The notes beneath the pieces were generated by a model. It had not been told where the DNA came from. It saw only the letters and a list, made by a program, of their open reading frames with translations, and did not search any database. This document shows, piece by piece, positions 1 to 47,666 of a stretch of 47,666 nucleotides of DNA; the stretch's first letter is position 1; each line of letters starts with the position of its first letter. The stretch comes from an uncultured Bacteroidales bacterium (GTDB lineage Bacteria > Bacteroidota > Bacteroidia > Bacteroidales > UBA932): contig ONMJ01000012.1 in the NCBI GenBank assembly GCA_900318955.1, positions 1 to 47,666 of the forward strand, in the 5' to 3' direction. Both the position numbers and the translations under genes were made by a program.

Positions 1-2
1 GA

Positions 3-71
3 CTTGCCAGGCAGGTCATCTTCGCTCCGGAACTCGGACAATGGAACTACCTCGTCAAACCGGCCAACTGA
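3..71 (+). CDS. Possible 3' end of an upstream gene (partial)
   Basis: Frame 3 is open from the window edge to a TGA at 69-71 and encodes 22 residues of ordinary composition (ending LVKPAN). The TGA overlaps an ATG at 71 in a TGATG arrangement, which is common at translationally coupled gene junctions. That ATG is in frame with the ferredoxin-like gene that follows. The fragment is too short to recognise, and it could be a chance open stretch. Confidence 0.25.
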   Translation, partial: LARQVIFAPELGQWNYLVKPAN

Positions 72-814
72 TGCAACTTATTTTTTACACATTACTTAAC
101 TGTATCGACAACTGCAAATTCGACGCTCTTCACTATCAATACGCATGGGGAAAGAGTTCTACCAAGAAAGACAACGAAAGTAAGCCGGAAAGCAGAAGGA
201 CTTTTATCGCCACGACTGTGGCAATGACCGCCGGAGCAAGCCTTGCCAGAGCTCAGGAAAAGGTGGACGGCGGATATGCAGAGATTATTGATAAGAAAAA
301 GCCCAAAAGACAGACTCCCATTGTCCCCCCGGGAGCAAAAAGCCTGAAAAACCTTTCTTCCCATTGCACGGCATGTCAGTTGTGCGTCGCCGAGTGTCCG
401 AACGATGTCTTAAGACCGTCCACTGACCTTTCGAGGCTTATGCAGCCGGAATCCTCATACGAGAGAGGCTACTGCCGTCCCGAATGCACCCGATGCTCCG
501 AAGTCTGCCCGACAGGAGCTATCCTGCGCCTTTCGGCAGAAGATAAATCATCCACCCAGATTGGTCACGCCGTAACAATCCGGGAGAACTGCATCCCCGT
601 CACCGACGGAGTCAGCTGCGGTAACTGTGCAAGGCATTGCCCTGTCGGTGCCATAATCATGGTCCCCCTCGATCCCGATGATCCTGACTCACTCAAGATC
701 CCCTCAGTCAACGAGGAGAGGTGCATAGGCTGCGGAGCCTGCGAAAATCTCTGTCCCTCAAGACCTTACAGTGCCATTTATGTAGAAGGACACAGCGTCC
801 ATAGAACAGTCTGA
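41..814 (+). CDS. Tat-exported multi-cluster 4Fe-4S ferredoxin-like protein
   Basis: Electron-transfer protein with three clear Cys clusters of the CxxCxxCxxxCP type (CTACQLCVAECP, CGNCARHCP, CIGCGACENLCP) plus another Cys set (CRPECTRCSEVCP), so about four 4Fe-4S sites. A twin-arginine stretch (SRRTFIATTV) followed by a hydrophobic run and ARAQ lies near residues 60-80 and predicts export by Tat. In related Bacteroidales proteins, as I remember them, this part follows a NapH-like membrane domain. Here only a remnant-like CIDNC precedes the twin arginine. The frame stays open to the window edge, so the start is uncertain: ATG 41, ATG 71 (TGATG coupling) or upstream of the window. It sits 3 nt before the iron-sulfur aldo/keto reductase and is probably its electron partner (inference). 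Confidence 0.8.
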   Translation: MELPRQTGQLMQLIFYTLLNCIDNCKFDALHYQYAWGKSSTKKDNESKPESRRTFIATTVAMTAGASLARAQEKVDGGYAEIIDKKKPKRQTPIVPPGAKSLKNLSSHCTACQLCVAECPNDVLRPSTDLSRLMQPESSYERGYCRPECTRCSEVCPTGAILRLSAEDKSSTQIGHAVTIRENCIPVTDGVSCGNCARHCPVGAIIMVPLDPDDPDSLKIPSVNEERCIGCGACENLCPSRPYSAIYVEGHSVHRTV

Positions 815-817
815 GCC

Positions 818-2179
818 ATGGAAAAGAACATTACAAGAAGAGACTTCCTGAAAAAGTCAGCCGTCGCCGGCGCGGCAATATCTACTATTTCAGCATGTAA
901 TGAGGCTGCAACAAAAGCCCCTGCAAATCCCGGGACGGGAGAGATGACATATCGCCATCTTGGCAAGGATAAAGTCTCCCTCCTCGGATATGGATGCATG
1001 AGATGGCCTTTTACCAAGAATGATAAGGGAGAAGATGTCGTTGACCAGGAGCAGGTGAATGCACTCGTAGACTATGCTATAGAGCATGGAGTCAACTATT
1101 TCGACACAGCTCCGGTCTACTGCCGCGGCCTGTCCGAAGAGTCTACCGGAATCGCACTGAGGCGGCATCCGAGAGACAGTTACTTCATAGCCACTAAGAT
1201 GTCCACATTCGGGCGCGAGCTCGGCGACAAGCAGTATGAAAAGTCTCTCGAGATGTACGAGAATTCCTTCAAGAAACTCGGAGTAGACACTATTGACTAC
1301 TATCTGATCCACGCAGTCGGCGGCGGCGGACTGGAGAAACTGCACCGGAACTTCCTGGATATTGGGCTTTTGGATTATTTCATGGGAGAAAGGGAGAAAG
1401 GGCGCATACGTAATCTCGGATTCTCCTTCCATGGAGATCAGGCTGTGTTCGACTATCTCCTCTCCATCCATGACAAGGTACATTGGGACTTTGTCCAGAT
1501 ACAGATGAACTACGCAGACTGGTCGCACGCCAAAGAAGGGAGGAATGTCAATGCCAAGTACCTCTATGAGGAGCTTGCAAAACGAGATATCCCCGCCGTA
1601 ATCATGGAGCCGCTCCTTGGAGGCCGCCTTGCGAACCTCCCTGCTCCCCTTACGGAGCGACTGAAGGCCGCCCGTCCTGACGAGAGCATCGCTTCATGGG
1701 CATTCCGCTTCACAGCCACATTCCCGGATGTGATGTGCCTTCTTAGCGGCATGACATATCAGGAGCATCTGGAAGACAATCTGAAGACTTTCTGCCCCCT
1801 CGACCCCGTAACAGAGAAAGAAAAAGCGATGCTCGAGGAGGTTGCTGATATACTCTTCGATTACCCGATGGTGGATTGCACCGCCTGCCAGTACTGTATG
1901 CCTTGCCCATATGGAATCGACATACCGGGGATATTCTCTCACTATAATAAATGCATAACCGAAGGGACTATCGCCACTGACTCTCAGTCAGAAGGTTACA
2001 AAAAGGCCAGAAGGGCATTTCTCATAGGCTACGACAGGAGCGTACCGAAACTTCATCAAGCTGCGCATTGTATAAATTGCGGACAATGCATGCCGCACTG
2101 CCCGCAAGGTATCAAGATTCCTGGAGAGCTCAGGCGAATAGACGCCTACGTAGAGAAACTCAAGCAGGATAAACTATAA
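818..2179 (+). CDS. Aldo/keto reductase with C-terminal 4Fe-4S domain, Tat signal
   Basis: 453 residues. The N-terminus has a twin-arginine motif (TRRDFLKKS), a hydrophobic segment and a possible lipobox (ISAC, Cys27), so it is likely exported by Tat and perhaps lipid-anchored. The aldo/keto reductase barrel follows with the expected tetrad: Asp96 and Tyr101 (YFDTAPVY), Lys127 (IATKM) and His165 (YYLIHAVG). After the barrel come two Cys clusters, CTACQYCMPCP and CINCGQCMPHCP, typical of the oxidoreductase subfamily with a C-terminal ferredoxin-like domain. It starts 3 nt after the ferredoxin-like gene, suggesting an operon in which electrons pass between iron-sulfur centres and a carbonyl substrate. 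The substrate is unknown. Its stop codon overlaps that of the convergent kinase gene by 6 bp. Confidence 0.88.
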   Translation: MEKNITRRDFLKKSAVAGAAISTISACNEAATKAPANPGTGEMTYRHLGKDKVSLLGYGCMRWPFTKNDKGEDVVDQEQVNALVDYAIEHGVNYFDTAPVYCRGLSEESTGIALRRHPRDSYFIATKMSTFGRELGDKQYEKSLEMYENSFKKLGVDTIDYYLIHAVGGGGLEKLHRNFLDIGLLDYFMGEREKGRIRNLGFSFHGDQAVFDYLLSIHDKVHWDFVQIQMNYADWSHAKEGRNVNAKYLYEELAKRDIPAVIMEPLLGGRLANLPAPLTERLKAARPDESIASWAFRFTATFPDVMCLLSGMTYQEHLEDNLKTFCPLDPVTEKEKAMLEEVADILFDYPMVDCTACQYCMPCPYGIDIPGIFSHYNKCITEGTIATDSQSEGYKKARRAFLIGYDRSVPKLHQAAHCINCGQCMPHCPQGIKIPGELRRIDAYVEKLKQDKL

Positions 2180-3259
2180 GCTTCCAATAAAAGTCTGCAT
2201 CCGCTCAACCTTGGAAAGGGCGCTCTTAAAGAGGGCGACCTGGTTGCGGGTACGCACCAGGTTATGCTCAGGATATTTAATCTTGTAGTAGGTGTCCCCA
2301 TTGATATAGTCGGCAAAGAAGCGGACAGCCTGCATATAAGGGAAAAGAAGGGCTCCATAAGGTAGATTCTCCTTCTCAACAGGAGTCAGGAAAGCCGAAG
2401 CTGACTCAATGTAACCTTTTGAGAAAGCCTCAAATATATCCATTCTGAAATCCACCGCCGCCGTATCAGGGTCATCTTCAGCGACAGTATTTGCCGCAGT
2501 ACGGAGGAAGTCGCCGAAATCCGAAAAGACAAAACTCGGCATCACAGTGTCGAGATCTATAACGCAAAGAACCTGTCCAGAGGCATCAAAGAGCATATTG
2601 TTGACCTTTGTGTCGCAGTGGCATATTCTCTTCGGCAGCTTTCCCTCACGATACATCCTCTCCGCCTTGCACATCTCTTTGTCATACTTGAGGAGATCGG
2701 CAAGAATCTCCTGCACCTCCCCTTCAGCCATCCTCCCGACCCTGTCGGCTGCAACGGCTTCCTTTAGCTGGCGGGAACGGAGTTCCATATTATGAAAGTC
2801 AGGAATAGGCTCTCCAAGCTTATCGGGTATATCGGAGAGCATAGCTTCGAACTGTCCGAAGGCCTTTCCGGCATAATAAGAATATTCCGGATTCACTGTC
2901 TCGTATGTATAAGCATCGGGAATAAAGACTGACACCCTCCAGTACTTTTGGGAATCGAAGTAATAAGTTTTAGGAGAATCCTTCAAGGAAATAAACTCAA
3001 GCACTTTCCTGGTAATATCTTTCTCCCCTTCCGCGAGAAGCTTCTTTCGAATATGGCGGGTAACTGACTCGATGTTGGACTGAAGAAGGTCGACGTCGGT
3101 AAAAATTGCGTTATTGATTCTTTGAAGCACATAATCAGGGAAAGAATCTCCGGTAATGACTTTATAAGTATCATTGATAAGACCGTTCCCGAGAGGTTCA
3201 ACGGAAATGACGTCGCCTTTAAGAGCAAAATGTGAGAGAATATTCGAAAGATTGTCCAT
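2174..3259 (-). CDS. NahK-like N-acetylhexosamine 1-kinase (APH fold)
   Basis: 361 residues of the aminoglycoside/choline-kinase phosphotransferase fold. The catalytic loop is HCDTKVNN (Asp216) and the metal-binding loop is IDLDTVMP followed by DFGD (235-250). The N-terminus (EPLGNGLINDTY, then VLQRINNAIF) and the C-terminus (YPEHNLVRTRNQ) closely match bifidobacterial NahK, the GlcNAc/GalNAc 1-kinase of about 359 residues, as I remember that sequence. The likely reaction is ATP-dependent 1-phosphorylation of N-acetylhexosamines released from mucin or host glycans in the cytoplasm. The exact sugar is not certain, because related kinases in Bacteroidetes are broadly annotated as phosphotransferases. 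It is monocistronic, convergent with the aldo/keto reductase. A TATATTTA sequence at 3285-3292 on the minus strand could be its -7 box. Confidence 0.82.
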   Translation of the reverse strand: MDNLSNILSHFALKGDVISVEPLGNGLINDTYKVITGDSFPDYVLQRINNAIFTDVDLLQSNIESVTRHIRKKLLAEGEKDITRKVLEFISLKDSPKTYYFDSQKYWRVSVFIPDAYTYETVNPEYSYYAGKAFGQFEAMLSDIPDKLGEPIPDFHNMELRSRQLKEAVAADRVGRMAEGEVQEILADLLKYDKEMCKAERMYREGKLPKRICHCDTKVNNMLFDASGQVLCVIDLDTVMPSFVFSDFGDFLRTAANTVAEDDPDTAAVDFRMDIFEAFSKGYIESASAFLTPVEKENLPYGALLFPYMQAVRFFADYINGDTYYKIKYPEHNLVRTRNQVALFKSALSKVERMQTFIGSL

Positions 3260-3303
3260 TGTGATTTTTTTTGTTATAGCCGTGTAAATATAACCATTTT
3301 TTC

Positions 3304-3311
3304 TATTTTTG
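3304..3311 (+). promoter_or_regulatory. Putative -7 box for yitT operon
   Basis: TATTTTTG matches the Bacteroidetes -7 consensus TAnnTTTG exactly and ends 26 nt before the ATG of the YitT-family gene. No convincing -33 element is visible at the expected distance. Confidence 0.5.
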
Positions 3312-3337
3312 TAACAGAAATCAACTACATATCTGAA

Positions 3338-4243
3338 ATGGCTGACATTTTGAAACCACTCGGGACATTTAAATTCTGGAAGGAACTCGTTACCATGACT
3401 CTCGGTATGCTCATCGGGGCCGCTGCAGTCTATTATTTCCTGATCCCAAGTAAGCTTATTATCGGAAGCATCTCCGGTCTTTCAATTGTCATAAGCGAAC
3501 TGCTTCTAAAGATTGGCCTCACAGTAAAAGTCTCGTGGATTGTAACCGCAATAAATGCAATCCTCCTCGTTATGGCCTGGTTCCTGATCGGACATGAATT
3601 CGGAGCCAAAACGGTCTACACAGCTCTTATCCTCGGTCCCCTGATGGACTTTTGGGAGGCTGTGCTCCCCTATGATAAATTAGGGTTGGTCCCCGGCGAA
3701 TCCTTTATGGGAGATCCATGGCTGGACCTTCTCTGCTTTATCCTCATGCTAAGTATTTCACAGGCGATTCTTTTCAGGATCAACGCTTCAACCGGAGGGC
3801 TGGATATACTCGCCAAGATGGTCAACAAGTATTTCCATTTCGATATCGGCATGTCAGTCACCATCGCGGGAGCGATTATTTGCTGCACAGCGTTTGCTAT
3901 CAACCCATTCCGCCTGGTTATCCTCGGCCTCATAGGAACGTGGCTCAACGGCATCACAGTAGATTACTTCACAGCCAGCCTGAATCGAAGGAAACGCGTC
4001 TGCATCGTAACCGGCGAATGGGATAAAGTAAGGGAATATATTGTGGTTAAACTGAAAAGAGGCTGCTCCATCTACGATATGGAAGGAGGATATTCCGGTG
4101 AGAAACACAGGGAAATTCAAACTCTCCTTACCCAGGATGAATTTGCGGATCTTATGAATTACATAAAAACCAACAATATCAATTCTTTCACCACGGCCGG
4201 CAATGTCAGCGAGATCTACGGAATGTGGCGGGAGCGCCATTAA
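3338..4243 (+). CDS. YitT-family membrane protein (first of three)
   Basis: 301 residues. The first two thirds form about five or six hydrophobic helices, including the conserved glycine-rich core (ASTGGLDILAKMVNKY). The C-terminal ~85 residues form the soluble DUF2179 domain (VCIVTGEWDKVREYI, then SFTTAGNVSEIYG). This is the YitT/DUF161 architecture of an inner-membrane protein of unknown substrate. It heads a plus-strand operon with aldehyde dehydrogenase (12-nt gap) and UpxY. Two further family members lie in tandem at 37974-39848; the three share the layout but are clearly diverged. Confidence 0.88.
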   Translation: MADILKPLGTFKFWKELVTMTLGMLIGAAAVYYFLIPSKLIIGSISGLSIVISELLLKIGLTVKVSWIVTAINAILLVMAWFLIGHEFGAKTVYTALILGPLMDFWEAVLPYDKLGLVPGESFMGDPWLDLLCFILMLSISQAILFRINASTGGLDILAKMVNKYFHFDIGMSVTIAGAIICCTAFAINPFRLVILGLIGTWLNGITVDYFTASLNRRKRVCIVTGEWDKVREYIVVKLKRGCSIYDMEGGYSGEKHREIQTLLTQDEFADLMNYIKTNNINSFTTAGNVSEIYGMWRERH

Positions 4244-4255
4244 GCATATTGAGAC

Positions 4256-5650
4256 ATGGCAAAAATAGAGAACACCTCTGAGGAAAGGATAGAACAGCTC
4301 GTCCAAAGACAAAGAGAGTTCTTTTCCTCCGGAAAGACAAGAAGCATCCCTTTCAGAAAAGAGATGCTCCACCGGTTTGAAAACGGGCTCAGAAAATGGG
4401 AAAAGCCACTCACAGATGCCCTATGGAAGGATCTTCATAAATCCTATGAGGAAGCTTTCATGACCGAAATCGGCCTTGTCTACAGCGAGATTTCCGATGC
4501 AATAAAGCATATCGGGAAATGGGCGAAGAAAAAGAAAAAGCCCACTCCGCTGACCGGCAAACCTTCATCCAGCTATATAGTTCGTGAGCCTCTCGGATGC
4601 ACTCTAATCGTCTCGCCATGGAACTACCCTGTCCAGCTGCTCCTCAATCCGCTTGTAGGAGCTATTGCCGCGGGGTGCACTGCCATTTTGAAACCTTCTC
4701 CCTATGTCGCCGAAGTCTCGTTTACGCTGGAAAAGTTTATTGAAGACACATTCCCGGAGGAATATGTAGCCGTTGTTCAGGGAAATAGGATTGTCAACGG
4801 GCAGTTGTTCTCTCACCGTTATGACCTCGTCTTCCTTACCGGCAGTCCATCGCTGGGGAAGATAGCAATGGAAGCTCAATCGAAGTTCCTCACACCTATG
4901 GTCCTCGAGCTGGGAGGCAAGAGTCCATGCATAGTGGACAAGGATGCAGACATCAAGATTGCGGCCAGAAGAATCGCGTGGGGAAAGAGCCTCAACTCAG
5001 GACAGACCTGCATCGCTCCCGACTATCTTTTCCTCCATAAAGAAGTGAAAGACAAGTTCATAGAGGCTTTCAAGGAAGAAATCACCCGCCTCTATCCCGC
5101 TGGCACCGAAAACAGCAATTTCTATGTCCATATAGTAAAGGACTCAGCTTTTGAAAGAATAGTCAGTTACTTAAAGGACGGGGACATAGTATGCGGAGGG
5201 CGGTATGATGCCTCTTCGAGATGGATCGAGCCGACTCTTCTCGACAATGTCTCACCCGATGCTCCGGTAATGCAGGAAGAGATATTCGGCCCCGTGTTCC
5301 CTATCATGGAATTTACTGACACAGAGGAAGTTGTCAGCTTTGTCAACGGACGGGAAAAGCCACTTGCCTTCTACTATTTCGGAAAGCCGTCAGTCGGGTG
5401 GGAGTTGATTTCTAAGACGAGTTCCGGCGGAGCCTGCATCAATGATACAATTATGCACATCACCAACAGCAACATCCCCTTCGGAGGAGTCGGCAACTCC
5501 GGCATGGGTTCTTATCATTCTGAGCGCAGCTTCCTCGCCTTCTCTCATGAAAGATCGGTCCTTGTAAGCCCTACTTGGATTGACCTTAACTTCCGATACA
5601 TGCCGTACAAGATGTTCAACCTCGTAAAGAAAATGCTCGGAGGGAAATAA
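4256..5650 (+). CDS. NAD(P)-dependent aldehyde dehydrogenase (class 3-like)
   Basis: 464 residues, the length of the compact ALDH3-type enzymes. It has the expected PWNYP motif (Asn123), the base Glu218 in LELGGKSP, the nucleophile Cys252 in SGQTCIAPDY, and the EEIFGPV loop. It should oxidise aldehydes to acids in the cytoplasm, probably medium-chain or aromatic aldehydes by analogy with the family. It lies 12 nt after the YitT gene and 3 nt before the UpxY start, so it is likely cotranscribed. Nothing in the context fixes the substrate. Confidence 0.9.
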   Translation: MAKIENTSEERIEQLVQRQREFFSSGKTRSIPFRKEMLHRFENGLRKWEKPLTDALWKDLHKSYEEAFMTEIGLVYSEISDAIKHIGKWAKKKKKPTPLTGKPSSSYIVREPLGCTLIVSPWNYPVQLLLNPLVGAIAAGCTAILKPSPYVAEVSFTLEKFIEDTFPEEYVAVVQGNRIVNGQLFSHRYDLVFLTGSPSLGKIAMEAQSKFLTPMVLELGGKSPCIVDKDADIKIAARRIAWGKSLNSGQTCIAPDYLFLHKEVKDKFIEAFKEEITRLYPAGTENSNFYVHIVKDSAFERIVSYLKDGDIVCGGRYDASSRWIEPTLLDNVSPDAPVMQEEIFGPVFPIMEFTDTEEVVSFVNGREKPLAFYYFGKPSVGWELISKTSSGGACINDTIMHITNSNIPFGGVGNSGMGSYHSERSFLAFSHERSVLVSPTWIDLNFRYMPYKMFNLVKKMLGGK

Positions 5651-5653
5651 TTG

Positions 5654-6253
5654 ATGGGAAAGAATTGGTACGCCCTTAAAGTGTTTTTCAACAAAGTCTT
5701 CGAGGCTGAAGCAAGCCTCGAAGAAATGGGGATTGAGACCTATTTTCCTGTCAGTTTGAAAGAGATAAAAGGGGAAGAATTCTTCCGGATAAAAAAGAGG
5801 CTTTCGACCCCGGACAACTCTAGAAACGACAATCAGTACATTTGCGAAGGGCCCCGAATCTTCAAAAGGGCACCTGTGGTCAATTCTTTGGTCTTTTTCA
5901 GGACAGAGCCCAAAAATGTCTCCGCCGTATCAGAAATGATAAGAGGAAGGGGCTTTGTCTACATGAACGCTGAAAGGCAGAAGCCCGCAATAATTCCCGA
6001 AAGACAGATGGAGATGTTCAGGATGGTTTCTTCTTCCGGAGCCGACGGACTCGAGTTCTTCTCGGAGAAGAGTATCGTCAGCTATGCCAAGGGAGACAGG
6101 GTAAGAGTCACGATGGACGGTCCTCTCAAAGGAGCGGAGGGCTATATAAAAAGAATAAAGAAGGACAGGAGACTTCTCGTTGCAATCGAAGGTTTCATCG
6201 CTGTCGCAACCGCTCATATCCCCCCGGAATACCTCGAGAAAGTCCAAGAGTAA
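5654..6253 (+). CDS. UpxY-type NusG paralogue (transcription antiterminator)
   Basis: 199 residues with an N-terminal NGN domain (NWYALKVFFNKVFEAE) and a C-terminal KOW domain (KGDRVRVTMDGPLKGAEG). UpxY proteins bind elongating RNA polymerase and let it read through long operons, classically capsule loci in Bacteroides. I take ATG 5654 as start, since the alternative TTG at 5651 immediately precedes it. No capsule or glycosyltransferase genes are in this window, so the target operon must be elsewhere or unconventional. About 35 residues between the first beta hairpin and the LVFFRT strand look long for the family. Its stop abuts the convergent sulfatase-maturase stop with no gap. Confidence 0.8.
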   Translation: MGKNWYALKVFFNKVFEAEASLEEMGIETYFPVSLKEIKGEEFFRIKKRLSTPDNSRNDNQYICEGPRIFKRAPVVNSLVFFRTEPKNVSAVSEMIRGRGFVYMNAERQKPAIIPERQMEMFRMVSSSGADGLEFFSEKSIVSYAKGDRVRVTMDGPLKGAEGYIKRIKKDRRLLVAIEGFIAVATAHIPPEYLEKVQE

Positions 6254-7537
6254 TTACTTTCTCATCCTCGCCCAGGGAATCACCCCTGCGGGAGCTTTTT
6301 CCTCATTGAGGAGGTCTTTCATGAAATCCATATACGGAGCAACATGGGAATAGAACATCTTATACCCCGTACATAAGGCGTTGAGCCCCGTTTCCCCTGC
6401 CTCAGTGCTGTTAAACCTGTGTTTCGGACATTCTCCATGGCAGGTGAAAAGCCACTCGCACCTACGGCATTTCGAAGGAAGGCTGTTCCTCTTGTCGATA
6501 CCGAATTTTACCTGAAGATCGGAACTCATCATATCCGAAATGGATTTCTCTGTGATATTTCCGAGAAGATACTTCGGATAGACAAAGTGGTCGCAGGGAT
6601 ACAAGTCCCCATTGTGCTCGATGACGGAATTACCCCCACAGGTCTCGGCGTACACACAAGTCCCCGGCTGAACTCCGTACCAATTGGCAAGGGTGGCATC
6701 AAACTGATTGACATAATAGCGGCCTACATCGTTGCGCACCCAATAATCAAAAATATCGCACATGAACTTGCCAAAGCCGACATCGCTGACTGACCAAGGG
6801 GCGATCTGAGCGCCGCTCTCATGGGGATCTACAATAAACGGCCTTGCTCCCTTGACGGGCTTTCCATTCTTATCCAAAGGGTATTTCACATGCTCCAGGA
6901 CCGGCATGAACTGCATATAATGGCTGCCGATGGACTTAAGGAACTGATACACTTCGAGTCCCCTCCCCTCCGAAGCCTTGTTGACTGTTGACATCGTGTT
7001 GAACTCAACTCCGGCGCTATAGAGAAGGCCTATTCCACGGATCACCTTGTCGAAAGTGGGGTTTCGTCCCTTGTCCTTGCGATAGCGGTCATGAATATCC
7101 TGCGGGCCGTCTATGGAAATACCCACAAGGAAATTATGCTTCCGGAAAAGGCTGGTCCATTCACGGTTCAGAAGGGTGCCGTTTGTCTGGATCGTATTAT
7201 GGATAATCTTTCCTCCAGCGTACTTCTGCTCGAACTCAATAGCCTTTTTATAGAAGTCTATTCCGAGTACAAGAGGCTCGCCTCCGTGCCAGTTGAAAGT
7301 AACCTCGGGGACATCGTTGGCAGTAATATACTCTCTTACCACCTCTTCGAGCATCTCTTCGGTCATTCTCGGCTCCCGGCCGCCATATATATCGGCCTTG
7401 TCAAGGTAGTAGCAATAATTGCAATCGAGATTGCATAGAGACCCTGCAGGCTTTAACATTATATTGAACGCCGCCGGTCCTCCGAGGCGCATAGCATCGG
7501 TCAGAGTGAGTGTCTTACTGAATTCATTTGCTGCCAT
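6254..7537 (-). CDS. Anaerobic sulfatase-maturating enzyme (radical SAM/SPASM)
   Basis: 427 residues. The radical SAM cluster is CNLDCNYC (Cys35, 39, 42), followed by FNWHGGEP. The C-terminal SPASM region holds Cys in PGTCVYAETCGG, LYPCDHF, CRRCEWLFTCHGECP and ALCTGYKMF, ligands for two auxiliary 4Fe-4S clusters. The enzyme converts an active-site Cys or Ser of type I sulfatases into formylglycine in the cytoplasm. No sulfatase gene is in the window, so its clients are elsewhere; this fits growth on sulfated glycans. I chose ATG 7537 over an upstream in-frame TTG at 7546 because the TTG lies inside a perfect -7 box. It is a single gene, divergent from the nuclease locus. Confidence 0.9.
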   Translation of the reverse strand: MAANEFSKTLTLTDAMRLGGPAAFNIMLKPAGSLCNLDCNYCYYLDKADIYGGREPRMTEEMLEEVVREYITANDVPEVTFNWHGGEPLVLGIDFYKKAIEFEQKYAGGKIIHNTIQTNGTLLNREWTSLFRKHNFLVGISIDGPQDIHDRYRKDKGRNPTFDKVIRGIGLLYSAGVEFNTMSTVNKASEGRGLEVYQFLKSIGSHYMQFMPVLEHVKYPLDKNGKPVKGARPFIVDPHESGAQIAPWSVSDVGFGKFMCDIFDYWVRNDVGRYYVNQFDATLANWYGVQPGTCVYAETCGGNSVIEHNGDLYPCDHFVYPKYLLGNITEKSISDMMSSDLQVKFGIDKRNSLPSKCRRCEWLFTCHGECPKHRFNSTEAGETGLNALCTGYKMFYSHVAPYMDFMKDLLNEEKAPAGVIPWARMRK

Positions 7538-7543
7538 ACTAAA

Positions 7544-7551
7544 CAAAGATA
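7544..7551 (-). promoter_or_regulatory. -7 box 6 nt from the maturase start (near-leaderless)
   Basis: On the minus strand TATCTTTG matches TAnnTTTG exactly, and only 6 nt (tttagt) separate it from ATG 7537. Transcription would begin at or just before the start codon. Confidence 0.55.
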
Positions 7552-7561
7552 GGGTTTCTTC

Positions 7562-7592
7562 TTGAAAAAAAGGAGAATAAATGATATTTTTG
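7562..7592 (+). promoter_or_regulatory. Promoter of micro-ORF/nuclease operon
   Basis: TTG at 7562-7564 (-33 position) and TATTTTTG at 7585-7592 (-7 box) are about 25 bp apart centre to centre, the usual Bacteroidetes spacing. The box ends 20 nt before the micro-ORF ATG at 7613, so the micro-ORF is first in the transcript. Confidence 0.55.
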
Positions 7593-7612
7593 TAGTCTAT
7601 AAGTAATCTACC

Positions 7613-7732
7613 ATGAAAGAATACCTAGCACCTTACTCCAGGGAACTGGAGCTCAAATATGAACTGTCATTCCTTCTCTCCGGCACTCCGGATGCTGAAG
7701 ACTATGGCGATAACGATCTCGGAATAATTTAA
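7613..7732 (+). CDS. 39-residue micro-ORF ahead of nuclease lipoprotein
   Basis: A 39-codon ORF from ATG 7613 to TAA 7730-7732. The stop is followed directly by the ATG of the nuclease gene (TTTAAATG). The peptide has no signal sequence or membrane segment. It begins MKEYLAPYS, has a central ELKYELSFLLSG and an acidic, Gly/Asp-rich tail. The 45-residue micro-ORF at 17249-17386 has the same plan (YVSPSA, then ELRYESNFLVSG) and sits in exactly the same position before another lipoprotein of the same N-terminal type. That recurrence argues it is real and translated. Function unknown: coupling leader, partner peptide, or substrate are all possible. Confidence 0.6.
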   Translation: MKEYLAPYSRELELKYELSFLLSGTPDAEDYGDNDLGII

Positions 7733-10312
7733 ATGACGAAGGCGATGAAAAAATTATCATTTCTGCTTCTTGCAGCCCTCGTCGTTGCGACGGGTTCATG
7801 TGAAAAGAACGTATCTACGGAGCTGAAGGCAAAGGAAGCGACTCTTCTTTTTACCTCAGAACGTCCTGAAACAGAAGATATTACAAAAACCTTCTTCGAC
7901 GGCGACGACCTTCTATGGAGTAAAGGAGACGCTATCAGAATCGGTTACACCGTCGACTCTAAGTGGCAGGGAGTTTCCGGAGAAGCCACTTCCTCCTCCC
8001 CGGCAAAACTTCTTCCTTCCGAGGCTCTGAAAGAAGACTGCGAGATTGCATCTTTTAAAGTATCTTCCTCATTTACAAATACTTCCTCCGGGGCCTACAA
8101 ATTCTACTCTGTCTATCCTTCGTCCGCTTTTCCTGAGACGATGACAGACGCTCCTTACGCTGATGCGGCGATTCCCTCAGAGCAAAAAGCCTTAGGATCG
8201 ACATTCGACCCTTCCGCGGATCTGATGGTAGGTCAAGCCTCAGCCACTTACAACTCCCTTCCCTCCGAAGAGATAACTCTCAAATGGCATAGGATCGTAG
8301 CCCATGGAGACATTATCCTGAAAGACATCGCTGGACTCACCCCTGGCGAGACTCCCCTCTCTGTCACTCTCGAAGCCAACAGAGCCCTCACAGGGACTGT
8401 CCCGGTGGACATCACAAACGGAGAAACAGGCTCATCCTCAAATAGTTCCACTTCAGCTACAATAGATGTTTCTTCCCTTTCATTCAACGGCAGCAATATC
8501 GAGTTCTGGGTGTCCATTCTTCCCGGGAAGATATCTTCCCTCAACGTCACTCTGGTTACCGATAAAGCTACTTACGAAAGAGAAATCAGCGGTCTCAACC
8601 TCGAATTCCTGAGGAATAAGCACAATCTCCTCACTATAGACATGTCCACTGCTGCAAGGACTGCAAAGAAGGCATATTACGTCAAAGTGACGGAGAATCT
8701 AAGCGACTGGACGGGAGACTACCTCATCGTTTATGAGGGCGGAGCGACAGCCCTTAACGGAGCATCATCGGCCAACATCGATTCTGCAGACAACGATGTC
8801 GCGATAACAATTGCCGACGGTAAAGTGGAAGCTACTCCGCAGGCTGTCAAAGCACAGTTCCACCTTGAAAAATCCGGCAGCGGATATACTATCTTCGCTA
8901 CCGAGGGCGAATTCTATCTTGGCAACTCGGGAAAGAATATGAAGGCAAATTCCACAGAGACAGTTTATTCCGTCGAATACAGCGAAGGATCGACCATCAT
9001 CAGTAACGGATCATATAAGCTGATGTATAACACTTCATGGACAGGATTCAGATTCTACACTTCTGGCCAGAAAGAGATTCAGCTTTACCGCCTTGACGGC
9101 CCGCCTTCATCAGGCGGAGAGACTCCTTCAGATAAATTCGAAGCTACTGTGGAGACTGTAGGGGTAAGTTCAGTTACCCAATATACCGCTACCGCCCATG
9201 CCTCATATAGCGGAGTCAATACTGTCAACAAGCCTCAGAACGTAGTAATCAATTTCGGCACCTCAAGGAGCAGCCTCAACGAGGTGGCTGAAGCAAACGA
9301 GAGTGTTCTCTCTTCAAACGGTTCATTCACCGCAAGTCTCACCGGCCTTTCTTCCGGGACCACTTACTACTACAGGGCTTCAATGGATGCATGGAACCCG
9401 GAAACAAATCAGTACCAGCATATTGAAGGCGAGATTAAGAGCTTCACAACTTCCGTCACCGAGGTTACCGAGGGGAACCAGAGAGCCTATCCGGAGCTTC
9501 CGATGATGCGGACCGTAAAGAGCGGCAACTACCTTGTCAGCAGCACTGATCCTTCCCAGTATTTCGCTTATCACATCTGCCCCGGAGGGGAAAAGGATCC
9601 CAACGGATCGGCAGCCCGTAACTATACTGTATGCTTCAGCAGCGAGCATCACTGCGCCTTCTGGGTGGCAGCTCCTAGACACAGCATGTATTCCGGTTCC
9701 TCAGGGAGAAGCGGTTATAGCACTGATCCAGATATTCCCTCATCTATCCAATACAAATCGAAAGACACCGGCGGCGGATGCAACAAAGGCCATATGCTCG
9801 GATCGGCAGAAAGGACAAGTTCCTCTGCGACCAACAAACAGGTCTTCTATTATACCAATATCGCTCCCCAGCTATCCAGCGGATTCAACACCGGCGGCGG
9901 TGGATGGAACCTCCTGGAGGACTGGGTCGACACGCAGGTCTGCGCTGACACCCTCTATGAGGTTGTGGGATGCTACTTCGATAAATACACCGATGCCTAC
10001 GGATTCACAGTCTCTCCTTCAACCATCAGTTTTGGAGGGCGTTCAGACGTCTCCATGCCCACAATGTTCTACTATGTCCTTCTCCGCACCAAGAGAGGAA
10101 GCAGCGGGAAGGCTGTCAAGAACTGCTCGGCTGACGAACTCCAGTGCGCAGCTTTCGTAAGGTCCCACACTAACAGCCTGAAGGGCCAGAAAGTGACCTC
10201 CAGGGAAATGATGAGTGTCGCGGACCTTGAAAAAATAACAGGATTTACATATTTCGCCAACGTGCCGAACGCTCCGAAGAGTACTTTCACCCCCTCGGAC
10301 TGGGGCCTCTAA
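7733..10312 (+). CDS. Surface lipoprotein: fimbrillin-like module + Fn3 + DNA/RNA non-specific endonuclease
   Basis: 859 residues, or 855 from the in-frame ATG at codon 5 (MKKLSF). The signal peptide ends in the lipobox VATGSC, followed by acidic/charged residues (EKN). A fimbrillin-like domain (LLWSKGDAIRI near residue 65, YSVYPSSAF near 128) covers about residues 30-305. A beta-rich unit of unknown family with a DYLIVYEGG start covers 315-460, and an Fn3-like domain 468-580. The C-terminal ~270 residues are a NUC1-type nuclease: NKGHMLGSAER (His687, in place of DRGH) and YYTNIAPQ (metal-binding Asn near 708), with LEDWV after it. It likely cuts extracellular DNA and RNA at the cell surface. 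It follows the micro-ORF with no gap; the DUF362 gene follows after 24 nt. Confidence 0.85.
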   Translation: MTKAMKKLSFLLLAALVVATGSCEKNVSTELKAKEATLLFTSERPETEDITKTFFDGDDLLWSKGDAIRIGYTVDSKWQGVSGEATSSSPAKLLPSEALKEDCEIASFKVSSSFTNTSSGAYKFYSVYPSSAFPETMTDAPYADAAIPSEQKALGSTFDPSADLMVGQASATYNSLPSEEITLKWHRIVAHGDIILKDIAGLTPGETPLSVTLEANRALTGTVPVDITNGETGSSSNSSTSATIDVSSLSFNGSNIEFWVSILPGKISSLNVTLVTDKATYEREISGLNLEFLRNKHNLLTIDMSTAARTAKKAYYVKVTENLSDWTGDYLIVYEGGATALNGASSANIDSADNDVAITIADGKVEATPQAVKAQFHLEKSGSGYTIFATEGEFYLGNSGKNMKANSTETVYSVEYSEGSTIISNGSYKLMYNTSWTGFRFYTSGQKEIQLYRLDGPPSSGGETPSDKFEATVETVGVSSVTQYTATAHASYSGVNTVNKPQNVVINFGTSRSSLNEVAEANESVLSSNGSFTASLTGLSSGTTYYYRASMDAWNPETNQYQHIEGEIKSFTTSVTEVTEGNQRAYPELPMMRTVKSGNYLVSSTDPSQYFAYHICPGGEKDPNGSAARNYTVCFSSEHHCAFWVAAPRHSMYSGSSGRSGYSTDPDIPSSIQYKSKDTGGGCNKGHMLGSAERTSSSATNKQVFYYTNIAPQLSSGFNTGGGGWNLLEDWVDTQVCADTLYEVVGCYFDKYTDAYGFTVSPSTISFGGRSDVSMPTMFYYVLLRTKRGSSGKAVKNCSADELQCAAFVRSHTNSLKGQKVTSREMMSVADLEKITGFTYFANVPNAPKSTFTPSDWGL

Positions 10313-10336
10313 TATCCTTTAACTCAAATAAGACAA

Positions 10337-11371
10337 ATGAAATATTTTCCTATCATCCTTCTTTCAGCTGCTGCGATAGCGCTTTGCGCTTGCGGTAATA
10401 CAAAAAAGGCAAAAACGGTCACAAACCAAAACGATACTCAAACCACAGAAAACGCCATGAAACCAACCGTCTATTTCACATCGGAAATTACTCCTGAAAG
10501 TCTTGTCAGAATTTATGAAGCCCTCGGAAGAGAAGCCACCGGAAAGGTCGCTGTAAAAATCTCTACCGGAGAGCCTGGAGGGCACAATTATCTGAAGCCG
10601 GAGCTCATCAAGGGCCTTGTCGACAAAGTCAAGGGGACAATCGTCGAGTGCAACACTGCTTACGGTGGCAACAGGGCGACATCTGAGCTCCATTGGAAGG
10701 CTATCCACGACCACGGATTCGATGCAATAGCTAAGGTTGACATCATGGATGAGGAAGGAGACATGAAAATCCCTGTAAAAGATTCATCACTTATAAAGTA
10801 TGATATCGTCGGCAAGCATCTTGCGAACTACGATTTCATGATCAACCTGGCCCACTTTAAAGGCCACGCAATGGGAGGATTTGGAGGCGTGCTCAAGAAC
10901 CAGTCTATCGGAGTCGCTTCCTCTGCAGGAAAGGCTTATATCCACTCAGCCGGTAAGACTGACGATGTAGTGAAAGTTTGGGCTCCCGAGTATCTTGCCG
11001 CAGGCGATACCCAGGATCTCTTCCTCGAGTCCATGGCTGCAGCAGCCCAGGCTGTCCACGAATATTTCAATGGAGGAAAGAACATCCTCTATATCAACGT
11101 GATGAACAACATGTCTGTGGACTGCGACTGCGATTCGCATCCGGAAGATCCTAAGATGAAAGACATGGGTATCATGGCATCCCTCGATCCGGTAGCCTGC
11201 GACCAGGCCGCCCTTGACAAGGTCTTTGGCATGACTCCCAATCCCGAGAATGACGACGACAACCGTCCCCTTATGGAAAGGATCAACCGTCAGCACGGAA
11301 CCTATATCACCGAATATGCCGAGAAGATCGGACTCGGAAGCAAGAGCTACAACCTCATAACTCTCAAATAA
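10337..11371 (+). CDS. DUF362-family lipoprotein
   Basis: 344 residues. The signal peptide ends in the lipobox ALCACG (Cys19 region), then a Thr/Asn/Lys-rich linker. The rest matches the DUF362 family: VAVKISTGEPGGHNYL, VECNTAYGGNR, the FMINLAHFKGHAMGGFGGVLKNQSIG block and the late DPVACDQAALD. Members are often fused to 4Fe-4S domains; this one has no ferredoxin cluster. The biochemical role is unknown to me. The lipobox places it outside the cytoplasm. Its stop overlaps the next start by one base (TAATG), so it is co-translated with the esterase, and it may be part of the nuclease operon. Confidence 0.82.
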   Translation: MKYFPIILLSAAAIALCACGNTKKAKTVTNQNDTQTTENAMKPTVYFTSEITPESLVRIYEALGREATGKVAVKISTGEPGGHNYLKPELIKGLVDKVKGTIVECNTAYGGNRATSELHWKAIHDHGFDAIAKVDIMDEEGDMKIPVKDSSLIKYDIVGKHLANYDFMINLAHFKGHAMGGFGGVLKNQSIGVASSAGKAYIHSAGKTDDVVKVWAPEYLAAGDTQDLFLESMAAAAQAVHEYFNGGKNILYINVMNNMSVDCDCDSHPEDPKMKDMGIMASLDPVACDQAALDKVFGMTPNPENDDDNRPLMERINRQHGTYITEYAEKIGLGSKSYNLITLK

Positions 11372-12165
11372 TGAAAAGACTTGTTTCAATAATTCTCCTC
11401 CTTGTTTCCGTCTTTGCTTCTGCCAAGGGATTCAAGGAGGAGAAATCTGTTCCATACAGGGACTCCTTGAAGGATAAGTGTGTCCTTGACATCATCATTC
11501 CAAAAGCCGAAGGTCCCCTGCCGGCAGTTGTATGGTTCCATGGCGGAGGTCTCACTGGAGGCAACCGTAAAGGAATCCCCTCCGGACTCAAGAACTCCGG
11601 ATTCATCATTTTCTCGGTAGAATACCGACTTATCCCGGAAGTCCCGATTGACGGCTGCATCGACGATGCTGCGGCTGCCGTTTCTTGGGTCTTTGACAAT
11701 ATCGAGCGCTACGGAGGAAGAAAAGATATGATCTTCGTTTCCGGCCACTCCGCAGGAGGGTACCTCACGGACATGGTAGGCCTCGATAAGAAATGGCTCG
11801 CAAAATATGACAAGGATCCCGACGCTATTGCCGCTTTGATTCCTTTCAGCGGACAGGTAATCAGCCATTTCGCATATAGGAAATCCCTCGGGATGAGCGA
11901 ACTTCAGCCTAGCATCGATCCCTATGCTCCGCTTTTCCACATCCGAAAGGACGCTCCCCCTATAATCATTGTTTCCGGAGACCGGAATATGGAACTCTAC
12001 GGAAGGTATGAAGAGACGGCCTACTTCTGGAGAATGCTGAAACTCGTCGGCCACGAAGAGACTTATATCTACGAACTTCAGGGTTATGGCCACGGCAATA
12101 TGGCTGAGCCTGCATGCCAGATACTCAAAGATCATATCAAGCGCATCGTCAAAAATAGACTCTGA
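11371..12165 (+). CDS. Secreted alpha/beta hydrolase (esterase/lipase-like)
   Basis: 264 residues with a signal peptide ending near FASAKG (residue 18-20) and no lipobox, so probably periplasmic or secreted. The oxyanion motif HGGG is at 57-60, the nucleophile elbow GHSAGG places Ser127, and GYGHGNMAEPA near residue 243 supplies the catalytic His. This is the hormone-sensitive-lipase/BD-FAE style esterase family, acting on small esters such as acetylated carbohydrates; the substrate is not evident. It overlaps the DUF362 stop by 1 nt. No terminator is clear before trpS, which has its own promoter. Confidence 0.85.
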   Translation: MKRLVSIILLLVSVFASAKGFKEEKSVPYRDSLKDKCVLDIIIPKAEGPLPAVVWFHGGGLTGGNRKGIPSGLKNSGFIIFSVEYRLIPEVPIDGCIDDAAAAVSWVFDNIERYGGRKDMIFVSGHSAGGYLTDMVGLDKKWLAKYDKDPDAIAALIPFSGQVISHFAYRKSLGMSELQPSIDPYAPLFHIRKDAPPIIIVSGDRNMELYGRYEETAYFWRMLKLVGHEETYIYELQGYGHGNMAEPACQILKDHIKRIVKNRL

Positions 12166-12208
12166 TACTTCCTTGGAAGGCGCCTTTTCTTTTTCCAAAG
12201 GAAATGCG

Positions 12209-12216
12209 TATTTTTG
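12209..12216 (+). promoter_or_regulatory. Putative trpS -7 box
   Basis: TATTTTTG matches TAnnTTTG exactly and ends 22 nt before the trpS ATG. A 10-bp palindrome AAGGCGCCTT lies just upstream at 12177-12186, in the region between esterase and trpS; it has too little loop for a convincing terminator. Confidence 0.5.
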
Positions 12217-12238
12217 CAGTCTTGAAAAGTCATCAAAT

Positions 12239-13240
12239 ATGGAAGAACAGAAGAAAAGAATGCTTTCGGGAATACAGCCGAGCGGTGATCTCCACCTTGG
12301 CAACTATCTCGGAGCCATAAAGAATTGGGCTGACCGCGTCAACGACTATGAATGCTACTATTTCATGGCCGATCTCCACACGATTACCGTACGTCAGGAC
12401 CCCGCTGAACTCAGAAAACGCTCCCTCGAGCAGTTGGCTCAGTATATCGCCTGCGGTCTCGATCCGGAGAAAAATGTCTTGTTCCTCCAGTCCCATGTTC
12501 CCGCCCATTCCCAGCTCGCATGGGTGCTCAACTGCTACACCATGTTCGGAGAGCTCTCGAGGATGACTCAGTTTAAGGATAAATCTGCCCGTTACAAGGA
12601 TAACATCAATGCAGGTCTTTTCACTTATCCCGTCCTAATGGCCGCTGACATTCTCCTTTATCAGCCAGACTTCGTCCCTGTCGGAGAAGACCAGAAGCAG
12701 CATGTCGAGATCTGCCGCGACATTGCCCAGAGATTCAACAGCATATACGGCGACGTTTTCAAGATTCCCGAGCCGATGATTTCAAAAGTTGGCGCCCGCA
12801 TATACGGTCTCACAACTCCTGAAGCCAAGATGTCAAAGTCCGTCCCCGACGGCTGCGTATTCCTTATGGATACTCCTGAGGATATCAGGAGGAAATTCAA
12901 GCGCGCTGTCACCGATAGCGACCGTGAGAACTGCGTAAGGTACGATAAAGCCGCAAAACCTGGAGTTGCGAACCTTATGAACATCTACTCCACCCTCACC
13001 GGAAAGACAATGCCGGAGATCGAGTCTGAGTTTGCAGGGGCTGGCTATGGGGTCTTCAAGCCTGCCGTCGGAGAGGTGGTCATCGAGCACCTCCGCCCTA
13101 TCAGGGAAGAGGCCCTTCGGCTTATTAAAGACAAGGCTTATCTCAACGATGTCTATATCAAGGGCGCCGAAAAGGCCTCTTACATTGCAGGAAAGACTCT
13201 GAGGAAAGTCTACAAGAAAGTCGGCTTCTACCAGATTTAA
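12239..13240 (+). CDS. trpS: Tryptophanyl-tRNA synthetase
   Basis: 333 residues, normal for bacterial TrpRS. It charges tRNA-Trp with tryptophan in the cytoplasm. The class I HIGH-like signature is PSGDLHLGNYLGA at residues 14-26 and the KMSKS loop is AKMSKSVPDG near 198. YYFMADLHTIT and VGEDQKQHVE are further TrpRS blocks. I start at ATG 12239 (MEEQKKRMLSG); an in-frame ORF extends upstream but overlaps the esterase and the -7 box. It is convergent with the next gene, with only 2 nt between stops. Confidence 0.96.
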   Translation: MEEQKKRMLSGIQPSGDLHLGNYLGAIKNWADRVNDYECYYFMADLHTITVRQDPAELRKRSLEQLAQYIACGLDPEKNVLFLQSHVPAHSQLAWVLNCYTMFGELSRMTQFKDKSARYKDNINAGLFTYPVLMAADILLYQPDFVPVGEDQKQHVEICRDIAQRFNSIYGDVFKIPEPMISKVGARIYGLTTPEAKMSKSVPDGCVFLMDTPEDIRRKFKRAVTDSDRENCVRYDKAAKPGVANLMNIYSTLTGKTMPEIESEFAGAGYGVFKPAVGEVVIEHLRPIREEALRLIKDKAYLNDVYIKGAEKASYIAGKTLRKVYKKVGFYQI

Positions 13241-13242
13241 GA

Positions 13243-14337
13243 CTATCGCCTGAAGGGATTAACCATCACCTGAGCAAGAGGCTCCCATTCGATAGCCTCA
13301 ACAAGTTCATCATATGCCTCGGGGTTCATCCTGCCTTGAATAGGGAGTGTCATCTCTGACATCCCAATCTCGTTGTCAAAATCGCAAGCCCCAGGATAGA
13401 CATCGATATAATCCTTCCCTTCGAGTACGTCCAGTATTGCGGAGGGATTCTCAAGCATTACCGGAAATCCCTGCCTTACAAAGCTAAGGCATATTTCAAG
13501 GGCGAGGTCTAAACACTCTTCATAGAGACAGCGGACCGAGACATACCTCTTTCCCTCCGGATTCTTCTTCAGCCGGATTCTATAATCTCCGGAGAGCTTC
13601 CAGTCCATAATCTCCTCGCAGTTCTCATAATCATCCTCTTCAACTGTATATTCGCCAAGAGAGTCGAACTGCCCCCAGTACTCCCCTGCCTCATCCAGAG
13701 CAGTCTTAAGAGCCAAGAGAAAGGCTTTTGCGCCCATCTTTTCCACTCCGGAGGGACTATCCTCATGGTCAACACACTCTTTAACGAAATCGACAGCTCC
13801 TTCCGGTGCTTGAATTCTCATCCAAGGGATCAGGGCATCCCTTCTCGACCGGAGAATCTTTCCGCTCCTTTTGGAATAAGGAAGGTTCGCCTCTATGTAT
13901 CTGTTATATTTCGCAGGAGAAGTAACAATACGGCCCACGAGGCGGCTGATATAACCGCTGAGGGAGGTAAGAAAATCAGAAAGGTCCACCTCCCTATCTA
14001 CATCCGAGTCAAACATACCCCCTCCCGTCATTATAGTCAGGGAGAAGCAGTCTTCGTCAGAGATGATCAGATAATGGCTGTCCCTGTATGAGCCGGAGGT
14101 AATCTCGTACCAGGCAACGTCGTCGGAATCATCTGAAAGAGTCTCAACCCAAAGGCTTCGGGAATCGTCATCCCCCATAGGCGCAAGGTCTTTCATTCTT
14201 TCAAGGATAGATAGCAGGATTCCCTTCCCATGCTCATCTGGGGAAAGGATGTCTTCAGAACTAATCAATGAGACCTCCAAAAGGTCTTTTTCGCGCAGCG
14301 GTCTGCTGCAGAATGTCTTTTGCTTTTTCGTAAACAT
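13243..14337 (-). CDS. Uncharacterised acidic cytoplasmic protein
   Basis: 364 residues from ATG 14337; an upstream ATG at 14397 would add 20 residues but would read through a strong hairpin. No signal peptide or membrane segment is seen. Composition is rich in Asp and Glu, with a segment YWGQFDSLGEYTVEEDDYEN in the middle and a C-terminal YDELVEAIEWEPL. I do not recognise the family. It follows the GLUG lipoprotein on the same strand, separated by a terminator-like repeat and the hairpin at 14340-14370, with no clear promoter between. It may depend on read-through, or on a promoter I cannot see. Confidence 0.7.
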   Translation of the reverse strand: MFTKKQKTFCSRPLREKDLLEVSLISSEDILSPDEHGKGILLSILERMKDLAPMGDDDSRSLWVETLSDDSDDVAWYEITSGSYRDSHYLIISDEDCFSLTIMTGGGMFDSDVDREVDLSDFLTSLSGYISRLVGRIVTSPAKYNRYIEANLPYSKRSGKILRSRRDALIPWMRIQAPEGAVDFVKECVDHEDSPSGVEKMGAKAFLLALKTALDEAGEYWGQFDSLGEYTVEEDDYENCEEIMDWKLSGDYRIRLKKNPEGKRYVSVRCLYEECLDLALEICLSFVRQGFPVMLENPSAILDVLEGKDYIDVYPGACDFDNEIGMSEMTLPIQGRMNPEAYDELVEAIEWEPLAQVMVNPFRR

Positions 14338-14339
14338 AA

Positions 14340-14370
14340 TACCGCGTTCTTTTTTGCAAAGAACGCGGTA
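14340..14370 (-). promoter_or_regulatory. Perfect 13-bp hairpin abutting a start codon
   Basis: Positions 14340-14352 and 14358-14370 are exact inverted complements (arm TACCGCGTTCTTT) with a 5-nt loop. On the minus-strand transcript the stem ends 2 nt before ATG 14337. No U-tract follows, so it is a poor terminator. It would cover any ribosome binding site of the downstream gene. Confidence 0.6.
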
Positions 14371-14379
14371 CTTATTCAC

Positions 14380-14406
14380 AAAACAAGTTTTTCGCAAGCT
14401 TGTTTT
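14380..14406 (-). terminator. Terminator-like inverted repeat after GLUG lipoprotein
   Basis: AAAACAAG at 14380-14387 and CTTGTTTT at 14399-14406 form an 8-bp stem with an 11-nt loop. It begins 8 nt past the lipoprotein stop codon on the minus strand. The A and T tracts are part of the stem, so it could act in either direction. The stem is weak in GC. Confidence 0.45.
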
Positions 14407-14413
14407 TCAGATG

Positions 14414-17248
14414 TTACTGGATCACGACATTCGTAACGTCAAGTGTACCATTAGTAGAATCGCCGAGAAGATTGTCGACTGTAATCGCCGCTCCATCAAC
14501 CTTGGCGGTAGAAGCAATAACAGTCTTATTAGTTTCAGAGCCGGCCGTAACGCCATTGGACGAAGCACTACGGAACCAACCGAGGATCGCTCCTACAGCA
14601 GCCGGAGATACAGTAGTAACTGTGGAAGTAACTTTATTGCCTTCCCAAGCCCTTGCTGTAGCGCCATGAGAGCCAACAAAATTACTGGAAACTGTTCCTG
14701 CCGCCTTATTATCTACAGGCCCGTTAGACTCACAGTTTTTGATGACTGCATTGGCATATCCGATGAGGCCGCCAATTTCGCTGACTTTGCCAGCGGCGAT
14801 AGTCGCTTTATCAACAGAAACTTTACCATTATTGATAGTCTTATCCATTGTACCGTTGAAAGCTCCTGCTATACCGCCGACACATACTGCCGATGCGGTT
14901 GTCGATATAATCTCTCCGCTATTGACACATTCGGTCATAGAGCTACCGGCATTGTAAGACCCAAGTATGCCACCAACATAACTTAGGGCCGCAGTATTCC
15001 ATCCGTTAGTCATTGTAACAGAGCCACTGTTGGCACAATTGGTAATTTTATCGCCACTAGTATTGATAAATCCAAGGACGCCACCAACATAATACTGATA
15101 GCTGTAATTGCCATTCTGAACAGGACAATCCATGTCCGCAATAAGTTCACCTGCATTCGTACTATTCTCCACGCTCCCCTGAAGAGATTTGCCAACGACA
15201 CCACCAATGCAGTGCTTATAGAACTTCGGCTTCAGATTCAATTTACCTGTATTGTGACAATCTGTAAGAGGCACATTAAGGAAACCAACAACTCCTCCTT
15301 CGTATGATTCCGTCTTGTTTGTTGTCTGCATGTGCGCATCGATAGACACTTCCCCTTCGTTTCGACATCCCGAAACTATTTCAGTCTCAGAATATGCAAT
15401 ATGGCCGACTCCTGCGACTACACCGCCCAAAAGCACTTGATGGGATCCACCGGCTCCGGCATTGCCTGCGGTTCCAGCAGCAAAGGTCCCAGACAAACTA
15501 ACGCTGCCCTTGTTGACACAGTCTTTCACGCTATAGAGGACATAACCGGCAACTCCACCAGCTGCAGGTCTTGTACAGTTAGTAGTGCCGTCAGGAGTCT
15601 TGAATGTGACAGAACCAGTATTATCACATTTCTCGATAGAACCTTCAAGGTAACCGGCAACACCTCCTATGTCAGTATAAGTACCATTTCCGGCGGTTCC
15701 AATTTCATAATAAATATTTCCGGTATTATGGCAGTCCACCACTGTTCCATTATTCACAGCATCTGAGTCAGCATTTGCGATAGTTCCACCTACAACTCCT
15801 CCGATATAGCTATTACCAGGCTTTCCTGTAAAGACGATATTGAGATTACCCGTGTTAGAACATCCGGTCATTCGTATAACATCGGTTGCTCCTGTACTCA
15901 GCGCCGCCACCACTCCTCCATAGTATCCTGTCTTTCCTGTTCCACATGAAACTGTAATATCACCATTATTCTGGCAATCCTTCACCATGGAATCAACGCC
16001 AAGAGATGTAGCCATCAGGCCGGCTATTCTTGATTCGGCAGCAATATTACCGGTGACATTTACAGAGCCATTGTTGATACAAGCTTCAATAACTCCTCTA
16101 TTTTCATTTACAAGAAAAGCTATTCTCGGATTGCTGTCGCCTAGTGTAGAACAGTCAACCTCAAGTTTACTGGAAGAATCCACGACAATATTCTTGATAG
16201 TTCCTGTATTCTTTGTAAACAATGGACCTGAGACAGAAAGATTCTTAATCTTATGATTCCTTCCGTCGAGTGTGCCGGCAAAGCCCTCGGCGGGAGTGAC
16301 GGTGAGTCCTGTCATGTCGAGATCGGCAACGATTCTGTACTTGCCGGTATCATCTGCGCTAGTTGCAGCGAGGAAGTCCACAAGTTCCTTTCCGGTCTTG
16401 ATATCGGTGATTCCGGATTCATCATTGACTGAGAAAGCAGGCATTGCGAGAATACCCTTGCGAGCTACGGTGTTGGCAACATAGGCTTTTTTCTCAACGA
16501 TGACGGTACCGTCTGCTTTTGCTACAGCAACTGAGAGACTTTCATATGTTCCTACAGGGACAGGGATCAAAGTCGAGACAGAGGTATATGCTCCGGGAGT
16601 GAATTCAACAGTAATGGTATTGCCGCTATTGGAGTCGGTGGCATTGATCTGGCTGACACCATCCACAGAAGTGATGTTAAGCGCTGAACCCGTGATTTTC
16701 TTGCCGGGGGTTGTCAGGACGATTTTGGCAGCATCGGCAGGGACATCAGTAATGGACACAGAGATAACTCCGCAAAGATGTTTGAAGGCAAGAACAGCAT
16801 CCGAGTCAAGCTCTGCCGACATAGGGGTCTTGACCTTGCCCGGCTCATAATTATAAGAAGAAGGGAGAGAGATTTCCATGGTGCTTACATCCTCTCCAAT
16901 CACAAATGAAGAGGGATAGAAAGCCTGATCAACAGTATACCCCTCCGGAAGCTCTCCGGAGAACTTTGCCTTTCCGGTATTTTCACCGGAAATAAGCGAA
17001 AACTCAGCCGTTACATAAGGGCTGTCGGAAGATTTCGCATATACAAGAATCTTGTCGCCAGAGGACCATGTAAAGAGGCCTTCCTCGTCGACTGCCGCCT
17101 TGGAGAGAGCATCTTCAACAGTTGCAGAAAGGATTACCTTACCGGTAAGTTCGGGAACGTCGCTGCGCTCAACAGAGCAGGACACAGCAAGGGCAGCAAA
17201 TGATACGGCTGCAAAGAAAACGAGATACTTTTTCATGACCGTAAGCAT
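14414..17248 (-). CDS. Surface lipoprotein: fimbrillin-like module + GLUG repeats
   Basis: 944 residues, or 940 from the in-frame ATG 17236 (MKKYLVFF). The lipobox is ALAVSC. A fimbrillin-like module spans about residues 35-280 with the signature LFTWSSGDKILVY, AFYPSSFV and a FKHLCGVISVSITDVP strand. After a linker, FAGTLDGRNHKIKNL starts a long run of GLUG-type repeats (GGVVG.., CxNxGxV) to near residue 900. No enzyme domain or C-terminal sorting domain is seen. GLUG proteins are usually adhesins or surface-layer-like proteins; the role here is unknown. It follows the micro-ORF at 17249-17386 with zero spacing and the phosphoesterase gene before that, so the three form an operon. Confidence 0.85.
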   Translation of the reverse strand: MLTVMKKYLVFFAAVSFAALAVSCSVERSDVPELTGKVILSATVEDALSKAAVDEEGLFTWSSGDKILVYAKSSDSPYVTAEFSLISGENTGKAKFSGELPEGYTVDQAFYPSSFVIGEDVSTMEISLPSSYNYEPGKVKTPMSAELDSDAVLAFKHLCGVISVSITDVPADAAKIVLTTPGKKITGSALNITSVDGVSQINATDSNSGNTITVEFTPGAYTSVSTLIPVPVGTYESLSVAVAKADGTVIVEKKAYVANTVARKGILAMPAFSVNDESGITDIKTGKELVDFLAATSADDTGKYRIVADLDMTGLTVTPAEGFAGTLDGRNHKIKNLSVSGPLFTKNTGTIKNIVVDSSSKLEVDCSTLGDSNPRIAFLVNENRGVIEACINNGSVNVTGNIAAESRIAGLMATSLGVDSMVKDCQNNGDITVSCGTGKTGYYGGVVAALSTGATDVIRMTGCSNTGNLNIVFTGKPGNSYIGGVVGGTIANADSDAVNNGTVVDCHNTGNIYYEIGTAGNGTYTDIGGVAGYLEGSIEKCDNTGSVTFKTPDGTTNCTRPAAGGVAGYVLYSVKDCVNKGSVSLSGTFAAGTAGNAGAGGSHQVLLGGVVAGVGHIAYSETEIVSGCRNEGEVSIDAHMQTTNKTESYEGGVVGFLNVPLTDCHNTGKLNLKPKFYKHCIGGVVGKSLQGSVENSTNAGELIADMDCPVQNGNYSYQYYVGGVLGFINTSGDKITNCANSGSVTMTNGWNTAALSYVGGILGSYNAGSSMTECVNSGEIISTTASAVCVGGIAGAFNGTMDKTINNGKVSVDKATIAAGKVSEIGGLIGYANAVIKNCESNGPVDNKAAGTVSSNFVGSHGATARAWEGNKVTSTVTTVSPAAVGAILGWFRSASSNGVTAGSETNKTVIASTAKVDGAAITVDNLLGDSTNGTLDVTNVVIQ
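14530..16285 (-). repeat. GLUG-type protein repeats
   Basis: About ten or more imperfect units of 45-60 residues, each with a (V/I)GGVVG-like strand and a CxNxGxV turn. They probably form a beta-solenoid or beta-sheet stalk. Boundaries are approximate. Confidence 0.65.
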
Positions 17249-17386
17249 TTAAAACCCAAATTCGTCTGAGGAATCCCAAGACCCGGGTGTCGGGTCCATA
17301 TCCTCACCATTACCGCTTACGAGGAAATTCGACTCGTAACGGAGTTCCGCGACTTTCGCCGACGGGGAGACATAATACTTGAGCAT
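17249..17386 (-). CDS. 45-residue micro-ORF ahead of GLUG lipoprotein
   Basis: ATG 17386 to TAA 17249-17251, directly followed by the ATG of the GLUG lipoprotein gene in the same TTTAAATG junction as at 7730-7735. The peptide starts MLKYYVSPSA, has ELRYESNFLVSG in the middle and an acidic tail ending SSDEFGF; there is no signal peptide. It parallels the 39-residue peptide at 7613-7732 in sequence plan and position. It starts 18 nt after the phosphoesterase stop, so it is an internal cistron. Function unknown. Confidence 0.6.
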   Translation of the reverse strand: MLKYYVSPSAKVAELRYESNFLVSGNGEDMDPTPGSWDSSDEFGF

Positions 17387-17404
17387 ATTGAACAAATAAA
17401 GAGA

Positions 17405-20400
17405 TTAGAATTCAGAGTAATCGGTAGTCAGTTTATTGCATGTATAGACATTTGTCCTTCCTCCGGAGAATATCCGCCTTGTCACCCTGACCTCCCAGTC
17501 AGTTTCTGAACTCGGAGAGCCGGAAGAGGGTTTGTAATACCAGTAATGGCTTGCCGTTTTACTCACCCAGGTGTCGGTATTCTTGGAAAGTTCGTTGAAA
17601 TAATAAGAGCAGATTGCGATATTTGCGCAGGAGCCGTTCGGAACGCGGACGAAGTCGCCTTTCTTAACTCCTCCCTGCCAGAATTCAACTTTGCAGTAGG
17701 AATCGTCATCGTCCCAGACTTCTGCGACAAAACAATCCTTGAGGGCTGGATAGCCGACAGCAGTAATACCTGCCGTCCCGCCTACATTGGCCTCTTTGTA
17801 CCAATTATAAGTGTAGCCTTTCTTACCCGTATAAGTCTGGTTGCCGTCATAGACGCGAACTTGGTATGAAGCATCCCTATTGGTCCCCTTATTGACCCAA
17901 TTCTCTATAGTCGCACCATTAACCTCATAGATATTATATCCGTTAGGTGCGCCGGTAACGCTGGACTGGCTCGCCCACCAAGCTCCGCACGCAGCCTGAT
18001 GGATATGCTCGTAAATAGGCTTCCCGCCCTTGCAAACATATCCGGTGTGGATGTAATTCTGGGGATAATGGGTATGGCCGATCATTATATGGGCTTCATT
18101 GAACTGGGTCAGGAGGGAGAGAATATCAGCATAGTGCTTGTCCCTGTTGACATTCGATCCTCCGGAGGCAGACCCTCCCCTGAACGGAATATGGCCGCAG
18201 AAGAAGATCATCTTGGATTCCTTGTCCTTCACATAAGAGAGATCTTCGACAAGCCACTGGTACTGCTCATCGGAATAACCGGCATTGTACTTCCATGTCG
18301 CCCCGTCAGGAGAGCTGTTTGATGACGTAGTAGTACATACTACATTATCCATCACTACAATATGGACATCTCCCCTATCGAAAGAATAGTCGGTAGGGCC
18401 GAAGCGGCGGACATAATGTGCCGTAGCGGCATAGTCGGAAGTCGTAGTCGAAGTATGGTCATGGTTGCCGATACACTGGAAGAACGGAATAATACCGTCC
18501 GTTGAACGTATATTCGACATCGACGATTTCATATTATCCCACATGTTTGTGGAATCAAAGATGATGTCGCCGAGAGTCATCGCATAAGGGTGCTTGTAAG
18601 ATCCAAGGGACTGGGCTCCTCCGATTGTTGATTTGATATCGGGAATCGTCTCGCTCTTGTACCGGTTGACATTTGAAGTTGTCTTGCACTGAGGGTCGCC
18701 AATAGCGATGAATGTAAATGATTTTTCCGATTCGGAAAGCGGCCTCAGAGCGAAATCGAAACGATTCTTTCCAGATGTATTGATTGCTCCGGTAGAATAG
18801 AAGAGCGGGAATCCGGTAGCTGGATCGAGCGGAATCTCATACTCGGAAGGAATTGAGAGATAGACATTTCTGGCACGAGAATCCAGTTTCATCTGGTAGA
18901 CTCCATTTGCATCCGTAGTAGTATATGAATACCCGTCGGTAACCGGGATTCCGGGGATGGCGCTTCCTGTCTCGCTGTTTGTCACAAGTCCGTAGGCATT
19001 GTTAAGAGGATTGATGGAAGTACCATTGAGCTCCGAAGGATTTGACGCACCATAGGAAACAAGTTCTATAGTGACATTGTCAATATAGCACCGGTGCTGG
19101 GTGGAGCCAGCGTTATTGTCAAGTTTCGCTCCGATTCCGATTCTGGACCCAGCCGGGACATCTTCCAGAAGAACTGTATATCTTCTGAAAGCGGGGTCAT
19201 CAGAGATAGCAACCTCCTTTGAAATAATCGGACTGACAGATGTAAAATCAAGCCAATACGTATTAGCAATAGAGGCCCCTTTAGGGAAGACATCCACAAT
19301 CGAAGTAAGGCCGTCCATCGTAGTCGTCGCCGCCCATTCATAATAAGGAGCAGCATCGAATGAGACCCTGAGGGTAGCAGTCTCCTTGAGACAATCGAGC
19401 TCAGGGGTAACAATATCTCCGGTACAGTTGCTGGCGCCTATCTTTATTATTCCAGACTGCACGCAGATTGCCCCGGCCAGGTTATTTTGAGCATATGCCT
19501 TCCATGAAGAAAGACGGGAAATGTCGACCTCCTTAGCTACTGTGTTGAATAAGCCCATATGGATATTCGGAGAAACCAGATAGAGAGCGGAATTCGTTCC
19601 CTTGGGATCTTCACCCTGCGGAAGAATGAAAGGAGCGTCATTTTTCCTTGAAGTGGAAGAGTATCCTGAAAGTCCGAGAACGGGTTCGCCGCCATAAGTA
19701 AACTCATTGAAATTCTCCCGGAGAATGACTTCTCCTTCATTAGCGGATGCCGGGGTCCCGTTGAATAGGACATCGGTTGCAGCTGTCTTATACTCCCTCA
19801 CAGAACTTGTCTTAAGAACAGTATCTGTCACTTTTACATAATAGGTCGTCTCGGGAGAGAGCCCTGAGAGGATTAATCCAGGCTGGAAAAGCCTTTTTGA
19901 AGCAGAACCGCCCCAATTATAAATATATCCGGTGCCGTTATTATAAAGAGATGTCTGTCCACCTCCATTTTCTGAAACAGTCCACTGCCAGAGGAGATTC
20001 TCGCACGCCTTGTCAGAATAAACGCCTACGACATAGGCATCGGCAGCGTCCGCAGAGATATTGGCAAAGCTATTGACCGACCAGCGGATACCAATCTGAG
20101 AATCGGTAAGAAGAGCCAGTTCCTGCTCCGGGCCGGTGCTATAAGGAGTCATTACGATAAGCGACTTTCTTGCCACCTCGAATGACTTTGAAGATGATTT
20201 CTGAGAAGATGGTATAAGTGTGCCGGATGCATCCTGAAGTTCTACAGAAAACCCGTTGTAAGTTCCTGTCGGAAGAGGGACATCCACGGTCAATGGACTC
20301 GGGCACGGAGAAGGAAGAGTAAAAGATATTGAAGAGCCCCCTGAAAGAGCTGCTGCTGAAATTGTTGCTTGAGCGTCTGCTACGTCAGCAACCCTGAAAT

Positions 20401-20938
20401 CTCCATAAATTCTGAGATTGGGAGAAGTAAAAACAAAGGTACGGGCCTCTGCAGGCACGTCCTCGATAATTATTCTCATGACTCCTCCGACATGGCGGAA
20501 AAATGCAGCTGATTCTTTCGCATCGATACTGGCTATCATAGGAAGAGCAATCTTTCCGTCAGAAGAAAACTCATGATCTTTAGGTAGATTGATCTTCAGT
20601 ACACTTCCGCTCAAAGACACGGCAGAAGAAGCCGGATAAACGGCAAGAGAGCCTATCGTCTCAGAAGGGTCCAGGTCTGCTGCAAAATCAGCCTTGGATG
20701 TGCCTTCTCCGGATATAATCGAAAATGTTTTGAAACTGCCGGAGGATGTCATCACCGCTATTTCATCCCCCGAAGACCAGGAGAATTTTCCATCCGAATC
20801 GAAGGCGACACGGACTGCTCCCTCCATTCCGGCATGGATAACTACCCTGCCAGGCGCTACTACCTCATGCTCCTCTTCGCAAGCTGTGAACAAGGATACC
20901 AAAGACAAAATTGCAAGAAATAATACCGACTTCCTCAT
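17405..20938 (-). CDS. Large calcineurin-like phosphoesterase lipoprotein with fimbrillin-like and jelly-roll domains
   Basis: 1177 residues from ATG 20938 (MRKSVLFL); an ORF extension upstream lacks a signal start. The lipobox is LFTAC (Cys20), followed by EEEHE. A fimbrillin-like module (FSWSSGDEIAVM, LAVYPASS, FFRHVGGVMRI) spans about 30-290, then an Fn3-like unit, a jelly-roll-like domain around 405-650, and a carboxypeptidase-like beta domain (MetallophosN type) near 665-735. The metallophosphoesterase follows with GDPQ, GDIIFD, GNHDH, GHIPF and GHTHY, then a MetallophosC-like C-terminus. All metal ligand motifs are present, so it should be active on a phosphoester outside the cell. The C-terminal half is paralogous to the 24561-26330 protein. 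It leads an operon with the micro-ORF and GLUG lipoprotein. Confidence 0.88.
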   Translation of the reverse strand: MRKSVLFLAILSLVSLFTACEEEHEVVAPGRVVIHAGMEGAVRVAFDSDGKFSWSSGDEIAVMTSSGSFKTFSIISGEGTSKADFAADLDPSETIGSLAVYPASSAVSLSGSVLKINLPKDHEFSSDGKIALPMIASIDAKESAAFFRHVGGVMRIIIEDVPAEARTFVFTSPNLRIYGDFRVADVADAQATISAAALSGGSSISFTLPSPCPSPLTVDVPLPTGTYNGFSVELQDASGTLIPSSQKSSSKSFEVARKSLIVMTPYSTGPEQELALLTDSQIGIRWSVNSFANISADAADAYVVGVYSDKACENLLWQWTVSENGGGQTSLYNNGTGYIYNWGGSASKRLFQPGLILSGLSPETTYYVKVTDTVLKTSSVREYKTAATDVLFNGTPASANEGEVILRENFNEFTYGGEPVLGLSGYSSTSRKNDAPFILPQGEDPKGTNSALYLVSPNIHMGLFNTVAKEVDISRLSSWKAYAQNNLAGAICVQSGIIKIGASNCTGDIVTPELDCLKETATLRVSFDAAPYYEWAATTTMDGLTSIVDVFPKGASIANTYWLDFTSVSPIISKEVAISDDPAFRRYTVLLEDVPAGSRIGIGAKLDNNAGSTQHRCYIDNVTIELVSYGASNPSELNGTSINPLNNAYGLVTNSETGSAIPGIPVTDGYSYTTTDANGVYQMKLDSRARNVYLSIPSEYEIPLDPATGFPLFYSTGAINTSGKNRFDFALRPLSESEKSFTFIAIGDPQCKTTSNVNRYKSETIPDIKSTIGGAQSLGSYKHPYAMTLGDIIFDSTNMWDNMKSSMSNIRSTDGIIPFFQCIGNHDHTSTTTSDYAATAHYVRRFGPTDYSFDRGDVHIVVMDNVVCTTTSSNSSPDGATWKYNAGYSDEQYQWLVEDLSYVKDKESKMIFFCGHIPFRGGSASGGSNVNRDKHYADILSLLTQFNEAHIMIGHTHYPQNYIHTGYVCKGGKPIYEHIHQAACGAWWASQSSVTGAPNGYNIYEVNGATIENWVNKGTNRDASYQVRVYDGNQTYTGKKGYTYNWYKEANVGGTAGITAVGYPALKDCFVAEVWDDDDSYCKVEFWQGGVKKGDFVRVPNGSCANIAICSYYFNELSKNTDTWVSKTASHYWYYKPSSGSPSSETDWEVRVTRRIFSGGRTNVYTCNKLTTDYSEF

Positions 20939-21016
20939 TTTTAATGTGTTATTAATCAACTCACAATAATACAAAAAATTATTTAATTATGTTATTCAGA
21001 ATTTTATTATTGGGGA

Positions 21017-21052
21017 CGAAAAAAGCCCGCATCGCTTTTACGATGCGGGCTT
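21017..21052 (-). terminator. dnaK rho-independent terminator
   Basis: AAGCCCGCATCG (21023-21034) pairs exactly with CGATGCGGGCTT (21041-21052) around a 6-nt loop. On the minus strand it is followed by a run of six T. It lies 20 nt past the dnaK stop. Confidence 0.85.
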
Positions 21053-21071
21053 ACAAATGATTTAAGTCCGA

Positions 21072-22961
21072 TTACTGCTCGTCAGGACCCTGATCCGGAC
21101 CATTGCCGGGCTGAGGACCGCCCTGATTGAAAGGACCCTGAGGACCTCCCTGCTGAGGGCCACCCTGCTGAGTCTGCTGATACATAGACTCGAAGGCCTT
21201 GTTAAGCTCGGCGCTGTAGCGCTCAATATCTGCAATGTTCTGATTCTTAACTGCTTCCTTAAGGAGGGCGACATTGCTTTCTACAGTACCCTTGATGTCA
21301 GCGGGGACCTTGTCTCCATTATCGCGGATGAACTTCTCAGCCTGGAAGCAGAGAGCGTCTGCATTGTTGATCTTATCGATACGCTCCTTCTCTGCCTTGT
21401 CTGCGGCCTCATTGGCTTTCGCCTCATCCCTCATCCTCTGAATCTCTGCATCAGAAAGACCTGAAGACGCCTCGATGCGGATATGCTGCTCTTTTCCGGT
21501 AGCCTTATCCTTTGCGGATACATTGAGGATACCGTTGGCATCGATATCGAAGGTAACCTCAATCTGAGGAATTCCACGCGGAGCAGGAGCGATTCCATCG
21601 AGATGGAAGAGGCCGATCTCCTTATTGTCTTTTGCCATAGGGCGCTCACCCTGGAGGACTCGGATATCGACTGCGGGCTGGTTATCTGCAGCAGTAGAGA
21701 AGATCTGAGACTTACGGGCAGGAATGGTGGTATTGGACTCAATGAGTTTGGTCATTACGCCGCCGAGAGTCTCGATTCCGAGTGAAAGCGGAGTAACATC
21801 GAGAAGGAGGACATCCTTCACATCGCCTGCAAGGACACCGCCCTGGATAGAAGCACCGATAGCGACGACTTCGTCAGGATTGACACTCTTGTTGGGCTCC
21901 TTTCCGAAGAAGTTCTTGACAAGCTCCTGAACACGAGGGATACGGGTAGAACCGCCTACGAGAAGTACTTCGTCAATATCAGAAGCTGAGAGACCTGCAT
22001 CCTGGAGAGCTTTGCGGCAAGGCTCCATAGTCCTCTGGAAGAGTGCGTCTGCAAGCTGTTCGAATTTAGCCCTGGTGAGGGTCTTTACAAGATGTTTAGG
22101 CACTCCGTCAACCGGCATAATATAAGGCAGGTTGATGTCTGCTGAAGTCTGGTTGGAAAGCTCGATCTTAGCTTTCTCTGCCGCCTCTTTCAATCTCTGG
22201 AGAGCCATAGGATCCTTCTTGAGGTCTACACCGCCATTCTCACGGGCGAACTCATCAGCAAGCCAGTCGATGATAACTTGATCGAAATCATCTCCTCCGA
22301 GGTGGGTATCACCATTGGTGGACTTAACCTCGAATACTCCGCTACCAAGTTCAAGGATAGAAATATCGAAGGTACCGCCGCCAAGGTCGTACACTGCAAC
22401 CTTCATATCCTTGTCCTTCTTGTCAAGGCCATAGGCAAGAGCTGCAGCTGTAGGCTCGTTGATAATACGCTTTACATCAAGACCTGCAATCTTACCGGCC
22501 TCTTTGGTAGCCTGACGCTGAGAGTCGGAGAAATATGCAGGAACAGTTATAACTGCCTCAGTGACATCCTGACGGAGATAATCCTCTGCAGTCTTTTTCA
22601 TCTTCTGGAGAATCATTGCCGATATCTCCTGAGGGGTGTAAAGCTTACCATTGATATCGACACGAGGAGTATTGTTTTCTCCGCGGATCACCTTATACGG
22701 CATACGTCCTACTTCAGTAGAAACCTGGTCGAAGGTTTCACCCATGAATCTCTTGATAGAGAAAACAGTGTTGTGAGGATTGGTGATTGCCTGACGCTTA
22801 GCAGGATTTCCGATCTTACGCTCGCCTCCGTCAGTGAATGCAACGACAGAAGGAGTTGTACGCTGACCCTCATTATTGATGATTACGGTCGGCTGGTTAC
22901 CTTCCATTACGGCTACACACGAATTAGTGGTGCCGAGGTCAATTCCGATAATTTTTCCCAT
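21072..22961 (-). CDS. dnaK: Chaperone DnaK (Hsp70)
   Basis: 629 residues. ATP-dependent protein-folding chaperone of the cytoplasm. The N-terminal nucleotide-binding domain starts [20 protein letters not shown] and contains [18 protein letters not shown] and [13 protein letters not shown]. The substrate-binding domain begins at [14 protein letters not shown], and the helical lid follows. The tail from about residue 595 is a Gln/Gly/Pro-rich stretch ending GPDQGPDEQ. It lacks the DxxFEEV-type end that most bacterial DnaK proteins carry. It stands alone, without dnaJ or grpE, with its own promoter and terminator. Confidence 0.97.
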
Positions 22962-23035
22962 GATATTGTTCTTTTTTATTGTTTCTCTAAATAAACCTTT
23001 TCACCGCCCGGACATTTGTCACATCCTCGACGGCG

Positions 23036-23043
23036 CAAAGTTA
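23036..23043 (-). promoter_or_regulatory. Putative dnaK -7 box
   Basis: On the minus strand TAACTTTG matches TAnnTTTG exactly, 74 nt upstream of the dnaK ATG. A TTGG at 23059-23062 may be the -33 element, but its spacing is slightly short. The leader is about 70 nt. I saw no CIRCE-type repeat. Confidence 0.5.
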
Positions 23044-23080
23044 TTATCGAACATTATGCCAATGGGAAAAATCTGCCAAA

Positions 23081-23099
23081 TTGTCACCCTGCGTGACAA
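23081..23099 (-). terminator. Weak hairpin over the rpe stop codon
   Basis: TTGTCAC (23081-23087) and GTGACAA (23093-23099) form a perfect 7-bp stem with a 5-nt loop. The rpe stop lies inside one arm. Only a short T stretch follows on the minus strand, so terminator activity is doubtful. Confidence 0.35.
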
Positions 23100-23764
23100 A
23101 TGGCTTGGCGGAAAGCAGGGATAGTTTCATCGAGGGAAAGTCCCTTACGATAGATGCCGGCGGTACCACCGACAAATATGCTGGCACCGAGACCGGCCAT
23201 GTACGCCGCCCTCTCTGCGCTGACGCTGCCATCAACGGAAATTTCAATATCATCGCGTCCATGGGAATCGAGATAGGAACGCATCTGCCCTACTTTTTCC
23301 ATTATTCCATCTACCATTTTGGCCCCGGCAAAACCGGGATGGACAAGCATTAGGGTGACAGTATCGATACAATCCAGATTGCGTCCGACGAAATCCACCG
23401 GACTCTCGGGATTGACGGCAAGGCCGAAAAGGGCCCCGTCGGCATGGATTTTAGCCGCCATATAAGAATAGTCGATAGGCAGCTCCGAATGCGCAGTGAA
23501 GATGTCCCCGGGACGGAGCGAGAGCTTTGAAAGCATAAGCTCAGGGTCTGTCACCATAAAATGGCAGTCCAGAGGAAGCGGGGTCGCTTTCTGCATAGCC
23601 TTGATAAAATCCGGTCCGAAGGTAAGGTTCGGGACAAAATGCGCGTCCATCACATCTACATGAAGCCAGTCTACGCCGAGACGCTCGAGAGTACGGATAT
23701 CCTCTCCAAGATTGAGGAGGTCGGAGCACATCACCGACACGGATATTTTAGGAGTATATTTCAT
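23084..23764 (-). CDS. rpe: Ribulose-phosphate 3-epimerase
   Basis: 226 residues, the usual length. It interconverts ribulose 5-phosphate and xylulose 5-phosphate in the pentose phosphate pathway. The family blocks are SVMCSDLLNLGEDI, LHVDVMDAHFVPNLTFGPD, CHFMV, LMLVHPGFAGAK (canonical MTVNPGFGGQ region), ISVDGSVS and FVGGTAGIY. It overlaps the RluA-type gene by 4 nt (ATGA), so the two are co-translated. Confidence 0.94.
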   Translation of the reverse strand: MKYTPKISVSVMCSDLLNLGEDIRTLERLGVDWLHVDVMDAHFVPNLTFGPDFIKAMQKATPLPLDCHFMVTDPELMLSKLSLRPGDIFTAHSELPIDYSYMAAKIHADGALFGLAVNPESPVDFVGRNLDCIDTVTLMLVHPGFAGAKMVDGIMEKVGQMRSYLDSHGRDDIEISVDGSVSAERAAYMAGLGASIFVGGTAGIYRKGLSLDETIPAFRQAICHAG

Positions 23765-24492
23765 TGATTCTCAAATTTTTCCATTCCTTTCCAAGATGAC
23801 GGCACCGGGGCTGTCAGATCCATTTCCTCTTTTTTTACCGGGTGGACCAGCCGGATCTCATGGGCATGAAGACAAATCCCTCCGTCTGGATTGGATCTGG
23901 GAGCTCCGTATTTCAGGTCTCCCTTGATAGGACATCCAATACCGGAGAGCTGGCAACGGATCTGGTGATGCCGCCCGGTAAGTAACTGAACTTCAAGGAG
24001 GTGATACCTCTCTGTATCCCCTATATGGGTATATATCAGCTTAGCCAGTTTAGCCTCCTTCGGAAGAGATCCGTCAAGCCTCGGTTTGACAATATACGAT
24101 TTATTCTGCTTCTCATTACGAAGAAGATAATCATCCAGCTCCGCAGTAGGAGCAGACGGGGCTTTACAGCAAAGAGCCCAATAGGTTTTATGGACAAGGC
24201 CGTCACGAAACATTGCGGAAAGCCTTTCCAAAGCCTTTGATGTCTTGGCAAATACGGCGATCCCGCTGACAGGACGATCGAGACGGTGAGGCACCCCCAT
24301 GAATACTTGCCCCGGCTTTGAGTCCCTCGCGGCTATGAAGGCCTTCAGGGTCTCGGAAAGGGGCTCATCCCCGGTCTTGTCACCCTGGACAATCTCACCA
24401 ACCCTCTTGTTGAAAACGAGAAGATGGTTATCCTCATATATTATCCTCCCGGCGATGTCGGAAAACTCTGTTTCTGTCAATTCCCTATACAT
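23761..24492 (-). CDS. RluA-family RNA pseudouridine synthase
   Basis: 243 residues from ATG 24492 (MYRELTE). The catalytic motif is PHRLDRPVSGIAVFAKT, with the catalytic Asp in HRLD; later LEVQLLTGRHHQIRCQL and GDLKYGAP are standard RluA-family blocks. It modifies uridines in rRNA or tRNA; the exact site cannot be read from sequence. There is no N-terminal S4 domain. The ORF could extend to 24528, but that would run into the promoter and the preceding terminator. It overlaps rpe by 4 nt. Confidence 0.9.
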   Translation of the reverse strand: MYRELTETEFSDIAGRIIYEDNHLLVFNKRVGEIVQGDKTGDEPLSETLKAFIAARDSKPGQVFMGVPHRLDRPVSGIAVFAKTSKALERLSAMFRDGLVHKTYWALCCKAPSAPTAELDDYLLRNEKQNKSYIVKPRLDGSLPKEAKLAKLIYTHIGDTERYHLLEVQLLTGRHHQIRCQLSGIGCPIKGDLKYGAPRSNPDGGICLHAHEIRLVHPVKKEEMDLTAPVPSSWKGMEKFENQ

Positions 24493-24497
24493 ATATG

Positions 24498-24505
24498 CAA
24501 AGATA
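24498..24505 (-). promoter_or_regulatory. -7 box 5 nt from the RluA-type start (near-leaderless)
   Basis: On the minus strand TATCTTTG matches TAnnTTTG exactly, and only catat separates it from ATG 24492. Its -33 position would lie within the hairpin of the upstream gene's terminator. Confidence 0.55.
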
Positions 24506-24506
24506 T

Positions 24507-24537
24507 AAAAAAGCCGGGTGAAAAGCACTCACCCGGC
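24507..24537 (-). terminator. Terminator of the SusCD-phosphoesterase operon
   Basis: GCCGGGTGA (24513-24521) pairs with TCACCCGGC (24529-24537) around a 7-nt loop. On the minus strand six T follow. It lies 24 nt past the phosphoesterase stop and runs straight into the next gene's -7 box. Confidence 0.85.
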
Positions 24538-24560
24538 AATAAACATACGCAATATCGCTT

Positions 24561-26330
24561 CTAGAATGTACTGTAATCAGTTGTCAGCTTATTGGCAGTA
24601 TAGACATTCTTCTCGCCTGATGCTGCGATAGTGTGAGTCGCCCGTACTTCCCAGTTCTTTTCAGCGGAAGGGGTACCTGAAGCCGGCTTGTAGTACCAGA
24701 AGTGGCTGGCAGTAGAGCTGGTCCATGTACTGGTAGATTTGTTCTTCTCATTGAACCAGAAGGAAACGATAGGAATGTTGCAGATGCCGCTGGCGGCAGC
24801 TCTGGTGAAATCTCCCACCTTTGTTCCATTCTGCCAGAACTCGAGCTTCCAGTTGGAGGCATCGTCATTGAACACCTCGGCCACGAAAGCACCATCTGCA
24901 GCAGCGAAGCCCTTTGCAGTGAGACCGTTGACAGTATTAGAAGTGCTGGACCATTTGAGTTTGTAACCCTTTGATCCGGTGAACTCCTGATTTCCGTCCC
25001 AGATTCTCATCTGGAAACTGTCATCAAAGTTGGAGCTCTTCGCCTGCCAGTTCACGATCGTGCTACCGGAAATCTCGTATAGGCCATATCCGTTCGGACC
25101 TCCGGTCACATTAGAGTTGCTTGCCCACCATGCACCGCAAGCTGCTCCATGAACATGTTCATAGATAGGCTGGCCGCTCTTGGTCTTGACCGAATGGATG
25201 TAGTTCTGGTTGTAGTGAGTATGCCCGATCATTATATGAGCCTCTTTGAATGTGGAAAGAAGGCTCAGCACAGCTGCATAATTCTTCGTCTTATTGACGG
25301 AAGATCCGCCGCTGTTGGCACCTGAACGGAACGGGATGTGACAGCAGATAATCACGAGCTTATCGGCTGCATTCTTGACATTGGCGATATCCTTTGTCAG
25401 CCATGCAAGCTGCTCGCTGCTGAAACCGGACTCATAAGTACAGGTCTTTCCATTGCTCTTGGATGAGGAGTCGAAACCGGTCACCCAGACATCATCCATG
25501 ACGACAATATGGGCATTGCCCCTGTCGAAAGAATAGTCCTGAGGACCGAAGTACTTGACGAAGTTGGTCTGGGCAGTATACTGCATCGTCGCATGATCCA
25601 TTGAGGAATTGATAATGGTTCCGTCATGGTCATGGTTACCCATGCACTGGAAGAACGGAATGGTAACTCCTCCGGTGATGACATTTTTCATCGAAGCGTA
25701 CATGGGATACCATGTATTGTTGCTGTCGAAGATAATATCACCAAGGGTAACTGCATAGACGTTCTTATGGTTGGCAGCATCTTTCCTTATCTTGGGGATA
25801 GTTTCGGATGCATAGCGCGCGACGTCGGATGTAGTTGCGCACTGGGGGTCGCCGATAGCAATGAGGGTGAAATCAGTCTCAGGAGCCGAAAGCTTCTCAA
25901 GAGTGAAGTCCACGCGATATTTCTTCCCGAATTCAAGATTATCCTTGCAGTAGAAGAAAGGATATCCGTCAGCATTCTGATAAATCTTGTAATCAGAAGG
26001 AGTCGTGTAGTAGACTTTGCGTGCAAGCTTATTGAAAGTCAACTGATAGACGCCATTGGCATCGGTCGTCGACCAGGTGAAGCCGTCAGTGACATTCACG
26101 CCGCTGATTCCAGCGCCGGTAGCTTTGTCTTTAACTACACCGGCCACTGTAATATTGCTACCAATCGAGGTCCCGTTGATTGATGACTCTGTAAGCTCTG
26201 TCATCACGGGATCGCTACCTCCGGTTGAAGGAGCAGGCTGAGGAGTATCTTCCGGATTGTCAGGGTTGCAGGCGGCAGCCATAAAAAGGGCTGCCGCTGC
26301 AATGTAAAAGAATCTGTTAATTTTTTTCAT
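24561..26330 (-). CDS. Calcineurin-like phosphoesterase lipoprotein (SusCD operon)
   Basis: 589 residues from the second ATG (MKKINRFF). The lipobox is FMAAAC (Cys21), followed by a Pro/Asp/Glu-rich linker. A MetallophosN-like beta domain (ISGVNVTDGFTWSTTDANG) spans about 60-140. The catalytic domain has GDPQ, GDIIFD, GNHDH, CHIPF and GHTHY motifs, all the usual metal ligands. The C-terminal ~190 residues are MetallophosC-like (MRIWDGNQEFTG through WYYKPASGTPS). It is third in the SusC-SusD operon (6-nt gap after SusD), so its product or substrate is probably imported by that SusCD pair. It is paralogous to the C-terminal half of the 17405-20938 protein. The phosphoester substrate is unknown. 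Confidence 0.9.
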   Translation of the reverse strand: MKKINRFFYIAAAALFMAAACNPDNPEDTPQPAPSTGGSDPVMTELTESSINGTSIGSNITVAGVVKDKATGAGISGVNVTDGFTWSTTDANGVYQLTFNKLARKVYYTTPSDYKIYQNADGYPFFYCKDNLEFGKKYRVDFTLEKLSAPETDFTLIAIGDPQCATTSDVARYASETIPKIRKDAANHKNVYAVTLGDIIFDSNNTWYPMYASMKNVITGGVTIPFFQCMGNHDHDGTIINSSMDHATMQYTAQTNFVKYFGPQDYSFDRGNAHIVVMDDVWVTGFDSSSKSNGKTCTYESGFSSEQLAWLTKDIANVKNAADKLVIICCHIPFRSGANSGGSSVNKTKNYAAVLSLLSTFKEAHIMIGHTHYNQNYIHSVKTKSGQPIYEHVHGAACGAWWASNSNVTGGPNGYGLYEISGSTIVNWQAKSSNFDDSFQMRIWDGNQEFTGSKGYKLKWSSTSNTVNGLTAKGFAAADGAFVAEVFNDDASNWKLEFWQNGTKVGDFTRAAASGICNIPIVSFWFNEKNKSTSTWTSSTASHFWYYKPASGTPSAEKNWEVRATHTIAASGEKNVYTANKLTTDYSTF

Positions 26331-26336
26331 CATCTA

Positions 26337-28166
26337 TTATTTCCAGTCATAATTCTGACCGAGAGCGGGGTTGATGGTGTATGCGTCGAGAGGAATCGGG
26401 CGGCAATACTTCCTGGGCTCCCACTTGAGGCCATACTTGTAGACAAGGTAACCGTGGTCACCCTCTGAAAAGAACCAGTCAGTATTGACAGCGTCACTCT
26501 CGGGCTTGATAGGATAGCAGGTTGTACCATTGGTCGCACCGTCTGAAGCCTTTTCGAAAGTATAAGTCATGCCCTCGAAAACAAGGCCGTCAGCAGCTTC
26601 CTTCTCGGTAACCCAGATACCTGCCCAACCGACTCCTTTGTATCTTCTGACAACGAGGTCGGCCTGACCGTAACGATAGATATCGTTCTGGCGAAGCTCG
26701 CTCTCGAAAGTCAGCTCGGTCACCCTCTCACGACGGATCTCGAGCATGACAGGAGAGATGTTTGTTGCCGGATTGACAAGATCCTTTGTGTAATACTCAT
26801 AGAGCCAAGGATCCCTTTCGGTAGGATAGACATTGGTAACGCCGGCCCTTTCGCGAAGGGCGCCGACAGTCTTGTTCCAAATATCAACTGTCATCTCGCC
26901 GAGAGCCTCAGTTGCCTCAGCATAGTTGAGAAGAACCTCTGGATAACGTACGATAGGAATACTGGTCTCGTCGATACTGTTCTGGAAGTGAGTAGCATCG
27001 GGAACGCACCATTTAACAATCTGATATCCTGTCTTGCAGAATGAGAAGTCGATTGTCTCATGTGCAGGCTGTCCGGACTCGTTGAGGATATTTCTGCCAG
27101 GTCCGAGGACTGTAGCGGAAAGTCTTGAATCCCTGCCGTTGAATTCGGTATTGATAGACTGCCTAGCCTCATCATCGGAGATCGGAGTACCGTCAACTTT
27201 GAGGAACATACGGACAAGGTCCTTGGTTCCTGAATACTGCTGTCCGAGAGTCGATGAATGGAAGTACCTCGTATATGAGTGACGACCATTGACATCGGTA
27301 AGGAAGGTCTTTCCCCAGATAACTTCCTGAGGAATGAGCTTATCGGAGATAAACAGCGAAGGATAATCCTTGACGAGGGAATAGCCGCCATTGTCAATCA
27401 CGTCTTTCGCATAAGTCTGGGCAAGTCTGTAGAGGTCCTGAGGGGTCTCATACTGGTTGGTCCAAGGCTTATTGGTAGCGGGATTGACATGGACATTCTC
27501 GCGGAAGGAAGCCTCATAGAGGAAGAAACGGGATGCAAAAGCCTCAACGATATCCTTGCAGATGACAGAGCGCTCATCTGTCTTGAACTTGCCGTTCATG
27601 ACATTCGCGCAAGCGAATTTGAGATCCTCTGTCATCATGTGGAATACATACTCACGGTCATCGCGAGGTCCGTAAAGGATAGCGGTGTCAGTAGGTTGCA
27701 CATAATGCTCTACCCAAGGAACATCGGAGAAGAGCTTGATTCTGGTCATATAGTTGTATGCTCTCCAGAAACGGGCAACTCCCTCATAATGGTTGTAGAT
27801 TTCCTCAGAGACTTTCTCTTTTGCCCTTGACATATTGTCAAGCATATAGTTAGTCCTTCTGAGGAAGCCCCATGACCAGGAGCCCTGACGGGAACTGTTC
27901 CACTCGACATCGGAACGGAAGAAGTCAGTTGAGGTCTTGGTGGCGATCAGGTCGTTATATGCATCACCTCCTGCTGTTTCAGTATAATCCGGCATATAGC
28001 TGTTGAGCATACCGTTGGCATACATTTCAAGCTCAGCCTCAGAGGCGAAATATGTCTCGGCGCTGAACTCATTGATAGGCTCCCTCGTGAGGAAATCTTC
28101 AATAGAGCAAGAGCTGATTCCGAGAGCTATAAAGGATGCGCAAAGGAAGTAAAATATCTTTTTCAT
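26337..28166 (-). CDS. SusD/RagB-family nutrient-binding lipoprotein
   Basis: 609 residues from ATG 28166 (MKKIFYFL); ATG 28181 would add five residues. The lipobox is GISSC (Cys20), then SIEDFLTREP, the typical SusD N-terminus. The EGVARFWRAYNYM and SFIPDYSFCKTGYQIVKW-type regions and the late YPEVLLNYAEATEALGE helix are family hallmarks. The C-terminus PIPLDAYTINPALGQNYDWK is standard. It sits on the outer surface as the lid of the SusC transporter. It lies between SusC and the phosphoesterase in one operon. Confidence 0.94.
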   Translation of the reverse strand: MKKIFYFLCASFIALGISSCSIEDFLTREPINEFSAETYFASEAELEMYANGMLNSYMPDYTETAGGDAYNDLIATKTSTDFFRSDVEWNSSRQGSWSWGFLRRTNYMLDNMSRAKEKVSEEIYNHYEGVARFWRAYNYMTRIKLFSDVPWVEHYVQPTDTAILYGPRDDREYVFHMMTEDLKFACANVMNGKFKTDERSVICKDIVEAFASRFFLYEASFRENVHVNPATNKPWTNQYETPQDLYRLAQTYAKDVIDNGGYSLVKDYPSLFISDKLIPQEVIWGKTFLTDVNGRHSYTRYFHSSTLGQQYSGTKDLVRMFLKVDGTPISDDEARQSINTEFNGRDSRLSATVLGPGRNILNESGQPAHETIDFSFCKTGYQIVKWCVPDATHFQNSIDETSIPIVRYPEVLLNYAEATEALGEMTVDIWNKTVGALRERAGVTNVYPTERDPWLYEYYTKDLVNPATNISPVMLEIRRERVTELTFESELRQNDIYRYGQADLVVRRYKGVGWAGIWVTEKEAADGLVFEGMTYTFEKASDGATNGTTCYPIKPESDAVNTDWFFSEGDHGYLVYKYGLKWEPRKYCRPIPLDAYTINPALGQNYDWK

Positions 28167-28184
28167 TATTCTTTCCTCCATTCT

Positions 28185-31100
28185 TTACTGTTTGTCAATA
28201 ATAACGCAACGGGAAAGTTCCGGAAGGTCGGAGATGTCTGCGACCTGATACGTAACTTCATATGCGTCCTCGCTTACACCAAGTTCTCTCATAAGAGCGG
28301 AAACCGTATTGGCACGCTCTTTCGCGAGACGCTGGTTAAGCTCAGCATTACCGGTACCGGCGTCAGCATTACCCTTGAGGGAGAAGTTGATCTTCTCACC
28401 GGCAGAGATAAGATTGCGTACTGCCTCGGCGACACGGGCCTTCTCACTTGCGGTAAGAGTGCTCTTTCCAATTTCGAAGTAAGCTACGATAGGATTGAAC
28501 TTGAAGCTTTCCTTCTCGATGACCTCAACGGTATTCTTCGGAGCAGGAGCGGGAGCAGGTGTACCTGCAAGCTGGTCGCGAAGAGCGTTGATTTCCTTCT
28601 GAAGGGCATTCTTCTCGTCATCGGCCTTCTTCTGTGCAGCAGCGAGTCTCTCAGCTGCAGCTGCCTCGGCTGCAGCGACTGCAGCATCGATAGCGGCCTT
28701 TGCGCTGGCTGCAGAAGCTGCGGTAGCAGCTACAGGAGCAGCAGCTCTTGAAGGAGAATGAACACCTGCGAAGGTCAGGTTGATACCGAAGGTGAAGGTA
28801 CGGAGCATCGGGTAGCTATATCCCTCACCGACACCGGAAAGACCATAGTAGCTTGCTCCGGTAGAATCGAAGTCGGAGTCACCGATGGAGATAACCTCAG
28901 GGTCGAACATCTTGGTGCGCTTGAACAGCGGAGACCATGTCCAGAGGTTCTCGATAGAAGCATAGAGCCTGAGGTTGGAGATATCAATCTTCTTTGTAAG
29001 ATTCTCAGGGAATGTGTAATCGAGAGTGAGGTTCTTAAGACGGATGTATGCGACATTCTGGAGATAGTGGTCGTTCTCATAAGTAAGAGGACCTACGTTA
29101 CGGTTGGCTGAATAACCGACTCGACGTGACCAGTAAGGATTTGAGTCATAGTTGGTAACAGTCCAGTTCGGAGTGCTGTAGTCAACATGGGCATAGTTGT
29201 CGCCAGTCTGTACATAGGTCAGATACGGGCTATACGGCCTGTTGTACTGGCCATAGAAGAAACCGGTCTCGACTGTAGGATACCAGTCTCTCTTTCCGAC
29301 TCCCTGGAAGAACAGGCTGAGACCTGCACCGGCCCACTTGAAGTCGAGGTTGAGACCATACTGATAACGAGGAGTAATGTTACCGATTCTCACAAGGTCA
29401 CCGGAGTCTTCAACGGTATACTTTCCATAATTGATGTCGCCGTCACCGTCGATATCGACGAATTTAAGGTCACCGGCGTATGCACGGAAGTTGGATCCGT
29501 TCTTATGGAATGCATCGGTAGCCCAGTTGTTGGCTTCCTCATTGTCACGGAAGATACCGTCGGTACGGAATCCCCAGATTTCTCCGAGTTCCTTGCCGGC
29601 ATAGTAGTTATTGATGATATGGGTTGTAGTCTCATACTTGGTTACCCAGGTACGGCTGTCCCAAACGCTTCCCTTGATGCTATACTGGAAATCCTTTCCT
29701 GCGAGCTTGAACTGGTCTCTCCATGAGAGAGTAGCCTCCCAACCGTCGGTCTTGAGGGCCGCATAGTTTCCGGTCGGAGAAGATGTAGAACCGTAGATAG
29801 CAGGGATTTCAGGTCCGGCGGTGATAAGGTCGTCGGTGATACGGCGATAGATGTCACCGGAGAATGAGAGACGGCTGCGGAGCATATCGATATCAAGACC
29901 GATATCATATGTAGTAACGGTCTCCCAGGTAAGGCTGGTAGGGATAGGTGTAGGCTGGGTGGTATAGTTGGCCTTTACTCCTCCGATGACGATTCCGGTC
30001 TTGTCGACACCCATTGTCTCGAGGAAGGTATAAGGGCTTACAGTACCATTTCCGAGTGATCCCCAGTTGGCTCTGATCTTGAAATTGTCAAGCCATGAGC
30101 GGGACCAGCTCATCCAAGGTTCCTCGGACACACGCCATCCTGCTGATGCTGAAGGGAAGAAGCCCCACTGCTGGCTTGTCGGGAACTTGGAGGATCCGTC
30201 ATAGCGGGCTGAGAACTCGATGATATAGCGACGCAGAAGAGTGTAGTTGGCACGGCCGAAGAAACCGATAATACCGTAGCTGCTGTCGTTCTGCTCAATC
30301 TTAATATCTGTTCCGTCGAAAAGCTCATAGGATGAATACTTATCCGGGAAGAGCATACCTTTTCTCTGGAGATAGAAGCGGTTGTACTGATAATTCTCGA
30401 GGTTCCATCCACCGACGACATTGAGGTCATGGTTAGGACCGAGCTTCGGGGTCCAGGTTGCAACAACGTTGGCCTGAATCTGATCGGTATCATAAGTCCA
30501 GCGGGACTTGTATGAGGCTTCCTGAGTTACATAGGCAGTTGAAGAACCGGGAGCGGTGTAGAATGTAAGAGGAGCACGATAACGCTCTCTCCAGCGGCGG
30601 ATTCCGCGATATCCGAAATCTCCGCGAACTTTGAGGACATCCTTGATGATATTGAGGTTGACACCGGTAGTCGTAGTGATCACGAAGTTGGAATCATCCT
30701 GACCGGTATTACCCTCGATAAATGAAGCATAAGAGGTCTTGTTTGCAGCAAGGGCGAACGTACCGTCATAGTTATAAGGAACGAGAACAGGCTGTCCGTG
30801 CTGGTCTACCTGGTGGCCTACGAGGGATCCGGTGGTGAACATCGGCTGAGTCTGCGAGCTACGGAAGATAGAAGTATTGTTATCGATTGAAAGCCAGTCG
30901 TTGACAGAGAGCTTCGCCTTGTTTCTGATTGAATAGGTGTTGTAATTCTCATCACCCATATTGTAGATACCGTCCTGGCCGTAATAACGGGCGGTGAGGT
31001 TGTAAGAAAGCCTCTTGCTGGATCCTCTTACGCTGAGGTCATGGGTCTGTGAGCCATAGTGCCTCTTGTAGAAGAACTTGAGCCAGTTGGTGTTGCCATA

Positions 31101-32171
31101 ATAGAGGAACTGTCCGCTACTGCCGAGAGCGTATCCTGTAGGATCGTCTGCAAGAACACCATACTCGTTGTAAGCCATGCCCTCTGCACGTGCTGCAGCA
31201 ATAGCACGATAGGAATCCAGATAAGTGGTTCCGGACATTGCTACATTCTGGGTATTGATGGTTGTAGGAACTTTTCCGGAAGCACCCGGAACAGCTGCAT
31301 CGGCAGCATAGAACTCATAGAAAGCCTCCAACCACTCAAGACCGTCGGAGACGATGTTGTCCTCCCATTTGATAAGTCTTTCGTTAATTGAATAAGACCC
31401 ACTGTAGGAAATTGACAACTTTTCATCCTTGGCCTCTTTGGTAGTGACGAGGATCACACCGTAAGCAGCCCTGGCACCGTAGATAGCAGCTGAAGAAGCA
31501 TCCTTGAGGACTGCGACAGTCTCTACGTCGTTAGGGTTGACCTGGCTGAGAGATCCCTCGACACCGTCGATGAGAACGAGGGCAGAGCCGCCGTTTCCGA
31601 TACTGTGACCGGCACCGGAAGCACTCGTTGCACTTGAACGGGTATTGTAGGAAGTCTTGTTACCACGGATATAGATACCTCCGGAGTGGCTTGCCTTACC
31701 ATCAGTCTGGATAATGTTAAGACCGGCGACCTGTCCCTGGAGCGAACGGGTGATGTTGCTGTTAGGACGGTCCGCGATAACTTCTCCGTCGAGGTTCTCG
31801 ACGGAACCGACAAGCTGTGTCTTTTTCAGGGTACCGTAACCGACGACAACTGTTGCGTCAAGGGTCTCCGCATCAGTTTCAAGAGTGAAATTGATTGAAG
31901 CCCTGCCGTTAATAGGTGTCTCAAGCGTCTTGTAACCGAAGAACTGGCACACCAGTGTACCGTTCTGCGGTGCTTTGATTGAATAGGCACCGTTAGCATT
32001 GGTAACGTCACCGATACTGGTGCCTTTTACCATTATGGCAGCTCCCGGTACAGGCTCTCCCGTACTCGCGTCATAGACAACACCGGAAACTGTCATATTC
32101 TGTGCAAAAACCGACACACTCATGAGTAGACCCACGAGCGCCGCCGCACAGGAGAAAATCTTGATTTTCAT
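28185..32171 (-). CDS. SusC/RagA TonB-dependent transporter with C-terminal OmpA-like domain
   Basis: 1328 residues. Signal peptide 1-23 (VFAQ), carboxypeptidase-D-like beta domain about 24-110 (VSGVVYDASTGEPVPGA), plug from about 110 (VVVGYGTLKKTQLVGSV, LVLIDGVEG, IYGARAAYGVILVTTK), then the barrel, which ends as usual with FTFGINLTF at about 1125-1134. Normal SusC proteins stop here. This one continues for 194 residues: an Ala-rich, coiled-coil-like linker (1142-1204), a Pro-Ala hinge, and an OmpA C-terminal-like domain (1215-1328) with YFEIGKSTLT, GNADAGTG and RLAKERANTVSALM. That domain normally binds peptidoglycan diaminopimelate. It is first in the operon with SusD and the phosphoesterase and should import their ligand using TonB. 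No STN domain is present. Confidence 0.93.
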   Translation of the reverse strand: MKIKIFSCAAALVGLLMSVSVFAQNMTVSGVVYDASTGEPVPGAAIMVKGTSIGDVTNANGAYSIKAPQNGTLVCQFFGYKTLETPINGRASINFTLETDAETLDATVVVGYGTLKKTQLVGSVENLDGEVIADRPNSNITRSLQGQVAGLNIIQTDGKASHSGGIYIRGNKTSYNTRSSATSASGAGHSIGNGGSALVLIDGVEGSLSQVNPNDVETVAVLKDASSAAIYGARAAYGVILVTTKEAKDEKLSISYSGSYSINERLIKWEDNIVSDGLEWLEAFYEFYAADAAVPGASGKVPTTINTQNVAMSGTTYLDSYRAIAAARAEGMAYNEYGVLADDPTGYALGSSGQFLYYGNTNWLKFFYKRHYGSQTHDLSVRGSSKRLSYNLTARYYGQDGIYNMGDENYNTYSIRNKAKLSVNDWLSIDNNTSIFRSSQTQPMFTTGSLVGHQVDQHGQPVLVPYNYDGTFALAANKTSYASFIEGNTGQDDSNFVITTTTGVNLNIIKDVLKVRGDFGYRGIRRWRERYRAPLTFYTAPGSSTAYVTQEASYKSRWTYDTDQIQANVVATWTPKLGPNHDLNVVGGWNLENYQYNRFYLQRKGMLFPDKYSSYELFDGTDIKIEQNDSSYGIIGFFGRANYTLLRRYIIEFSARYDGSSKFPTSQQWGFFPSASAGWRVSEEPWMSWSRSWLDNFKIRANWGSLGNGTVSPYTFLETMGVDKTGIVIGGVKANYTTQPTPIPTSLTWETVTTYDIGLDIDMLRSRLSFSGDIYRRITDDLITAGPEIPAIYGSTSSPTGNYAALKTDGWEATLSWRDQFKLAGKDFQYSIKGSVWDSRTWVTKYETTTHIINNYYAGKELGEIWGFRTDGIFRDNEEANNWATDAFHKNGSNFRAYAGDLKFVDIDGDGDINYGKYTVEDSGDLVRIGNITPRYQYGLNLDFKWAGAGLSLFFQGVGKRDWYPTVETGFFYGQYNRPYSPYLTYVQTGDNYAHVDYSTPNWTVTNYDSNPYWSRRVGYSANRNVGPLTYENDHYLQNVAYIRLKNLTLDYTFPENLTKKIDISNLRLYASIENLWTWSPLFKRTKMFDPEVISIGDSDFDSTGASYYGLSGVGEGYSYPMLRTFTFGINLTFAGVHSPSRAAAPVAATAASAASAKAAIDAAVAAAEAAAAERLAAAQKKADDEKNALQKEINALRDQLAGTPAPAPAPKNTVEVIEKESFKFNPIVAYFEIGKSTLTASEKARVAEAVRNLISAGEKINFSLKGNADAGTGNAELNQRLAKERANTVSALMRELGVSEDAYEVTYQVADISDLPELSRCVIIDKQ

Positions 32172-32202
32172 AACTTGGTCCTTGTGTTTTCGTTAATAAC
32201 AT

Positions 32203-32214
32203 CTTGCAAGTCAG
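32203..32214 (+). repeat. CTTGCAAGTCAG copy 1 (susC leader)
   Basis: 12-bp repeat whose first eight bases are a palindrome. It lies about 32 bp before the susC start codon and about 90 nt into its likely leader. The identical second copy is at 32395-32406. Confidence 0.6.
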
Positions 32215-32312
32215 GACGCCGTTGATGCGAAAATCAGATTGGATTCAAGGAATTGACTAAATAATAATTAGTTCCGTTTTTAAAAATTTAAAATTACTTT
32301 AATAACTAAATA

Positions 32313-32344
32313 CAAAATTATGAAATTTCAGAGTATCGAGCAAA
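32313..32344 (-). promoter_or_regulatory. Promoter of susC-susD-phosphoesterase operon
   Basis: On the minus strand TTTG (32341-32344) and TAATTTTG (32313-32320) fit the Bacteroidetes -33 and -7 elements, with centres about 26 bp apart. The predicted leader is about 135 nt. Confidence 0.6.
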
Positions 32345-32384
32345 TTTTTTTCGGGAAAATATACCTTATATAAAAAATAAATGC

Positions 32385-32392
32385 TACATTTG
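32385..32392 (+). promoter_or_regulatory. -7 box of Fn3/GLUG lipoprotein gene
   Basis: TACATTTG matches TAnnTTTG exactly. The CTTGCAAGTCAG repeat begins 2 bp after it, across the likely start site. No good -33 element is seen, which may mean activation is needed. Confidence 0.5.
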
Positions 32393-32394
32393 TG

Positions 32395-32406
32395 CTTGCA
32401 AGTCAG
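32395..32406 (+). repeat. CTTGCAAGTCAG copy 2 (transcription start region)
   Basis: Identical to the copy at 32203-32214, in the same strand orientation. Placed at the likely transcription start of the plus-strand gene, where an operator or initial-transcript signal would act. Confidence 0.6.
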
Positions 32407-32520
32407 ACGTAACCGGCCGGTTCCGGCCAAGATGCATTTCAGTTTTTGTTTGTCAAGGAGCGTTCCAATAATGGAGCGATAAAACGTATTGTTTTAACCA
32501 ACAATTAACAGACAACAAGT

Positions 32521-35500
32521 ATGAAATCGTTAAAATTTCTGGCAACTGCTGCTATTGTGTCGGCCTTCGCTCTCACAAGCTGCGTCCAGGACGTGCTTGA
32601 GACCGGAATCGACACCAGCAAGCCGGGTGTGACCAATCTCACTTACGGTGAGGTCGCTCACGGAAGCAAGACCATGACTTTGTACTGGTCAGGTGCCGAA
32701 GCAGTCAATGCAGGTGCCACTTCCTTCTCTGTCCAGTTCCTTGAGAACAAGGACACCCTCGGAGGAAAACTTCTCAAACCTGACATGTACGACCCTTCCA
32801 TCAGCAAGACTGTGGAAATCGTCAAAGATGAAGACGGACTTGTCTCTACCACTGACTTCTCAGCTCAGATGGAAGGCCAGACCGTCGGCAACAAGTATTA
32901 TATCCGCGTAAGGGCCAACTACCCCATGTCGATTTATTCCGACTGGACATGGCTCACCGACGCTCAGGGCAATATCGCATATTTCAAAGTAGGCCGCGGT
33001 ATTATCACTGAAGGCATCGAAGACCCTTATCTTTTCAAAGTCACCGGAACTTCTACCGGACTTATCGTAAAGTGGGATGCTATTCCTGATGCGACTTCCT
33101 ACCAGGTCGAATACAAGAAATCCAGTGAATCCTCATGGACTTCCGAGACCGTTCCTGCAGGAGCAGATCTCCCTACAATCCTCAAGATCAAGAATCTCCC
33201 TTCTGAGACTTCTTATGATGTAAGGGCGAAAACCATCACCCCTGCCGGCGATTCAGATTACTGCGACGTACAGACCGTTTCTACCCGTAAGCCCGGATCC
33301 TTCCCTAAATCCATGAAGGACGCCAAGGAGCTTATCGACTGGCTCGAAGGCGGTGTCGTCGAGGTAGAGCCTTCAGATGTATTCACCCTTGCCGCTGACA
33401 TCGACCTTACCGGCCAGACATTCACCGCTATGGATGAGTCTCTCCTCGGTACATTCGATGGTGCAAATCACACAATCAAGGGCGTTTCTTCGACTCTCCT
33501 ATATGATATCGAATCCACAGGTACTGTAAAGAACCTGACCATCGAAGGAACGATGAACTCTTCCGACGAGAATTTCGCCGGTCTCGCCCTTTCCAACAAG
33601 GGAACGATTACCGACGTCGAGGTAAAGGCTAACATCAATTACGACGCCACCCTCTCCAGCCTCATGAAGGTCGGAGGTATCGTTGCTGACAATACAGGTA
33701 CCCTCAAGAAAGTAACCTATTCAGGAACCCTCGCAGCTACTTCTTCTCAGAATGTAGCAGGTCCCATTGTTATCGGAGGTCTTGCAGCTTACTCTGCAGG
33801 TACCATCGAAGACAGCCACAACAAGGGTCCTGTCAGTTTCAAGACCGCAAATTACATCCAGGGAATGGCAGTTGCCGGTCTCGTAGGATATCTTGAAAAT
33901 GCCATCACAGGTTCAGACAACTCTGGCGCTATCGCCATTGAAGCCGCAAATGCTGTTGCCAAGGCCGCCCTTATCAATACTTCCAGCGCTACTCCTACTG
34001 TCGCAGGTATTGCCGGTTATGGTAACACCGATGCATTCGCTATCACTGACTGTACAAACGACGGTCTTGTCAGCTACACCCTGAAGACCATCGACCTCCA
34101 GAAGGATGGTAAGACTACTGCAAGCGCAAACTACAACAGAACTCAGGTCGGCGGTATCGTCGGTAATCCTTACGGAAAGGTAACCCGCGCAATCAATAAC
34201 GGTACGATTAGCATCAACATGGGAACATCTACCGGCGAGGTATTCACCGGTTCCAACCATGAGCACATTATATGCGCCGGCGGTATCGGCGGCGGTGACT
34301 ACTTCGCCGGCGCAGACCAGAACAAGACTTCCTATATCGACTGCGTCAATAACGGAAAGATCAATGCTTTCGTAGGCTCAGCCCAGTCCAACTCCGCAAT
34401 CGGCGGTATCGTCGGATGGCCTGGCAAGGAAGGTTCCCGTACTAATAGCACCAGCGGTTGTAAGAACACCGGTAACATCACCCTCACAGGTCCCGGAAAG
34501 GTCCGTTGCGGCGGTATCCACGGTGGTTCTGGTATCATCACCAACTGCGAGAACAGCGGTAACATCGTCGCCAACGACGGTACTGCCTGCTCCCTCGGAG
34601 GTCTTGCAGGATTCTCTTCCAATGGATTCAAGATCACCGGAAGCCGTTCTACCGGTAATGTAACAGGAAATGTCTCCGGATTCAATGTCGGAGGTCTCCT
34701 CGGAAATATCGGTAACTCCGCAGGTTCAGGCGGATTCACAGGATGTAGCGTAAGCGCAACCGTGAAGGCCGCTGATCCCGATCAGGCTACCTCTGGTATG
34801 ATTATCGGATATTACAATGGTACATCGGCCGCTACTTCTGCAGGAACTGCAGCCAGCCCTGTCCTTGTCAACGGTATCTACAATGGCACCAAGCTTACCG
34901 CAGGCAACTTCTCCAACTATCTCGAAGGAAAGAATAACAAGGCAGACGTTCATGAAATGTATGCCAAGTTCGACGAAACTCCTTATGAGCCTGAAGGCGG
35001 CGAAGAGCCTGTAACTCCTGCTCTTGAGTCTCCTCAGAACGTCAAGGTAGAGGTCTTCTATAACTATACTACAATCAGCTGGGATGCCGTAAACGGCGCC
35101 GAGTGGTATGTTGTCGAGTACAAGAAGTCCGGCACAGACAATTGGGTGCCTTGCGAAAAGACTGAGAACACTACCTACACTATCGAAGGTCTCGATCACG
35201 GCTCATCATACTCATTCAGAGTAAAGGCTTACACCACAACCGGTTCCGGCTACTCTGACGAGGCTTCAGCAGAGACCTATGAAGAGGTCAACCTCGGAGC
35301 TCCCGTATATTCTTCAATATCAGCAACTGCTACAGAAATCACAGTCAGCTGGCAGGCTGCTGCTAATGCAACAGGATATGTTATTGCTTACAAGAAGGCA
35401 ACCGACAGCGATTTAATAATCGCCAAAGAGAATGTCAGCGAGCTGAATTACAAGATCAGCGGGCTTGATCCTGAAACCGCTTACGAGGTCTTTCTCAAGA

Positions 35501-36780
35501 CCCTCGGTCAAGGTGGCAACGAATCCGCATGGTCAGCTGCAATTCCTGTCTCAACAACTGAGCTAAAGAAGGTCAAGACTCCTACAGACATTGTTGCAGC
35601 TCCTAAGTTTGAAGCAGTGACACTTACGTTCCCTGCACTTAAGGGCGCTTCTTCGTTCGAGGTTTACTCCGGTAGCACTAAACTCGAAAGCACCGTCATT
35701 TCCGCTGAAGGCGCAGAAAAAACTGTCCTGCGTGTTTCCGGTCTTAAGACTGGCGAGAGTTACTCTCTCAAAGTCAAAGCATTCTCTTCCGATCCTGAGA
35801 TCGAAGCTTCTGACCTTTCCGCGGCCGTAACTGCAAAGACAGCCGAAATCAAGGTCATAGCAAACAGCCCTACAGATGTCGTCATCGAATGGACTGACGT
35901 CCAGAGTGCTCACAAGTACGATATCGGCCTTGCAGATGCAAGCGGAAATCAGATTGGAAGTACCTACACTATTACCGTAGGTAAATCTACAATACCGACC
36001 GGTACCAGCGTTCAGCTTCCTTGCCGCTTCCAGTATCCGGCCCTTCAGCCAAACACTCCTTATAAACTTCTCGTTAAAGAGAACGGCGATGAGAAATTCA
36101 CCGCATTTGACGTCACAACTGCAGCCAAGCATACCGCTGGAAGCAAAGAAGTATTCTTCCAAGGCTTCGACGATGCTATCTGGGCTGGCGACTGCCGTAC
36201 TTTGGGTTACAGTCTCATGTCGAAAGCTGCCGCCACAATTGAAGTCGTAGATTGGCCGGTTACCACAGATTGGCTCTGGAGTAATGAGAATTCAGCCACA
36301 ATCTCTCCTGGTGCTGCAACCCGCTCTTCGGCTATATTCACTTACGCAACTGCCGATCCGGAGTGCTCGTTCTACGGATATGCCCAGGAAGGTGTAGAAA
36401 TGCACAACGGTTATCTTAAGGTTGGTTCCGGAAGCGTTATCGGATACATCCAGACTGCAGAGCTTGGAACAAGTAAGCTTTCTGCTGACAGCGAGACATC
36501 ATGCACCATAACGGCTAAAGTATGTCCTCGTTCAGACGCCACTGCAAGTACAGCAAAAATCAATTTCGTGGTTGTCCACTCAGATGGAACCGAAACTATT
36601 GCCCTCCAGAATTTTGACGTCGTGACCAACGGTGATTCTTACAACTTCACATGGAAAGAAGCCAAAGCGACGGGAGTTAAACTCCGTTCTACTGACAAGC
36701 TCAAGATTATCGCTGCTACCGAAACGGCCAGCGGTGCTTGGAGATTCCATCTTGATGATATTCTCATCGTAGCTGAATAA
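32521..36780 (+). CDS. Giant surface lipoprotein: Fn3, GLUG repeats, Fn3 tandem, jelly-roll
   Basis: 1419 residues. The lipobox is ALTSC (Cys21). A beta domain covers 30-165, and an Fn3 domain (LIVKWDAIPDATSYQVEYKK) about 170-260. A LATE-type helix SMKDAKELIDWLEGG leads into GLUG repeats from about 310 (FDGANHTIKG) to 770. Two or more Fn3 domains (TTISWDAVNGAEWYVVEYKK, EITVSWQAAANATGYVIAYK) span about 840-1110. The C-terminal ~210 residues look like a jelly-roll carbohydrate-binding-like domain starting VFFQGFDDAIWAGD and ending RFHLDDILIVAE. No catalytic motif is seen. It is transcribed divergently from the SusCD operon and probably binds the same ligand or adheres to a surface. A bidirectional terminator follows. 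Confidence 0.85.
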   Translation: MKSLKFLATAAIVSAFALTSCVQDVLETGIDTSKPGVTNLTYGEVAHGSKTMTLYWSGAEAVNAGATSFSVQFLENKDTLGGKLLKPDMYDPSISKTVEIVKDEDGLVSTTDFSAQMEGQTVGNKYYIRVRANYPMSIYSDWTWLTDAQGNIAYFKVGRGIITEGIEDPYLFKVTGTSTGLIVKWDAIPDATSYQVEYKKSSESSWTSETVPAGADLPTILKIKNLPSETSYDVRAKTITPAGDSDYCDVQTVSTRKPGSFPKSMKDAKELIDWLEGGVVEVEPSDVFTLAADIDLTGQTFTAMDESLLGTFDGANHTIKGVSSTLLYDIESTGTVKNLTIEGTMNSSDENFAGLALSNKGTITDVEVKANINYDATLSSLMKVGGIVADNTGTLKKVTYSGTLAATSSQNVAGPIVIGGLAAYSAGTIEDSHNKGPVSFKTANYIQGMAVAGLVGYLENAITGSDNSGAIAIEAANAVAKAALINTSSATPTVAGIAGYGNTDAFAITDCTNDGLVSYTLKTIDLQKDGKTTASANYNRTQVGGIVGNPYGKVTRAINNGTISINMGTSTGEVFTGSNHEHIICAGGIGGGDYFAGADQNKTSYIDCVNNGKINAFVGSAQSNSAIGGIVGWPGKEGSRTNSTSGCKNTGNITLTGPGKVRCGGIHGGSGIITNCENSGNIVANDGTACSLGGLAGFSSNGFKITGSRSTGNVTGNVSGFNVGGLLGNIGNSAGSGGFTGCSVSATVKAADPDQATSGMIIGYYNGTSAATSAGTAASPVLVNGIYNGTKLTAGNFSNYLEGKNNKADVHEMYAKFDETPYEPEGGEEPVTPALESPQNVKVEVFYNYTTISWDAVNGAEWYVVEYKKSGTDNWVPCEKTENTTYTIEGLDHGSSYSFRVKAYTTTGSGYSDEASAETYEEVNLGAPVYSSISATATEITVSWQAAANATGYVIAYKKATDSDLIIAKENVSELNYKISGLDPETAYEVFLKTLGQGGNESAWSAAIPVSTTELKKVKTPTDIVAAPKFEAVTLTFPALKGASSFEVYSGSTKLESTVISAEGAEKTVLRVSGLKTGESYSLKVKAFSSDPEIEASDLSAAVTAKTAEIKVIANSPTDVVIEWTDVQSAHKYDIGLADASGNQIGSTYTITVGKSTIPTGTSVQLPCRFQYPALQPNTPYKLLVKENGDEKFTAFDVTTAAKHTAGSKEVFFQGFDDAIWAGDCRTLGYSLMSKAAATIEVVDWPVTTDWLWSNENSATISPGAATRSSAIFTYATADPECSFYGYAQEGVEMHNGYLKVGSGSVIGYIQTAELGTSKLSADSETSCTITAKVCPRSDATASTAKINFVVVHSDGTETIALQNFDVVTNGDSYNFTWKEAKATGVKLRSTDKLKIIAATETASGAWRFHLDDILIVAE
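33445..34800 (+). repeat. GLUG-type protein repeats
   Basis: Around nine imperfect units with IGG(L/I)AxY-type strands and CxNxGxI turns (for example TDCTNDGLV, IDCVNNGKI, SGCKNTGNI). They resemble those in the 14414-17248 lipoprotein. Boundaries are approximate. Confidence 0.65.
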
Positions 36781-36793
36781 TCTCTATCTCAAT

Positions 36794-36836
36794 AAAAAAA
36801 GGGGCTGACATCATTCTGATGTCGGCCTCCTTTTTC
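36794..36836. terminator. Bidirectional terminator
   Basis: An A-run, a 13-bp stem with two G-T wobbles (GGGGCTGACATCA against TGATGTCGGCCTCC, loop TTC), then TTTTT. It lies between the convergent Fn3/GLUG and AraC genes, so it can serve both. Confidence 0.8.
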
Positions 36837-37878
36837 ATTTCTCTGTTTTCCCCCTCAAAAGTTTCAGCCTTTCGCGACGGCACCAAGAGGACGGAGATTC
36901 GTCGCAGATAGCCTTGAAAGCATTATTGAAGGTGGCAGAGTTGGCAAAGCCGGAAAGATGAAACAGCTCGGTAAGAGAGATATTGGGATCTTTCCTGAAC
37001 AGTGCCTGAGCATAGCTGACTCGATAGGAATTAACGAATCTTTTGAAATTCGCTCCTGTCTGCATATTAATTGTCTTTGACATGTAGACGATATTTGTAA
37101 ACATCGCCCTTGCAAGATCCTGCATGGAGAAAGATTCGACAAGATAAGGCTTCTTTTCTTCCATGTAGCGGCAACTGCGATCGAATAGTTCTTTACCGAC
37201 ATTGTTTGCCTCCTGCTCTTTCAGCTCTTTTTTCATTGAAACGGAAGAGGAAGACCGCTCATTATTACCGCTTGTACCAGACTGGATAGAAATAACTGAT
37301 CCTGAAAAACTTCTGACCGCTATAAGAGTAAATACGGCTGAGGAAAGAAGAAGGGATGCAATTCCGGTCCACTTGGGAGCGGAAGAGGAGAGCGAAATAG
37401 CCAGGAGCGAAAGAATAATAAGGACTTCAGTATTGAATTCGTCGACACCGATATAGAGCTGTCGGCCTTTTAAAGGCTTTGACGTAAAAGCCGGCCTCCT
37501 GTGGAGACTTCCTACTAAATTCAGAAGAGGATGGAACAGGGACAAGACCAACGCCCCGACAGAGGTCGGCGAAAAGGTAGCAACAGCTATCATAGCCGAA
37601 GCAACAGCAAATAGAATGACATACATCCCCTTTTGAAAAGCACCGCCATAACCGGAAAGAAAAAGTATCTGAGAAGAGGCGATTACAATCAGAGACAATC
37701 TAGAGGGGTCTAGAGGCATCCCGATAAAATATGTCAGGGCGGAAGCCATGTCAAGAACAGCAAGGGAGAGTATTCCCATGACCACAGGAAAGGATCCTCT
37801 TTTAGCAGGAATACGTCCGAGGAAAACCGCCACCAACACATTCAAAGAAGCAATCATTGTAAAAAGTAAAGGTTCCAT
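36835..37878 (-). CDS. Membrane-anchored AraC-family transcriptional regulator
   Basis: 347 residues. The N-terminal ~210 residues contain about six hydrophobic segments with few charges. A linker rich in Ser and Lys follows. The C-terminal ~110 residues form the AraC/XylS double helix-turn-helix (SMQDLARAMFTNIVYMSKTIN, then ISLTELFHLSGFANSATFNNAF, then GESP-like DESPSSW). So the DNA-binding domain is cytoplasmic and tied to a membrane sensor. It is next to the SusCD locus and the Fn3/GLUG gene, so regulation of that region is plausible, but no direct evidence links it to the CTTGCAAGTCAG repeats. Confidence 0.88.
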   Translation of the reverse strand: MEPLLFTMIASLNVLVAVFLGRIPAKRGSFPVVMGILSLAVLDMASALTYFIGMPLDPSRLSLIVIASSQILFLSGYGGAFQKGMYVILFAVASAMIAVATFSPTSVGALVLSLFHPLLNLVGSLHRRPAFTSKPLKGRQLYIGVDEFNTEVLIILSLLAISLSSSAPKWTGIASLLLSSAVFTLIAVRSFSGSVISIQSGTSGNNERSSSSVSMKKELKEQEANNVGKELFDRSCRYMEEKKPYLVESFSMQDLARAMFTNIVYMSKTINMQTGANFKRFVNSYRVSYAQALFRKDPNISLTELFHLSGFANSATFNNAFKAICDESPSSWCRRERLKLLRGKTEK

Positions 37879-37904
37879 TTACGAAGTTTTTTAAGTTCAC
37901 AGTT

Positions 37905-37912
37905 GCAAAAAT
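37905..37912 (-). promoter_or_regulatory. Weak candidate -7 box for AraC gene
   Basis: GATTTTTG on the minus strand matches TAnnTTTG at all fixed positions except the first base, 26 nt before the ATG. Confidence 0.3.
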
Positions 37913-37915
37913 CGA

Positions 37916-37956
37916 TAATCTCCCCCTGAATACTGTTGTTTCAGGAGGAGATTTTT
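37916..37956. terminator. Terminator-like hairpin after tandem yitT genes
   Basis: A stem of about 13 pairs with one mismatch joins a CTCCCCCTGAA arm to a TTTCAGGAGGAG arm. The clean T-run (ATTTTTTG) is on the plus-strand side; on the minus strand the T tract is interrupted. It lies 18 nt past the second yitT stop. Exact ends are approximate. Confidence 0.5.
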
Positions 37957-37973
37957 TGTTGTTTCAGCAATTT

Positions 37974-38942
37974 CTAGTCTTTTTTTGCGTTACCTTTTAT
38001 TGCGCTGAATCCTTTTCCATAAACTCCGTTGACAGAAGAAACCGAAAGGAAGGCTTCAGAATCGATTGCCTTGATATGTCTTAAAAGGAGATTGAGGTCT
38101 GTCTTTCTCGTAAGTACCATCAGGACCTCAGTGGGCTGCTTGGTATACCAGCCCTTGCCGTCAAGGACGGTGACTCCCCTATGGAGGTCATGAGTGATAG
38201 AATCTGCTATCTCCTCGTATTTCTTTGAAAGGATGAAAAGCTGCACGCTCTGCTGGGAACCGGAAATATACATATCTATCACATAACTGTTGACAGTCAC
38301 CAGAATAAGGCCATAGACTACAGTGGTGAGCTTCTCCTGCCATGGCATCAGGTGGGTAGTTACAAGGCCGTCTGCGCCTGTTTCCGAGACCACTGAGGGC
38401 ACAAAGAAAGATGAGCAGATGATGATGACATCCAAAAACAAAATAACCTTCCCCGGGGAAACATTGCGATATTTGGTATAAATCAAGGCGATGATGTCGG
38501 TACCTCCTGTACTGCCCCCCTGCGAAATGGACATGCCGATTCCGACTCCGGCCATTATGCCTCCCATAATAGTCGACATCAGTTTGCCGTTCTGGAGCGC
38601 AAGAGTCTCTATTATCTCATGGGGAATAATCCCCTGGAAGAACGTCAGTCCGAATGAAGCCAGAACTATTGCATAAATAGTCTTAGCCCCGAAACTGCTT
38701 CCCATTATGAAAATCGCAGCGATTATAAGAATTGCGTTCAAGACGAAATACGAATAACCGATTTTGATAGCTCCTCCGGTTGCATACTGGATAATCGAGC
38801 TTATACCGGTCACTCCTCCGCCGACGAGATTGTTGGGGACGAGAAAGATGGACCACCCCATAGTATAGATAATGATCCCAAGAGTGACTAGCGCCCACTC
38901 TTTTAAAACTGTCCAGAATGTTTTTTTTAGTTTCGTTGCCAT
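37974..38942 (-). CDS. YitT-family membrane protein (tandem copy 2)
   Basis: 322 residues with several membrane helices, the glycine-rich core (GGSTGGTDIIALIYTKYRN) and a C-terminal DUF2179 domain (VQLFILSKKYEEIADSI, then HIKAIDSEAFLSVSSVNGVYG). It has a longer loop than its neighbour between helices (VPSVVSETGADGLVTTH). It starts 3 nt after the upstream yitT stop and is the last gene of the leuS operon. Substrate unknown. Confidence 0.9.
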   Translation of the reverse strand: MATKLKKTFWTVLKEWALVTLGIIIYTMGWSIFLVPNNLVGGGVTGISSIIQYATGGAIKIGYSYFVLNAILIIAAIFIMGSSFGAKTIYAIVLASFGLTFFQGIIPHEIIETLALQNGKLMSTIMGGIMAGVGIGMSISQGGSTGGTDIIALIYTKYRNVSPGKVILFLDVIIICSSFFVPSVVSETGADGLVTTHLMPWQEKLTTVVYGLILVTVNSYVIDMYISGSQQSVQLFILSKKYEEIADSITHDLHRGVTVLDGKGWYTKQPTEVLMVLTRKTDLNLLLRHIKAIDSEAFLSVSSVNGVYGKGFSAIKGNAKKD

Positions 38943-38945
38943 AAG

Positions 38946-39848
38946 CTATTTCTTTCTATGCAATCCTGTCTTGATTTCATCGAATCCTTCCCCGAACACG
39001 TCGCTGGCCGGCGAAACGGACAGGAAGGCCTTGGGATCAACGCTCTTGATTGCTTTCTTAAGAGCTGGGAGCTGCATCTTGCGTACAAGCGCCAGAAGCA
39101 CTTTCTTGTCCGATTGGGTATACCATCCTACAGCATTGAGGGCAGTCACTCCCCTATCAAGGACTTTGTTTATATAATCGGCAATTTCCTCATATTTATC
39201 GGAGAATATCAGGACCTGCACGGTCGACTTTCGGCCGAGAAGGACATAGTCGACACCGAAAGAGAAGGTGAACATCGCAATATAGCCGTAGACCATATCC
39301 TGGAAGGTCTTTCCTGGAACAAGGAGGACTGAAGCGATGATAACAAGATCGAAATATAGGAAAACCTTTCCGAGAGACACAGGCCAGAACTTATTGATAA
39401 TCAGGGCGAAGATATCAGTACCGCCGGTACTTCCGCCGCGCCCCATAATAAGGGCGATCCCAAGCGCCTCCATCAATCCTCCGATGACTGGAATGAGGAC
39501 TTTCTCGCTGATGTAAATTGGATGGCCTTCGGCCGCAACGAGCACATCGACTCGCGGAAGGAGATCGAAAAGAAGGGTAGCAAGAAGAATGGCATAAATG
39601 GTCTTGAAGCCGAATCCCCGGCCAAGAATCAGAGAGCCTACGACGATCAGGATGGCATTGATAATAACATACGAATACGCCACGGGAATACCCGTACCCA
39701 TCTCCAGGATAGTACAAGCTCCGGTGAGACCGCCGCTGGCAACTCCGTTCGGGATCATGAATGCAGTCCATGCGAGGACGTACACAAACACCCCGAACGT
39801 TATCACCAGATAGTCTTCAATGACTGACCATGTCTTCTTCCAACTCAT
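38946..39848 (-). CDS. YitT-family membrane protein (tandem copy 1)
   Basis: 300 residues, same plan as its neighbour: membrane helices with the GRGGSTGGTDIFALIINKF core and a C-terminal DUF2179 domain (VQVLIFSDKYEEIADYIN, then FLSVSPASDVFGEGFDEI). The two tandem proteins are similar along their length, consistent with duplication. It starts 3 nt after the leuS stop codon. Confidence 0.9.
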   Translation of the reverse strand: MSWKKTWSVIEDYLVITFGVFVYVLAWTAFMIPNGVASGGLTGACTILEMGTGIPVAYSYVIINAILIVVGSLILGRGFGFKTIYAILLATLLFDLLPRVDVLVAAEGHPIYISEKVLIPVIGGLMEALGIALIMGRGGSTGGTDIFALIINKFWPVSLGKVFLYFDLVIIASVLLVPGKTFQDMVYGYIAMFTFSFGVDYVLLGRKSTVQVLIFSDKYEEIADYINKVLDRGVTALNAVGWYTQSDKKVLLALVRKMQLPALKKAIKSVDPKAFLSVSPASDVFGEGFDEIKTGLHRKK

Positions 39849-39851
39849 AAT

Positions 39852-42611
39852 CTATTTCTTCAAGACGACATTAACTATCCTGCCAGGAACAACGATAACC
39901 TTAAGAATCTGCATATCGCCGACATACTTTGCCGTCGATTCATTTGAACGAACAGTTGCCTCAATCTCCGCCGGAGTCGAATCAGCCGGGAAATCCAGCA
40001 TGAAGCGGGTCTTTCCATTGAAAGAGATCGGATACTTGACAGAGTTCTCTACAGTGTACTCCTCATGATATTCCGGGAAGGAAGCGTATGTGATCGACTC
40101 CTCATGTCCCAGCTGATGCCAAAGTTCCTCGGAAATATGGGGGGCGAAAGGAGAAAGCAGGATCAGAAGCGGCTCAAGAATTGCCCTCTTCGAGCAGTTC
40201 TGGAGTTCATTCAGGGCAATCATGAATGCGCTTATAGTGGTATTGAACGAGAAATTCTCAATATCCTCCTGCTCCTTACCGATCAACTTATGGAGAGCTT
40301 TAAGTTCATCTTTTGTAGGTTCTTCGTCGGTGACAAGCCACTTTTCCCTGTCCCAGAACATGCGCCAGAGCTTCTTGAGGAAGCGATTGACGCCGTCAAT
40401 GCCCTTTGTATCCCAAGGCTTAGACTGCTCCAAAGGGCCGAGGAACATCTCGTAAAGCCTCAGAGTATCAGCTCCGTAAGTGTCGCATACCTGATCGGGG
40501 TTCACCACATTATACATGGACTTGGACATCTTTTCGACCGCCCATCCGCAGATATACTGCCCGTCTTCGAGAATGAACTCTGCGTCAGCATATTCCGGTC
40601 TCCATGCCTTGAAGGCTTCGAGATCGAGACGGTCGCCGCGAACAATGTTGATATCGACATGAATTTCGGTCGTCTCATACTTATCTTTCAGGCCGCAGGA
40701 AACGAAGGTATTGGTCCCGACGATACGATAGACGAAGTTGGAGCGTCCCTGGATCATTCCCTGGTTGATAAGTCGCTCGAAAGGCTCGTCCTCGCAGACG
40801 TAACCAAGATCATAGAGGAATTTATTCCAGAAACGGGAATATATAAGGTGGCCGGTAGCATGCTCCGTGCCGCCAATATAAAGGTCGACATTCCTCCAAT
40901 ACTCGTCGGCTTCCTTGCTGACAAGAGCCTCATTATTATGAGGATCCATATACCTCAAATAATACGCGCTCGATCCGGCAAAGCCTGGCATGGTACTTTT
41001 TTCAAGAGGCCAACCTTCGTATGTCCAGTCCTTTGCCCTTGCGAGCGGCGGTTCTCCGTCCTCAGTCGGCTTATATTCACTTATTTCCGGGAGTGTCAAA
41101 GGCAGCTTGTCCATAGGAAGAGGGGTTGCGATTCCATCTTTATAATAGACAGGGAACGGCTCTCCCCAATACCGCTGGCGGGAGAATATGGCATCACGGA
41201 TTCTATAGTTGATCTTTCTATGGCCGATTCCATGCGCTTCGACATAATCGATTGCAGCAGGAATCGCCTCTTTCACGTCCATGCCATTGAGGAAGCCGCT
41301 GTTGATCATTTTTCCTTCTTTGGCATCGAAGCTGGACTCACTGACATCCGCACCCTCGATAAGAGGGATAATAGGGAGAGAGAATTTCTTTGCGAATGCA
41401 TAGTCGCGACTGTCATGGGCGGGTACCGCCATGATGGCTCCGGTGCCATATCCAGCAAGAACATACTCGGCAATCCAGATGGGGACTTTGCCACCCGTAA
41501 GAGGATTGATAGCGTAAGAACCTGAGAATACGCCTGTTACGGCTTTTCCTGCGATTCTGTCCCTCTCTGTCTTTTTCTTGACAGACTCAAGATACTCTGC
41601 AACCTTTTCCTTCTGCTCCTCTGTGGTCAATTTAGCGACCCACTCACTTTCAGGAGCAAGAACCATGAAGGTCACTCCGAAAACAGTATCAGCACGAGTC
41701 GTAAATATCGTCATATCGTACTCTTTGTCTCCGCAGACAGCCTTAAATACCATTTCTGCACCCTGAGACTTGCCGATCCAATTACGCTGCATCTCTTTCA
41801 GCGAATCGGTCCAGTCGAGCCTGTCAAGTCCTTCAAGAAGCCTTCCCGCATACGCAGAAACCCTTAACTGCCACTGAATCATCTTCTTCTGGAAGACCGG
41901 AAAACCTCCTCTCTCGGAATAACCGTCCTTCACCTCGTCATTGGCAAGAACTGTTCCGAGTCCTGGACACCAGTTGACAGTGGATTCGCCCTGGTACGCG
42001 ATTCTGTAGTGCATCAGAATCTCTGCTTTCTTCTTGTCTGAGAATACTTTCCACTCGTCGGCTGTGAATTCGGGAGCATCGTTCGAAGCGGCATTAACGG
42101 CAGAAGATCCGCCCATTTCAAAGGCTGCGACAAGTTCCTCTATAGGACGTGCCTTATCGATGTCGCGGTCATACCAAGATCCGAACATTTTGAGGAATGC
42201 CCACTGTGTCCATTTATAATAATCAGGATCCGAAGTGCGGAATTCCCTTTCCCAATCATAAGAAAAGCCTATACGGTCAAGTTGGCTGCGGTAACGGGCT
42301 ACATTCTGGAAAGTAGTCTTCTCAGGGTGCTGTCCTGTCTGGATAGCATACTGCTCTGCAGGGAGGCCGAAAGCGTCATAGCCCATCGGGTGGAGAACAT
42401 TGAAACCTTTAAGTCTCTTGTAGCGAGAAAAAATATCACTGGCAATGTAACCGAGAGGGTGACCGACATGAAGACCCGCCCCTGAAGGGTATGGGAACAT
42501 GTCCAACACATAATACTTCGGCTTTGAAGGGTCGGCTACAGCTCTGAAAGTATGGTTTTCAGCCCAGTATGCCTGCCATTTCCTCTCGATTTCAATAAAA
42601 TTGTAATCCAT
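39852..42611 (-). CDS. leuS: Leucyl-tRNA synthetase
   Basis: 919 residues. Charges tRNA-Leu in the cytoplasm. The HIGH signature is in [17 protein letters not shown] (residues about 38-54), the KMSKS loop is [15 protein letters not shown], and the CP1 editing domain contains [21 protein letters not shown] and [15 protein letters not shown]. The C-terminal anticodon and extension domains look complete. It lies 9 nt after the M28/TonB gene and 3 nt before yitT, in a probable five-gene operon that mixes housekeeping and envelope genes. Confidence 0.97.
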
Positions 42612-42620
42612 TGTTTATCT

Positions 42621-43997
42621 TTATTTTATCCTTTTACCATTGAATCCTATACCGCCTTTAGACTTTTTCTCAAGACGGAACTCAACTGCGATAGTTATAG
42701 AGGTTGAAACTTTCTTTCCCCTGTGTCGTCCAGGCTTCCATTTCGGAGAAGCGCTCACAATCCTAACCGCCTCTTCGTCAAGTGCCGGGCTGACGCCTCT
42801 TGAAACTTTAACGTCCTTCACATTACCGGAAGCATCCACTACGAAATCTACGAGCACTCGGCCCTGGTTGCCGGCATCAAGCGCCTCTTTCGGATACTTC
42901 AGGTATTGATAGACCCATTTTTCCATGAATACAGAAGGATCACTGCTTCCCATGAATGTCGGACGGACATCTATATCATTGAAAGACAAGACCTTCCCTT
43001 CCGAAGAAGCAGCTGCCGCGGAGGTGACATCCGGGCGGAAAAGAGGTTTCGGAGCACCGGAGAGAAACACGATGTAATTATAAATGAACTCGAGTTCTTT
43101 CTCCATCATTCCATAGTCAAGAATCGAAGGAGTGTCGCGACCTGTATTATGCTCTGGATAACGGCCAGTAGTGAACATCACCGACGGTATTTCCTTGTCA
43201 TAAAATGCCATGTGATCTGACGGATATGGCTCAATAGCAGTTATTTCCGGGATGATGGGAAGGATTTCCCCTTTCATCGAAGAGAGAGTCATATTCATAT
43301 CCGCATTCGATGAGGTATAGGCATAGAAGCCCTCGGTTCCCGTTCCAAGCATGTCAAGATTAACCATTGCATCTATCATTCCAGCATCGCTGAATGAGCG
43401 ATTGAGGAAGTACCATGATCCGGCTAGTTTCTCATTCGATGCGCCGAAAGCAACCAGAAGTATGGAACGGCGAAGGCTAAGCCTGCTCGTGCGAAGCATC
43501 CTTGCCAGTTCCAACAACATAGCCAACCCGGAAGCATTTCCATTGGCACCATAATAGATGCGACGGACTTGTTCTCCATCCACTGTGTATGTATCCGATC
43601 CGAGATTGTCGAGGCGGGCTCCGATAACTATATACTTGTCATACAGAGAATTGTCAACGCCTTGGATAAAGGCGGCCACATTGCGGGAAGTAAGCGTGTC
43701 CCCTGATGAGGATACAATACCGAACTGCTCCCCTGCCTCCGGGGTAATGAGCTCCACTCCATAGGAAGAAAGGGTCTTCCCGACATATTCGGCGGCAAAA
43801 GCCTCCCCTTCGCTACCTGCCTTTCGGCCGTCTGCCTCTGCAGAAGCAATTATGGAGACATGCTCTTTAAGAGCAGTAACAACTTCGCTGTCATAGAATG
43901 AGGATAGATCTACACTCTTGTACTGGGCTGACGCCGAGACTCCCGCAAGGAGCAGCGCAGCAATTATGGTCCATGTCTTTTTCATGGCTCTATTCAT
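42621..43997 (-). CDS. M28-peptidase-like protein fused to TonB C-terminal domain, probably inactive
   Basis: 458 residues, or 454 from the ATG at 43985 (MKKTWTI). The signal peptide ends near SASAQ. Residues about 40-330 follow the M28 zinc-peptidase pattern, but key residues are changed: IGARLDNLG has Arg128 where the metal His is expected, GANGNASG has Gly153 for the bridging Asp, and FGASNEKLAGS has Ser-Asn for the Glu-Glu pair. LDMLG and YPSDHMAF are retained. Residues about 370-450 are a TonB C-terminal domain (YPKEALDAGNQGRVLVDFVV, then WKPGRHRGKKV). It may be a binding protein rather than an enzyme. It overlaps the SPOR gene by 8 nt. Confidence 0.82.
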   Translation of the reverse strand: MNRAMKKTWTIIAALLLAGVSASAQYKSVDLSSFYDSEVVTALKEHVSIIASAEADGRKAGSEGEAFAAEYVGKTLSSYGVELITPEAGEQFGIVSSSGDTLTSRNVAAFIQGVDNSLYDKYIVIGARLDNLGSDTYTVDGEQVRRIYYGANGNASGLAMLLELARMLRTSRLSLRRSILLVAFGASNEKLAGSWYFLNRSFSDAGMIDAMVNLDMLGTGTEGFYAYTSSNADMNMTLSSMKGEILPIIPEITAIEPYPSDHMAFYDKEIPSVMFTTGRYPEHNTGRDTPSILDYGMMEKELEFIYNYIVFLSGAPKPLFRPDVTSAAAASSEGKVLSFNDIDVRPTFMGSSDPSVFMEKWVYQYLKYPKEALDAGNQGRVLVDFVVDASGNVKDVKVSRGVSPALDEEAVRIVSASPKWKPGRHRGKKVSTSITIAVEFRLEKKSKGGIGFNGKRIK

Positions 43998-44520
43998 TTA
44001 CAAGAATCCAGCCATCCTTGGGGCAGATGCCTTTGGCTTTAGCTTCTTTCATTGCAGCTACCGTCTCCGCAAGGTTGTCAGAAGGACAAATGACAACAGC
44101 ATCAAGCCCGTTGCCAAATGAAAGCAATTGTGCAGGATAACCGGCTTCAATGCACTTGGAAATCTTTTTCTCGGCATAGGGCATATTACGGAATGCTCCG
44201 ACGACAATGCAATAGCGGGTTGTCATCTCCTGCCGCTTCAAGCCGCCAAGCTTCTCCGGGCGCATTGTAGAGCCTCTTCTACGGTCGAGGGAATCGAGAA
44301 TCTTCGCATCTATTGCAGCCATGGAATCCCTCTGGCGCTCCTCGACTTTCTTGATGGAATCGAGACGCTCCTGGCGACGGACCTCCTGGCGAAAAGCAAG
44401 TTCCGACCTTGCGGCTTCCAGATCCTCCGACGTTGGCCTGCCTCCTATCGAGCGCAGGAAGTCGCAGCCGGTAACAGCCACTATAATAATAAGCACTACA
44501 GGGATAAGAGACCTTTTCAT
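43990..44520 (-). CDS. SPOR-domain lipoprotein
   Basis: 176 residues. The lipobox is VAVTGC (Cys19). A charged helical stretch (about 35-85) rich in Arg, Glu and Lys leads to a C-terminal SPOR domain (RYCIVVGAFRNMPYAEKKI, through GWILVNE). SPOR domains bind denuded septal peptidoglycan, so it should be a periplasmic cell-envelope protein. It is the first gene of the leuS operon, with its own promoter at 44544-44574. Confidence 0.86.
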   Translation of the reverse strand: MKRSLIPVVLIIIVAVTGCDFLRSIGGRPTSEDLEAARSELAFRQEVRRQERLDSIKKVEERQRDSMAAIDAKILDSLDRRRGSTMRPEKLGGLKRQEMTTRYCIVVGAFRNMPYAEKKISKCIEAGYPAQLLSFGNGLDAVVICPSDNLAETVAAMKEAKAKGICPKDGWILVNE

Positions 44521-44543
44521 AAATACACTTTTGTCCAGAAATG

Positions 44544-44574
44544 CAAATTTAGCTAATTATCATTCCTCAACAAA
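44544..44574 (-). promoter_or_regulatory. Promoter of SPOR-M28/TonB-leuS-yitT-yitT operon
   Basis: On the minus strand TTTG (44571-44574) and TAAATTTG (44544-44551) fit the -33 and -7 elements, with centres about 25 bp apart. The -7 box ends 23 nt before ATG 44520. Confidence 0.6.
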
Positions 44575-44587
44575 ATAAAAATGTATG

Positions 44588-44595
44588 TATCTTTG
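44588..44595 (+). promoter_or_regulatory. -7 box 6 nt from GTG start of CapA-like gene
   Basis: TATCTTTG matches TAnnTTTG exactly. It lies inside the apparent ORF that begins at ATG 44581, implying that the true start is the in-frame GTG at 44602, 6 nt downstream (catatc). Confidence 0.5.
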
Positions 44596-44601
44596 CATAT
44601 C

Positions 44602-45798
44602 GTGATATTGAGAAGATTAATACTAATAGCCATTCTCGCAGTCCTAGCGCTCGATACTACAGCGCAAAGACTGCCTCGAAGGCGCGATACCTTAGGCATC
44701 CGGACATACCTCAAAAAGCCTCTCGGAGAAATTGATTTCTTCTCTCATCGTCCAGATACCCTCTCGCTGTTCTTCCTGGGAGACGTTATGAGCCATGGAG
44801 CCATGATGAAAAGCGCTTTCTCCGAATATCGGAAGAGTCACCCCGAAGCCCGTTCCGACAGGCATGAATGCTATAAGTACGATTCATTTTTCAGCCGTCT
44901 TCAAAATCAGATAGCCTCCGTTGATGTCGCCATTTGCAATATGGAATTCCCGCTTGCAGGACCGCCGTTTTCCGGTTACCCCTCTTTTTCTGGCCCGGAT
45001 TCATATCTGGATTATTTGGAAAAGACCGGCTTCGACGTCATCCTTCTTGCGAACAACCATATCTTGGACAAAGGAGACGCGGGGCTTGAGAGAACAATCC
45101 GAGTCTGTAATGATCTTGAAAACCGCACTAAGGCACGCTACACTGGCGTTTTCAGCAATTCTGAGGATCGAGATTCCAGATACCCTCTGATTATCGAAAG
45201 CCGCGGGGTAAGGATTGCTATTCTAAACTTCACCTATGGGACTAATTCCGGTGGGAAAAAGGCTTTCCCCGGAGTAAACAGAATCTCTCGGGATGAAATA
45301 AAGAGGGCAATCCAAAGGGCGAAAGAAAGAGATTGCGATATCATTATAGCCCTCCCCCACTGGGGTAACGAATACCAAATGACCCACTCCCCCTATCAGG
45401 AGGAACTCGCCAGATACATGGCAAAGGAAGGTGTTGACCTCATTGTAGGAGCACACCCCCATGTCGCTCAGGATATTATGAGAATAAAGACCCAGGACAA
45501 GGAAGTACCTGTCATCTATTCTCTCGGGAACGCAGTTTCCAACCAGAATGACTTGATAGCCAGACTGGAACTGTCTCTCACAGTAAAAATAGCTCTCCAC
45601 AGAAACGGCAATCTCGAAATGCTTCCTCCCAAACCGGAGTTTCTGTGGTGCACTAAGCCAGGCACAGTCGATGACTCGTACTGCGTCGTCCGCGTCAAAG
45701 ATGAGGCTGGAAGGAAAGATAAATGGAGAAATCCTGCCGACCACGACAAAATGATGGCGACTTATCAGAAAGTAAAAAAAGCTACCAATATTCAATGA
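44602..45798 (+). CDS. CapA-like metallophosphatase-fold protein (poly-gamma-glutamate family)
   Basis: 398 residues from GTG 44602, giving a clean signal peptide (start, then ILRRLILIAILAVLALDTTAQ). ATG 44581 is possible but lies upstream of a perfect -7 box. CapA-family motifs are FLGDVMSHGAMM, CNMEFPLAG, LLANNHILDKG, ALPHWGNEY and VGAHPHVAQD, the metal ligand set of this fold. Related CapA/PgsA proteins are tied to poly-glutamate capsule, but many homologues have unknown roles. No capB or capC is nearby. It overlaps phoH by 4 nt (ATGA). Confidence 0.86.
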   Translation: MILRRLILIAILAVLALDTTAQRLPRRRDTLGIRTYLKKPLGEIDFFSHRPDTLSLFFLGDVMSHGAMMKSAFSEYRKSHPEARSDRHECYKYDSFFSRLQNQIASVDVAICNMEFPLAGPPFSGYPSFSGPDSYLDYLEKTGFDVILLANNHILDKGDAGLERTIRVCNDLENRTKARYTGVFSNSEDRDSRYPLIIESRGVRIAILNFTYGTNSGGKKAFPGVNRISRDEIKRAIQRAKERDCDIIIALPHWGNEYQMTHSPYQEELARYMAKEGVDLIVGAHPHVAQDIMRIKTQDKEVPVIYSLGNAVSNQNDLIARLELSLTVKIALHRNGNLEMLPPKPEFLWCTKPGTVDDSYCVVRVKDEAGRKDKWRNPADHDKMMATYQKVKKATNIQ

Positions 45799-46748
45799 AA
45801 AAGACCATTCCGATAGAGTCGATAGACCCAATTGAGATCTATGGCGCCGGTAACAGAATCCTGACAGAATTCTGCTCATACTTCCCTAAACTCAAAGTCA
45901 CCGCAAGAGGGCACGAACTGATGCTCGAGGGCCGTGAAAGCGACATAGAGGAGTTCAGCATACGATTCGCAGAGCTGGTAGAGAGGCGTCATCACAAGCT
46001 CAACCTCACGATATATGACGTCGAAGACATCTTTGACGGGGAGAACTCCGCGGATAAATTCCGTCTCAGCGGTGACGCTGTTATCGTCCATGGAACAGAC
46101 GGAAAGCCAATCAAAGCAAGGAACCACACACAGCAGGAAATGGTCAAAGCCTATTTTGACAATGACCTTGTCTTTGCCGTTGGCCCAGCCGGTACCGGAA
46201 AGACCTATATTGCGATAGCTTTGGCCGTGAGGGCATTGAAAAACAGAGAAATCAAAAGGATTATCCTGACCCGTCCAGCCGTCGAGGCCGGCGAGAGGCT
46301 CGGATTCCTTCCAGGAGACTTGAAAGACAAGCTGGACCCTTATCTCCAGCCTCTTTATGACGCGCTAGAGGACATGATTCCCTCCAAAAAGCTCCAGGAA
46401 TTCATGGCCGACGGCATCATTCAGATAGCACCCCTCGCCTATATGAGAGGCCGTACCCTTGACCGCGCCTGCGTTATCCTTGACGAGGCCCAGAACACCA
46501 ATATAGGTCAGCTCAAGATGTTCCTGACACGAATGGGAGCCAGCGCAAAATTCATCGTCACCGGTGATGCTACCCAGATCGACCTCCCGAAAAAGACCGA
46601 TTCCGGACTGATCCAAGGCATTAATCTTCTGAAAGGAATCAAGGGCATCAAGACTATCATGTTCTCCAACGACGACATTGTCCGCCACCCCCTTGTCACT
46701 AAAATAGTGAAGGCTTTCGACACCCTTGCCGAAAGCCCTCAGGATTAA
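45795..46748 (+). CDS. phoH: PhoH-family ATPase
   Basis: 317 residues from ATG 45795, which overlaps the CapA-like stop. An N-terminal KH-like region (about 1-100) precedes the P-loop GPAGTGKTYIAIALAV and the Walker B ACVILDEAQNT, with EAGERLGFLPGDLKDK and FIVTGDATQIDLP as further PhoH blocks. It is a cytoplasmic ATPase likely involved in RNA processing or phosphate-stress responses by family analogy. The overlap with the CapA-like gene implies coupled translation. Confidence 0.93.
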   Translation: MKKTIPIESIDPIEIYGAGNRILTEFCSYFPKLKVTARGHELMLEGRESDIEEFSIRFAELVERRHHKLNLTIYDVEDIFDGENSADKFRLSGDAVIVHGTDGKPIKARNHTQQEMVKAYFDNDLVFAVGPAGTGKTYIAIALAVRALKNREIKRIILTRPAVEAGERLGFLPGDLKDKLDPYLQPLYDALEDMIPSKKLQEFMADGIIQIAPLAYMRGRTLDRACVILDEAQNTNIGQLKMFLTRMGASAKFIVTGDATQIDLPKKTDSGLIQGINLLKGIKGIKTIMFSNDDIVRHPLVTKIVKAFDTLAESPQD

Positions 46749-46762
46749 TTATTTCTCACTCT

Positions 46763-47665
46763 TTACTGAGCTGCGTTCTCGAGGAATGAGTTGAATTTCT
46801 CGTAAGCCGCCTGATTCTCAGCTGACTCTGCACGGAAAATGAAGTAGATCCTCTTGAGGTAGTCTGCAACATTTGTCTTGACAGCGTCATTGGTTGTCTT
46901 CTCGAAGCACTTCTCGAAAGGCTCGATAGCGTTCTTGAGAGAGGCCTTGAGCTGCTCCTGAAGCTCGTCATATTTCTTGTACTCGCTGTAAGGGAGTGCA
47001 TTAGCCTCTTCCTGAAGTTCAAGGGCCCTGTTGTACCAGAGAACACCTTCTCCGTAATAACCCATCTCATAGTTGGGATCGATCTCCGCAGCCTTGCGAT
47101 AAGACTTTACAGCCTCTTCGTAGTTCTTCAGACGGCCATAGATGTCGCCCTCGACATAATAGAGGGAAGCATTGCCGGGAAGTTCTTCCTTCGCCTTCTG
47201 AAGCAGTTCGATGAGCTTGTTGGGATCCTCGTTGGTAGAGATATAGAGGTTAATGAGGTTGGTAAGGATCTGAGGGTTCTCAGGGAACTTCTGGAATCCT
47301 TCCTCAAGATAATTCTTTGCAGCGAGGGTATCTTTCTGCTGGAAGACGCTCTCATAGAGGTTGGCATAGATGTTACCGTCAGCCATGTAGCCAAGTCCCA
47401 TAGTCTTGTCGAAGAACTTCTTTGCCTGCGCATATTCACCAGCCTCAAGTGCGGTGATACCAGCATAGTAGATAGAGTTCGTGTCAATCTGGGAAAGAGG
47501 AGCGGTAGCAAGGGCTGCTGCTGACTTCTCGAAGAGCTGGCTGGCCTTGGAAGGATTACCAAGATAGTAGGCGGTGAATGCATCCTGATTGTAGTTGGAA
47601 GCAATCTTTTCGAGAGCCTGCTTGATATCTTTGATTTTCTTTCCCTTTACATCGACCTCAGCAGC
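46763..47665 (-). CDS. TPR-repeat protein (5' end beyond window)
   Basis: The frame is open to the window edge, giving at least 300 residues. Tetratricopeptide-like helix pairs include ALEAGEYAQAKKFFDKT, LAAKNYLEEGFQKFPENPQI and LKNYEEAVKSYRKAAEIDPN, and the C-terminus is SFLENAAQ. It should be a protein-interaction scaffold, perhaps periplasmic as in many Bacteroidales TPR proteins. No start is visible. It is convergent with phoH, 14 nt apart. Confidence 0.85.
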   Translation of the reverse strand, partial: AAEVDVKGKKIKDIKQALEKIASNYNQDAFTAYYLGNPSKASQLFEKSAAALATAPLSQIDTNSIYYAGITALEAGEYAQAKKFFDKTMGLGYMADGNIYANLYESVFQQKDTLAAKNYLEEGFQKFPENPQILTNLINLYISTNEDPNKLIELLQKAKEELPGNASLYYVEGDIYGRLKNYEEAVKSYRKAAEIDPNYEMGYYGEGVLWYNRALELQEEANALPYSEYKKYDELQEQLKASLKNAIEPFEKCFEKTTNDAVKTNVADYLKRIYFIFRAESAENQAAYEKFNSFLENAAQ

Positions 47666-47666
47666 C

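Follow-up and report, generated by a model that had tools for sequence, protein, structure and literature searches.

SusC barrels are abundant proteins, and an outer-membrane barrel of this class has its ends on the periplasmic side. The SusC/RagA family model (NCBIfam TIGR04056) stops at the last beta strand, and so do plain SusC proteins: all 40 that we fetched end 0–6 residues past the barrel-end column of our alignment, 38 of them exactly there, which bears out the statement of an earlier sequence-only reading of this DNA that a SusC normally ends at its last strand. The OmpA C-terminal domain of A. baumannii (3td3/3td5) is part of Omp38/OmpA and is joined to no SusC-family transporter, and PorE, the type IX secretion component that carries another (6top), is a multi-domain periplasmic lipoprotein and likewise no transporter. 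Within the genus studied here, four stand-alone OmpA-domain proteins (L023–L026, 378–394 aa) have an Ala-rich linker followed by an OmpA domain and share 42–43% identity with the extension described below, but their OmpA domain is preceded by about 280 residues of a different N-terminal part and not by a SusC.

The window, by which we mean the whole 47,666 nt stretch of DNA that was analysed, encodes a protein that resembles the SusC/RagA family in its full-length match to TIGR04056 (752 bits against a cut-off of 368.25, residues 27–1134), its plug, its CarboxypepD_reg-like domain and its adjoining SusD, but which departs from the usual SusC architecture in continuing for 194 residues past the last beta strand. 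No description of a SusC–OmpA fusion was found in the open-licence PMC titles, opening parts of abstracts and passages that were looked up. The gene and its neighbours are laid out as follows.

28185..32171, minus strand: susC-ompA fusion gene (1328 aa), one open frame from ATG to TAA, with TIGR04056 and PF00691 in one ORF
31845..32090, minus strand: CarboxypepD_reg-like domain, aa 28–109 (PF13715, E 3.2e-19)
31455..31820, minus strand: TonB-dependent receptor plug, aa 118–239 (PF07715, E 1.9e-13)
28770..32171, minus strand: canonical SusC part, aa 1–1134, last residues FTFGINLTF (TIGR04056 matched to position 981 of 981 at aa 1134)
28188..28769, then the stop, minus strand: C-terminal extension, aa 1135–1328 (194 aa), without counterpart in the 40 plain SusC
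28566..28721, minus strand: Ala-rich helix of the linker, aa 1151–1202 (helix in the AF2 model)
28536..28562, minus strand: Pro-Ala hinge TPAPAPAPK, aa 1204–1212 (from the sequence; AF2 pLDDT <50)
28188..28493, minus strand: OmpA-like domain, aa 1227–1328 (PF00691; our own HMM, aa 1227–1328; predicted fold)
28362..28364, minus strand: Asp1270, presumed meso-DAP ligand (aspartate in 75 of the 76 fused proteins, asparagine in the other)
28335..28337, minus strand: Asn1279, presumed meso-DAP ligand (kept in 76 of 76)
28314..28316, minus strand: Arg1286, presumed meso-DAP ligand (kept in 76 of 76)
26337..28181, minus strand: SusD partner lipoprotein, adjoining downstream gene, 3 nt gap by its first ATG (PF07980, E 4.8e-29)
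24561..26333, minus strand: calcineurin-like phosphoesterase, third gene of the cassette (PF16370/PF16371/PF00149)

The earlier reading had placed the end of the barrel at FTFGINLTF, near residue 1134, and this is exact: the motif occupies residues 1126–1134 (nt 28770–28796), where the TIGR04056 match stops at the last model position. Its coordinates for the 194-residue extension (28185..28769) are likewise correct to the nucleotide, stop codon included, with the frame unbroken, and the Ala-rich linker and Pro-Ala hinge lie where it had described them. A 1419 aa protein with several fibronectin type III domains is encoded divergently to the susC-ompA gene (32521–36780, plus strand). Elsewhere in the window there are a 458 aa ORF with the odd pairing of Peptidase_M28 (106–301) and TonB_C (365–442) domains (42621–43997, minus strand), an 859 aa ORF with a C-terminal DNA/RNA non-specific endonuclease domain (7733–10312, plus strand), and a 1189 aa ORF (17405–20974, minus strand) whose C-terminal half is a calcineurin-like phosphoesterase, like the gene beside SusD, and whose N-terminal half has no Pfam match at E 0.001.

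The SusC–OmpA fusion is a recurrent and exchangeable architecture in the genus. The same genome contains two further fusions, on contigs C45 (L006, 1250 aa) and C49 (L007, 1237 aa), and a search of 400 genomes of the genus, scoring 6–12 candidates in each with a profile built from fused proteins of this genus, gave 113 fused rows in 46 genomes; of these rows 73 were analysed, 12 were inspected individually and 28 were counted as rows only. In 108 rows the match runs from the barrel end through the OmpA domain without a stop; the other five matched in the OmpA part, in frames longer than 900 aa, and on inspection each of these frames is also matched by our SusC profile, which was trained partly on fused proteins with their extension included. 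Frames shorter than 900 aa account for five of the 108 rows, two of them cut by contig ends and two split between two frames, and three of the 46 genomes (G070, G093 and G135) rest on one such short frame each. Among the rows inspected individually, L191 and L192 are whole, and L181, L182 and L185 run off the end of their contig; L183 (1–2017, G135:C40) and L184 (787–4400, G070:C4) are fusions split between two overlapping frames, and are either decayed copies or assembly errors. Beyond the genus, in searches of the same depth and with the same kind of profile, full-length fusions were found among the matches listed for 199 genomes of the family only in the genome studied here and in three that belong to a single other genus, and the genome studied here was the only one with fusions among the matches listed for a class-wide sample of 395 genomes and in an order-wide sample of 324. 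The relatives include four uncultured Bacteroidales assemblies, one of them from goat abomasum.

We analysed 76 distinct fused proteins (73 of this genus and three of the other) together with the 40 plain SusC. By alignment the extension (152–194 aa) begins directly past the last strand in each of the 76, and by our own motif rule 57 linkers consist of VEK/EVVKE repeats, 18 are Ala-rich and one is of another kind. Among 16 pairs of related fused genes pN/pS was 0.05–0.35 for the barrel end, 0.09–0.69 for the linker and 0.11–0.50 for the OmpA domain, values that indicate fast-evolving linkers, and OmpA domains held under purifying selection. The assembly is a draft in 67 contigs, and two fused loci elsewhere (L183 and L184) are split between frames, so it might be supposed that a misassembly or a lost stop has fused susC with a neighbouring ompA gene, an event that the sequence-only reading had itself named as what would overturn its proposal. 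This is now very improbable, and for the window gene is rejected on the recurrence of the fusion in many contigs and genomes, the constant position of the extension in the alignment and the selection on the OmpA domains; the short spacing to SusD, too, is that of plain relatives.

Our SusD profile found an adjoining SusD beside all 40 plain genes and 62 of the 76 fused ones. For 10 of the other 14 the downstream protein was tested against Pfam, giving a SusD match in four (L078, L079, L082 and L088), while L066, L081 and L085 were checked by the SusD profile only and L037 has its SusD, 65% identical to that of the window, in a longer frame. A BACON-type lipoprotein-like protein of 455–463 aa stands in place of SusD downstream of L058, L059, L062, L075, L077 and L080, with a BACON match above the curated cut-off in five of the six (L080 is below it), and the six fused SusC associated with these proteins form one starred clade.

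The OmpA C-terminal-like domain proposed from the sequence is upheld by a PF00691 match at aa 1231–1308 that exceeds the cut-off of 27.2 bits both in the whole protein (28.4) and in the extension alone (31.2). Structure prediction, which could have gone against the proposal, instead gave the OmpA beta-alpha-beta-alpha-beta-beta fold in the AF2 model of the extension, and structure comparison agrees; the linker helix occupies model residues 59–110, with blocks of pLDDT 52–81 over residues 61–110. The window protein scores 26.7 bits against the Pal model TIGR02802, whose equivalog cut-off is 125.35, and is therefore not Pal but shares only its domain type. Profile alignments with E. coli Pal and PorE place Asp1270, Asn1279 and Arg1286 at the equivalent positions, which confirms the claim that Asp and Arg are kept where diaminopimelate would be bound; two papers state what these residues do. 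D271 and R286 of the A. baumannii domain are 15 residues apart, compared with 16 for the Asp–Arg pair here. Judging by the conservation of the three residues, the domain very likely binds the meso-diaminopimelate of peptidoglycan through them. An OmpA fold might also be retained after wall binding is lost, the domain then docking another periplasmic protein or dimerising, as protein binding also occurs in domains of this fold, YfiB for example, and YfiB–YfiR complexes are among the structure matches. In the fused protein L089 (326–4168), whose OmpA domain is remote from all the rest, the ligand Asp is replaced by Asn, and meso-DAP binding may therefore not be universal. We nevertheless consider such a loss improbable, since Asp, Asn and Arg are retained in 75, 76 and 76 of the 76 proteins, across domains that are otherwise very divergent.

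With the extension removed, a FastTree phylogeny of 116 SusC required 11 changes of the fused/plain label, 10 of them forced by starred branches. Resemblance to the window was the main ground for choosing the plain members, so that an all-fused clade of 52 may hold unsampled plain members, and FastTree warned of long branches that meet; for these reasons, and because the domain tree has few columns, the numbers of events are rough. The window's own cassette type (SusC–SusD–phosphoesterase) is represented by five loci with three extension states. L037 is 73% identical to the window in SusC and 65% in SusD but carries a VEK extension only 26% identical to the Ala-rich one of the window; L036 (SusC 66% identical) also has a VEK extension, with no third cassette gene seen in the stretch that was fetched; and L013 and L014 (66 and 65%) have none. 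The phosphoesterase follows SusD in L013, L014 and L037. In the IQ-TREE phylogeny L037 is the partner of the window (96/97) and the plain L013 that of L036 (100/100), and a single clade of the three fused genes is rejected (AU p 2.1e-5). The different extensions of the window and L037 require either two gains or a replacement. Two plain genes of the type A group are nested among five fused ones, fused and plain genes have a common GGAGGAACAG stretch before SusD (four shown), and one fused clade is rejected more weakly (AU p 0.027). Either gain or loss would account for the single changes in these two groups. The existence of close relatives without the extension shows that it is dispensable for having a SusC.

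Exchange also occurs between paralogues. In genome G278 the OmpA-domain DNA of L019 and L034 is without a difference from about the start of the domain to a few bases before the stop, although the linker and barrel end differ (51% aa and 59% nt identity over the last 400 aa), and divergence resumes past the start of SusD. Among VEK-type extensions, domains from the same genome (23 of 1596 pairs) are more alike than their barrels predict, with a mean residual of +0.045 that was reached in 6 of 2000 label shuffles; over all types the DNA identity of the domain exceeds that of the barrel by 0.142 in same-genome and 0.130 in other pairs, a negligible difference. L011 and L035, from two genomes, have barrel ends 97% identical and OmpA domains only 68% identical, the domain of L035 being closer (78%) to that of L037 from its own genome. 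In a domain tree of 107 columns, in which 16 of 102 inner branches are starred, the fused domains fall into several groups, and those of the window and L071 lie in a starred group of 11 with the four stand-alone proteins L023–L026. Within this genus the extension acts like an exchangeable cassette at the 3' end of susC, subject to gain or loss, to replacement and to copying from one paralogue to another, and more than one OmpA lineage seems to have supplied it. A donor within the window's own genome was also considered; L008, L009 and L178, three of its four short-frame OmpA-domain proteins, are not its closest neighbours on the domain tree. All 13 fusion-bearing genomes searched still have OmpA-domain hits in short frames, so that replacement of stand-alone OmpA by the fusions is unsupported.

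Given the periplasmic orientation of such barrel ends, the tail would be periplasmic, and from the fold, the conserved residues and this topology we infer, in support of what the earlier reading had proposed, that it anchors the protein to peptidoglycan. Our main reading, to which we give a probability of roughly two in three, is of a SusC barrel with a periplasmic tether, in which the OmpA domain ties SusCD to the wall and is carried within the genus as an exchangeable 3' cassette. Past the last strand there would be a helix of about 52 residues, which could span some 78 Å (calculated at 1.5 Å per residue), then the Pro-Ala hinge and the OmpA domain; an AF2 model of 1199 aa covering plug, barrel and extension (five sequences) had a pLDDT of 30 and was not used to position the domain with respect to the barrel. 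Tying SusCD to the wall would fix its place and set its distance to TonB, the wall might bear part of TonB's pull, and an extra link between outer membrane and wall would be added. It need not be the sole possible link, given the short-frame OmpA-domain proteins that accompany the fusions.

That extra link could be the main purpose of the fusions, with SusC barrels serving as additional staples between outer membrane and wall and transport unaffected. SusC barrels that differ widely can carry similar OmpA domains, and similar barrels can carry different ones, and such mixing is expected if the substrate of the barrel does not matter; in addition, one study reports that a genome database yielded no pal genes for Bacteroidetes, and proposes other wall tethers (PMC12204202). 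A need for staples cannot be general, however, because fusions were found in 46 of the 400 genomes of the genus, and those searched have kept their short-frame OmpA-domain proteins alongside. We regard a role mainly in envelope integrity as rather unlikely, and prefer the tether acting on SusCD itself.

A bolder proposal, which we advance tentatively and hold to be somewhat less probable than its opposite, is that the 3' end of susC in this genus is a recombination hot spot receiving interchangeable peptidoglycan-binding cassettes, such that transporters would be wall-anchored or free as diet selects and would serve also as staples between outer membrane and wall; wall tethering of TonB-dependent uptake would then be a tunable and rapidly evolving property. 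The copying of an exact domain between paralogous susC genes shows a way for transporter architecture to be altered within one genus. The natural pairs described here, in which one SusC has a wall-binding domain and a related one has none or a different one, make two questions testable: how transporters driven by TonB resist its pull, and by what means Bacteroidota fasten their outer membrane to the wall.
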